NCBI GenBank assembly: GCA_036873135.1
Contig: JAPTYO010000010.1
Span: 7,416,634 to 7,480,633, forward strand
DNA length: 64,000 nucleotides
Source: Clarkia xantiana subsp. parviflora
Lineage: Eukaryota; Streptophyta; Magnoliopsida; Myrtales; Onagraceae
Reading direction: 5' to 3'
Shown here: positions 1 through 64,000 of the stretch, in pieces
Position numbering within the stretch: position 1 is the stretch's first letter
Layout: the number at the start of each line of letters is the position of its first letter
Translations under genes and position numbers: made by a program
Notes under the pieces: model-generated
Told to the model about the DNA's origin: nothing
Seen by the model: only the letters and a program-made list of their open reading frames with translations
Database searches by the model: none

Positions 1-1398
1 TTTACTAATGTAAATTAATCCAACATAAAAAATTACAAAATCATTAAACTACAGTTTTATTTGCCCAAATAAGGGACTTACATGAACAATTATATCCCAC
101 ATAACTTTTTTGGTGTTGTATTGCTTCATCAATACATCAATCCAAAAATAAAAGAAAGACCCATTATATTTACACCGTGAGAACCCTAAATAATCATGCT
201 GCAGATAGTTAAAATATGATTGATATTAAAGAAAACTAAACCAAAAACTGAACTGAACGAAGCCAATGTTAGCAAAATATCAGGGTTAAACTGCAAAACA
301 CAAAAGTTGAGGGATTATTTTGCAATTTCTGAAACTTCAGTGACTAAAACGTAAATAGTCAAATTTCGAGTTCTTACATATAATGATGCCGAATTATCAT
401 GCAAGGTATGAACAACTTCGAAATTACACGTAAAATCGACAACGACGAAAAACGTGATTTTGTAATACTGAGGCCCATGCTAATCACAGTCTCCTTAAGG
501 CAATTTCGCCCCACTCCACCCTCGGGTTATGCAAAGGAGTTTAAATCACGGGGCGATCACCTCCCAGGATTCAACAGTGTCGTCAGTACGTGTTATGCAA
601 CGAACACGTCTGACCGAACCGAACAATACCCGAACACAACGGATTTTATACTATGCCGACGACGACGGCGAATCAGTTTATAAATTCGTAATGAACACAG
701 ATATAAACAGACAAAAGGATAAAAGCAGCAACTACAGCAGTATGAAAAATTCGAACTGGAGCAGTAAAAGAAAATATTACTTCGACAGTAGCTGACCGAA
801 GGTAATCAACAAAAGGAGAGGAACACGACAGGAATATCGCAGTAGGAGGAAGGAGAGGTGGATTGGTGATCAAAATGTGAAGATTATGGCCCTTTATATA
901 GTGCAATATGGCACAGCATAATAAATTCGAATTTAATTCTGTCAATGATTAAATTAAATTCAGAATTTAATTCTATCCATAAATGACACAGTTAAGTGCA
1001 CTTAAAGCATCTGTTACCAAGTTCAAAAAAATAAATTTCGAATTTGAATAGTCACAGAACCGACCGACCGGTTTAGCAAAACCGGACCCGCGCGAGGCTA
1101 GATTTTCGGACCGACATTCGTGTACGCACGTCGCGGGCGCGCACACAAGCTAAGCCAACCGGGGTGTGCTTCGGATCCGAGGATTTGCACCCCCCCCCCT
1201 GCGCGCGTGGAGAGAGCCTTTCATCTAGTAAGTTGTTACATATTAAAGCAACAAACACATAATATATACTAGGATAAAAGTCTCACTTTGGCCGGTGTGG
1301 TACTTTGAGTAACACAAAGGCAATACAATTGCCATTCACTTCCCTTACATGGGCTCAAATACAAAGCCCATAAGGCCAAATGCCTCATATGGCCAACA
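1..1398 (-). repeat. 3' LTR of the copia element (truncated by window)
   Basis: Nearly the same as 6655-8006, with scattered substitutions. It holds 54 bases (about 1042-1095) absent from the other LTR; the missing piece is bounded by CGA on both sides, which suggests a microhomology-mediated deletion in the right LTR. A C-run near 1190 is shorter than its counterpart near 7790. It ends CCAACA at 1398. Confidence 0.93.
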
Positions 1399-1970
1399 AT
1401 CCCCCACATGAATGGAAATTGGAATCCTAACGGTAAGGATAGGTAGGGGTAACCCCTTTGAACCTACCCCTGGTGAGATCATGCCTTCTCTACTGACTGG
1501 TCGGTAGACGCGATGTCCTTGAACCGTCTGCCGTTGGTGTAGATGACGACATAACCCACACAGGTACCTTCCTAGTATAGTTCGGTTCACGCCCTGTGAT
1601 CCCTAGGCCCTGGATCACTAGCCTGGTTCTGCAAGCGTTTCTAAGAGTTGCTCCCTCAACAACTCCTTTCGAAGCGGCCCCCACTTCTCACTCGCATAGG
1701 TGATTCTATGTCTCAAAAGCATCTTCACGACTCTGAGTTCTCCTTACGAATCATTAAAAGCTTTGTGTGAAAATGACCTTGATTAAGTAATTTCCAATTA
1801 CTATATTCGGATTAACCGATGATATAAGATCAACACCAGCAAAAGCTTAACCTCTTCTCCATCACTGTTCGCATCATAGGAATGGGCTCGGGGTTTGACC
1901 CCCACAGTGACAATACTCACCCTTGTGATTAGGTTGTCCCATTGAACCAAGTTTTTGGGATCTCCAGTCA
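1399..1970 (-). other. copia 3' untranslated region and polypurine tract
   Basis: Non-coding stretch between the RNase H stop and the 3' LTR. Positions 1399-1409 give the polypurine tract on the minus strand. The same block appears, decayed, at 52004-52668. Confidence 0.8.
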
Positions 1971-4118
1971 TCATGGTTGGGTTTTCCTTCTCAAGAGCGT
2001 TTCCTCGACGGGCTTTAGCCCCATTCCTTTCGACGCTTGGCCAAATAACTCTCTGTTTAACCCCTTGGTTAGCGGATCCGCAATATTATCAACTGATCTC
2101 GTATAGTTGATCGTGATAATTCCAGTAGAGAGTAATTGTCTAATGGAACTGTGTCTTCGACGGATATGTCTTGACTTTCCATTGTATATAAAATTGTGCG
2201 CTCTGCCGATTGCGGCTTGACAATCGCAATGAATGCAGATTGCGGGCACAGGTTTTGGCCATCTCGGAACATCCTCGAGGAAATGGCGTAGCCATTCTTC
2301 CTCTTCGGCACATTTATCCAGTGCGATAAACTCAGACTCCATCGTGGATCTGGCTATGACTGTTTGCTTTGAGGATTTCCACGAAACTGCTGCACCTCCT
2401 AAGGTGAATACATAACCACTCATACTCAAAGAGTCTGTGTCTCTGGAATCGGACACCCAGTTCGCATCACTATAGCCTTCGACCACGGAAGGATTCCTAG
2501 TATAGTGTAAACCATGACTCCGAGTGTGTCTCAGATACCTAAGTAACCTGATTACCCCATGCCAGTGATCAACACTGGGATTACTCGTATATCGACTCAA
2601 AACACTTACAGCGTGAGCGATATCTGGCCTAGTGCACGACATTAAATACATAACACTTCCAATTATCCGAGCGTACTCAACTTGGGAAACTGAATCTCCC
2701 TTGTTCTTTGAGAAGTACTTACTCGTATCTATTGGGGTACTCACCTCGTTCTTGTCATCTTTGATAAATTTATCTAAAATCTTATCAACGTAATGACTTT
2801 GACTTAAAACGAGACCTTCCGATGTTCTATGAATTTTGATTCCAAGAATCACATCGGCTAAACCCATATCTTTCATGTCGAATCTCGAACTCAACATATG
2901 CTTGGTGGACTGGACCATCTCATCGTTACTTCCAACGATAAGCATGTCATCTACGTAAAGACACAAAATAACATAACCCATATCTGTATCTTTCACGTAA
3001 ATACACTTGTCACACTCATTTATTTTGAAACCTTTCTCCATCATAACGCTGTCAAATTTATGATGCCATTGTTTAGGCGCCTGTTTTAAACCATACAGGG
3101 ATTTGACAAGTTTACAGACTTTCTTTTCCTGCCCTCGCGCAGAGAAACCCTCAGGTTGTTCCATGTAGATTTCTTCCTCTAAATCTCCATTTAAGAAAGC
3201 TGTTTTCACATCCATTTGATGTACTTCTAAATTTCGCAACGCTGCAATAGCAAGTACCATTCTAATGGAAGTGATTCTGGTTACTGGAGAATATGTATCA
3301 AAATAGTCCAGTCCTTCCTTTTGTCTGAATCCTTTGACGACAAGTCGGGCTTTATATTTATCAATCGAACCATCTGCTTTCATTTTACGTTTAAAGATCC
3401 ACTTGTAGCCTAGCGGTTTGCTTCCGGGCGGAAGATCCACTAGCTCCCAAGTATGATTCTGCAAGATCGATTCGATTTCACTATTGATCGCCTCTTTCCA
3501 CAGAGGACCCTCAGAAGAGTTTACGGCTTCTTTGTAAGTCTGAGGTTCGGCTTCAAGCATATATGTCAGAAAATCTGGACCAAAAGATTTTCCAATCCTT
3601 GCCCTTTTACTTCTCCTGGGCTCGACCTCGGTTTCAACCTCGGTCTGGACCTCAACATGCTCCTCATGTTCTCGGTCTTGACTATTTTCCTCTATAGTCT
3701 CATATGCTTGTCTTGAAGAACTAGCTTCTCCTCTAGACTTAGCTGGAAATACGTTTTCAAAGAAATATGCATTTCTTGATTCCATAATCGTATTTTTGTG
3801 TATATCTGACACCTTCGATTCATACACAAGAAACCGATAGGCATTACTGTTCTGAGCATACCCAATGAAAATGCAATCAACAGTTTTTGGACCTATTCGC
3901 ACCTTCTTCGGAGGAGGTATCATTACCTTAGCAAGACATCCCCACATTCGAAGGTGGTTGTAAGAAGGTTTCCTCCCTTTCCATAATTCAAACGGAGTTT
4001 TATCTTCCTTCTTTTGGGGTACCTTATTCAAAAGGTAATTGCTAGTCAAAATAGCTTCCCCCCACATGTTCTGGGGCAACCCCGAACTAATCAACAATGA
4101 ATTCATCATTTCCTTCAA
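1971..4118 (-). pseudogene. copia integrase C-terminus, reverse transcriptase and RNase H
   Basis: 715 codons open to the TGA at 1971. It begins in the integrase C-terminal region ([20 protein letters not shown]), continues through the copia RT ([19 protein letters not shown], then the YVDD box in [13 protein letters not shown]) and ends with RNase H ([20 protein letters not shown]). This part is intact. It is separated from the upstream frame by a stop and a one-base shift between 4130 and 4271, so this copy cannot make a full polyprotein by ordinary translation. Confidence 0.94.
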
Positions 4119-4270
4119 AGTTCGATTTTTCCTTTCCGCAACCCCATTTGACTGGGGTGAGAAGGAGCAGTGACTTGATGAACAATTCCATGTTCAGCAC
4201 AAAAGTCTGCAAATGGAGCTTCATACTCGCCTCCTCTGTCGCTTCGCAACACTTTGATTTTCTTATTAAG

Positions 4271-5890
4271 TTAATTCTCAACTTCTTGTTTGTAAATCAT
4301 GAATTTCTGAATAGCTTCATCTTTTCCTTTCATCAAGTATACATAGCAATACTTCGTACTGTCATCTACGAAAGTAATGAAGTATTTATTTCCACCTCGT
4401 GTTTGGACATATTTCAAGTCACAAACGTCGCTATGTATTAGATCAAGAGGTTCGGAAAATCTTTCAACTGGGTGAAACGAAGTCCGAGTAAGTTTCGCTT
4501 CAACGCAAACTTCACATTTTTGTTCTTGATCTATTTTGAATTTAGGAAGGAGCTCCATGTTAATTAACTTTCGTAAAGAATCAAAATTAACATGTCCTAA
4601 TCTACCGTGCCATAAATTAGGAAACTCAAGCAAGTAAGCAGAAGAGGAAGCATTCTTATTCATGTTATTTTTAGGCACAACGGCCATTACAGACATCTTG
4701 AACATCCCTCCATTCTCGTACCCCTTACCCACGTACATACCATTCTTAGTAAGCACAAATTTGTCAGACTCAAATACAAGGCGGAAACCATGTTTGTTCA
4801 ACAAGGCCCCTGACACTAAATTCTTCCGGATGTCCGGAACATACAGCACTTTGGTCAGGGTGAGTTCCTTGCCAGAGGTCATCTTCAGCACGACCGTTCC
4901 TCTGCCTTTGACCGCTGACGAGGCAGAGTTTCCCATGTACAGGGATTCTCCGGTGTCAACCTCCTCCAGGCTTGAAAACAGTGCCTTGTTTGAGCAGACA
5001 TGCTTGGTGGCGCCAGTGTCAACCCACCAGTCCCTGAGGTTGGAGTCAGCCATGTTGATTTCCGACACCATTGCGATCAAGTTAAGGTCTTCCAAATCCT
5101 CAGTGACCGCTGCCACGTGGGCTTCATTTTTCCTAGGGTGCCTGCATTCAACTGATTTGTGGCCTACCTTGCCACAGTTAAAGCAGCTCCCCTGGAAACG
5201 TTGTGGTGCTTGAGAGTCTTGACCTCCTCGGGGTCCCTTGCCTCCCTTGGAAGATTGTCCGCCTTTGGACTTCTTAGAAATACCGCCTTTCGGACCTAGG
5301 TGGACACCCTTGTCCTGTGGCTTCTTCCCCTTCCCACGAGAGCCCTGCCTACTCGGACCCTGGTTATGCTCCACCACATTCGCCTTGGCCGAGTTGGTCG
5401 TCCTCATAGGACCGGCCGGATTTCCGTGGGCCGGATTCGCCTTCTCCAGATTCTCCTGGGTAGCTATCTTGCTGACCACCTTAGACACCGACATATCCTT
5501 CGTTTTATGCTTCATGTAACCCTTGAAGTCAACCCAGCTCGGGGGAAGTTTCTCCATGATCACCGCCGCCTTGAACGTCTCGGTTAACGCCATTTGCGCA
5601 TCATGGAGCTCCTGGAACAAATTTAGGAGCGCATTCACCTGCGGCACCACAGGCTTGTTATCAGCCATTTTAAAAGAAAATAACCGACTAACCAGGAATT
5701 TCTTTCGTCCGGCATCTTCCGTCTCATATTTTTGGTTGAGAGACGTCCACAACTCCTTTGAAGACATCATCTTGCTGTACACTTGATACAGTTGGTCGGT
5801 CAGACAGCTCATGATGGCGTGCCTGCATATGAAGTCCGAGTGCTTCCAAGCCTCTAAGGCCAAGAGGGATGTGGCATCATCTGGAACAAT
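4271..5890 (-). pseudogene. copia gag-protease-integrase, 5'-truncated and interrupted
   Basis: Open on the minus strand from about 5905 to the stop at 4271-4273. Domains in order: C-terminal part of the copia gag (UBN2/Retrotran_gag type, from DDATSLLALEAWKHSD), basic Gly/Lys-rich linker, CCHC zinc knuckle CFNCGKVGHKSVEC, aspartic protease with WVDTGATKHVC, GAG-pre-integrase (LWHGRLGHVN) and the start of the integrase core (HSDVC, FVDDSTKY). An upstream TAA at 5906-5908 lies where about 60-70 further gag residues are normally present, so there is no proper start codon. The frame stops within integrase; the next piece, with the last catalytic acidic residue, is in another frame. Confidence 0.93.
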
Positions 5891-5951
5891 CGCCGGAGTA
5901 AATGGTTATAAAAATATACTCAAACATTTGGAGTAAATGGATTTTTTAATA

Positions 5952-6433
5952 CTAGAATGCCGACGTGTGCGTTGCACACGTGGGGCGTGACTAATTAATG
6001 CTGATGGTGAGCCGGTGGTTTAAAGCATAGTATATTAAGGCGCTTATAATGTCAATATGATAGTTTATGGGAACACGAAACAGAAAATTAGTGATTTATA
6101 ATTAGTAAAACTATATTATTATATCTAAATGTGTTGGTTTTAAAGTAAAAGAATTTTATAACCTTGTTTATCATGCCTCCCATATCAATATGGTGTTTGG
6201 TGTAGTGTGATTTACTACATCACTCATTAATTAAGATGTTCGGAGAATAAATAAATATTCATATTCAACACTTTAACTTTTACGGGCTGACCCAGTGTGA
6301 ATGATGATTAATTTGGATTTAGATCAAATATGTTACAAGTTCTTTCCGCCTTCCGATATGATCCCCTAGTACCACCCCGCGAAAAAGAATAAAGACAATG
6401 AATCATCAAGTGCCAATAAACTGCTATCGTTGA
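5952..6433 (-). mobile_element. Helitron-like 3' terminus inside the copia leader (far end unresolved)
   Basis: Read on the minus strand: a perfect 8-bp hairpin (ACGTGTGC at 5963-5970, loop GTT, GCACACGT at 5974-5981), then seven bases, then CTAG (5952-5955) followed by T. This is the plant Helitron 3' end at an A/T target. The 5' end (TC) must lie to the right, but several GA|T candidates exist before the LTR at 6434 and none is convincing. The insertion sits where the N-terminal gag codons should be. An 11-base direct repeat GGAGTAAATGG (about 5895 and 5931) lies just downstream. Confidence 0.6.
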
Positions 6434-8006
6434 TGTTGGAGGCATTACCCTTGTAGGTAAGAACCCAGATACCAATATTTGGTAAATATAAATTATAATA
6501 TGAGAATTTTTGCTAAACCAAATATTATATGTCGGTATGTACTAAAAGAACGAAAATTTACATGCTGCAACAAACACTTTGCGACGACGCCTTAACATTT
6601 TCGAGAATCATTGACTACAACATTTTGTTTCATTAGGACCACACCCTCCATTTATTTACTAATGTAAATTAATCCAACATAAAAAATTACAAAATCATTA
6701 AACTACAGTTTTATTTGCCCAAATAAGGGACTTACATGAACAATTATATCCCACATAACTTTTTTGGTGTTGTATTGCTTCATCAATACATCAATCCAAA
6801 AATAAAAGAAAGACCCATTATATTTACACCGTGAGAACCCTAAATAATCATGCTGCAGATAGTTAAAATATGATTGATATTAAAGAAAACTAAACCAAAA
6901 ACTGAACTGAACGAAGCAAATGTTAGCAAAATATCAGGGTCAAACTGCAAAACACAAAAGTTGAGGGATTATTTTGCAATTTCTGAAACTTCAGTGACTA
7001 AAACGTAAATAGTCAAATTTCGAGTTCTTACATATAATGATGCCGAATTATCATGCAAGGTATGAACAACTTCGAAATTACACGTAAAATCGACAACGAC
7101 GAAAAACGTGATTTTGTAATACTGAAGCCCGTGCTAATCACAGTCTCCTTAAGGCAATTTCGCCCCACTCCACCCTCGGGTTATGCAAAGGAGTTTAAAT
7201 CACGGGGCGATCACCTCCCAGGATTCAACAGTGTCGTCAGTACGTGTTATGCAACGAACACGTCTGACCGAACCGAACAATACCCGAACACAACAGATTT
7301 TATACTATGCCGAAGACGACGGCGAATCAGTTTATAAATTCGTAATGAACACAGATATAAACAGACAAAAGGATAAAAGCAGCAACTACAGCAGTATGAA
7401 AAATTCGAACTGGAGCAGTAAAAGAAAATATTACTTCGACAGTAGCTGACCGAAGGTAATCAACAAAAGGAGAGGAACACGACAGGAATATCGCAGTAGG
7501 AGGAAGGAGAGGTGGATTGGTGATCAAAATGTGAAGGATTATGGCCCTTTATATAGTGCAATATGGCACAGCATAATAAATTCGAATTTAATTCTGTCAA
7601 TGATTAAATTAAATTCAGAATTTAATTCTGTCTATAAATGACACAGTTAAGTGCACTTAAAGCATCTGTTACCAAGTTCAAAAAAATAAATTTCGAGGCT
7701 AGATTTTCGGACCGACATTCGTGTACGCACGTCGCGGGCGCGCACACAAGCTAAGCCAACCGGGGTGTGCTTCGGATCCAAGGATTTGCACCCCCCCCCC
7801 CCCCCCTTGCGCGCGTGGAGAGAGCCTTTCATCTAGTAAGTTGTTACATATTAAAGCAACAAACACATAATATATACTAGGATAAAAGTCTCACTTTGGC
7901 CGGTGTGGTACTTTGAGTAACACAAAGGCAATACAATTGCCATTCACTTCCCTTACATGGGCTCAAATACAAAGCCCATAAGGCCAAATGCCTCATATGG
8001 CCAACA
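6434..8006 (-). repeat. 5' LTR of the copia element
   Basis: The repeat with 1-1398 is certain from 6655 to 8006. The inner boundary is inferred: TGTTGG at 6434 pairs with CCAACA at 8001-8006 as the short terminal inverted repeat. An alternative boundary is 6480, next to GATACCA at 6468-6474, which resembles a tRNA-Met primer site (minus strand TGGTATC). No clean primer site lies beside 6434, so the boundary stays uncertain by about 50 bases. Confidence 0.8.
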
Positions 8007-8021
8007 GCAAAAACATCGGTT

Positions 8022-9423
8022 CTAGTGATCGGCGCGTCACGCGCATCGGTCATATATGTATTTTCATACTTAGCTTAAAAAAATTCAATTTGGCAAAAAA
8101 TAAGAAAATATTAAAATGTTATAATGAATGTTAAGTAAAGGTAAATAGAAGTTGGAATACACTCTATTTAGATGAATGAAATGGTACTATAGATGTATGA
8201 AAAGTTTAACATGACAATGTTCTAGCATCTTAACATATACCTAAAAGACTATTCCAAGTTTAAAGGGATTTAGTTTAATTTTCACAAAAAATTAGGAAAA
8301 GATTGCATGAACATAGATGAAAGGTTCACGTACGTACCCTCTGTTTTTCTTTTGTGCTCTTACTAACTGAGGTTGCATGAATCTTCTTATTTTATTCCCT
8401 AAAAGAGACTGAATATCACTTCCCTAACATGATAATTGACAAGTTGTAGAAGTCCTTCACAAATGAATGACTTCTACAACTGTGAGTTATGAGTTTGCTA
8501 CTAAGAACACAATAGGGGTCTGAATGTTTGCCCATGTTGCCAAAAGGGGTCTGAATTGAAAAAACGTATTATTAAGGGCCTGAATTTTGAGTTTTGTGTT
8601 TTTTCAAGTCTCCGTCCAAATTTTCTGTTAAATCTAACAGAACCACGTGAAAAGACAAAAATACCATTTTGTAATTATTATACAATTTATCAATTTAATT
8701 AATAAAATATAAAATGTCTAAAATACCCCTACACACTAATTATGCCCTTAAGGCCACCGCCCGGCGACCACCACCCGGCTCCGGCGACCACCACCGGCCT
8801 CCGATCAGAGCCAAAAAAGCTCCGATTGGAGCTCCGAAGCTCCGATCGGAGCCAAAAAAGCTCCAATTGGAGCCAAAGAAGCTCCGATCGGAGCTTTTCG
8901 GTCGTCGCCGGAGGTCGGTGGTGGTCGCTGGAGGTCGGTGGTGGTCGCCGGAGGCCGGTGGTGGTCGCCGGTGGTGGTCGCCGGAGTCGGGTGGTGGTGG
9001 TCGCCGGAGCTGTGGTGGCTTAAAGGTATTTTCGTCATTTTAGGTCAAATATATGAGAGACACACTTTGGTCAAATGGCATTTTCGGGTTTTCAAATTAT
9101 TTTTGGTCACATGTCAAGCATGTGACCACTTTCCGTCACTTTTAACAGGAAAAAATAGACGGAGACCTCACTTATACACAAAACTCAAAATTCAGGCCCT
9201 AAATAATACGTTTTTTCAATTCAGACCCCTTTTGACAATATGAGCAAACATTCAGGCCCCTATTGTGTTCTTAACCCTTAATTATTACCCTAACCTAAGC
9301 GGTGTTAATTTGTCTACTATTGGCCGAACCGATGCCTACATACGTTTTGGTGAAGGTGGTTATTTGTTTATGTTGCCACCTTTTCGTGGTGAGGCCACAG
9401 CTTACCTTTATAATAGTTATAGA
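8022..9423 (-). mobile_element. Non-autonomous Helitron (about 1.4 kb)
   Basis: Minus strand 5' end at 9423: TCTATAACTATTATAAAGG, close to common plant Helitron starts and preceded by A. The 3' end at 8022-8025 is CTAG, six bases beyond a GC hairpin GCGCGT-C-ACGCGC (8032-8044). The base after CTAG is A rather than the expected T, which lowers confidence. No Rep/helicase coding is seen. An inverted-repeat element (8501-9278) lies inside. The copia LTR ends only 15 bases away. Confidence 0.5.
8501..9278. mobile_element. Long-TIR, MULE-like MITE with GC-rich palindromic core
   Basis: Ends are long inverted repeats of about 150 bp (TAAGAACACAATAGGGG at 8502; its complement at about 9257-9274). 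The core 8750-9030 is very GC-rich: CCGGCGACCACC units on the left, their complement on the right, and self-complementary GCTCCGATCGGAGC motifs between. Open frames across the core are repeat artefacts. Related to 34590-35547 and 43121-43531. No clear target duplication. Confidence 0.7.
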
Positions 9424-9429
9424 TAGATT

Positions 9430-11665
9430 ATAATAGATAGATAGATATTTTATTATATACTTAATAAATATATTTTTCTAAATTAAAAATATCCATATTC
9501 TGATAAAAAAAAACATTTATCTATATTATTAGTTTTAATTTAGTTAAAAATTATGAAAAACTATTTTATTTAATTTAATTATCTCACTCGAGCACGGAAC
9601 ATTTAGTTTAAGGACTTTGTGTGGGATTCAAATCATCTGTCTCACTTTTTTTTTCACTTTTTCTACCCTAAACCCTAATAAAATATTCTATTATCCGATT
9701 TTTTTTTTATTTTTTTTCTGGTCAGAATTATCCAAATTTTATAAAACGTGTTGCACCCATATTTAAGCTAAGTAAAGACGATATATCTTGGGAAAAAAAG
9801 AAAGACGATATACAGACTATAATAAATAGAAAGAAACGAAATGTCTTTCTAAATTTACAAATGGAGATTTGGCTGTAAGGAAAGTCAAGAGTGCAATAAA
9901 GGAGACCACATTAATTAATTTCCTAGAAATGCATGCATTTTTAGGATTAACACAAAACACCCATAAACTTATCTTCCCTGTTAAAAAAAAAAAAAAAACT
10001 ATTTTTGGTCTTATCCTAACTTAAAAGTTAGCGCTAATATATCGTTAGAGCATCCACAATGGTATTACGTAAAGATTACGTAAACGTGGGTCCTACATGT
10101 TTATTTAAATAAAGCAATAAAAACTATCTACATTGGTTTTACATAGCATTCATTAAAGATGTGACTCACACGTAAATTTATATTTTACATAAAGTATTCC
10201 TTAAATTTAAGTAATACACTATGTATTACGTAACCAATTTTTTATTATAAATTAATTCATTTTATAATTAATGCTAATATCTTATTGGTGGTTGTTGGAA
10301 AATTTAATAATAAAATATATTTAAGGAATATGTTTAAGTAATACGATTGCAGAAAAAATATTTTTTACGTGTGTCTTAAATTTACGTATTACTTAAAATG
10401 TACATAAATGTCTACGTGGCAACTTTAAAGAATACAATTTATGTAAAACCATTGTAGATGCTCTTAGAAAATAGGAGCATTAACTTGGCAATAATAATTG
10501 TTGGCCAAATTTTTTTTTTATGTTGACAAAAAAAAAACTTGGCAATAATATATAATCCAATATTTTGGTTTTCATCCAAATTATTACCATACATGAATAT
10601 AAAAAATTAAATAGAACGTTATTACTTATATTATGATTTTTTTAGACGCACTAAAAAATTTCACGTTATTAATTAATATTATTATACGATTTTAATGTCT
10701 ATAAATATTTTTCTTTTACTTTTATCTATGACATATAGTATACATTATATAATTTAAATATCATAATTAAAAAGGTAACTTTTTTAATGTTATACACTTA
10801 TTTTTATATAAATATATATATATATGATTTTTTTTTTAAATATATGATACCACATATTATAAAACATTTATGTTATGTAGTTTATATTATTATGTTTAAT
10901 AATAAATAAGCGCATAAGTAAATTAATAAATATTTGGGTTTGGCTAAAATAAATTCGAGTTTATTTAAATTCGATTTCTCAGCCATTAGATTATATATGT
11001 CTAAGAAACATTTTTTATCTCTCATTAATTATGATTGATTCTCTCTCATGATCTAACGGCTGAGAAATCAAGTTTAAATAAACTCGACTGCATTTTAGCC
11101 ATCCCCTATTTTTTAACATATGTTCTCTTTCTTATTTACGTTAAAATGTATACTGACGAAGCTAGGAATTTACTTTAGGGAGGCAATAAATGAATTTTCC
11201 ATGGGAATGTAAGACTTTGCAAACCTAACTTAGAGAATAATTACACTTATATATATATATAGACAATAGACAAAAGTACAAAAGTTGAGTGACAACACTG
11301 AATCCTTTGTCCAAGTAACATATATATATATAATTAAAAATATATATTACCAAAAAATAAATAGATAGTTATCAAATTGTTAGTTTCTAATTAAGTTTCT
11401 TTTTGGACAAATTATTAACTTAGGTTTCGCTCGTAGATAAATCGTTAATAAAAGAAATTATACAGTTTTACTTTTCGGACAATTTTTCTAGCTCGTGTTT
11501 AACTTATGAACATATTGTTAGTTAGTAAATTATCCACGGACTAAATGAGTTAGAAAATTGTCTAAAACAAAAGTCTAATTAATAATTGTCTGAGCGTCTC
11601 AAACTTGAGCTAACAATTTGTCCAAGTATTCTTAAAAAAATTATCCAGCTAACAATTTGTCCAAG
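9430..11665. repeat. Copy A of a tandem duplication (sucrose transporter upstream region)
   Basis: Blocks match copy B (15030-19960) in the same order: 9460-9650 with 15110-15280; 9690-9980 with 16365-16630; 9995-10045 plus 10467-10600 with 16795-16985; 10650-10760 with 18950-19050; 10900-10960 with 19270-19350; 11200-11330 with 19460-19575; 11360-11660 with 19620-19960. Apart from the MITE at 10048-10463 it holds no gene. AT-rich. Confidence 0.8.
10048..10463. mobile_element. PIF/Harbinger-type (Tourist-like) MITE, copy 1
   Basis: Terminal inverted repeat GAGCATCCACAATGG / CCATTGTAGATGCTC with 3-bp target duplication TTA (10045-10047 and 10464-10466). 416 bp, AT-rich, no coding. About 95% like 49409-49825 and 49829-50245 by eye. 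The matching position in copy B (about 16832) is empty. Confidence 0.9.
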
Positions 11666-11679
11666 TTTTAAAACGTGAG

Positions 11680-12545
11680 TGTTTCGATCTGACCCGTGCG
11701 AGATAACGAGTTGTCGAATTTACGGGTTCTGTGTTGCGCAAGGTCTTCAAGTCCGCGTTGTCTGCTCCGCGCTTCCTTTCCAAACCTGCACACGGGGCAA
11801 TAACTAGCACGCGAAGAGGGGGGGAGGGGTGGTGCTTGATGGATATCTGCTCAATTCAGGTTCGTATTTACATTCCGGACTTCATAAACCCGTCAAAAAT
11901 CACATAACGGATCCAAACACGTCACCCGGGGACCAAAAACAGTCCGGAAGCGCGGCATGCGCGTCCGGACCGGACCTCCGGATTGCTGGCAATCCGGACC
12001 GTCCGGGTTGTTCTTAAGCAACTCGGACGGCCCGGATTGTCCACGGGCAATTCGAACCCCGTCGAATTGCCTAATTCCGACGAGGTTCAGACTGCCATCC
12101 AGGTACAGCGCGCTACCTTACTTACGTACACCAAGCGAGGAGACTCCCAAAGCCAAACTTAACTAAACCAGACAACGGTTCCTATCTTCCTTTAAAACTG
12201 ACGCCGAATCGCACAAAAACCGGGTTCGGTTCTAAGGTTGCCTATAAATAGGGGACCTTGGCCTTCCATTTGAGGACATATTCTGAAGATATTGGCTTTG
12301 GAGCTATGACATCTCTATCTTTCTCTCTCTAGACTCTCATTTAAGCATCGGAGAGGGCTCAACCGGCACCACGCCCCCTCTCTGTGCTGGTTATTGCCCT
12401 TCTTGCAGGAGCGGAGTACGTGAAGCTAGGAGTGCACATAGCAGAGTCCGCGCAAAGCCAGAAGTGTGCACTGCCAACCAACCCGACGATCATTACCCGA
12501 CGAGTCGAAGAGTCCGACCCCCCTTGGTTGGATTTGGACGCAACA
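11680..12545 (+). mobile_element. Probable Gypsy-type LTR (solo or remnant)
   Basis: Starts TGTTTCGATC and ends CGCAACA. It contains a TATA box (CCTATAAATAGGGG about 12240), a following CT-rich stretch with TTAAGCATCGGAG (about 12340-12355) and a GGAGCGGAGTACGTGAAG-type tail, the arrangement of plant Ty3/gypsy LTRs. GC content is well above the neighbours. Candidate target duplications agree at only three of five bases (GTGAG / GTGCT), so boundaries are tentative. Confidence 0.5.
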
Positions 12546-13865
12546 GTGCTAGTTGAACCATCTCTGATACTTCAATGAGAATCTAGAGAGAAGTAAGAGC
12601 TCCTAAGCCAATCTCCCAACAAGTTAAAAATGAAATGGGCGGTCAAGATTCGAATATATAGGGGCTCTTGGACCCAAACCCGGTTTTGTGTTGTTCGACT
12701 CCGGTTTAATAGAAAATTGTGAACCAGAGTCGGGTTTAATCAAGGTTGGCTATCGGGAAACTCGGACTTAGTGTAAAAACACGTTGGCAAAATACGCGCG
12801 TCAAGGGCGGCAATCCGGACGAGTCCGGGTCGGACGCGCGTGTTGCATGTTCGAACCGTTTCAAGTCGCGGGTTTAGCGTTTCGATCCGTTTTCGTGGGT
12901 TTGATGTGTTTGTGCGGTCCAAAATATAAATACAAACCCGAATTGGGCATATATCCATCTATTGCCCCTGAGTCAAGTAATGGCTTGACCCTTACTTGAC
13001 TCTATTTTAAGATAGGATAAATGCCTAATTTAGGACTGGCACTGACCTCAGGGGTTGTCGTACTGATAGTCGGCCACGCGGGCTTTGATATCGCCTATCT
13101 TTAAATTTTCGGGCGAGTATATATCTATCTGTTGACAAGGTTAGTGCATCCTGTATGCATTTATAATAAATATATGTAAGTAGTTGTAAATATGCGTAAT
13201 CATAGACGTGGACGTTAGCGTGCGCGTGGACGTGTCAGACACGTGTAAGTAAGTAGACACGTGTAATGCAACAACATGTTGGTAATAATAAAATGATGAA
13301 ATTAATCGTGTGATGATAAAAATATGGACCATGGATTTAATCATTGATGTAAACATAAATAAATCATGGGTATGCAAAAATGCAAGAATGGTCACGTGCG
13401 CGTGTAAATGAGAGTGTGTATATGTAAACACGTGTAAGCACTAGAGTGTGCACTTAAGGAGTTAGAAAAAATAGAGAGGAGGTAATATTTACCCATAAGT
13501 ACAAACAAGAGTGTGAGATGAGATCATCTCCTTGCTTAGTCTCCATACTTAACCATAATAGTGGTCTCCAAACATTCTTAGTGATCAAGAAAGCATCGGC
13601 CGGCCACACCCACACACAAATCCGGTGAGGCAGCCACGATGGTGGCTCGGGGCGGCGCATGAGACGTCATAGGCGGAAGCGACGAGGCGACTTCGGCGGC
13701 GGACGGCGGCGCGACAGGTTTCCGGCGACGATGGATTTTTCGCGCCGGTTCGCGGTGGTTTTCACGGCGGCGCGTGGAGCTCGTGTTGGTGAGTCCAATT
13801 TCAAGGTTTGTCTAGACCTTTAATAATCTTGATTTGAGCTAAAATTAGCCTTGAAAATGCTTGAA
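12546..13865. other. Unclassified GC-rich intergenic DNA, probably retroelement-derived
   Basis: No convincing open frame. It has CCGGAC-rich stretches, a run of CACGTG-like motifs (13190-13440, CACGTGTAAG units) and a strongly GC-rich GGCGGCG segment (13600-13790). Composition unlike the surrounding AT-rich DNA suggests transposon origin, but no family is recognised. Confidence 0.4.
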
Positions 13866-13884
13866 CTAAATTGCCCACCATGTG

Positions 13885-14065
13885 TTGGGATAAGGGTTCG
13901 TTTGGTACCACTTCTTTGACCAAAATCCACTTTTGGTACCGGATCTTTTTTTTTGTACACTTCTGATACCAACGTTTTTCAGTTTGTACCTTTTTAATAC
14001 ATCTGTTAACTTACCGTCCAAAACCACCGTTAAATCCCATGTGATGTGCACGTGACGTTCCTTTT
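13885..14065. repeat. Single arm of a MULE-like inverted-repeat element
   Basis: AAGGGTTCGTTTGGTACCAC onward resembles the arms at 54921 and 24138 (TTTGGTACC, ACCGTTAA, CACGTGAC in the same order). No partner arm was found to the right. Confidence 0.45.
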
Positions 14066-14368
14066 TTTTTTTTTACGAATTTCGCCACCTGCTATAACCC
14101 AATTGCCCCTACCCTCATTTCACTTAACTTCCCTCCACAATCGAATCACCTTATTCTTCAGACTCCAAACGAAGCTTGCAGAGAGGTAAGTCTTGGAGAG
14201 GGAGGTCTTCGTCTTGAGAGAAGTCCAAGCGACGACTCGTTCTATTGCTCTCTTGTTTTGCCGTCAAGAAGTTGTCTCCGTCGTGACCGTGTTCAAGCAG
14301 AGGTGTGGTCTGTGTCATTGCGTTCCGTTGTTATCTTCACGTTTGAAGTGAAGATTTTCCCTATAATG

Positions 14369-15021
14369 GTGTCACCTACAGGATCGTCGGGAAAAGTTTC
14401 AAACTTAAGCCAATGTAAGGTTTTTATTCCCATCTGTGGTGGAAATTTAGTTGAAATTCTAGGGTATTGGCCAAATTGCATGTTCTCTTTCCTTAAGCAA
14501 GATATGAGTTATGGGGGTTTGATTTGGACCATCTAGTTGTTTGTTGTCTGCTTGTAGTATAATGTCATCGTTCAAACCCGAAACCCAAAAAACTACTGAT
14601 ATGAAGACTGATGTGTGTTGGTACTGGTAGTGATTTGTGTTGTTTTAACTTAAGTGTTCAATTCTGATGGTTTGGTACTAAAATTGCTTGATTTTGCATG
14701 AGTGACTAATTTTTGTAATGTTGTGTTGATTTAGTACCACTGTTTTTATAATGTTGTGTTGATTTAGTACCACTGTTGTAAGGTTTTGTTTTAAAGCATT
14801 CTCTGTTTGATTGTGTTGTAGTGGAAAGATCAAAGGATGTACGGTGTTACCTGTTCAGTGTTTGGTGTAAGGGTTCATGGGTAGATCATGAGGGGACAGT
14901 TTTGTTCAATGGAGCAGTTAAACCACTTGGTAGGTTTAAAGAAATTGAGTTTGATTATGAAACCATGAGGGATGTGGTGATGGTTTACTGTGATATGGGG
15001 CGTCCTACAATTTGTAAATAA
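14369..15021 (+). pseudogene. Unrecognised gene fragment, two putative exons
   Basis: Exon 1 would run from ATG 14366 (MVSPTGSSGKVSNLSQ) to a GTAAGG donor near 14415; exon 2 from a TTGTGTTGTAG acceptor at 14820 to the TAA at 15019-15021. The second piece encodes ERSKDVRCYLFSVWCKGSW and about 45 further residues, charged and free of low complexity. Tandem 'TTGTGTTGATTTAGTACCAC' repeats lie in the putative intron. It sits beside a MULE-like arm, so it may be transposon-carried. I recognise no family. Confidence 0.35.
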
Positions 15022-15533
15022 AAGTAAATAATATATAATTATATTATAATATATAATAATATAATATAATAAAAGAAATAGATTGAAATGAATATATGCA
15101 TAGATATTAAAATGTATTTATATTTCTAAATTAACAATATCTATATTATTAGTATTAAATTAGTTAAAACTTATGAAAATAAGTATTTTTTTTAATTTAA
15201 TTCTCTCACTCAAGCTCGGTACGTCTAGTTTAAGGACGACTGTGAGTGGATTCAGATCACCTGCCCCACTTTTCTTACTCCATATCGTATCTCACTGTTA
15301 TGATCTTGATACATGTCCTTATATTTAATATTTTCCTATAAGGTTCACAATCATAATAGGTTTTTAGAAGAAAAAAACTATAAAATTAATTACATCAAGT
15401 ACGCGTGTTAAAATTACAACGACAAAGCACGATTTAGGACATAAATAGTGAGACAAGTAATCTGGATCCATGTGAGTGCGATCTCTTAGAGTTGAAGCAT
15501 TAATGAGTTTATTTTTTTTGGGGCCAATCTTAG

Positions 15534-15788
15534 ATTCTTTTTTCTAAATTACCCCTATAATAGAAACTAATAACAAATGTACTATTTCAGAAAAATTAAT
15601 TATAAAAACACCCTGAATCTTAACACCATCTCGGATTTTCTTATTTCAAAACTCAACACCCTGTTGGGTTTTCTTATAAGAATAATTAGGGTTTAAATAC
15701 CCTATTAAGTTATGTTTTCAATACATATGTGAACTTTTTTAAAATATTTTTATTTTCCTAAAAAAATCGACATTATTATTTTAAAATA

Positions 15789-15833
<45 letters not shown>

Positions 15834-16308
15834 GCTTGTAATTTGAATATGTAAATTTGCAAAAAAAAAAAAAATTAAAAATTAAACTTAGTAGGGTATT
15901 TACAGATTTTTCTACCATGCTCCAAGAGCACCATGCTTTTGGTTTTTTTTTTATTACTAGAGTGAACTTAATTGTAACATATGTAAAATTATAAAAGTAT
16001 GAAAAATATGAAATTTTTTAGCCACACGTAATATTTGCATCATATTATTAATAATATCAATTTTTCTCTGGGGTTCACATTTAGGGCAATAGAAAAATAC
16101 AAAAAAAATATCAAAAGCATGGTGCTCTTGGAGCATGATAGAAAGATTCGGTAATTAAGTATTCTTATATGAAAATCCAACAGAGTATTGGTTTTTAAGT
16201 AAGGAAAATCCGAAAGGGTATTGAATTATAGAGTGTATTTATTATTAATTAACTATTAATACGTTTGTTATTGATTTCTATTATAGGAACAATTTGAAAA
16301 ATTTGTCC
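15534..16308. mobile_element. MULE-like MITE with long inverted arms
   Basis: Flanked by the 9-bp direct repeat CAATCTTAG (15525-15533 and 16309-16317), the size made by Mutator-like elements. Arms of about 170 bp pair imperfectly (15545-15720 with 16155-16300). A (TA)n run lies at 15791-15828. A second element (15903-16149) is nested inside. Confidence 0.75.
15903..16149. mobile_element. Small MITE nested in the foldback element
   Basis: About 38-bp inverted ends around CATGCTCCAAGAGCACCATG (15917-15936; complement at 16114-16133). Flanks GGTATTTA and GGTAATTA form an 8-bp duplication with one mismatch. Confidence 0.6.
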
Positions 16309-17056
16309 CAATCTTAGTCAAAAGCTTATTAATAAAAAATGGATTGGTTTGTATATTATTGCCTGTATTATCCGATTTTTTTTCTGGAATTATCCAAATT
16401 TTATAAAACGTGGTGCACCCAAATTTAAGCTAGCAAAATGATGAAGACGATATTCGGACTATAATAATAAAAAAAATAAATAAATGGAAAAAAAGACTAT
16501 AGTAAATAGAAAGAAACGAAATGTCCTTTTAAATTTGTCTGTAAGGAAAGTCAAGATTGCAATAAAGGAGACCACATTAATTAATTTCCAAGAAATGGAT
16601 GCATTTTTAGGAATAACACAAAACACCAATTAGGTAATTTATCACAAGTAAAAGGTGTACGTATATTTTTAGTGAATGGATTTTTAAAAATAATTGATAC
16701 ACAAAAAAGAATACGTACACCCTATCTAACCGTGTAACGAATTCGATAATTTTCCGTATATCTGCCCCTATCGGATAGGATAAATTTTGTTTTTCTTGGT
16801 CTTATCCTAACTTAAAAGTTAGCGCTAATATTTCTTTGGAAATAGGAGCATTAACTTGGCAATAATAATTGTTGGCCAATTTTGTTTTTATGTTGACCAA
16901 AAAACTTTGGCAATAATATCCAATATTTGGTTTTCATCCAAATCATTACGATACATATGTATATCAAAAATCAAATTGAACATTATTACTTTTACTTGGC
17001 CAAAAAAAAAAAAAAACATTATTACTTTTAATTATGATATAATTTTTTAGACACAA

Positions 17057-17318
17057 TGATGGCCCCTCAGAGATAGAAGTAAAAATCCGTTATTTTGACA
17101 TTGACCAGCCTCTTTTCCAATAGGCACAAGATGCTACAAACTATCATACACGGTTCACTCAAGAGTCCAAGAAGGAAGGCCTAAGTTAGAGGAATCTGGA
17201 ATGAAGTGGGAGAGACCAGGCTAGTCGACTGGTTGGAGAAGCTCGAGAAAGCAAGCAATCGATGTTGGTTAAGAAGAGTAATACCTCCGCGGCATACGCG
17301 ACTCTCTGCGCACATTTC
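17057..17318. other. Low-copy-looking fragment left of the TRIM element
   Basis: Together with 18477-18943 this makes a block present in copy B but absent from copy A. Composition is less AT-rich than the neighbours. No recognisable reading frame of useful length and no clear element ends. Confidence 0.35.
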
Positions 17319-18471
17319 TATAGAAGAATGAGAATTGTATTATTGATCTTATTTAGAGTTGAGTACATGTACTTATATATATAGATACAAGACTATATCT
17401 ATAGCAATATAATAAGAAACATAATCTGATAATATACTAAGAATATATCTATTCCTAATCTAGATATATTTATCTAAATATAATAAGATATATTTATCTA
17501 TAATATATCTTATTCCCTTATACGCCCCCGCAAAACGGACGTTCTGACAAGAATGCTGATCTTGATATGAAGAATATTAATGAATGCCCCAATAGTCCAG
17601 TCTTCATCGGAGGATGCCCGAAGAGGTTCAATCGGCAACGGCGGAAGCCCGGAGATGTCCAGTCGGCACGGCGGTAGCCCGGAAATATCCATCCAGTCGG
17701 CACGGCGGTAGCCCGGAGGTCCAGTCGGCAATGGCGGAGACCCGGAGAAGTCCAGTCGGTCAGGATGCTGCTGGTCACGATGTTCACGTTGGTGAACGAT
17801 AAGCAAACGACGGAGGTGAATTTGCTTGTTGGAGCAAACCTCTTAATTCCAACAAAAAGGCAGCAAAAAGGCAGCAAGTCTCAATCAGAAAGCTTGAAGC
17901 TAGTCACGGAGCCACGGAAGAGTCCTCAGGTGTAGCGATCAGATACTTTCGCTCGTTGGAGCTAGTAGGATCGAGGATGCTGGTAGATAGAAATACCGCC
18001 ATGAGCACGGGCCGATAAAAAAAAAAAATACGCTAGCTGGAGCGGGTACCAAAAGATCGGTGCAGAAATCGTCGATACGGAAGCAGGGATTTATTGTCTT
18101 ATTAGAAAAGAAAGAAAAAAAAAAAAAACTAAAATTAGAATTGGCCAGGGGGCGGGCGGCATGACATCTTCATAGTTGACGGCGGTGCCGACCGCCCCTG
18201 GACAGCGGCAATGGTGGGCGACGGCTTGTAAGTTGTACTCGTTGGAGTTAGAAAGGCTCCGATACCATATAGAAGAATGATAATTGTATTATTGATCTTA
18301 TTTAGGGTTGAGTACATGTACCTATATATATAGATACAAGACTATATCTATAGCAATATAATAAGAAACATAATCTGATAATATACTAAGAATATATCTA
18401 TTCCTAATCTAGATATATTTATCTAAATATAATAAGATATATTTATCTATAATATATCTTATTCCCTTATA
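17319..18471 (-). mobile_element. TRIM-like short LTR retroelement (1153 bp)
   Basis: Two 204-bp LTRs (17319-17522 and 18268-18471) differ at about three positions. Target duplication ATTTC on both sides (17314-17318, 18472-18476). The primer site GGCTCCGATACCA (18255-18267) abuts the right LTR; on the minus strand it reads TGGTATCGGAGCC, a tRNA-Met match. A purine tract (minus strand GCGGGGGCG, 17523-17531) abuts the left LTR. The internal 745 bp has no gag or pol but holds GC-rich tandem units (CAGTCGGCACGGCGGTAGCC, 17630-17760). LTR ends are TATA rather than TG/CA, consistent with G-to-A change at both ends. Confidence 0.88.
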
Positions 18472-18476
18472 ATTTC

Positions 18477-18943
18477 AATCCTGCTATTAAGCAAGAATTG
18501 TGTTATCTCAATCCTTTGGGTTATTTAATAGGCGAAATTTCTCTTTTGAGGTAAATGAGTTGTCCTCTTACTTGACCAGGGCATCGCCAACCTGAGTCTG
18601 TCTTCGGTGGTTGAGTTGTTGCTATTAGGTATTTAATTTAGGGCTTGTTATTTCCTTTCACTTTTCCCAATGAGCTGTCTGGATCAGAGTTTGACTCCTA
18701 TCTCCTCCTTTGGCTCCGCGGTTGGAATATGATTTTGGAAAGTTGCAATCCAAATCTTGTCATCGAGAGGTAATGATGTCAGGTTGTTCTGACGTGTCCC
18801 TTTCCCTGTTGAAAGTCGTTGTCGACTGGAATCTAGGCCTCATGTTTGATGCTTTCGTCCCGGGTGGACGCGCACTACTGCTACTTGACGGGAGGTCAAG
18901 TTGGACTTGTGCGTAATATGGTCGGAATCTATCCAGAGAATTT
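18477..18943. other. Right part of the 1.9-kb block specific to copy B
   Basis: No gene recognised. A 68-codon open frame (18710-18916, plus) is not convincing. GC content is higher than flanking sequence. Confidence 0.3.
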
Positions 18944-19041
18944 CACGTCATCTTTAATTAATATTATTTTACGATTGTAATGTCTATTAATATTTTCTTT
19001 ACTTTTATCTACGATAAATAGTATACATTATATAATTTATA

Positions 19042-19197
19042 ATAAGGAATGCTTTCTGTAAAAACACAAATTTACATGTGGGTCCCATTTTTAAGGACTG
19101 CTATGTAAAACCACACTGTAGAGAGTTTTTTTTTTCACTTTGCATAAATAAACATGTAGGACACACGTTTACGTAATCCTTATGTAATACCACTGTG
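19042..19197. mobile_element. Internally deleted relic of the TTA-flanked MITE family
   Basis: On the minus strand the order ATCCACAGTGGTATTACATA, ACGTAAACGTG, CCTACATGTTTATTTA, GTGGTTTTACATAGCA, GGGACCCACATGTAAATTT follows the first half of the MITEs at 10048 and 49409. The second half is missing. Confidence 0.7.
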
Positions 19198-20358
19198 GAT
19201 ATTAAAAGTTATAATTTTTTATATTATACTCTTATTTTTATATGAAAATATATATCATTTTTTTTAATATATGATACATATAATAAGATGTGTATGTTTT
19301 ACAGTTTGTATTATTATTTTTAATAAAATAAATAAGCGTAGAAGTAAATTAATAATATACAACTTATGTTCTCATATATATATATGTTAAATTCCGTTTA
19401 ACACTCAGATTAATGAGTAGTAATGTACATGTACAGTGACAGATAATTATTATAAAAAAAAATTCATGGGAAAAGTAAGACTTTAAAAACCTAAATTGAG
19501 AATAATTACACGACATAAGTACACTTCATCGAAAGTTGAGTGACACCACGCTTAGTCGCAAGTAACATATATGTATGTGATTCAAAAAGATACCCGCATA
19601 AAAAAATGGATAAATATTACATTATTAATTCATTTTTGAACACTCATAAAAATTTTTAGGTGAATTTTTTTTTTGAACAGTTTACTAACTGAAGTTTCTC
19701 TTTGTAGACGTATTGCTAGCTGAAGTTTTTTTTGTTTTATACTTTTTTCTCCGTGAACAATTTGTAAGCTTATGTTTCACTTATTGACAATTTGTTTTTT
19801 TTTTATTGACAATTTGTTTTTTTTTTGTTGACAAATTGTTAGCTAGTAAATGTTCTCAAATGAAAACTCAAGTTAGCAAATTGTCCATAAAACATAATCT
19901 AGTAAATTGTCCAAAACACAAGTCGGTATTCTTAAAAAAATATTTAGCTAGCAGTTTGTCCAAATTTTCAAAGAACTATTTAATTTTGCGATTACCCAAA
20001 ATAAAATATCAAAAAATAATCATCATGTATATTAAATTTAATTAATTGTGTTATTTTATAAATGAATAGTGTTAATTATTATATTATTTAATATCAGAAT
20101 ATGAACATTTTCTTTTTATCTTATCTTCTGATCTCAAAGTTAATCTAAAATCCAGTTTCTGAACATATCTCTAACTTTACGATTTTTATGGGAAAGATTA
20201 AATATGCTAAATATAAACAATTAACTTGATCATTATTACATTCATTTAATTAATTAATAAATAACCTACGAAAATTTGTAACATTATGACAAATCAATAA
20301 TAGTCAATATATTGTTTCCGAAAACGATAAAGTATCCAAATTAGGGCACGAATTAATC

Positions 20359-20368
20359 TATAAATTGA
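20359..20368 (+). promoter_or_regulatory. Putative TATA box of the sucrose transporter gene
   Basis: CTATAAATTG about 100 bases upstream of the ATG, followed by a CT-rich leader (20390-20460). Position and sequence only. Confidence 0.5.
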
Positions 20369-20464
20369 CTCAACCTCTTCCACAGTTTTCCACAAACCCT
20401 CTCTTTCGTTATCCATCCTTATCCTCTGCTATAATCTTTCTCTGTACATTCTCACTGTAACGTC

Positions 20465-22871
20465 ATGGCAATGGAAATCGAAGGCGGTTACACTTCGAAT
20501 AAGATAGACGCAGAACCGCCGCGCCGCCTGTGGCAGCTCATCGTGGTGGCCTCGATCGCCGGCGGAATTCAGTTCGGCTGGGCCCTACAGCTTTCTCTCC
20601 TCACGCCTTACGTGCAGCAGCTCGGCGTCCCCCACGCGGCGGCGTCCTTCATCTGGCTCTGCGGCCCCATCTCCGGCCTCATCGTTCAGCCCATCGTCGG
20701 CCACTTCAGCGACCACTGCAAATCCAAGTTCGGCCGCCGCCGGCCGTTCATAGTCTCCGGAGCCGGGTTTGTCGTCATCGCCGTGTTCTTGATCGGCTTC
20801 GCCGCCGACATCGGCCATCGATTTGGCGACCGACTCGACAAAGAGACGAAGCCATGGGCAGTCGCCATATTCGTCCTCGGGTTCTGGATCTTGGACGTTG
20901 CTAATAACATGCTTCAAGGCCCTTGTCGGTTAGTCCACGTCACGCGCCGCCGTCGTTTTCTATTTCCACGTTATTATATTATTCTATTCTGTATAAATAA
21001 TTAATCTTTGTCGTTTCAGGGCTTTTCTGGCGGATCTCTCCGGCGGTGACCAGCAGATGATCCGGTACGGCAACTACTCCTTCGCCTTCTTCATGGCCCT
21101 CGGCAACGTCCTCGGCTACGGCGCCGGAACGATCAAGGACCTCCACAAGAGCCTCCCTTTCACCACCACGGTGGCTTGCGACGTCTACTGCGCCAACCTC
21201 AAGACATGCTTCATCTTCGACATCATTATCCTCCTCGCCGTCACCACCGTCGCTGTCATCCTAGTGAAAGAAACTCCCTTCACCGAAACCACCACCGATT
21301 CCGGCTTCTTTAACTTCGTCCGGCAGTTCGGAAAGTCGATTAAGAAGCTCGAAAGGTCAATGTGGCTGCTGTTCCTCGTGACGGCGCTGAACTGGATCGG
21401 GTGGTTCCCGTTCCTGCTCTACGACACCGACTGGGTCGGATCTCAGGTTTACGGCGGGAAGCCGCAGGGTGATGCGAAGGAGAAGGATATTTACGATATC
21501 GGAGTTCGCGTCGGAGCGATGGGACTGTTGCTAAATTCCGTTGTTCTTGGTTTCTTCTCTCTCCTCATTATGATTTTGGAGCAGGTTTCGAATTGGGCCA
21601 AGAGCTTGAAATCTTTCTGGGGTGTCGTGAACATTTTATTGGCCACCTGCTTGGTTCTGACGGTGCCGGTGACCAAAGCCGCCGAGAACTGGAGGAAAAT
21701 CCACGGCCTCGTTTCCCCGCCGTCCAATATTAAGGGTTACACCATTGCTATCTTCTCACTCCTGGGTATTCCACTTGCGGTAATTTTACTATCCCTATAT
21801 TATATTTAAACGATAACGTTAATTGAAAATAAATTATATTATAGTTTTTAAAATAAAAGTTGCTTATATTATAAAATTATATCAATTTTTCAGGTGAATT
21901 TCAGTGTCCCATTCGCTTTGGCATCAATATATTCCAGTACCAGCAGCGGTACCGGCCAAGGTATATGTAACATATTTAAATTTAGATAATTTAGTAAGAT
22001 CAACTGTGTTACTATTTATAAATCATATAGATATTTTATTTTTATGTAGTAGATTACTAGTATCCAAAATGATATTACATAATATTTTTTAAACATGCGT
22101 TTAGTTTTTTTTTCTTTTTTTATGTAAAATAAATAAAAATATGTTATAATAATTTGATTTTACCTATGTTTTATTCCTTCAAAGTAGAACTCGTATGTTT
22201 TTCATAATATATACCTTAAATTTTAGCCATCACTATATTAAAGTTGATTTATTTCATAATTAAATCTTATCGATTATTGTAGATTGTTAGAAATATATTT
22301 ATTTAATATAGTTTAATAAAACTATTATAGAATAAATATCTTTTAACTAATTATTTAATATATACACGCAATTTTAAAGTATACAAATATATAAAATCAC
22401 TGCAAATGCTCTTATTAAATTGGAACGGAAACCTACACCTTTTAATACCTGTTTTTATATGAGTATTATTTTATTGTTACTAAAACTAATAAACAACATA
22501 TACATCTTATAATAGGTCTTTCACTGGGTCTTCTCAACTTGTCTATTGTGATCCCTCAGGTAATTCATTTGCTTAAATTACCTATTTTTTGAATTTCTTT
22601 CTCAGTAGCTTACTATTTATATATTATTAAAAAGTTGATATATACTTTCTGGATATATATAACAGATGACTGATATATATTTTGGATATATAAATAACAG
22701 ATGATCGTGTCGGTGGTTAGTGGTTACTTAGACAAACTGGGCGGTGGCGGAAACATACCGGCGTTTATGATGGGTGCGGTTGCTGCCGCCGTGAGCTCAA
22801 TACTGGCGTTCACCGTTCTACCAAAACCATCACCGCAGGCTTCTGTAACTATGATGGTCGGTGGTCACTAA
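20465..22871 (+). CDS. SUT1: Sucrose/H+ symporter (SUT1/SUC2 clade), five exons
   Basis: Plasma-membrane proton-coupled sucrose carrier of the GPH family, used in phloem loading and sink uptake. Exons: 20465-20928, 21020-21779, 21894-21960, 22516-22559, 22701-22871; all introns GT-AG; 501 residues, normal for the family. Visible hallmarks: short cytosolic N-terminus, [17 protein letters not shown] with the conserved His at residue 57 (equivalent to His65 of Arabidopsis SUC1), FGRRRPF at 89-95 in the first cytosolic loop, [31 protein letters not shown], and a C-terminal pair of membrane helices ending [12 protein letters not shown]. Twelve membrane segments are expected. The short N-terminus and central loop favour the SUT1 clade over SUT2/SUT4. 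Exon 1 is distinctly GC-rich. A duplicated acceptor precedes exon 5. Upstream lies the A/B tandem duplication. Confidence 0.95.
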
Positions 22872-23253
22872 TTGAGTCAAGTAGAAGAAGCAATTTATAT
22901 TCCCCATGCTTCTTATAATATTTGCTCCCTCGTTTTTTTTTTTTTTACTTGATTACATATTATGTAGTGGATATTCAACTCTTGTATAATTGCTATTCGT
23001 CTTGTTTTTCTTGTTTACCTCTTTATGTTCATTACTGTCTTATCTTATATTATTTTTTTCTATAAATGGTTTGGTCCCTCTTGATTATAATTAGTAAATA
23101 ATATATTTATGTTTCGGTATTCATTTATACTCTTTTAAGTTTATAAACTCACAAGATTATGTTAATTTCTTAACCTTTTCAGTTAATATTAAATGTTAAG
23201 AAACTAAAATTGTATCAATAATATATACCCTTGTTGCTTGTCGGCGTTCTAGA
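22872..23253. other. 3' flank of the sucrose transporter gene
   Basis: AT-rich; probably 3' UTR and terminator to about 23050. No other feature seen. Confidence 0.5.
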
Positions 23254-23262
23254 TATTTAAAA

Positions 23263-24534
23263 GAGTTAATATGTCTTTTGTTCTATGATGTTTGACTAGG
23301 CCTGTTAATTTTACCCGTGACCCGCAAACGACCCGCAAATGACCCGTTCACGGGTCGGGTAAGGGTGACCCTAATCACACTAACGGGTCATTTACCGGGT
23401 GACCCGTAAATGACCCGTTGAGTGCGGGCCGGGTACGGGTTTGTAGTTATGACCCGTACTCGGCCCGTGACTCGTTTAGATCAGTTTTTTTTTCTTCTTT
23501 TTTTTTTTTTTTTTAATAAATTTTATACCTAAATTCTAATTCCTAAATCCTAAGTTAATTCTAAATCCTATGTTAGTATTGCATTTTCGTAGATTTTTGT
23601 TATTGGAATATTGGATTTTGGAATTGCACTGTTGTTAAAAATGTTGTTAGTGTTACTTGTATGCCTGGTGTTGCATTGCTTGACTCTGTTTGGAGATTGG
23701 AGATAGTTGAAGTCTTTATTTTGGTTGGTAATGAGAGGGTGGAAGTCCGAACTGCAGACAGTTATTGGAGTACACACTATTTAGTATTTACAGAGAAACA
23801 AACCTCAACTTCTTCTGTACGTATGCTCGTTTCCCTTAATGAAGCACCAAGAAATGAAACTCTGTCTTTTACCTTTAGAATTGATTTAGTTGGTACCTCG
23901 ATTCAGTTTTAGATTTAGGGTGTCAGTTGTTTCTCTTTCTCATTAAACCAAGTGGTCTCAGGTTGTTGGTATCTGCAGCTGCATTGCTTGACCCGGGTTG
24001 CTGGTCAACCCGAGTACGGGTTTACGACCTTGACCCGTGGTGACCCCCGGGTCAATCACGGGTCGGGGTCGTTCGTGACCCGCGGGTCGCGGGTCGCGGG
24101 TCACGGGTTGTGACCCGTTGACAAGCCTATGTTTGACCACTTTTGAGTTTTGATCAATGATGTTTTTTTTACCTAGTTTTGGTACCATATGTTTGCAGAT
24201 TTATTTACTTTTGGTCCGACTGTTACATTCTGTCCATTTTTTCCGTTAAGTGACATGTGCAAGTCACGTGATCCACCCTAAACTTTCAATTTTGTTCAAA
24301 TTTGGGGGAATTGACACCCTAAACCTAGTTCAATGGGTCGATTCCCCCAAAATTGAAAGTTTAGGGTGGATCACTTGCACTTGTCACTGAACGGAAAAAA
24401 TGGACGGAATGTAACGGTCGGACCAAAACTAGAAAAATATGCAAACATATGGTACCAAAACTAGGAAAAAAAAATATCATAGACCAAAACCTCTAAAGTG
24501 GTCAAACATCATGGACCAAAAGACATATTAGCCC
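23263..24534. mobile_element. Mutator-like MITE interrupted by a hAT-like MITE
   Basis: Flanked by the 9-bp duplication TATTTAAAA (23254-23262, 24535-24543). Ends are GAGTTAATATGTCTTTTG and its near-complement CAAAAGACATATTAGCCC. Without the inner insertion (23297-24129 plus one 8-bp duplication) it is about 430 bp of near-complete inverted repeat, with a small loop near 24320. No coding. Confidence 0.88.
23297..24129. mobile_element. hAT-like MITE with GACCCG-rich ends
   Basis: Starts TAGGCCTGT, ends ACAAGCCTA, with the 8-bp duplication TGTTTGAC on both sides (23289-23296, 24130-24137), the size typical of hAT elements. Subterminal regions carry dense GACCCG/CGGGTC motifs in both orientations (23315-23475, 23990-24120), a plausible array of transposase-binding sites. 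833 bp, no transposase. Confidence 0.9.
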
Positions 24535-24543
24535 TATTTAAAA

Positions 24544-25360
24544 TGTTGATATTTAGTTAACTTTAACTATTAGATTGGTTGATTTTTACTTTCTAACTTA
24601 ATTTTATGTTTAAAATTGGTATAAACCAACATGTTATTTTTCCACTTTTTGAAGTGTGATCTGTTGATCTTATTTTAGGTTTATTCCCTTAAAAAATAGG
24701 GTTAATTATCAAAATGTTAGCTCACGTTTTAGTCAGCGAATAAAATGCTAGCGCATGTCTCTTTTCGGACAAATAGGTAGCTTAGATTTTCTTAAGTGAG
24801 CAAATAACTAGGAAAAAAAAAATTTGAAATTAATCAATTTAATAACTGGAATACTAAATATCAAATTTTAAAGACTTTTTGATTAACAAATTTTAAAGAC
24901 GGATATATCATTTGACATAAATGTCAAATATTATGTCATATACATATATAAGTGGAAAAAAATCAATATCAAAGTCAAACGATTCGATCTACCGATGAAT
25001 TTATAGTGTTTTGTACTTATTTACTTTATTAACACACCACCTAATACTACCTTGACAGAAAATTCAACTGTTTGTTGACTGATTAATTTCTAACATCATT
25101 CAATGTTATATTATTTGTTGTTATTTACCTATGAATTTTATTTGGGAACCACGTATGGGCTTACATACATCAACTTGTCAATATAGACCCCTCAATTTTG
25201 GACCTGCTGATTATATTATGGGCTAGCTACCTGATACTCGTCCCCAACCATTGCAAATGATGCTGTATAACTTTTGTACCCATGTTGTGCCTGACCCGTT
25301 ATAATCATAACTTTGGGTACATTTCTTAAAAAGTTGGCTAAAATTCCTGAGAAATATATT
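24544..25360. other. AT-rich intergenic DNA
   Basis: No gene. 24700-24810 contains degenerate copies of a dispersed motif (GACAAATTGCTAGCT-like) also found at 11360-11660, 19640-19960 and 53000-53285. Confidence 0.5.
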
Positions 25361-25365
25361 AACAT

Positions 25366-25549
25366 TGTTACGAAAGTATAGAGCTAATGGAAGAGAGAAT
25401 TTAGAGATGATCTTATTATCACACATAGGAGCCCTTATATAGGGATTACATAGACTTGGGGAGGAAGTAAATTTAATACTAGGAAAGTCTAAATAAGGAA
25501 GATGGTATATACACGTAATATTGAACATCCACTAAATATATTCACAACA
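25366..25549 (-). repeat. 3' LTR of the identical-LTR element
   Basis: Starts TGTTACGAAAG and ends TTCACAACA. It has a central CCCTTATATAGGG, likely the TATA region read on the minus strand. Identical to 30140-30323. Confidence 0.93.
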
Positions 25550-25625
25550 CTCCCCCTTGGATGTTCATAAGGGAATTGTGCCTCGTTAAAACCTTACTAG
25601 AAAAAAAACCCATTGGGATAAAAAT

Positions 25626-25940
25626 CTAGTGAAGGAAAAAGAGTACACAATTATGGATCCCTTTTGTAAGCTGCCTCGTTAAAAACCTTACCAGGAAAAC
25701 CCGATGGGACAAAACCTTGGTTAAGGGAAAAAGAGTGCAGCGGTGTAGATTCTCCCCCTGATGTTGACATATCGTAATTTCATTAAGTCGACGCAATCCA
25801 ATCATGTTCGCCAATATTCCAGATGTCGCAGTCGATAAAGCCTCCTTGAAAAGATCCGCTAGATAGTCATATGAACAAATTCGTTGGATGAAGAATAACT
25901 TGAGACGAATGTGTTTTGTATGTCTCCTTTGATATAACAA
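25626..25940 (-). pseudogene. Copia RNase H C-terminal remnant
   Basis: The minus-strand frame contains HIRLKLFFIQ, then LADLFKEALSTATSGILANM and IGLRRLNEI, matching the usual copia end 'KHI..KFFFIRD... LADIFTKALP...GMRRL'. The catalytic part is missing. Confidence 0.75.
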
Positions 25941-28409
25941 TCTTCAACTCGAGCTATATGACCTGCATTATCTTCATATATATATATATATATATATACA
26001 CAATATAATGCTACATTTGAAAATTGTGCACTTCCATGTTATAACTTACATTTGTGTAGCAAATTAATTTAGGTCTTGATTCATCATGATATTAAACTCA
26101 TGGAATTCTTACAATCATTAAGGTACTCAATAAATGTGTTTATCTATGCAAACTAGCTTCAAGACATTTTTTTTTATAGGACAAGATTATTTTCAATCTC
26201 TTAAGTAGTCGATCTTCAGGCCGAGCCAAACCTTTGTCCTTTCAATATATTTTGTCTGAATTTAACATCATAAATAAATTGATTGTATTTATAAACTCTT
26301 CACGAGTTTCAATATCTTTAAATTCTCCCCCTCACGCGATGCCCCTTTCGGCTATAGCGTGATCAATTCAACTTATCAAAATATCAGTTTTCTTGATTCG
26401 CATAATATCATCTGATATATCTTAGCTCAAATGAGCTATACATTGTGGAGAATATAACATAATTTGCCTGTATTATTTTAAATGGTACAATATCTTTATT
26501 ATCCAACATTCTTGGAAAAATTTCATGCTAGCATTTTCAATCCTTCTAGGATTTTCACTTTAATTTTGCTATCAAATTAGCCACCCAAAAAGGGTATAAA
26601 TAATTCATATGTGGGACGCATTCAAAACTTTTTATGTACTGCCAACGTAATAATATATTTGAAGGTGATTTTTCCACTAAATGATCCATATAATAAATGC
26701 CAGGATTTTGCATATAACATTTGTACCACAGGTTGTGCGTATATATCTTACGACACAATTTATTTATGCGGGAAATAATTTGTATCCACTGGCTTCCACC
26801 TTATGCATTTTTCATGTTAATACTTGCGTCTTTTCAAACTTTGGCCAATCATAATATTTATTTAACATATTGAGCTCAAGATCCTCGACTCCTCGTCTTG
26901 TTTTATGATTTCACTCATGAATAATATTCAAAACTGTTGTCGACAACTTTATATTTTACGGTTCCATCACTTCCCGTTAATGACATAACTCATTGAGATC
27001 TCTTTATTGTAATTACTTTCAGGTACCTGAACCACTTATGGGGTTTCATATTTAGTTATGTCTCTGTTCCTTTTTTGGGAAATCGCCTCCGTAATAAGAC
27101 CATATTTATCTTGCTCCATTCTTTTATTAAAAAAAATTCTTTGGAACCAATATCGCACGCTTCAGACGAGAGTTATTTTTCATTATAACTTGTCCAATCA
27201 GGACATTTCAAAATTGGAGCATTTGCAGCTGATACTTACTTGACTTATGATTTTCTGGGTCTCATAAAGTCACTAATTAATAGGCAGTATCTTAAAATGT
27301 TTATCTCTTTGAACTTCAGGTTCATATTCTCATTGTGCGAGGATCTAAATGAGATAATAATAATTTTTATCAGTCAATCTCTTTTCTGCCAGCTGCTTCT
27401 TTTCTCCCCCTAATGTTGGGAAAATTTGTTCATCAATAATAATCAGCAACTCTTGCTTTAATATATATCAGTCATTATTCCCAAATAATTGATTTAGACA
27501 ACATATTTTTCCCAACATTCTAGACCCATATTTGTGCGTTTACGGTGGAGCAGTTCAAATATATATCGCACATCATAAAATTCAAATATGGGAAATTTGT
27601 CTATTGACCAAAAGTTGGTTGTAATGGGAGAACTGTGATTTAACATTTGTTTGGTGCGCAATTATATTGCTGCTTTCATAATAGCAAGCATTTGTACACA
27701 ATTTGCTCTCATTGATAGCATGTTAACTATATAACCGGAGGTTCGTTGTAACATTCATGCTAAACTGCAAATATTGACAAAGAATTATCTAATTCTTATA
27801 ATAATTATCAACTTCCAATATCATCATCATTCTTTATTGCATAATCTGGAAATTTTGCTATTGCAAATTCTTGATAATTAAATGCACATGCGACCATATT
27901 GTAATGCATCTTTTAAAATAATATCGTGGTCCACATGGCAGGTGAACGTGCCCATATTCACCTTTTATTATTTCCATAAATTATGAAAATTTATCCAGAA
28001 CTTAGTTGATGATGATCACATAATGAATTTTCCTGAGAGCAAATATCATAATGATTTATGGAGAATCTTCAGATTCTTCCAAATAATGTGTTGCGCATCT
28101 TAAGTGATCCGGAATGGTCTGTAACCGGTCACGCCAAATATTGTATTATATGGGTAAAACTTCTGGTTTACCTCAATGCATCAGTAAACTTCAGGTTTAA
28201 CTGATATGTATATCTTTCGTATTTCCGTAGGAGATATGTCATGTATCTCTTGTAACATAATCCGCATATTGTTATTTTATTCATCGTCATCATAATGATG
28301 ATTGCGGAGTAATCAATTCTTTATAATAATGTATATGTAAGATATAAATAACAATAATAAAAAATGTAAAGAAATAAATAAATAACTTCGTATAAATGCT
28401 CAATTTCAT

Positions 28410-28880
28410 GATTTTCGGGATCATTTATAGCTCAATATATTAGGATCCTTATTTGTAACTCAAAATCTTTAATGATCTTTTGTTTATATCGCAAAATCTC
28501 TTAGGATATTCAGATCTCATTTTCATGATCCCAGGTCATTCATAAAAATAATTCAGGATCTTCAGGATCTCTGTTCATAATTTAAGATTTTCAGGGATCT
28601 TCAATCTCGTTAATTCATAGTCCCATATATTTAGGATCTTTAGGATCCTTTATTCATTTCCAGATCTTCTAGGATCTTCATGATCATTTATTCATAACTC
28701 ACGATCTCTTAGAATCTTCAGGATTCTTTATGTATAACTCATGTTTTACATGATTCACTTTTCATACTTGAAGATCTATACTTCATTAAATTATTATAGG
28801 ATCTTCTGGATCCTAAATGTAGTAATTCTTGAGTTTTTGAATAACTATTGATCTTATGGATCATTTTATAATAAAATGCA
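28410..28880. repeat. Degenerate tandem repeat (AGGATCTTCAGGATC units)
   Basis: Imperfect units of roughly 50-60 bp built on GGATCTTCAGGATC and TTTATTCATAACTCA, inside the identical-LTR element. Confidence 0.65.
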
Positions 28881-29439
28881 ATAAACATAAGAATATATGT
28901 ATTTAATAAATATAATGCAGTGCAAGAAATAAAAATATAAATATAAAGGTAATGCAATAAAAAAAATAACAGTATATGTAAATAAAGTGCAAAAAAAGTA
29001 AATATAAAAATTAAGGGAACTATAAATTCATAATTATTGATCTTCAAGATCGTAATATCGGATCTTCAGGATTCGAAATTCATAAAGAATGCATTTTTCA
29101 TAGTCATAATATCTCATAATTAATCATAATATATGCAAAGGTTTTTACTTTTCACATAGGTCACTTCGCCTAGTGTCATCGCGCTTCATATGATCAAAAT
29201 TTGCGCTGCATAATATCATTAATTTTATGATAGCGTCATCGCGCTTCTCAAAATTATCATTCTTCCAAATCAATTGAATTTTGCATTCTTTATTTGTAAG
29301 ATGCATCATCTTTTTTTTTATCGATATCATGATGATGCTAACAATTTTATCTATTTCAAAATCAAAATCAACTGTTTCTATGACCATGGTGATTATAACA
29401 TATTTGTATTTATACTCTTAAAATGTCATTATAAATTAT

Positions 29440-29605
29440 ATCACTCACTTCAGGGAGTGGATGCTTTCATCGCTATAATCATAATCTACAACACTCGCTT
29501 CAGGGAGTGGAGTGTATCCTCGTTATAATCATAACTTGTGACGCTTACTTCAAGGAGCGTAATATTTGCCTCTACGCTCGCTTCAGGGAGTGGAGCAATA
29601 TCAAT
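29440..29605. repeat. Short tandem repeat with CGCTTCAGGGAGTGGAG core
   Basis: Four imperfect copies of a CACTCGCTTCAGGGAGTGGA unit, spaced about 45-65 bp, joined by ATAATCATAA spacers. Lies in the presumed leader of the identical-LTR element. Confidence 0.7.
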
Positions 29606-30139
29606 ATATATAACTTTATGTATGAAATAATTTTTCACATTTATGTGTATTCAATATATAAATACTACCAAAATAAATAAAAAAATTACCGACGTGATCG
29701 GTGTGATGTTCATCCTCTTGTCGACAACGTGATGTCGTATACAGTAAATTCATCATATTGCTGACAAGTAAACATAATATTAGTTAGAATACAAAATAAA
29801 AAAAAATATAGGTAGAACCTAATATCAGTTAAAAAAAATAAAATTATAATCTTCCCTCTTATAATATGTTTGATGGTGATGGCCATATTTTTGATGATGA
29901 TGTCGTTGTCCTGAGGGTAAACATAAAGATGATCCCTCAAATAATATTTCCCGGACCCCTCAATTCTTCACGGACCACGGAGCGGCGCAAATTTGGATAT
30001 TAATCGGAAAGCAGCGACTATTGGTGAAAGCAAGTGCTCCAGATAATTAGGGTTGCTTAGGTATAATATAGAGGACATCGGCAGCAATGTAATTAAGGAG
30101 TAGCTAATAAAAAGTGTGAGGCAAATCGTGCTGATAACG

Positions 30140-30323
30140 TGTTACGAAAGTATAGAGCTAATGGAAGAGAGAATTTAGAGATGATCTTATTATCACACAT
30201 AGGAGCCCTTATATAGGGATTACATAGACTTGGGGAGGAAGTAAATTTAATACTAGGAAAGTCTAAATAAGGAAGATGGTATATACACGTAATATTGAAC
30301 ATCCACTAAATATATTCACAACA
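30140..30323 (-). repeat. 5' LTR of the identical-LTR element
   Basis: Base-for-base match to 25366-25549 by direct reading, followed by the second copy of AACAT. Confidence 0.93.
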
Positions 30324-30328
30324 AACAT

Positions 30329-32270
30329 GTTATATTTAGAGTCTTTAATTTTTTTGTTTTAGTAACAACTATGTCTAGTTGGTGTTTTTGGCAAGTAAAT
30401 TAATGCTGGAATTGATCATTAGGACATTTGGCCACATTCCAAAAAATTATTAGATGTTACATTAGGACATTTGAAAATGTATTTAATTAGTTCAAATTTG
30501 GGAGATAATTCCATTTATGTTTGGAAAAATAGGTGAACGGAAAATATTCAATTAATAGATATAAAACTTAAAAGGTCGAAATGGTAATTAACTAATTGTG
30601 AAAGTGAGCAAGATAAAATAGCCTGAGAAAATGGGCCAACTTGAGGCAAGACCAATGAGGGTTTTATAAGTTATATGGGCTTGGCAAGGAATTGTTAAGA
30701 TTTTCGGATTTTCTACTTTTACTGGTTTCTTTTTTTTTCAGGTCACATACACTTTTTTTTTAATACATTAATTAGTTTAGTTGTCAATAATATATGACCA
30801 TTTAGTTTACACGTTTACTTTTGAGTTACCTATATCTGAAAATGTAACAATTTAGTTACATTTTAATGAAACATTCAAAATGACCTTTCTATATTTATTC
30901 TTATCATGTTCTTTATATTCTTTCGTATTGTTTGTAATTCAATAAGTTTTTCATTAAAAAAAACTTTAATTTTTCGATAAAGAACATAATGAAGAACACG
31001 AGAATACGATGAAGAACACATAAATTGATTTAAGTTAAGGGTATAACTATCATTTTATAACAATTTAATAATAATGAGTCAAACATAAATGACTAAATGA
31101 AACAAATTTGAACCATTAAATCATATTCTAAACGTCAAAAAATAAAAGAAACAATTTGATCACATTGTACAAATAAATAAATTAAAAAATATATTAACTC
31201 TTTACTTAATGCACATAAAATGTTCAAGTGCCATCGAATGTAATATATTTTTATTCTCGCGTGGTGGTCCTTGGAGAGGCACATCAGAAGGGCAACACCT
31301 GTATCATGCTTGCACCACATCTATATTAATCCTCACTCGCACAGGGTCAGCCCCTAAAGAGTAAAGTGTTGGCCATGAATACTTTTCATTCTCATGGTCA
31401 CTAGTGGGGATTAACCCTTGAGGCGAGCCTTTGCCAAACCTACCTGATCTAGGAGTCCATGTCTGAGATGAGCCCATATCGAGGTGAACCTCATTGCTCA
31501 CTCTTACTGATTAAAACTCTAAATCTGTTATGGCTCATTTGGTCGAGTTAGTGTGTTGACCCTGACACACACTCGTATTAGATCATGTGACCAAGTTTAG
31601 CATGAGGTCTGATTAGAATTAGTGTTCTTAACTACGTAAATCGAGTAATGAGTCACTCATAAATCACACTTTGACGATGATGGGATACTAATTAAAAAAA
31701 TAGCCAATTCTCTAAAACGTTAGATACCGATAGTTAAGGCTTAAAGATGTAATTTTCCCTTAATATATATATATATATAGGTAAAAGTATGTAAACAAAA
31801 TAACATATTTGAAACCGATATTTTTTTAGTAACATGTTTTAACATGCGCATTATATTTCAAAATCATGTAAAAAAATTATCAAAATACATTGTAAAATAA
31901 TAAATTAACCGAATAATTTTATAAATATCAAAAATTAAAACTTAGTAACTGAATAGTTGGCTCTTTTCCATCCCTAATTCAAACAATTAACCATTAAAAT
32001 TTCCTTATTTATAGACTCCCAACCAAAATTAAGGCTCCAAATCAAAATTAAATTTTCCTTATTTATACATTCCCAACCGGATCTTATATTCCACAAGATC
32101 TATTGAGGATTTTGCTGAATTAAATTTAGTACAAACAGTTGCCCCAAAAAAAAAATAGTACTAACATAATCGATAGAAGATATGAGAATCAAGATATACA
32201 TTTTGCGACCCTATCTAGTATCTATATTCGTGGAAGAAGATCTAAATTTCTTGGTTGGTGAACGTGTGGG
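30329..32270. other. Intergenic AT-rich DNA
   Basis: No gene recognised. 31240-31660 is less AT-rich and may be an old retroelement piece, but no ends or domains are seen. Confidence 0.4.
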
Positions 32271-32290
32271 GGGTCAATAATGTATTCAAC

Positions 32291-32296
<6 letters not shown>

Positions 32297-32368
<72 letters not shown>
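32297..32368. repeat. (AT)n microsatellite
   Basis: About 36 uninterrupted AT units. Other (AT)n runs lie near 15791-15828, 25975-26000 and 36108-36118. Confidence 0.95.
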
Positions 32369-32370
<2 letters not shown>

Positions 32371-32770
32371 CCAATTATATAAGTTTGTATGGGTATAATG
32401 TATACACACTGTCAATTCAAAGGAAAAGTCAATGGTGTGCCTCCATTCATGTGTGTTGTCTAAGTGGTTCTTTTGGAAGTAGTTTTGATCATTTTCCCAT
32501 TCATTATGTTAAGAGAGTAATTTACCCTGCATTAATTTCTGTGAAATTATTTTTTTTTTCTGCTACATTTAAGTTGACTAGATAGTACAATCGAATTTTT
32601 AATCGTTAGATCAGATATATGAAAATATGTGTAATAAGTGAAAGTGTGAGGTCTAAGTAAAATTATTTATCTTTAAATTTGATGCATTAATTCGCATGAT
32701 GTAACTGTTGAAATTTCGATTACGTTTTAACTAAATATTTATTTTATTTTATTTTATTATAGAGTATCTT

Positions 32771-32867
32771 AGTTTTTTTTTTTTTTTTTTGCCATGCAAA
32801 ATATGTTAGTATTTTACAAAATATTTAGTATATACTAAAATATTTTGCATGGCAAAAAAAAAAAGGC
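32771..32867. repeat. Short near-perfect hairpin
   Basis: A T-run plus GCCATGCAAAATA on the left pairs with TATTTTGCATGGC plus an A-run on the right. A second weak inverted pair lies in the loop. Compact foldback, under 100 bp. Confidence 0.7.
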
Positions 32868-33390
32868 ACGTAAATTTTATTAGAATTCATGAAATATCTC
32901 TCGAACCTCAACTACTCTAACTCAGAACTATAATAAACGATAAAGAAGTGAAGTGATAAATAACAATGTCGAATTTTGTTGGACAAAAACGGTAACACAA
33001 ACTGATCTCGAATATACTAAATATCATATTGAGTAAATAGACTCGATCAAGCTCTCGACTCGAGTGTGAATAATTAATTCCTTTGAGGGAGCTTATCACA
33101 ATCAAGAAGGCAAATACGAAAAAATAAAACAAAAAAGAACGTTTCTAATATATATAGAATTTATTTATCTCATAATTTGCTACATGTCGTCCGATATTTT
33201 TGAACTGTTAGATTCAAAATTTACGACACATGACATATGGCAACAATTGTGAACCTGAACATACATTAATATGACAAAAGAAGCGCGTCCCGATTATATA
33301 AGGTCCATATATATATTATTGTTAATCTAATTTATATATTTAATAAAAAAAATTACTCATCATACATAAACTAGGAGGGGATTAAAAAAT

Positions 33391-33956
33391 ATGGGTTAAT
33401 TAGCTCAATGTACTCATACGTTTCTGCATGTTGCTGGATGCACAACACATGTAAGCGAATGCACCCATACGTTTTGCTATGTTAGTGAATGCACCTGAAA
33501 CTCTAACACCGTTAGTTAAATACATATGCGCCACACAAACACCCGAATGCACCCACGACAACCAACCACCGCGACGACGACCAATCACCGCAATGGGCGA
33601 GTAGCAGACGACCAACCACGAAGATACACGACAACGCATTAAAGAAGAGTAGCGATACAAAAAAGCGTGTCTGTAGAGGTTTAGGTTTATGGTAATTAAT
33701 TTCATCACGACCGTAGAATATGATGATGGAGGGTATATCTGTCATTAGCAAAATCATTTATTTTTTTAATTAAAAAATGTTTGCATGTGAGTAGCACGTG
33801 AATAACTAACGACAAAAATAAACGGAACTTAGACTAAAGGTGTATTGACCAATAAAGCAATACATAGCGGTGCATTTAACAACATGAAAAAAACATATGA
33901 GTGCATTTGACAATATGACTAAAACATGTCGGTGCAGTTGGTTAATTAATTAACCC
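33391..33956. mobile_element. MULE-like MITE
   Basis: 9-bp duplication TTAAAAAAT (33382-33390, 33957-33965). Ends ATGGGTTAATTAGC and TTAATTAACCC. Subterminal motifs such as GAATGCACCCATACGTTT recur in inverted orientation on the right (ATGAGTGCATTTG). 566 bp, no coding. Confidence 0.75.
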
Positions 33957-34589
33957 TTAAAAAATTGAACAAATACTACGGATATAATTTCTAAAATAAA
34001 AAAGTATCTTCAATGGCGTATTAATAATTATAACATTAAGAAAGTAAATACGAAGAATAACAATTTGTCATCTTATAACATAAAAATAAAAGTAAAAGAC
34101 GAATCACTTTTTACTACTAGTTATTATTTTTTTTTTTGGCCAATTTTTTTTACTACTAGTTGAAGAGTAGAATGTAGACTAATTGCTACTTTTGAGATAC
34201 ATTGATTAATTATTAATTATATTATAATTATAAGGTTTAAAAAGTGCGATCTGAAAATGCGGGAGCGGGTCCTTGTCACGATTATGTAAATAAAGTGGAT
34301 AATCGTATTTTTATAACGGTTTTGCAACCGCATAGCACGTATGTTGTATTCTCTTGGACCGCTAAAGACATGGAAACCAACCGTGTGCATAGTTTTTTGT
34401 GTTTGTTTCTTAATTTCTTGGTATAGTATATTATTGAGTTTATTAAGGATAGATTATTATTAAAAGCAGTTAAAAATGCCCCCAACTTGTGGATGTTGTT
34501 GGGTGCTTCTGCTTGTATGATCAAGATATATTATTTAGAGATTAATTATATAATAAACTGATTTTGTGAGCCTAATTTATTTATTTATA

Positions 34590-35547
34590 GGGTTAAGAAC
34601 CTATGAAAGGTCTGAACTATCACTCATGTTAACGGGAGAGGTCTGAAATTTAAAAATTTAATAACTGAGGTCTGAAATTTAAGTTTTGTTGATAACGGCG
34701 GTCTCCGTTAGTTTTTTCCGTTAAAACTAACGGAAGTTGGTCACATGCTTGGCATGTGACCGAAAATAAAATAAATTTCCAAAAATGCCCTTCTATCAAG
34801 TGTGCCCCTCACATGCTTGAAGTGAAAAGACCAAAATGCCCTTGATGCCACCACAGCTCCACCAACCCAGCTCCGGCGACCACCAACCGTACTCCGGCGA
34901 CCACCAACCGTACTCCGGCGACCACCAACCGTACTCCGGCGACCACCAACCGTACTCCGGCGACCACCACCGTACTCCGGCGACAACCACTGTACTCCGG
35001 CGACCACTACCAAGGCTCCGATTGGGCCCAAATCGGAGCCACCGGCCCCGATTGGGCTCCGATCGGAGCCAAAAAGCTTCGATCGGAGCTTTGTGGCCCC
35101 GACCATAGCCACAGAGCTCCAGATCGGAGCTCTGTGGCTCCGACGAGAGCTTTTTTAGCTCCGATCGGAGTTTTTTCTGAGGTGGTAGCTGGAGTCGGGT
35201 CGCCGGAGCCGAGGTGGTGGTCGTCGGAGTCGAGGTGGTGGTGGCCGGAGTCGGGTGGTGGTGGCCGGAGTCGGGTGGCGGTGGACGGAGTTGGGTGGTT
35301 TTAATTTGACTTTAGGGGTAAAATTGTCATTTCACATTTCCTTAAATAAGATATTAAATAAAACAAAATAATAAAATGGGTAAAAAATGTCATTTCACAC
35401 AATTCTTTTAAATTTAACCCTTAAAATGGACGGAAAACCTCAAATCAACAAAATTGAAATTTCAGACATCCGTTATTAACTTTTTAAATTTCAGACCTCT
35501 CCCGTTAACATGGGTAATAGTTCAGACCTTTCATAGGTTCTTAACCC
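34590..35547. mobile_element. MULE-like long-TIR element with palindromic GC core
   Basis: Inverted ends over 100 bp, starting GGGTTAAGAACCTATGAAAG (complement ends at 35547). Flanks TTATTTATA (34581-34589) and CTATTTATA (35548-35556) are a 9-bp duplication with one mismatch. The core holds a 21-bp minisatellite and GCTCCGATCGGAGC palindromes. No transposase. Confidence 0.82.
34868..35000. repeat. 21-bp minisatellite (CTCCGGCGACCACCAACCGTA)
   Basis: About six nearly perfect copies of a 21-bp unit based on CCGGCGACCACCAACCGTA. The long open frames here on both strands come only from the repeat length being a multiple of three. Confidence 0.9.
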
Positions 35548-35623
35548 CTATTTATACGGTAAAAAAGTGAAAGTATAATATATTCAGGAGTACCGCAAAA
35601 ACAATGCACAATTAGTATATGTA

Positions 35624-36742
35624 CTAGGGTGCTATCCCCGCGCGGCGCGCGGGTGACTTGTCAATTTGGAATATGTATGAAGTAAATCCAATAGAGAAAA
35701 TGCAAATAACCAACTTCTTTGTTGTGTCTTTTGTTCCAAATAATACTCCTATAACATGAATAAAGTTCACCAAGTTTGAATCAAAATAAACTTCTAATAT
35801 TATGACTAAAAAAATCCATGGGAAAAAGCGACCAACTTGTGGTCATTAGGGATCCGGATCCGGCTAAACTGATCGTATCGTTGAGGAAGAAGTTCTTGAT
35901 TTCAGCTTTTTCTGTTCATTAACGGAGAAATTAAATTAACTACAATAATTTTAAAAACATGAAAATAAATTATTTGGATTGCTTAACTGTTCATTCTTCA
36001 TCTCATCTGATGACGTAAAAGAGAAACTAATATTTCACGAGCTCGAAAAGTTCTTACAAAAATATTATAAAGATCTAGGACGTGGTTCTAAAAAGAAATA
36101 TATATATATATATATTTTGCCATGAAAGGTAAAAATACTTTAGAACTAACCAAACATAGATATACTATATATGTACCCAAACAAAAAATAGGCCTAGTGT
36201 TTATTTTTTTCCAGAAGTCAGCCCAACCCGATTAAAAAGTAAGGAAAACCCTAGTTGATTCAAAATGGAAACAATAGGCACGTATATAATTTTGATTCTC
36301 TGCGGCGGAACAATGGATCATGTGTGAGATGGTGTAGAGAGATGGTGGTCGGAGTTAGCTGATCAAGGGTCATCCACGGCGACATGCAGGCACCTCATGC
36401 TTCTGCTTTCGCGACTACATATTCGCGTCGTCAAATACGAAACATAAGCGTACTCTCACCTCGCCAATTTCGGACTCGCTGCAAAACCCTATCTTTTTCA
36501 CCAGTAGCTCGTAGTCGTTGATTCACCGCCGGGAGTGTCAGATTCGCTCACCCTGCTGGAAAGGCCGGATCAAAATCTGATCCGGACCACCATACTCCCA
36601 ACCAGAGAGTTACTGGAGAAATGTTAACCCAATCATCGGTAAGTTCCCTGTAAGAAGCCCACAAATTGAAATTTGTGATATGTGTCTCTTCCAGGAAACC
36701 TGAGGTTGGTGGCTTGGTGCTATACTCATATATATATATAGA
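35624..36742 (-). mobile_element. Non-autonomous Helitron (1119 bp), both ends resolved
   Basis: Minus strand 5' end at 36742: TCTATATATATATATGAG, preceded by A. 3' end at 35624: a GC hairpin CCCGCGC-G-GCGCGCGGG (about 35637-35653), an 11-base spacer and CTAG followed by T. Insertion is therefore between A and T with no duplication, as for Helitrons. No Rep/helicase. It carries a degenerate receptor-kinase-like fragment on the plus strand. Confidence 0.87.
36365..36485 (+). pseudogene. Protein-kinase fragment captured by the Helitron
   Basis: Plus-strand reading gives VIHGDMQAPHASAF (36369-36410), resembling the catalytic loop 'IHGDxKxSN', and LANFGLAA (36460-36483), resembling the DFG segment with N for D, about the right distance apart. 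Such variants occur in receptor-like kinases. The stretch between is degenerate. No longer a gene. Confidence 0.45.
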
Positions 36743-37140
36743 TAAAAGCAGCAATTAAATTGCTTGGCCAACATAAATTAAATTAATTAGAAGTCGAAGC
36801 AGCATTACGATTTCATATTGGAGAAGAAGAGTCTCCGAGCCGATGTTATTAATTACAGAGAGATCATATTTTATTTTTTACATGGATATAAAATTTATTT
36901 TAGAGAGAATTGAAACGGATATTTATTCAATTCTTTCATTGTATGAAGGAATAGTAACCGACTCTTGAAAAACAAAGTGAGAGTGAAAAACTGCCATGTG
37001 ATTATCTTGCTTATGTGGCAGCTTGAGGTTGAGTATCTAAGTAAAGACATTCAGAATTAGAAGATTTAGAAGATAGATTTATAGAGTTGTAACGTATGGA
37101 GCTACACAATAGAAAGAAAGATGGCTCAATTATTTTTTTT
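36743..37140. other. Intergenic DNA
   Basis: AT-rich; nothing recognised. Confidence 0.5.
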
Positions 37141-37378
37141 TCTGGTTTTTTGTCTAATCAAATTGCTGATTGCTGATGTGTCTTGTTCGAATAGGCTAGA
37201 TAAACTGATGTGTCAAGCCCTCATAGCTTGGCAAACAGGATTAGTATATATTTAGATTTTCTGGTTTTTTGTCTAATCAAATTGCTGATTGCTGATGTGT
37301 CTTGTTCGAATAGGCTAGATAAACTGATGTGTCAAGCCCTCATAGCTTGGCAAACAGGATTAGTATATATTTAGATAT
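37141..37378. repeat. Perfect 119-bp tandem duplication
   Basis: Two head-to-tail copies (37141-37259, 37260-37378) starting TCTGGTTTTTTGTCTAATCA, identical by eye. Confidence 0.93.
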
Positions 37379-37675
37379 GTTAGTACCTCACACTAATTAT
37401 TACAATTATTTTTAATTAAGAATTTATATAGGACTCATAATAATATTTCTAATGTAGCATAGTTCGGTAAAATATATACAATGTCAATATTATGTTAATT
37501 AAAGGCACCCATCGACACATTTAGTAAATACCGCAGCGGATCTGTGGTGTTCCAAGCAGATTATCGGGACCGTTTGGCTCTGATTTTTTTTTTTTTTAAT
37601 AATTATATGTATATTTTAATTAATCTTTTTTATGAACTTAATTAAAGCTTAACAAGGAGGCTATTTAACTAAAAG

Positions 37676-37752
37676 AATTTGATAGCTTAGCTAGTAAAGC
37701 ACTATACATTATTTTAAGTTTAAAGTCACGAGTTCAATTTCTAGTAAGTCTA
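37676..37752 (+). repeat. SINE-like tRNA-derived sequence
   Basis: GATAGCTTAGCTAGTAAAGC resembles the tRNA A box and GTCACGAGTTCAATTTC resembles the B box, about 35 bases apart. A T-rich run follows. No proper acceptor stem, so a SINE head or tRNA relic rather than a tRNA gene. Confidence 0.5.
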
Positions 37753-37759
37753 TTTTTTA

Positions 37760-38700
37760 ACAATAATTTTCAAACTACAATTTTTGAATGCTACATTTTT
37801 AAAAAGAGTGAATGCGATATTTAACAAAAAAATAATAAGTAATTTTTACAACTTTTTAAAATGTCAAAGAATGCAACATTTTTTTATAGAACATAATGAG
37901 ATATTTAACATAAATGACAATTTTTACATAGCAACTTATGCTCATAAATTAATTTTTAATAAGCAATCAGCTATCTTTTTTTCATTAAGAATTATTTATT
38001 TTTCTTCCACGCACATATTAATAAATTCTCCAAGTTAATAACTCATCTAATTACATTTCTTTCTATTCATCGATTGTACGGAACAATGGATAATTATTAT
38101 AAAAAAGTTATTAATAATAGTTTAAAAAAACAACCGACCATAATTGATATCAATATGAATCTTTCTTCCTGTTAAAAATGATCGTAACAGTAACTCACTC
38201 ATCTGAATTTTTAGATTCGCAATAAATATGTGAAGTTGAACTCTATATATAGTAAACAACCACGCAAAGGCTTTCCTTGACCTTCTTCATACATACCTCA
38301 CAATCTATCTAGATTCAAAAGTCAAATTCTGACAGCACTGTTTTTTACATAACAATTAGTCTAATTCACAGCCACAGCCCACATAAATATTTTATTATTA
38401 ATTATTATAATTACATATATAAGAATTTGTATACTTTTTTAAAAAAATTGTATGAGTGTCATTGATAATTCTAAAATCTAAATGAATACAATATATGCCA
38501 CCTTTTATTTTATAAAAAACAAAGAAGAAAAATCAAGATAGTTTTCTGATATAATTAAAAAAATAATAATAACATTTAATAATAAGAATTAATCAAAAGA
38601 CAATCTTTATACTAAATCGCGCCGCACGTCGTAACTCCCCTCCCCGACAGTAGTTGTTATTTATTTAGTTGTCGTCTTCTTCTTCATCTTCTTTCTTCTC
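37760..38700. other. AT-rich upstream region of the peptide gene
   Basis: No coding. A probable TATA element (TTTATATATATTT, about 38703) lies 115 bases before the ATG at 38823. Confidence 0.45.
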
Positions 38701-38822
38701 CATTTATATATATTTCTGCAAATAATAAGGATTGGAATCCATCCCATAATAATAACGCTTGCAGTTGCAGGTGATCTAGCTTCTTAATTAATTAATAATA
38801 ATTGTGGGAGGGGAGAGCTAGG

Positions 38823-39062
38823 ATGAGTTCACGGGGGATTTTGTTGAGCATGCTTCTCATCCTGGTGGTGGTGGCACCGAATAATTACTATCCCGCCACC
38901 GTCCATGGCCGTGTCCTCCTCCTCCGCCACTATAAAGCTGCAACCTCTTCTTCTTCAAATGTCGACACTATTGTTTCATCATCACCAAATAACCAAACTC
39001 ATGTAATTTGGTTGGGAAGAAGCTTGGCCTCAGGACCCAGCAAGAAAGGCCCTGGCCATTAA
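38823..39062 (+). CDS. Secreted signalling peptide precursor, PIP/PIPL (SGPS) family
   Basis: 79-residue single-exon precursor. Start chosen at ATG 38823; the open frame runs further up only through non-ATG codons. Residues 1-20 or so (MSSRGILLSMLLILVVVAP) form a hydrophobic signal peptide. A variable, Ser/Asn-rich middle follows, and the C-terminus is RSLASGPSKKGPGH. SGPS plus the terminal GxGH is the hallmark of PAMP-INDUCED SECRETED PEPTIDEs and PIP-like peptides, related to IDA and CEP. In that family the mature peptide is cut from the C-terminus, the Pro is hydroxylated, and it acts at the cell surface through a leucine-rich-repeat receptor kinase (RLK7 for Arabidopsis PIP1) in immunity or stress. 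Length and single-exon structure fit. Confidence 0.88.
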   Translation: MSSRGILLSMLLILVVVAPNNYYPATVHGRVLLLRHYKAATSSSSNVDTIVSSSPNNQTHVIWLGRSLASGPSKKGPGH

Positions 39063-39970
39063 CATCCATCCACTCTTTTTTTTTATTCCACATATATATA
39101 ATAAAAAATACGTACCATATATTGAACACATTTCTCTCTATTTCTTTTTCTTGCTCTTTTTTTTGCACAAAATTTCGATTTCGATTTGATGTTCAATTTT
39201 TTTTTTCGATGTTTTGGTGCTCTGTGTATATGGATTCGTGGGGGGGATTCATAAATGAATGCAATTAGACCTGTGAATTGTTATTGTATACATAGAAATT
39301 AATTAGACTTTTGTTACATTCGGAATAAACATAAATGCAGATTGATTATTGTTTTTAATAATTCCTACATAAAAAAAGTTGATTACTCTTTTTGTCGCTG
39401 GATGGAAATCATAGACAAACGATCAATACGCTTCAAAATCTAGCTAACTGTAGAAAAATTCTTTGGTAGGTTTGGTAAGACTCGAACTATAATGCATACC
39501 ATTTATTTTTACAAGATTACTTCGCACAGTTTCGTTGTGGTGAGGTTTAAAGACCCCAACAGTGATGGTTTGCACCTAGAATATGAATATGAAATCACAT
39601 CAATAATATCTCATACACATAATATGACCTAGAACTTATGGAAGCTTAGTGGACAATGGATTAATCAAATCCACTACTCAGAATTAATTATTCAGTCAGA
39701 AATGATTGCATGTTCCACAAGCTTGACCATGGAAATAGAAGGAAAAAAAAAACACAATTAAAACTATCTATCTATGTTCCAGATACTACCAATTCGGTTT
39801 AGGAATAAATATTACTAATACACCATTCACAACGGTAAAGAGATGGCTGTTTGAAAAGAAATCTTCGAATTATTCTCAAGTCTCAGAAAATGAACTTTTC
39901 TCACATAAATACTTGATCGTGTGGGGTATTTGATTAGAGAGAAATACAATCATTTTTAGGAATAAAACAC
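39063..39970. other. 3' flank of the peptide gene and intergenic DNA
   Basis: Probable 3' UTR to about 39350, then nothing recognised. Confidence 0.4.
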
Positions 39971-40119
39971 CTAGCGCATTGTCAGTCATGCATTTTATAC
40001 ATTTAGCTCACTTAGAATTTATTAACTCTGTTGATTTTGACAATTACATAGGCCGGCAACTCACAGTTGCCCCGTCTCCCATGAAACCCAGACGCCCAAC
40101 CACATCACATATTAGACCC

Positions 40120-40640
40120 ACCATTATATGTGATGGGGCAGTTCGTAGTAGTACTAGTTCTGTTTACGGGGCCGCGATTTTACTAGACGAGAGTGGATCA
40201 AACGGCGGTTTTGATAGTATTGGCTTTCGGCGACAATCCACTTTTGGCGGAAGGCTTGGCATGCAGGGCAGGACTTCTGTTAGCACGGTCATCTCGACGG
40301 GGTTCCCACACATTGTTCACGGATTCGGCAAACTTGCTCAACCAGATCTTTCCCTGCTCTACAAGCCGTTTACCTTCACTTTTCGGGGTTGTTCAAGACA
40401 TTAATTTCCTTTTAAGCATTAAATCTGTTTCAATCTGTAATGTTCCCAGACTCCGTATCCGCTTGGCACATGAATTAGTTACTTGGGCGGCTACGACCGG
40501 CGTAACAGAATGTTGGTTTGCCCCCAATCTCCCAGACATTGTCAGAAGATTATAGGCTTAATTTTTTGGAGCGGTACGCGTTTAATATATGGCTAACTTT
40601 GATTAAAAAAAAATTCAAAAGATTAAAAAAAAAAAAACGA
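40120..40640 (+). pseudogene. LINE 3' end: decayed RNase H-like (RVT_3) domain with A-rich tail
   Basis: One frame gives IICDGAVRSSTSSVYGAAIL (start of the plant LINE RNase H fold, 'CDGA...'). After a shift near 40200-40240 another gives LLAEGLACRAGLLLARS and FTDSANLLNQI, then VPRLRIRLAHELVTWA up to TAG 40553. This order matches the RNase H-like domain of plant LINE ORF2. A-runs at 40608-40640 look like the LINE tail. Only the 3' end is present, as after incomplete reverse transcription. Confidence 0.72.
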
Positions 40641-41878
40641 CACTTTTAAACCGCATGCTAAATCCGGAAAATAAGATCATGTTAATTGTTAAGGCTAAGG
40701 AAAAAAAAAAGAGAAATGATATAAGTTCTGATATCTAGCCTCCGAGATGTTCCGACCCTCTAATCAAAGTCTGACATTTGTCACTTCAAATATCTAGTTT
40801 CTCTCACTCTTTCAATTTTTTAAACTGTCTATACTACCCTTAAGATATTTGTCGTTTAGCTATAACAATAAAGTTATTTCTACTATCTAGTTTCTACACC
40901 TCTCTCTCATACTTTATTAGTTTCTCTTAGTTATTTTTTTTAGTAAAAGGTTGCTTTTCCTTAAGAAACAAAAAAATTGTCATATATTTTTTACATTGTC
41001 TCTTTCAGATTCATTTAGTAGTAATCATAAGTAAGTTATAATAAAAATACAGCCAGTATATGTTAAATTATTCTTATTGAAAAATCAATTAAATATTATT
41101 GACTTGTAAAAAATATATTTTTTAATAATTTATTATAATTATGTACGTAAATTATAATAAATGTGATATGACATTCAGAAAGTTTCAATGTCTAATTGTA
41201 TATAAAAAATGTGTTTATGAATCGGAATATTGCAGTAAACTTTATTAATCAGTAACTACAATATTTAAAACTAAAAACAATTATATAACATCCAAGGAAA
41301 AAATATTTGTGTAGTTATAAATATTATTTAATAAAGTGAAACATTTAAATTCTAGTGTATCTTAAATTCTTTAGTTTCGCCGCATGACATTTTTTTTACT
41401 TAATCAAATATAATTATAATTTATTAGATATGTTGAACAATATAACATATAATTCAAATGTCTTATATTTGTAATAGAAATTATTTAATAAGTGACTTTT
41501 TTTTGGCCGTATATTTAATAAGTGACTTGCTAATGAATTAACAATACTTTTTGTTAAGAAGCTTAAATATTATTTTAATAATAATCATTTACAAATTGAT
41601 CCAATAGCAAATGTTAAATACAGGGTTATATTATATAATCAATTGGTACAATAATTTTTTTTAATATATATCTAATAATGCCAATTGTTTTGAAATGTTG
41701 TAGAATGACATGATTTTCCACTCTTTCATACAATTCGTATCTAAATGGTCCACTTAACCAACATATGATGTATTAAAACATTGTCACATAAATAATATAA
41801 TATTTGATTTAAATAAAATTTATATAATGAAAATAGCCATTGTTTTTTTCTTAATAATTTTGTTTAAAATTCTCAATT
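40641..41878. other. AT-rich intergenic DNA
   Basis: Nothing recognised beyond simple AT-rich sequence. Confidence 0.4.
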
Positions 41879-41886
41879 ATTTGTAC

Positions 41887-42393
41887 TAGGGGTGGGCACT
41901 GAACCGGTTCAGGCCGAACCGGTTCCGGACCGGACCGGAACTGTTTTAAACGGTCCGGTCCAGTAATAACTAGGGTTTTTTTTGGCTTAGGTTGGTCTAA
42001 AAAAAACTGGACTGGTTTGAACCGGTCCAGAACCGGTTTTGGACTGTTTTTTAAAAAAACAAGTCCTGGACCGGTTTTATATGTCAGACCGGTTTTATCA
42101 ATAAAAATCGGTCCAAAACCAGTCAAAACCAGTCAGAAACCGGTCAAAAACCGGTTTTTTTTAAAACAAAAAAAAATAGTCTCGGTCAAAACTTTTTTTT
42201 TTTTTTACTAAAAAGCGGTTCAAAAACCGGTCCGGTCCGGACTGGTTTATTGGACTGGTTTGGTATACCCCTTGGACTGGTTCCAATTTAGGGGTTACAA
42301 ACCAGTCCAATTTGGACCGGTCCACTCCGGACCGGTTCCAAACGGTCCGGTTCCAGACCAGTCCGGCCGGACCGGTTTTTATGCCCAAGCCTA
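41887..42393. mobile_element. hAT-like MITE with ACCGGT-rich interior
   Basis: Starts TAGGGGTGGGCA, ends TGCCCAAGCCTA, with a perfect 8-bp duplication ATTTGTAC (41879-41886, 42394-42401). The interior is crowded with GACCGGT/ACCGGTCC motifs in both orientations. 507 bp, no transposase. Confidence 0.9.
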
Positions 42394-43120
42394 ATTTGTA
42401 CTACTCAATAAACGATAAAAAGTATATATATACTAATGAAAAAGTCAGATAATTATATTAATATAATAAAACAAATGTATTTTCTTGTTTTTTATGAAAT
42501 ATGTAACTAATGGGAGAGAAAATGAGAGATGGAAAGTGGAAACTGGAAACTGACATTTAAATTACCAAGAAAAGACGTTTAAAGGGTATTATAGGAAATT
42601 CAGCAAAGAGACGGAGAGAGAAATCACTATACCTTTTAATCTACAGCTGGCAAACAATGATTTGGACGTCGGAATAATTCGGATTCTATACGGCGGAACT
42701 TGTATCATTACTCAAAAAAAAAATCTACGGCTTATCTAGGCTTTTTGCCTTCGGTGAGCCGGAAATACAGATCCAACAAATGGGCCGCTTAATTTTTCTG
42801 GGTTTATACTTACTTTCTTATTTTTTTGGCAAACGGTTTATACTTACTTTCTAAGGAAGTGATTTCGCATCTATTTTGAATACTTAATGTTATCTCTTGC
42901 ACACAAAAAACATTAACGACATTTTAGTCCACCTGAAAAGAATAAATAATAAATAAATAATCAAAAACAGAGAATGAGGACTATGGTGTATTGGTGTTAT
43001 TTAGTTAATAATGTTATAAATAACATGAACGTTAATTACATTATTTGGATGAATGTAAGATTTATATAATGAGAATGGAATGCAAAAGAAATGATAAAAA
43101 TACTATGTTATACCATTTAC

Positions 43121-43531
43121 TAACATATGGAGAAAGTCTGAATTTTTAAAAGTTAATTTGGAATGTCTGAATTTTCAACTTTAGGTAAATTCAACAGAAT
43201 TGTGTGAAATGACACTTTTATCCCATTTTTTCCGGAGCTTTGAGCGGCCTTGGCGGACACCGACGGTGTTTTCCGGCGAAGAAGAATACTTTTTTTTTTA
43301 CTTTAAGGGGCATTTTCGTCTTTTCAAGTCAAGCATGTGAGGGGCACATTTTGGTCGGAGGGCATTTTTGGGATTTAAGTTTATTTCTGGTCACATGCCA
43401 AGCATGTGACCAAATTCCGTCAGTTTTAACGGTAAAAATTGACAAAGACCTCTTATATTAACAAAATTGAAGATTCAGACCTCTCCGGTTAACATGTGTT
43501 AAAATTCAGACATTTCATAGGATATTAACCC
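43121..43531. mobile_element. Degenerate relative of the long-TIR MULE-like elements
   Basis: The right arm (43310-43531: TCAAGCATGTGAGGGGCACA, TGGTCACATGCCAAGCATGT, ending ATATTAACCC) matches the 34590-35547 element in order. The left arm is eroded. A short GC core (TTTTCCGGCG, about 43269) remains. Confidence 0.65.
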
Positions 43532-45247
43532 TATTTTTAAATGATTAGGAAAAAAATATAATTTATAAAAATATTTTTTAAAAAAAAAAAACTTTAAAAA
43601 GCCCAACAGAAGTTCAATTGGATGCAACTAGGATTCGAACCTGGTCTGGCCATTTGGGTCAGACCCCGACCAAGGTTTGAACTTGGTCTAAATTAGATCC
43701 ACTCAGGGCCGAAACCTAATCTTAGTTAGACTCAATCAAGATTTGACCCAACCAGGGTCAGACCCTGACTAGATACAATTGAGCATAAGTCGAACGATTG
43801 ATTTAAGGAAGTTTTAAATTTTAGATTTATGATTGATGAACTTTTCTTTAATACATATACATAGAGTAAAATAGTTCAAAAGCTATAACGAATACATCTA
43901 TATTTACAATTCTTAAGGTACAAGTAAAAATAACTACTATAGATGGAAAATAAGTAAATGTGCTCAAGTGTAAGATTCCATATTATTATGTCGAACCAAA
44001 GACGTCGTGAGATGATCAATGTTAGTATGAAAAACAATCAACATAACTCATTTACGCATAGCATAGACATAGAGATTCTCAGCAGAAGCACACTTCTCAA
44101 TTCAAAACCAATTTCCTCAAATTGCACCCAAACAAAAAGAAAAGTTCCTCGACGAGATCAAACCACCATGTGCCATATTACCAACTGTATAACAAGTATT
44201 TACAGCACACATGACTAACTGAAAGTCAATGAAGATAAAGGCACTGCTAAAATTCAAGTTCATATGCATTTTCAACACATGCTCAAGATCGTCTTAAGAA
44301 AATGTAAAACTGGCACTTGAAATTCAAAGAACCAAAATGGATGAAAATGAACCCCCATCATCTAGGTAATACAACCAAAGATGGAAAATAGAAGCTTCCT
44401 TTTCTGTTTTTGCACTATGTAAAAGTGAAATGGTATTATGGTAATGCAAGTATGCAACTGCACTACATCATTCATGTTAAAGGCACAAAGTAGCACATCA
44501 CCCACATTATCTTTAGCCAACAAAAGACTGCAAAAATATGTCTACTTATTATCCTATCCAGTTAGAACTACACTATCTGGAGGATAGGGAATATTCTTCA
44601 AAGTAATCCCATTGTGATGTCAGATCAAAAGAGATGCACTATAACTAGTTGATTGGGAAGGTGGTAACTTTCATGATATCTAAGTGCATATGAAGACTTT
44701 GTATAGAATATACATAAAGCCAGGTCAACCTTTGTATGCAGTACTACCAAACTAAATTTCTCTGGAATAAACAAGAGATTATAAGGTTACCTAATCATGC
44801 AACAACCAGAAAGCTTTTTCAATGTTAAATTGGATTCTCTCAGTCACTATGCAAAGTAGGAAAACACAAGAAAATCAACAGTGCAGAAGCCACATATTCT
44901 TGCAGGACAAATGGTATGATAAAAGTGCAAGCCACATATTCAAGAAATGATCTCAAGAGGTCCTTAGATTTCAATTTGTAACAATCTATGATCAAGAGCT
45001 AAAGTGTAGCCAAAGAAACTACTGATTCACTCTATATGCAGATGATTCATTTCATACGCAGATGCAAATGAACTCAATGGTATTTGAAGGCAAAGCACTA
45101 GTATTCATAACAATATCGATCTCATATTTGAACCATTGGCGTCCACAGTTAGAGCAAGCAATCTCAGATGTTACAATCCAAGCTCAATAGTACCATGATA
45201 GAACATATAGCAGGCGATTCCGACTAAGAAAACAGGAATAAGCTAAC
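43532..45247. other. Region downstream of the WPP gene
   Basis: 43610-43770 holds internally repeated GGTCAGACCCTGAC-type sequence. From about 43930 the sequence is complex and unlike the repeats; it probably includes the 3' UTR of the minus-strand WPP gene. Confidence 0.4.
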
Positions 45248-45751
45248 CTAAGCCTCCGATTCGACGGTCGAAGAAGCTTCCTCAGAAGCGGTGTGGACAG
45301 GGCCGGAACCAGCGACGCTATTCTCATCGGCGCCGTCTGTGGAGGCAGCAGCAGGCGCAGGGGACGCTGAACGGGATTTGACGGTCTCTAGCATCCGCTT
45401 GCTGACCTCCTTGGAGTAGATCTGAAGGATCTCGATGCCGTCATCGTCCGCAGCTGCGGATCCACCCGCGGCAGCGAAAGCCTCCTCCTCGATGGTGCGA
45501 GCTGTGGAAGCAGCCTCCTCGGCGGGAATGGTGCCGTAGCGCTTAGACAGGACAGATGGAGTAGAGAGCGTCTCGATTAGGCGCGTGACGACGGCCTCTC
45601 GCGTGCGCTGAGAGGGAGGCCAAATGCTGAATGTTACGTTAGGGTTGAGGGAGGAGTTGTTTTTCAGAGCGGGCTGCTGCTGCTGCTTTTCCTCCATCTC
45701 AGACGGCGGTGGTGGCTTCGAATCGGCCGCAGTGGATTCTGTATCCGACAT
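45248..45751 (-). CDS. WPP-domain protein (MFP1 attachment factor 1-like)
   Basis: 167 residues, single exon; start chosen at the ATG at 45751 (MSDTESTAAD). The frame stays open above it, but that part has no family resemblance. After an acidic and Gln-rich N-terminus comes the WPP domain (about 38-125): NVTFSIWPPSQRTREAVVTR with Trp-Pro-Pro at 44-46, then YGTIPAEEAASTARTIEEEA and ILQIYSKEVSKRMLETVKSR. The tail is Ala/Ser/Glu-rich. WPP proteins of this type (MAF1/WPP1/WPP2) sit at the plant nuclear envelope and Golgi, and the same domain targets RanGAP to the nuclear rim. The short form without coiled coil fits MAF1/WPP1-2 rather than RanGAP or WIT/WIP. It lies 1.1 kb from the cyclin gene on the same strand. 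Confidence 0.92.
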   Translation of the reverse strand: MSDTESTAADSKPPPPSEMEEKQQQQPALKNNSSLNPNVTFSIWPPSQRTREAVVTRLIETLSTPSVLSKRYGTIPAEEAASTARTIEEEAFAAAGGSAAADDDGIEILQIYSKEVSKRMLETVKSRSASPAPAAASTDGADENSVAGSGPVHTASEEASSTVESEA

Positions 45752-46877
45752 TGCTAGGGAGAAGAGGAAGGTAGATTTAATCGGATTGGAATTTTCCAGG
45801 CGTTTTTCGCGGATTAAAATACGAGGGGAGCGTAAATCGGGTGCCGTAGACGCATGATTAGGTGAAATGATTCTGTATTGATCGGACAGTCCACATTTGA
45901 TCGGTTGATCTGATGGTTGGAATTTCACCATTATTTTCAAGACTATTAATATTTTATTCCCAGAATTGGAAGGATTATATTTGGTTATTATTTATTATCT
46001 TCTAAACTGTGAAAAATATGTCTAATTTAGATGAATTTAGACGGAATTGGTACAAGTAACTAAAAAATATACGCAAAATGAAATGATTATTTTTACAAGA
46101 AAAAAAACAATTCTTAAAATGTCTCTCATGTTAAAATGAAACTTTATAATTTTAGTTATATTAATGCTTACAGATGGCAATGTATTATAAATGCTTTCAA
46201 TTTTGTATCTTTAAATTGGTTTTTCATATATTATGTGTCTTCTTTAAATCGTGTGTAACCTAAGTGATCTATTCTATTCAAATTTAAAGAAATAATTAAC
46301 AAAACCAATTTATTCAAAAGAAAAACTTGAATTATCAAAATGTCTAGAAAAAAAATTAGCAATTTTTTTGAATGTGGAAATTTCATAATCAACCATAATA
46401 ATACTAATGCAAATATTATACAATAAAAAAATTCTCCTTATGAGTAATAAATGGGACAGGTATAACGTCTAACTCCCCACCCATGTGTCCTTGATTTGAA
46501 GGCACTCAACTCAAGACAATTAATTCTTGAGGTTGCCTTAGCTCGTAAGTTCTAACTTCTAACCTCAGAAACTTATCACCGACTCCCAACAGTAAAAATG
46601 AAAAAATGTTGCTGAAAATTTACTTTAATTTACCTGTCAAGATAAAGATAGAGACATTTTCAAAATGCTAAAGCAAAACCACTTGCTTGGATTATTTACA
46701 TTCTTGAATGTCATGAAGGTAAATACCAACAAAAAGCCCAAAATGTACCTAAGAAGCTAAGAATTCCATCTACCAGAAAGAACACTACATCTATCCATTT
46801 CTGCAGCAATTTTCCCACAAGATGAAGGAAATCAATAAAATGTTTTATCTAGAAGACTAACTTGAGCTTCAAGCTTC
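45752..46877. other. Intergenic DNA between the WPP and cyclin genes
   Basis: 5' flank of the WPP gene and 3' flank of the cyclin gene. AT-rich, no repeat recognised. Confidence 0.5.
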
Positions 46878-48903
46878 CTAATCTTTAACATCATCGAAAA
46901 ATAGAGCAGGAATCTCGGGCGAACAAGGCAACGTTGCTACGTACTTGAACTGCCATTAAAAACCTCAATCAGACCAAAAGATCAATTATTTAAGAAAACT
47001 AGATTGCTAAAGTAATCATTTTTTCGACTAATAATCACCTTGTGTTGCTTGTATTTCTCCCTCACGGCTTGTAGCCCATTTGCCCTTCTCCCAAGATAGA
47101 GATCGTGGATGATTTTAACGCATTCTTGCAGATCCTTTGGGCAGTAACCCGAATACTTTTGCAGATTTGAGCTCTGCAGAGCACCCAAAATCATAAATAT
47201 GTGCACCAAATGAATAACACAGCACACTGAAAGTTTGGTAAAGTTTCTTCCTTACCCAAGGGTGAGTCTTTGGTCGTAGGATATATCGTGCAAGAAATAT
47301 AACCGAAGCAGCCACCAAAGAAGGCAAGAACTTGATACAATTATAGTCCAATAAACTCAATTCAGCAAGGTAGTATCCAAGGAACTCTAGCTGTAGATTG
47401 GTTGTCTGAAATTGAAGGAAATACAAACTCAGTTAATTAAGTGAACCAAAGTGATCCAAACAACAGAAATAAGCATCAGACTTACTTTATATCCTTCTTG
47501 AGCAACTCTATTGAACCTCCTGCATTACAAACAACCACCAGAGCAACAAATTAGTCTACTAGTTCGGATAAATCATATAAACACCAGGAAGATTCAACAA
47601 ACTAGATCAAAACACGTAACTACCTTAGAAAAGTCCTTATTGTTGGATTCCCCATTTCAAAATTGAGAGACTTCAATATACTAGCCTCCATTTTCACCAC
47701 TTCTTCCCTAGTATAAGTGTTATCTGTGATGTAACAGAAGTCTTCCACATGCGGAGGGCTGATTTCTTCGTACTTGGAGGAAATGAGCATGGCTGCAACA
47801 CCCAGAAGTTGTAGCTTTTGCCTGGTGAGTTGATTCGAAGATAGGTATCTATCAGCATAGGAGATGGCAAGGTAGAGCGTGTCCGATAAAAGCTTGTATT
47901 CTTCTGCAACTTCTACCAACCAATCCACTAATATTCCTCTCATGTTAGGGTTTAAATCATTCTGGACATTCTCTATGTAGTCAGGCAGTGGCCGCCTCTT
48001 TGGCTCCATCTGCACATTTATACATAGTTTAAACCTCAATATCCATATTCTCATCATAGTTTCTACACAAAAAGCCTAACTTGGTGTAATTGCAATAGAA
48101 ATATAAACTACTTCAAATTCAAGATCCACAAAAGCACAAACATTCATTTGAATTACCCAACTTCAGATCTATCATAATCTGGGTAGAAACAAAAAAAAAA
48201 ACAAAAGGTGCATCAATTTCTCATTCACCCAACTTAATTATGCAATACCATTTAAACTCTCAATTTATCCAGCAATCCTCATATAGCTGTAAGACTTTGC
48301 AACCATAGATGCATTGGATATCCAATTACCTAACAAATATAGCATCACCTAATTGGTGGAAATTAAAATCAACCTGACATTGATTATACGGTTGATCCAT
48401 TTTCAATTTGCTTATATTCCTACTGCTCATTTCGTATGTGCAAGATTTGGTTAATCAATAGTTGGAGATAGATATCATCCATAAACATTACGAACCCAAT
48501 TTCCATACAGAGAACATCGATTAATATGATCAAAATCAAGTCCGAAATGCCTCACCTCCATATTGTGAAGGTACTCGTAGATATCTGTAACATAAGCACG
48601 ACACATCTGCGGGTCATCAGACCGAGCATCAATATCGATATTAGGATCTTCCTCATCCTTCAAGCTTAAATCTTGCTGCTGTGATACCTCCGCCGCCGCG
48701 ACCGCCTTACTGGCCTTGGTTTTGGCCCTGGCCGCCCTTGGCTTCAGCTGCTGCACGCCGTCTACAGGCTTGACACTGATAACATTCGACAAATTGGGAA
48801 GTTCTCCGAGAACCACCCGCTTCTTGGTCGCCGGAGTGTGGTCGTCGGAAAGCGCCGACGACGCACGCTTCTTTGCTGCTCTGGTAATGCGCTGCTCTGC
48901 CAT
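46878..48903 (-). CDS. CYCA3: A3-type cyclin, six exons
   Basis: Regulatory subunit of a cyclin-dependent kinase acting around S phase. Exons (minus strand): 48903-48556, 48009-47624, 47519-47486, 47405-47256, 47173-47039, 46949-46878; 374 residues, all junctions GT-AG and in frame. The N-terminus has a destruction box RVVLGELPN (29-37) after a basic stretch. The cyclin N-domain starts near '[13 protein letters not shown]', with the A-type signature [20 protein letters not shown] (from about 139), then [18 protein letters not shown]. The cyclin C-domain covers [20 protein letters not shown] to the end, [18 protein letters not shown]. Short length, the GELPN form of the box and the C-terminal '[14 protein letters not shown]' favour A3 over A1/A2. 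No damage seen. Confidence 0.94.
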
Positions 48904-49405
48904 TGGTATGCTTGTCTAAGTCTCCCACTCAACTCTGTGAGAAATGGAGGCTGAGTGGAAGAGAGGTGGGATCCGTGGTGGTGGATTGAGGAGCGGAGAT
49001 TTGTAGGAGGGAAGGTGGAGAGAGGGAAGTACGAGCGCCATTGTTTGAAATAATATTGAAGGAAATATTTTGCCGCTTCTGCGGTTCTCCTTTTGTGTTT
49101 CGATCTGACGAAAAAATGGAGGGCTTTTTTTTGGTATTCAAATCGATCGAAATCCAATATTTGAGATTTCAATTATTTTTTGTTTAATATAATTTTGTTT
49201 TCCCTCTAAAGATTTGATTAGGGGCCTTGTGTGAGTTTCGGTATTTGTATTGGGCGGGTTCTTTCCCCCTTCAAATTAAATTTTAGTTGAAGCTCAATTT
49301 TACACTTAAATACTAAAATAAATAATTAGTTAATTAGTGGCCAACAAAAATTTAGGTAATTAATTGATTTTTATAAACAGAGTGGTGGGTGGTGCAACAA
49401 ACATC
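48904..49405. other. 5' flank of the cyclin gene
   Basis: 5' UTR and promoter region of the minus-strand cyclin gene. No distinct promoter motif could be assigned. Confidence 0.45.
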
Positions 49406-49408
49406 TTA

Positions 49409-49825
49409 GAGCATCCACAATGGTATTACGTAAAGATTACGTAAACGTGGGTCCTACATGTTTATTTAAGTAAAGCAACAAAAATTATCTACAGTGGTTT
49501 TACATAGCATTCCTTAAAGATGGGACCCACACGTAAATTTATGTTTTTACATAAAGCATTCCTTAAATTTAAGTAATGCACTATGTATTACGTAACCAAT
49601 TTTTTATTATAAATTAATTCATTTTATAATTAATGCTAATATCTTATTGGTGGTTGTTGGAAAATTTAATAATAAAATATATTTAAGGAATATGTTTAAG
49701 TAATACGATTGTAGAGAAAATATTTTTTACGTGTGTCTTAAATTTACGTATTACTTAAAGTGTACATAAATGTCTACGTGGCAATTTTAAACAATACAAT
49801 TTATGTAAAACCATTGTGGATGCTC
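49409..49825. mobile_element. PIF/Harbinger-type MITE, copy 2
   Basis: GAGCATCCACAATGG / CCATTGTGGATGCTC ends, flanked by TTA at 49406-49408 and 49826-49828. 417 bp, highly similar to copies 1 and 3. Confidence 0.92.
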
Positions 49826-49828
49826 TTA

Positions 49829-50245
49829 GAGTATTTTCATTGGTATTACGTAAAGAATACGTAAACGTGGGTCCTACATATTTATTTAAGTAAAGCAACA
49901 AAAACTATCTACAGTGGTTTTACATAACATTCCTTAAAGATGGGACCCACACGTAAATTTATGTTTTTACATAAAGCATTCCTTAAATTTAAGTAATGCA
50001 TTATGTATTACGTAACCAATTTTTTATTATAAATTAATTCATTTTATAATTAATGCTAATATCTTATTGGTGGTTGTTGGAAAATTTAATAATAAAATAT
50101 ATTTAAGGAATATGTTTAAGTAATACGATTGCAGAGAAAATATTTTTTACGTGTGTCTTAAATTTACGTATTACTTAAAGTATACATAAATGTCTACGTG
50201 GCAACTTTAAAGAATACAATTTAGGTAAAACCATTGTGGATGCTC
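49829..50245. mobile_element. PIF/Harbinger-type MITE, copy 3
   Basis: Starts right after the TTA that ends copy 2 and is followed by TTA (50246-50248). The left end is diverged (GAGTATTTTCATTGG); the right end is intact (CCATTGTGGATGCTC). 417 bp, same interior and orientation as copy 2. Confidence 0.9.
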
Positions 50246-50248
50246 TTA

Positions 50249-50786
50249 GGGCATGTTTGATTGCATGTATTAGCTAAATATCGACTAATATATTCTAATA
50301 CATAATTAGCTAATGCAATGTTTGGTTAAATCATGTATTAGGATATCCTAATACATTTACTAAAAGACTTAAATGCCCTAAATAGATATATACATTTTTT
50401 AATTATTATTATAATTGAAGTCCAGTCGGGGTTGCCGGAGTCCGGCCGGGGGTCGCCGGAGTCCGGCAGGGGGTCGCCAGAGTTCGGCCGGAGGTCGCCG
50501 TAGTCCGGCCGGAGGTTGCCGGAGACCGGCCGCGGGTCTCCGGATTCCGACCGGAGTTGGTGTAGTTGTTATATATTAAATAATGTTATGAGTATTTTGG
50601 TCATTATGTACTATGTATTAGCTAATACATGATTTTTTTAGTGTCTTAACTAATACATGATTTACTATAGAAATGAGTATTAGCTAATACTCATGTATTA
50701 GCTAATACCAACACCAAAGCAAAACAAACAAAGTATTATCTAAGACATATATTAGTATATCCTAATACATACAATCAAACATGTCA
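50249..50786. mobile_element. Second MITE family sharing the TTA boundary
   Basis: GGGCATGTTTGATTG at the left and CAATCAAACATGTCA at the right, flanked by TTA (50246-50248, 50787-50789). Subterminal TATTAGCTAATAC motifs recur in both orientations. The core carries a GC-rich minisatellite. 538 bp. Confidence 0.87.
50421..50545. repeat. GC-rich minisatellite (GTCGCCGGAGTCCGGCCGGGG)
   Basis: About six imperfect 21-bp copies inside the MITE. Like the other GC cores in this window, it is an island in AT-rich DNA. Confidence 0.8.
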
Positions 50787-50789
50787 TTA

Positions 50790-51600
50790 GTTGTCTATGT
50801 GAATTTCTTTATTAAGAAAATCACTTATTCTTTGAAACTATGGGTTTACATATTAATATTATTATTATGTAAAAAATTGGATATTGCCTAATTGTTACCT
50901 AAAAATACAAGGATGATCTTTTAGTAGTTTAATTTTAATTTAATTTAGGGGTAATTGTATTGTGGATATATGAATGCTAATCTAACTATCCAAGATTACC
51001 TCCTCATTACTAAATTATTGAGCTAGTTCACATTTCTTTAACTAAGTAATCTACTATTACCTCTTTTAAGAGGAAAATATTTCCTTACTAATGTTGATTC
51101 TTAAATTCACTATAAAATAAAAGGTAGTATATATTTTATGTCTAACCTATTTCACTCTGTAGTTTAATTTATAGTTTTTTCAATTATTATTATTATTATT
51201 TGTAAAACCTTTTGATTTGGATATACTTGTTGGCTAGTTTTTACTTATGTTTTTTTTTTTCTAATACATTTTTTTTATTTATATATAAATAATTACTGTA
51301 TGTTGTTAGAATATAGTTATCACTGAGTTTGATCGTATAAATATGGATGGATTAAATACAATAAAATAATTCTATTTACAAATTTGGGTTACTGAAGTAA
51401 TATATTATAAAAATAAAAACCGTATGTTTTTTTTTTTGGAAAATATACATGTAAAATGAGAAATTTAAAGGATAATTATATGTATTCAATGAACGAAAGA
51501 AAGAAAATAAACATTCTCGTGTTGATCATAATCTTTTTAATAAAGTTTTGCCCACTCGCTAATTCACCAGTTGTGTTATAAGGTAACCCATGGGTGGTTT
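50790..51600. other. AT-rich intergenic DNA
   Basis: Nothing recognised. Confidence 0.4.
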
Positions 51601-52668
51601 TTTCACATGATAAAATGAAGTTTCAACTACGAGATAGCATGTATCCCCACCAATAAAATGGAACCTAGCAATAACTCCACTAGAACAAAAAATTGTGGTC
51701 GAGCGCGATCTAGAGAACTGACGATCATTTCGATCATATATAGAGAGAGGAGAATGAACTATTGAGTGTTTTGAACATAATAGGTGAACCTCTCTATTTA
51801 TATGGATTATGAAACATATTATTAATTACAATGAAATAAATACAAATGAAACGTCTCAATAAATTTTAATAATAACTCTTAGTACGTCAGATTCATCGAA
51901 TCTAAACGAAGTATGGACTACACTGGCCGAGTGCATTAATAACATAAATTTCTCATTCACTCTATCAGAAAATTTGTAATGTTATAGACATATTTTTCCA
52001 ACAATCCCCGACATGAATTAAATTTTGATAGAGTATATAGACGAACTTATATATTCGAGGATAATGGATTTCAACGGTCAATACCTATATATAATAGGTA
52101 GGTGTTGCCCTTTGAACCTTCAGTTGTTAGATCTTACTGACTTTACTAGACATGATATCATTGAATCGACTGTCGTTGGTGTAAATGATGATATAGCACA
52201 CACGTATCTTTCTAGCCTTAGTTTGTTCTCGCCATGTGATATGCTTTGGGTCGTGTATCATGCCTGATTTTTCAAGTGTTTTTAAAAAATGTGCTCTTAA
52301 CGATGCATTTCGAAACGGTCATTCTTCTCACTTGCATATGTGATTCGTTAACGTGAGTTACATCATGACTTTGAAGTGATCTCTTATCTTATGATCATTA
52401 AAAGCTTTCTCTAAACAAACGAGTTCTCAATTAAGTCATATGCATTACTCAACTCGGTTTAACATATGCTCGAGGATCATTACAGGTATAAGCTTAACAT
52501 TACCCAGTGATATCACTGCATATTCATCGTAGGAATGGACACGATAGTAAAATAAACCACAGTGATCACACTCACTCTTGTGACTATGTTATTCCATTAA
52601 ATCTATATCTTGAGATCTCTAATCAACTAGGTTGGGTTTTCCTTCTCAAGAACGCTTACTCAACATGC
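51600..52668 (-). mobile_element. Decayed 3' fragment of a copia element related to the one at 1-8006
   Basis: 52004-52668 matches 1399-2000 in order (polypurine tract ATCCCCGACATG, TGCCCTTTGAACCT, GTCGTTGGTGTAAATGATGA, ATCATTAAAAGCTTTCTCT, GGTTGGGTTTTCCTTCTCAA). The LTR remnant to its left ends TCCAACA at 52003. It stops at the point matching the 3' end of pol, where a hAT-like terminus begins (52672). Clearly older than the element at 1-8006. Confidence 0.8.
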
Positions 52669-52671
52669 ATT

Positions 52672-52760
52672 AGGGGTGGGCGTGGGCGGACTCCAGCGGG
52701 TTTTTTTGAAGAATAAAACCCGCACATAAATTATCAGGATTTTTTTTAATCATTAGGCGG
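52672..52760 (+). mobile_element. hAT-like terminus fragment
   Basis: TAGGGGTGGGCGTGGGCGG resembles the starts at 41887 and 55658. No matching right end or target duplication found, so probably truncated. Confidence 0.45.
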
Positions 52761-52969
52761 GCTCCACTTTAAACCAATTAACACATATATAAAAACACTA
52801 CATTGGAAACGGATATAAATTATCGTTATTCGCTTATGTAATTTAAGATTCTAATTAGTCTTAATTAATCTTTGGCGATTTTTTTTTTTAATAAACCGTT
52901 TTCAAAACGTTATCGCCTTAGGTCGGATTTTAGGTCTAACATTAACAAAAAGGGATTATTATTATATTT

Positions 52970-53285
52970 TTTTACCAAAGTGATTATCTTGTAAAATGCT
53001 AGCTCATGTTTGGGTACTCAGACAAATTGCTAGCTGAATTTTTGTTTTGAACAAATTGATAGGTAAGGTTTCTCTTTGTGGACAGTTGATTTTTTTAGAC
53101 AATTTGATAGCTCAGGTTTCACTTTGTAGAGAATTTGCTAGCGATTTCGCTATGTCGACAATTTAGTAGTTAACCATTTTTTTCACAAAAGGAAACATAA
53201 GCTTGTAAATTATTCACAAAGTGAAATACAAGCTACCAAATTGTACCCAAAAAAATCACGAGCAATTTGTCCACTAAGTGAAACC
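52970..53285. repeat. Dispersed GCTAGCT / CACTTTGTGGACAATTTG repeat
   Basis: Several degenerate units of about 40 bp with the pattern GACAATTTG, TAGCTnAGGTTTC, CTTTGTnGAC, in both orientations. The same pattern occurs at 11360-11660, 19640-19960, 24700-24810 and 54040-54085. Family unknown. Confidence 0.5.
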
Positions 53286-53287
53286 TA

Positions 53288-54040
53288 TGCAGTCAAAGAC
53301 GAGTTTCTACGTAGAGACGGAAAATGGTATGTAAAGTCGAGTCGTAAAGACGGGTCGTAGAAACGTAGTTTTTACCAATATGCTAAAATAAAAGTAGAAA
53401 TGTTATGTAATGTTTAACCATAAATATAATATAATTATGTTAGAGAAACTGAAAATGATAAATATACTTCTAATAACATATCTCAAAATATGAACTATCA
53501 TAAACACAGAAAAATTAATGAAGTTGAAGTGACAAGAAAATTAGCAAAGTTGAAGTGTAAAGGATATTAAGAAATAAGAATTTACCTTCATCGAACAAAA
53601 ATTAAGAATGTTAAAGTGACTGAACTTGTTTGTAGAACACTTGGACTAAAAACAAAGAAGACAAAGGGTCAAGTGAAATAAAGAACAGAAGAGACAGAGA
53701 GAGAGATAAATATGACGATGGTGAATGAATTTAGATTTAGGTAGAAGACAAAGAGTCATCTTTGTTCTCTGTTTGTATATTCTTCTTTTTGGACGAAATA
53801 ACATTATTTGTTTGGGCCACATTTTGAAAATTGAACACAAGTTCTTTTGGGCCAGTTTTATTTACTTTTTTTTTTTTTTTGCAGTGTTTATAAAAATGGC
53901 AAAGACGTGCAAAAACTACGTTTCTGCACGTCTTTACGAGTTTATGCGCGTCTTTGCACGTTTTTACCCCCGAATGCGACTTAGGCCCATTTTAACTCGA
54001 TTTTTTTATGTACATACGTAGAAACGCGTTTTTGACTACA
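53288..54040. mobile_element. TIR element with TA flanks
   Basis: Starts TGCAGTCAAAGACGAG and ends CGCGTTTTTGACTACA, with TA on both sides (53286-53287, 54041-54042). Interior repeats of CGTCTTTACG / GTAAAGACG type. 753 bp. A TA duplication would suit a Tc1/mariner-type element, but two bases are weak evidence. Confidence 0.6.
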
Positions 54041-54175
54041 TAGAGTGAAACTTAAGCTAGCAATTTGGTAATTAACATTTTCTTTTATTATCAAACTGTG
54101 ATGCTTTTTATATATAATATGATTTTATAAAATTTTCAATCATCATTTTTCTACAATAATTTTTTACGCAACATT

Positions 54176-54797
54176 TGTTGGCATTTGGTGAAGGGCCGCC
54201 GTAATAGGAGTCCTTTAATATAAGCCCAACAACTAAGTAATTGGGTAATGTCACATTATAGATTTTGAGTCTTGCCTAAAACCTCAGTTGACAGGAGAGA
54301 CCCAAAATTGGGCCTTCCCTTTACTAATGTGGCCGACCGAATTATTTCTCTAGGGTTGAGATGGGTTTTGCCCACATCCTCTATAAATAAGGAGTGTTAG
54401 AGTTTTATTTGGGGTTAATCAATTTCTCTCTTTTAGTTGAGACTAAAGAAAACCCTCCTCCCTAATATCAAGTGTTTCGGCCGAGCTCATCTAGGAGTAA
54501 GGAGGTGACAAATTGCTTCGAGCAATTATCGCGGAGATCCATCCTGCCGAAGAATTGAAATAGGTTTTGCTGTGGAGACCATTCCGTGTATGTGATTTCT
54601 TAACAAGAATCTTTACAGGAGCCGTCCAGCGGACCGCGAACTCCCCTCAAGATATTGGGTCTACGGAAAGCAAGAAACTAGTATGTGCCCCTAGTATGTG
54701 CCCCTAACAGATATGTGCCCCTATTCCGCTGCATAGTTAGTTTACCTGGTATGTACACGTATTTTATTTCGTAGTAAACTATCCCCGATTACCAACA
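54176..54797 (+). mobile_element. Solo LTR (622 bp), plus orientation
   Basis: TGTTGGCATTTGG ... GATTACCAACA with target duplication ACATT (54171-54175, 54798-54802). TATA box CTCTATAAATAAGG at about 54380 gives the orientation. No internal sequence remains, so formed by LTR-LTR recombination. Confidence 0.88.
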
Positions 54798-54920
54798 ACA
54801 TTCTCTTAAAAAATGTTATCCATCATCCAATTTCTGAATCTACCATTGTACACAATAATATATTATATATTATCTTTATAATTGATAGTTAATATGAATA
54901 TGCAAATAATAATATTATAT

Positions 54921-55472
54921 AGGGTTAAATGGTTTTTTGTACTATATATTTGACCGATTTTGGTTTTTGGTACAATATGTATCTTTTTGTATACTCTTGG
55001 TGCCATATGTTTGCACTTTGTAGACTTTTGGTCTATCTGTTAGCTGATCATTAATTTTTGCCGTTAAGTGGAACGTGTAAGACACGTGACTTGTCATATA
55101 CTTTTGATTTGTTCCATTTAGTCCCTCTAATACATCCTTAACTTTTTTATTTATCAATATATTCTCATAGAACCCAAATCGAACCACTAGGCTCGATGGA
55201 ACTAGCCATGGGACGATCGAGTCTAGTCGTTCCGATTTTAGTTCTGTGGGACTAAATTGAACAAAAAAAAGTTAGAGAAGTATTAAAGGGACTAAATTGA
55301 ACAAAATCAAAAGTATAAGATAAGTCACGTGCACATGCCACTTAACGGTAAAAACTAACAGACAAATCAAAATTCTATAAAGTGTAAACGTATTGTACAA
55401 AAAAAATATAAAAAAGAAACATCTTATACAAAAATTCAAAATCGATCAAATATATAGTATCAAACAGACCCT
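54921..55472. mobile_element. MULE-like MITE
   Basis: Arms (ACTATATATTTGACCGATTT left; near-complement right) flanked by ATATTATAT (54912-54920) and ATATCATAT (55473-55481), a 9-bp duplication with one mismatch. 552 bp. Arm motifs resemble those at 23263-24534 and 13885-14065. Confidence 0.8.
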
Positions 55473-55657
55473 ATATCATATAATAAATTAGCTATTAGTT
55501 AGAAACTAATCAATATATAGTCAATGTCCGATTTCTATTCCAGACTGACTCGCCGAATTGTTTGTTTTCTCTTTAAGTGGAGGTTCCAAAGGGTGAAGAA
55601 ATTTAGAAAAGTTGTTGTCGGATCATGTCCATTTGATTTATTGTACACTATATATGA

Positions 55658-56212
55658 TAGGGGTGAGCAAATTACCCGGTTGGAACCGGAACCGGATCGG
55701 AACCGGTCATTTGGTAGGTTCCGGGTTGATGTAAATGGTTCTGGTACGGTTCTGGGATTAAATTTCAAGAACCGGTATTTTCGGTTCCGGTTCCGTGATA
55801 AGTTTTCGGGTACCCAAATACCCGGAACCGGAACCGTTATATATATATAAATTAAAAAAACACTAAACATTTAACAAATTTAAAATTGGTTTGTGGAAAA
55901 TGTTATAATTATTTTTATGATTCACTTGGTATAACATAAATTTCAGTTTCAATTGGCTACCGAGAACCCGGTTCCAACTGGGTATCTAGAACCCGGTTTC
56001 AAGTAGTACCTAAAATTATATTATTTAGTTTGAAAATTTGTAACCGGTTCCTTAACGGGTACCCGGAACCGATTGGCTCTTAACGGTTCTGGTACGGTTC
56101 CGGTTCCTAAATGTTCTGGGACGATTCTGGGTAATAAAGTTAGGAACCGTTTAGTATTGGTCTGGTTCTGGAATACCCTAAAAGTACTGGGTACCCGGAA
56201 CCGCTCACCCTA
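55658..56212. mobile_element. hAT-like MITE with GGAACCGG-rich interior
   Basis: TAGGGGTGAGC ... GCTCACCCTA with perfect 8-bp duplication ATATATGA (55650-55657, 56213-56220). Dense CGGAACCG/ACCCGG motifs in both orientations. Same structural class as 41887-42393 with a different motif. 555 bp. Confidence 0.9.
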
Positions 56213-56220
56213 ATATATGA

Positions 56221-57359
56221 TGTTGGTCGTTACCTTATTTTAGGCTGGCCTATTGGCTTTTGGATTTAAAGCCCACTTGAGCTAAATGGCAAATTTTGCT
56301 GCCTTGCCTTGTTTGACAGCAAGCTTGTCCACACCAGTGGGATTTAGCTCATTTTGTGTAGTTTATATATTAGAGAACTTTATTAAATACTAGATACAAG
56401 AGGGTTTAAGTATCAAAATGTGCTTGATGTCTCACTCATAAGTTCAAACATATAACACAGTTAGTTAAGGCACACGTTTTTTTTTTTTCATAATAGCAGA
56501 ACTCACGATATCGATTTCTAGTGATGCCACTATAATGAAAAATTATTACCTCCTACTAAAAAAGAGTTTAATGCCCATTTGATTGACCCTTAATTGGTCA
56601 AGGCCAGTAGCCGGGCTATGATACTCATAGTTTGAACCATAATTGGTCAAAGCCGGGAGGATATTGAAGTATAAGAGTGTATTGGATGTCTCACCCATAA
56701 GTTCGGACTTAAGGCATACGTCTTATTTTCTGCACTCTCTATACACAGGGCTGTGATTAAGATGATTGAATACTCACTCGGAAAAACTTGATTAGTGTGT
56801 GCAATTGTGCTGTGTGTATTTGGTCTTCTTAAATCCAACAAAATTTTCTCACAAACTCCCTATTATATTTATGTGTTGTTCGGTTCGGTCAAATAAGTTA
56901 CATTCTTAATTTGATTCGCCGACTATGTTGTATCTTAAGAGGTGATCGCTCTTGTATTTATCGCTTTTTATGTGCAATTTCAGTTTGTTATATGTCTCAC
57001 ATATTAATAGGTGTAATTGAGTGTGAGTGTGAGTAACTAAAATTTTACTAATTGCAATTTCAGGATAATGCATTTTGATCCTTAAGCTTTTGTAAATTGC
57101 AGATTTACTCATGTATTGCTAACGTATTATTCTTGAAATAATCATAGATTGTTAAAATTTGGTTAAACAAAGTTTAAACACGGTGAAACTCGACTGATAG
57201 TCAGGCTTGTAAATGGGTGTAGCATATTTTGATCTATATATGTGGGATTCATATTTATAATTATTGAGGTAATTAAATAAATACAAGTTGACAAATCGGT
57301 AATCGGGATAGTTTTTGTGATTTTTAGGTACCTCATAAATTCATACTTGTCTCACTATT
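56221..57359. other. Intergenic DNA
   Basis: Two related stretches (56400-56520 and 56640-56720) share TGTCTCACxCATAAGTTC and AAGGCAxACGT, possibly an old repeat. Nothing else recognised. Confidence 0.4.
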
Positions 57360-57364
57360 ACTTT

Positions 57365-58144
57365 TGTTGGAATTATTGAGGGTAAATATGCAAATTTACA
57401 AAGTCCGAGAACCAAAATGCAATATTCTAAAATTCAATGACTAAAAAGCAATTAGTCAAATTTCGGTTACTTACATGTAACTATACCAGTTAACATGCAA
57501 AATATAGGCAACACCGAAATTATACGTAAAGTCGACACAAAACGAATACGTATTTTATATACTGAGGCCCGTGCTAATCACAGTCTCCTTAAGGCAATTT
57601 CGCCCCTCCCCACCCTCGGGTTATGCAAAGGAATTTATACAAGGGGCAATCACCTCCCAGGATTCAACAGTGTCATCGAATCGTGTTATGCATGCAACAC
57701 GCTCGACCGAACCGAACCCAATACCTGAACTCAAACAAAGAACAGAAATGCCGACGACAACGGCTAAAAACAACTAGAAAGGTTGAACAAGACATAAGTC
57801 GAAATCAACCTAAGAAGAACTCTGCAATTCGTCAACACGAAGAACAGAGGAGGAGAAAAAATAACTTGGATTCCAAAAATATGGATTCCGAAAATATTGG
57901 ATACTCAACCAAAATGAAGAGATCTCATTTTCTTCTACCAAAAAAGTGAAGAGGAAGACTCCTTTATATAGGAGAAGAGAAGGGAGGAGGAGAGCTCATC
58001 TATTCGATGTGGTACAAAACTCTTTTCACAAATTTCATTCACAAAAAATAGGCTAGATTTAACATTGGGCTCAATAATAAAAAACATTTGGGCTCTAAAC
58101 AAGATTAGTCCAAAAAAAAAAAAAAATTGGCCCATTTTCCAACA
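57365..58144 (-). mobile_element. Solo LTR (780 bp) related to the copia LTR at 1-1398
   Basis: TGTTGGAATTATTG ... TTTTCCAACA with target duplication ACTTT (57360-57364, 58145-58149). The segment 57480-57730 matches 400-640 of the copia LTR (CTAATCACAGTCTCCTTAAG, CACCCTCGGGTTATGCAAAG, TCACCTCCCAGGATTCAACA), so it is a shorter sister family. Confidence 0.92.
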
Positions 58145-58149
58145 ACTTT

Positions 58150-58926
58150 ATCCATCAATTTTGTATGAAAAGAGGTCGGGTGCTAGCACGTGATTACTAA
58201 TGACACTTGAATAAACAAAAATATAATTATCTTTTTTCTTACTTGAGGTAATTTATGTGACTTTAAGATACCTCTGAAAGAGGCTCTTGAAACTTAATGA
58301 AATTAGTATGTATACAACTTATGCATGAACGAGACTAGATTTTCCTTCAAAGCAAAAATAGAACAAAAGGAAATTCAAAATAAAAAAAATATCTGGGTCA
58401 AATATTAAACTTCAAAAGAATAAATTGAAAACAATTATACTTTTTGGGTTAAATTGCATAATAACAAAAGTTTAGGGGTTTATTAACCATTTGTGACATC
58501 GTGCATGTATGTCCGTAATATATCGTGACGTGGTTATGTTGGGGTTGCATGCATAAAACACAACAAATAAGAAAAATGAGAAAGTACATTAGCGTGTCGA
58601 TCTTGATTATAAAATATATAGACGAACTCTACGTGCTAAGGAATATATATCAATTTGGATTGTTAAATTATATTTATGCCGCTATATAAATAATTTATGT
58701 ATGCTTTATGCGAAAATGAAACATTTTCCGTGAGTACATAAAAAACTCTTTAATGAATAACTTATTTACCAATACAGATGGAAGAGCCCATACAAGATAG
58801 TGATCACATTTACGCTTCTATCTATTCTTTATTCTATCTATTCTCTATATAAAAGGCAAAGTACCCTTGAGCTGGTTCCAACAAAGTCTAATAGTAGTTA
58901 GAATAAAAAAAAAAAGTACGCTGAAG
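58150..58926. other. Left flank of the satellite-bearing element
   Basis: AT-rich, no gene recognised. Confidence 0.5.
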
Positions 58927-59126
58927 ACATCTTTTGGACTAAACTATGGAACGGCCGCTGTTTCATGCGGCCTATTAATAATATATTTTATTCTTAATAT
59001 CTGGTTTAATGATTTTCGGCCTGGTCTGGTTCGACTAATTCCGGTTTAACAGCGTTAGAATCTCCCGTTAAATTTGTTTGGATGTACTGTGACCCAACAG
59101 CATAGTAGTGGCTGCACCTGACAACC

Positions 59127-62100
59127 TTTAATATTTAATTCTATTATGTTTGTTCCAATTGATATATGAAATCAGTAGCAACTAAAATTATTTTATGTGC
59201 ATGAATTATATTCCATAATATTAATTAATTATTTAAATGTCAATTTTTTTATTTACTCTGGTGGTGGTTTTCATTTAGGGTATGGATAAGGTTTATAGTA
59301 AACTTGACTAGGGGTTTAGTATTTTCACTATGCCTTAGTGGTTGTATTTTTTTAAAATTTAATATTTAATTCTATTATATTTGTTCCAATTGATATATGA
59401 AATCAGTAGCAACTAAAATTATTTTATGTGCATGAATTATATTCCATAATATTAATTAATTATTTAAATGTCCATTTTTTTTTATTTACTCTAGTGGTGG
59501 TTTTCATTTAGGCCTTAGGGTATGGATAAGGTTTACGGTAAACTTGACTAGGGGTTTAGTATTTCCACTATACCTTAGTAGTTGAATTTTTTTAAAATTT
59601 AATATTTAATTCTATTATATTTGTTCCAATTGATATATGAAATCAGTAGCAACTAAAATTATTTTATGTGCATGAATTATATTCCATAATATTAATTAAT
59701 TATTTAAATGTCATTTTTTTTATTTACTCTGGTGGTGGTTTTCATTTAGGGTATGGATAAGGTTTACAGTAAACTTGACTAGGGGTTTAGTATTTCCACT
59801 ATGCCTTAGTGGTTGAATATTTTTAATATTTAATATTTAATTCTATTATATTTGTTCCAATTGATATATGAAATCAGTAGCAACTAAAATTATTTTATGT
59901 GCATGAATTATATTCCATAATATTAATTAATTATTTAAATGTCCATTTTTTTATTTACTCTGGTGGTGGTTTTCATTTAGGGTATGGATAAGGTTTACAG
60001 TAAACTTGACTAGGGGTTTAGTATTTCCACTATGCCTTAGTGGTTGAATTTTTTTAAAATTTAATATTTAATTCTATTATATTTGTTCCAATTGATATAT
60101 GAAATCAGTAGCAACTAAAATTATTTTATGTGCATGAATTATATTCCATAATATTAATTAATTATTTAAATGTCATTTTTTTTATTTACTCTGGTGGTGG
60201 TTTTCATTTAGGGTATGGATAAGGTTTACAGTAAACTTGACTAGGGGTTTAGTATTTCCACTATGCCTTAGTGGTTGAATTTTTTTAAAATTTAAAATTT
60301 AATTCTATTATATTTGTTCCAATTGATATATGAAATCAGTAGCAACTAAAATTATTTTATGTGCATGAATTATATTCCATAATATTAATTAATTATTTAA
60401 ATGTCCATTTTTTTATTTACTCTGGTGGTGGTTTTCATTTAGGGTATGGATAAGGTTTACAGTAAACTTGACTAGGGGTTTAGTATTTCCACTATGCCTT
60501 AGTGGTTGAATTTTTTTAAAATTTAAAATTTAATTCTATTATATTTGTTCCAATTGATATATGAAATCAGTAGCAACTAAAATTATTTTATGTGCATGAA
60601 TTATATTCCATAATATTAATTAATTATTTAAATGTCATTTTTTATTTACTCTGGTGGTGGTTTTCATTTAGGGTATGGATAAGGTTTACAGTAAACTTGA
60701 CTAGGGGTTTAGTATTTCCACTATGCCTTAGTGATTGAATTTTTTTAAAATTTAAAATTTAATTCTATTATATTTGTTCCAATTGATATATGAAATCAGT
60801 AGCAACTAAAATTATTTTATGTGCATGAATTATATTCCATAATATTAATTAATTATTTAAATGTCATTTTTTTTATTTACTCTGGTGGTGGTTTTCATTT
60901 AGGGTATGGATAAGGTTTACAGTAAACTTGACTAGGGGTTTAGTATTTCCACTATGCCTTAGCGGTTGAATTTTTTTAAAATTTAATTCTATTATATTTG
61001 TTCCAATTGATATATGAAATCAGTAGTAACTAAAATTATTTTATGTGCATGAATTATATTCCATAATATTAATTAATTATTTAAATGTCCATTTTTTTAT
61101 TTACTCTGGTGGTGGTTTTCATTTAGGGTATGGATAAGGTTTACAGTAAACTTGACTAGGGGTTTAGTATTTCCACTATGCCTTAGTGGTTGAATTTTTT
61201 TAAAATTTAATTCTATTATATTTGTTCCAATTGATATATGAAATCAGTAGCAACTAAAATTATTTTATGTGCATGAATTATATTCCATAATATTAATTAA
61301 TTATTTAAATGTCATTTTTTTTATTTACTCTGGTGGTGGTTTTCATTTAAGGTATGGATAAGGTTTACAGTAAACTTGACTAGGGGTTTAGTATTTCCAC
61401 TATGCCTTAGTGGTTGAATTTTTTTAAAATTTAAAATTTAATTCTATTATATTTGTTCCAATTGATATATGAAATCAGTAGCAACTAAAATTATTTTATG
61501 TGCATGAATTATATTCCATAATATTAATTAATTATTTAAATGTCCATTTTTTTATTTACTCTGGTGGTGGTTTTCATTTAGGGTATGGATAAGGTTTACA
61601 GTAAACTTGACTAGGGGTTTAGTATTTCCACTATGCCTTAGTGGTTGAATTTTTTTAAAATTTAAAATTTAATTCTATTATATTTGTTCCAATTGATATA
61701 TGAAATCAGTAGCAACTAAAATTATTTTATGTGCATGAATTATATTCCATAATATTAATTAATTATTTAAATGTCATTTTTTTATTTACTCTGGTGGTGG
61801 TTTTCATTTAGGGTATGGATAAGGTTTACAGTAAACTTGACTAGGGGTTTAGTATTTCCACTATGCCTTAGTGGTTGAATTTTTTTAAAATTTAATTCTA
61901 TTATATTTGTTCCAATTGATATATGAAATCAGTAGCAACTAAAATTATTTTATGTGCATGAATTATATTCCATAATATTAATTAATTATTTAAATGTCAT
62001 TTTTTTTATTTACTCTGGTGGTGGTTTTCATTTAGGGTATGGATAAGGTTTACAGTAAACTTGACTAGGGGTTTAGTATTTCCACTATGCCTTAGTGGTT

Positions 62101-62573
62101 GAATTTTTTTAAAATTTAAAATTTAATTCTATTATATTTGCTTAAATTGATATATGAAATCAGTAGCAACTAAAATTATTTTATGTGCATGAATTATATT
62201 CCATAATATTAATTATTTAAATGTCCATTTTTTTATTTACTCTGGTGGTGGTTTTCATTTAGGGTATGGATAAGGTTTACAGTAAACTTGACTAGGGGTT
62301 TAGTATTTCCACTATGCCTTAGTGGTTGAATTTTTTTAAAATTTAATATTTAATTCTATTATATTTGTTCCAATTGATATATGAAATCAGTAGCAACTAA
62401 TATTATTTTATGTGCATGAATTATATTCCATAATATTAATTAATTATTTAAATGTCTATTTTTTATTTACTCTGGTGGTGATTTTCATTTAGGGTATGGA
62501 TAAGGTTTACAGTAAACTTGACTAGGGGTTTAGTATTTCCACTATGCCTTAGTGGTTGAATTTTTTTAATATT
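59127..62573. repeat. Tandem satellite array, 15 copies of a ~231-bp monomer
   Basis: The marker GATATATGAAATCAGTAG recurs at 59161, 59392, 59632, 59863, 60094, 60325, 60556, 60785, 61009, 61233, 61464, 61695, 61918, 62149 and 62376. Spacings are 231, 240, 231, 231, 231, 231, 231, 229, 224, 224, 231, 231, 223, 231 and 227. Monomers are very similar; length changes fall in the T-run before TTTACTCTGG and in an AATTTAAAATTTAA stretch. The first unit differs most, and the last one or two carry extra changes, as expected at array edges. Confidence 0.97.
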
Positions 62574-63459
62574 ATATTCCTTATCATTACTATTATAATA
62601 TATAATATAATCATATAAATTGATACCCTAAAATAATTGGGAAAAAATAACTTGATATTATTAATATATATTTATCCAAATAATGCCTAAGGTATACATC
62701 AATATAAGTGAATAGAAAAAAATTATTGGCTAGAATCGGTGATTTAAAAGAGAATTTAGTAAATTTGAACATAATTATACTAGAATAGAACTACGTATGC
62801 AGTTAATAAATAGTAAGATAACTTTTGCACACTCATGAAAATATAAATATATATATATATTAAATAAATGGGTAAAGAAGAGTCTTTATCTCTCTTACTT
62901 TTTGGTACGGTTATTGAAAAATAATCTTAAGAAAAGGGAAAAGAAGATTTTGTCCCTCTCTCCTGCTTATCTTCTTCATCTTCCTCATCAACCACGAGAA
63001 GAACATTAATGGCGAAGAACAAAAATAACAACATTTTTGTTTTCTTCATTGCAGTTCAAAATCTGACCATAAGGACAAGCAAGTAATCTCTTACATTATC
63101 ACATATTTTCAGAGGGGGCAAACTTAAGCAAGTCAATTTTTATAAAAAACTTATAAGTATCTATTTGAGCATTCATGGAGTTCAGGAGGGGCAATTGCCC
63201 CTTCTGGACCTTATATAGCTCCGTCCCTGTATGAAGCTCCGTCAAACTGGACTGACTACAGACTCAAAACGGAACGTATAGTAAACGGCAAGTTCAAACG
63301 TCACTTAAAACTTCACATCCGGTCTGGATAAATCTTCGAACCGTGGTCTAATTCACTTAAGTGATGTGATATGATGTGACAAGAACCACTAAACCGCATT
63401 TTTTCACTTTTTTAGTTATTTACAAGTTTGCCATTAAATACAGGCCTCTAATTGGTGGA
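62574..63459. other. Right interior of the satellite-bearing element
   Basis: AT-rich, no gene. 63173-63229 (GGGGCAATTGCCCCTTCTGG to AGCTCCGTCCCTG) looks like one end of an older hAT element, whose usual terminus is CAGGGRCGGAGC. Confidence 0.5.
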
Positions 63460-63510
63460 AATTAGGCCGCTTGAAACAGCGGCCGTTCCATAGTTTAGTC
63501 CACATCTTTT

Positions 63511-64000
63511 CGGCCGGTCAAGACATCTTTTTGGCAAAATTACACACACCTTTTCACATTACCCCACCAAAAAATTCACCTTTGCCCCTCCAAAGTCCAA
63601 ACACCACACTCCCTTCCACCCAGTACCACCGTCATCCACGACCAATTCTCCGATTAAGTTCACTCCCCGATTCCATCCCCGCCCACTACTTCGGCATTCC
63701 ATCAATTGTACCACTCAGTCTTTCTCAATGCCGACGGAACGGGTTCATTACGAAACTGGCACTGCCCATGCCGATCCCGTTCATCGCCAGTGCTCAGGCT
63801 TATTCAATCCACCTGCTTACTCAATTCGCCATTTCCACAACCCTACGATCCTCCAATCGGCCAACCTCTATATTTTACGCGTACTGCTCCAAACGGTTTC
63901 CATGATTCCATCCATCACTTTAAATTTCCAACCGTCTTCTCTAATGTACACATGTGTCCATACATTTGCCCAACCAACCATACTTTCACACCCAACACAA
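63511..64000. other. Right flank, no supported gene
   Basis: C-rich, low-G plus strand with a 144-codon open frame (63471-63905) that overlaps the element end. Composition (Pro/Ser/Thr/Leu) suggests a chance frame; it could be part of a gene continuing past the window. Confidence 0.35.

Follow-up and report, generated by a model that had tools for sequence, protein, structure and literature searches.

The DNA between positions 58936 and 63501 is a single enclosed element of 4,566 bp, bounded by two hairpin-bearing inverted ends and an intact 9-bp duplication, with a tandem array inside. Positions refer to the window, the whole 64-kb stretch of Clarkia DNA that was analyzed. On balance, the element is probably a non-autonomous Mutator-like transposon with a 9-bp target duplication, whose array of 15 units started from a short direct repeat and owes its later growth within the element to unequal exchange.

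The left terminal inverted repeat occupies 58936–58974 on the forward strand and the right one 63463–63501 on the reverse strand. They are 39 bp long with one mismatch (38/39 positions, 97.4% identity). The original prediction of two inverted ends facing each other is thus borne out, with 39 bp in place of the 40 bp given there; the longer value was also returned by one detection, because one flanking base on each side pairs too. When up to three mismatches were allowed, the terminal word GGACTAAACTATGGAACGGC was found twice in the window, and both occurrences are exact, at 58936–58955 on the forward strand and at 63482–63501 on the reverse strand. The mean number of occurrences in 100 shuffled windows was 0.00. 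Each end abuts a copy of ACATCTTTT on the forward strand, at 58927–58935 on the left and at 63502–63510 on the right. These copies are identical at 9/9 positions, as had been predicted for an intact target duplication, and their length falls within the 8–11 bp, typically 9 bp, of Mutator-like elements. The 9-mer has three matches in the window, a count that is unremarkable alone, as 18 of 100 shuffles also reach three; the weight of this evidence lies in the two copies that abut both ends exactly and not in the copy number.

As a control, the window was scanned for pairs of 10 exact inverted seed bases, 60–15,000 bp apart, with an exact flanking repeat of 8, 9 or 10 bp. Five pairs were returned. 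The pair at 58936–63501 matches at 20/20 terminal bases, and the others match at 12, 12, 14 and 17. Ten dinucleotide shuffles gave one pair in total, with 13/20 terminal bases matching. The 17/20 pair, at 24188–24449, was rejected as a second element: a longer inverted repeat encloses it, and the 8-mer that flanks it is palindromic. Each end also forms a GC-rich hairpin as single-stranded DNA. The left hairpin (GGCCGC...GCGGCC) has a stem of 6 bp and the right one a stem of 7 bp, and the sole mismatch between the ends is located in the left hairpin. Both are more stable than shuffled sequences, with z values of −3.38 on the left (1/200 shuffles fold as well) and −3.26 on the right (3/200), so the predicted hairpins are present at both ends. 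One difference in 39 bp is too few to date the insertion, so that an array carried in and an array grown after insertion are both compatible with this single locus.

Structure and origin of the tandem array

The array extends from 59127 to 62573 on the forward strand and makes up three quarters of the element (3,447 of 4,566 bp). Tandem repeat detection gave a period of 231 bp, 15.0 copies and 96% matches, in agreement with the predicted array of 15 units of ~231 bp within the inverted ends. A common anchor word starts 15 units, which are 223–240 bp long, and the array is 76% A+T. The pairwise identity of the units, with gaps counted, has a mean of 0.962 and a minimum of 0.904. We defined a private substitution as one found in one unit only, leaving out the poly-T columns 108–112, the junction columns from 233 on and the gap columns. 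There are 18 such substitutions, distributed from u01 to u15 as 4, 4, 1, 0, 0, 0, 1, 1, 1, 1, 0, 0, 0, 3 and 2. The four edge units u01, u02, u14 and u15, a set named after the alignment had been inspected, hold 13 of the 18, which is unique among the 1365 possible sets of four units. Per site, the edge units have 13 private substitutions in 914 and the rest 5 in 2,541 (Fisher p = 6e-5). Such an edge effect is a standard expectation. Together with the 15 units and their identity, it gives the array one trait of a satellite family, tandem units with concerted evolution.

Two pairs of units are identical although they are not adjacent, u05 and u13 (8 units apart) and u06 and u11 (5 units apart), and the block u05–u06 differs from u10–u11 by one base in all. 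Aged edges around a younger interior and identical units at a distance are both expected of unequal exchange between misaligned copies. This is an established model (Smith 1976, as cited in the accessible text of PMC4079207). The identity of interior units is flat, at 0.972–0.987 over distances of 1–10 units. A clear higher-order repeat is unsupported, as no spacing of units stands out by a higher identity. Units with the C and poly-T variants alternate, with no adjacent C units among u02–u14 (P = 0.016, from a post hoc count). A dyad inside the monomer folds no better than shuffles (z = −0.37).

The edges of the array point to a way in which it may have started. The 9-bp word TTTAATATT forms both edges on the forward strand, at 59127–59135 on the left, where it is the candidate repeat for the first duplication, and at 62565–62573 on the right; beyond the word, the two edges diverge at once on both sides. 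When 200,000 pairs of positions with a spacing of 215–244 bp were drawn at random from regions of the window as rich in A+T, 126 had 9 bp or more in common. Slippage or misaligned repair between two such words is a classical way in which the segment that they enclose, here 231 bp, is first duplicated in tandem. Alternatively, the edge word could reflect an array that ends by chance 9 bp into a further unit, with a chance of ~4% if all phases are equally likely. Where one unit meets the next, TTTAATATT recurs in altered form, mostly lengthened by ~7 bp, as in TTTTTAATATTTAATATTTAATTC, which joins u03 to u04; a shorter form is found in 3 of 15 cases (u08, u09 and u12). Since the junctions are ~7 bp longer than the simple model predicts, later small changes must be assumed. 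Judged from the sequence, the edge word and the unit divergence fit an array that was first doubled between short direct repeats, with unequal exchange in the interior afterward.

The strongest alternative, which we consider somewhat unlikely, is that a pre-existing satellite was captured by the transposon, or inserted into it, rather than born inside. The comparison of the monomer with the arms leaves room for this. Against the left arm, shuffles equal the score of the monomer in 171 and 169 of 200 cases, which gives no clear similarity; against the right arm they do so in 6 and 9 of 200 cases, and the similarity is borderline only. Derivation of the monomer from the ends or arms thus has no support from the left arm and borderline support from the right. 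The accessible text of PMC8978399 gives capture as the authors' reading for a 171-bp satellite with 32.5 monomers in a CACTA element of Chenopodium quinoa. The base composition also seemed to speak for capture, as the array has 2 CpG against 47 expected, unlike the arms, in which the observed/expected ratio is 0.98 (left) and 0.77 (right). However, identical units do not count as independent observations of CpG, and the contrast per unit, 0 against ~3.1 expected, is a weak difference; we therefore dropped the lack of CpG as evidence. The junctions argue against capture, because altered TTTAATATT at most of them is expected for a duplication at TTTAATATT and not for the target duplication of an inserted block. 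Moreover, no other monomer is present in the 64-kb window. Birth of the array inside the transposon remains our preferred reading.

Class of the element

The array is flanked by a left arm of 191 bp (58936–59126), which is single-copy in the window apart from its end, and a right arm of 928 bp (62574–63501), both given on the forward strand. The ATG-started ORFs of at least 30 aa that overlap the element encode 35, 53, 31 and 40 aa, and those of 31, 40 and 53 aa lie within the right arm, each of them minus-strand. Three were compared with Pfam, those of 35, 40 and 53 aa, and none matched a family. Since no ATG-started ORF exceeds 53 aa, the element is likely non-autonomous. An autonomous Mutator-like element was rejected on the same ground, as the longest ATG-started ORF has 53 aa. 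The 64-kb window has 28 ORFs that run from stop to stop and reach 110 aa or more; the 12 of these that were compared with Pfam contain no Mutator transposase domain. A second copy of either arm or of the monomer was not found within the 64-kb window.

Neither a transposase nor a further copy turned up in the window, and we infer membership in the Mutator-like group, which is likely, from the length of the 9-bp duplication and the general form of the element. The original Mutator-like label is plausible from these two features; it found no counterpart in a Mutator transposase domain among the ORFs compared with Pfam. Classical Mutator terminal inverted repeats are usually at least 100 bp long, and the 39-bp ends are short by comparison. 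Foldback elements have long inverted repeats, usually internally repeated, which form much of the element. This form was rejected here, since the inverted similarity ends after 39 bp; beyond that point, the similarity of the arms to each other does not exceed that of shuffles (166/200 and 63/200 score as well).

Merlin-like and P-like elements belong to superfamilies that also make duplications of about 9 bp, and it is unlikely that the element is a DNA transposon of another superfamily such as these. The superfamily is not directly readable without a transposase, and Tetris, a foldback element with 8–10-bp duplications, is itself without definite class in the accessible text of PMC4079207. 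On the other side, the accessible text of PMC4486113 regards 9-bp duplications as typical of Mutator-like elements in plants, which favors the Mutator-like assignment.

Copy number and insertion site

It is very unlikely that the copy number or evenness of the array is partly an assembly product, with reads collapsed or duplicated in an array of 96% identity. The two identical unit pairs are not placeable by short reads and would be compatible with such an error; however, private changes are present in 9 of the 15 units and are biased to the edges, a pattern that is hard to get by mis-assembly.

A third ACATCTTTT lies on the forward strand at 63523–63531, 21 bp after the second copy and within the 12-bp word AAGACATCTTTT, which is found at 58924–58935 and again from 63520. 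When the flanks are joined, they give a site that carries AAGACATCTTTT twice, 21 bp apart. Short-range 12-mer repeats of this kind are not rare, with 16 clusters in the first 58.9 kb of the window. The third ACATCTTTT does not weaken the reading of a target duplication, because no base separates the second copy from the right end. If the element was inserted as one unit, an uninterrupted AAGACATCTTTTCGGCCGGTC with a single ACATCTTTT is the expected empty site. That the two inverted ends are instead independent insertions, facing each other around an unrelated array, is extremely improbable: the third ACATCTTTT shows that the word is locally present more than once, but the ends are oriented toward each other, differ at one of their 39 positions and have the common 9-bp word exactly at both outer edges.

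Elsewhere in the window, positions 45248–45991 on the minus strand encode a protein with a WPP domain (MFP1 attachment factor 1-like). Its best match is from Punica granatum, with 71% identity over the full query, followed by Trapa and Myrtaceae species, so that an origin from the plant order Myrtales is likely on this evidence as well; among the best 120 of 361 matches listed, those named are from plants. The window also contains a Copia element, part of a sugar transporter gene and a cyclin exon. Scans for Rfam families and tRNAs found nothing in the window.

Related elements and significance

We compared the element with known transposons that contain internal repeats. The original prediction held that satellites derived from such repeats are known mostly from LTR elements and Helitrons. 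This view is too narrow, as the accessible parts of the literature also name CACTA, En/Spm, MITE and foldback elements and Tnat1 and Tnat2 of Arabidopsis. Further transposons with internal repeats are given in the review PMC9659126, and the word MULE is absent from its accessible text. In a search confined to openly available papers, no Mutator-like element with a central satellite was found. The accessible portions of PMC12941216, PMC12694884, PMC6297998, PMC3113786 and PMC4413256 hold nothing bearing on the question, and that of PMC6947457 gives general models only. In viral contigs, an exact 22-base pattern of the end and an exact 39-base pattern of the monomer gave 0 matches each, which says little about plants, as these collections hold viruses.

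Among plant elements, Tnat1 and Tnat2 of Arabidopsis thaliana (Noma and Ohtsubo 2000) have central tandem repeats of 60 or 240 bp and in this respect resemble the Clarkia element, a comparison based on their one-sentence description in PMC10794571. The CACTA-like Jozin of Chenopodium is also a plant DNA transposon with its ends in place and an array of 32.5 monomers of 171 bp, according to the accessible parts of PMC8978399 and PMC7320549. However, Jozin is 16.5 kb long, of the CACTA type and contains a transposase, and in the same sources its array also occurs in other elements and loci. MuTAnT of Medicago is Mutator-like, with 9-nt duplications and short ends of 47 bp on average, and differs in that it is mostly 200–300 bp long, lacks an array and targets TA repeats (PMC4486113, accessible text).

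Three animal elements share other features. Tetris of Drosophila virilis is non-autonomous, with 8–10-bp duplications and A+T-rich internal repeats of ~220 bp that vary in copy number and form long arrays of up to 66 copies elsewhere. In Tetris, however, it is the long inverted repeats on either side, up to 1.7 kb in length, that contain the tandem repeats, whereas the Clarkia element has one central array and 39-bp ends (PMC4079207, as far as accessible). Tm1 of Meloidogyne is of the Mutator type and has 9-bp duplications and tandem repeats, but these are 13–15 bp long and located in the terminal repeats (PMC3169594, accessible part). Lastly, the MITE miDNA4 of Xenopus (Scalvenzi and Pollet 2014, as described in the accessible text of PMC12628747) contains an internal satellite of one or many monomers. 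Short A+T-rich direct repeats flank this satellite and were proposed as the cause of its copy-number change, which makes miDNA4 a precedent for a model of first duplication at a direct repeat. It differs in being a frog element of the Tc1/mariner type, and a captured repeat is the authors' starting point.

For the Clarkia element, the proposed mechanism would run as follows. A transposase made elsewhere would recognize the ends and move everything between them as one piece. The ancestral element would have contained one 231-bp segment with TTTAATATT on both sides, and slippage or misaligned repair there could have produced the first tandem duplication. Misaligned units would then exchange unequally, so that the interior is multiplied and evened out while the edge units age. 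Finally, each new insertion might plant an array able to grow further, which is the least supported step. Taken to its full extent, the scheme would make a Mutator-like transposon both the birthplace and the carrier of a new satellite family, doubled at TTTAATATT and planted with each jump as a self-growing array; we regard this as a tentative possibility.

The question of how satellites originate and come to be dispersed is an old one. In the Clarkia element, a single locus preserves the ends of the carrier, the target duplication and a record of growth in the aged edges, the young interior and the direct repeat at both edges. The element is a well-preserved case of a known kind, a DNA transposon with an internal tandem array, and a useful test case. 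If no other copy exists in the genome, it simply adds to the known transposons that contain internal repeats. If copies with one to many units exist, the order of doubling, growth and dispersal would be directly readable from them.

Right arm and flank of the probable Mutator-like element

The right arm of the probable Mutator-like element, which extends from the tandem array through the right inverted end (62574-63501), contains a 40-aa ORF on the minus strand (62927-63049) without a Pfam match, the N-terminus of which is hydrophobic and by eye resembles a signal peptide. The same arm carries the near-palindrome GGGGCAATTGCCCC (63180-63209), which is G+C-rich, whereas the element is A+T-rich; this may be a piece acquired by the element. 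Outside the element, an additional copy of the 9-bp word ACATCTTTT that flanks it is present 21 bp beyond the right duplication (region 63502-63531), and this extra occurrence lies within a 12-bp word that is also found in the left flank.

Retrotransposon and other direct and tandem repeats

A Copia-type retrotransposon occupies 1-8006 on the minus strand. Its two 1.4-kb repeats (1-1398 and 6655-8006) share 95% identity, the first of them beginning at the window edge (position 1). Two further duplications are perfect: a tandem duplication of a 119-bp unit at 37138-37376 (2.0 copies, 100% matches) and a 184-bp direct repeat at 25366-25549 and 30140-30323, with 100% identity and a spacing of 4.8 kb. 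G+C-rich short-period repeats with units of 20-41 bp are found at four sites (8761-8998, 17595-17759, 34859-35299 and 50428-50554), and three of these, near 8.8, 34.9-35.3 and 50.4 kb, show relatedness to each other.

Inverted repeats

Foldback-like inverted repeats are located at 54909-55485 and 24129-24509, with arms 74% and 82% alike, respectively; within 15 bp of the arm ends, neither showed an exact flanking duplication of at least 7 bp with matching ends. Finally, a 420-bp repeat with inverted ends, which we take to be Tourist-like, is present as two head-to-tail copies, 94-97% similar, at 49404-50278 and as a lone copy at 10045-10468. The repeat has the end sequence GAGCATCCACAATGG and adjoins TTA, and the tandem pair looks like a further DNA element preserved as a dimer, at an early point of amplification such as a first doubling would give.
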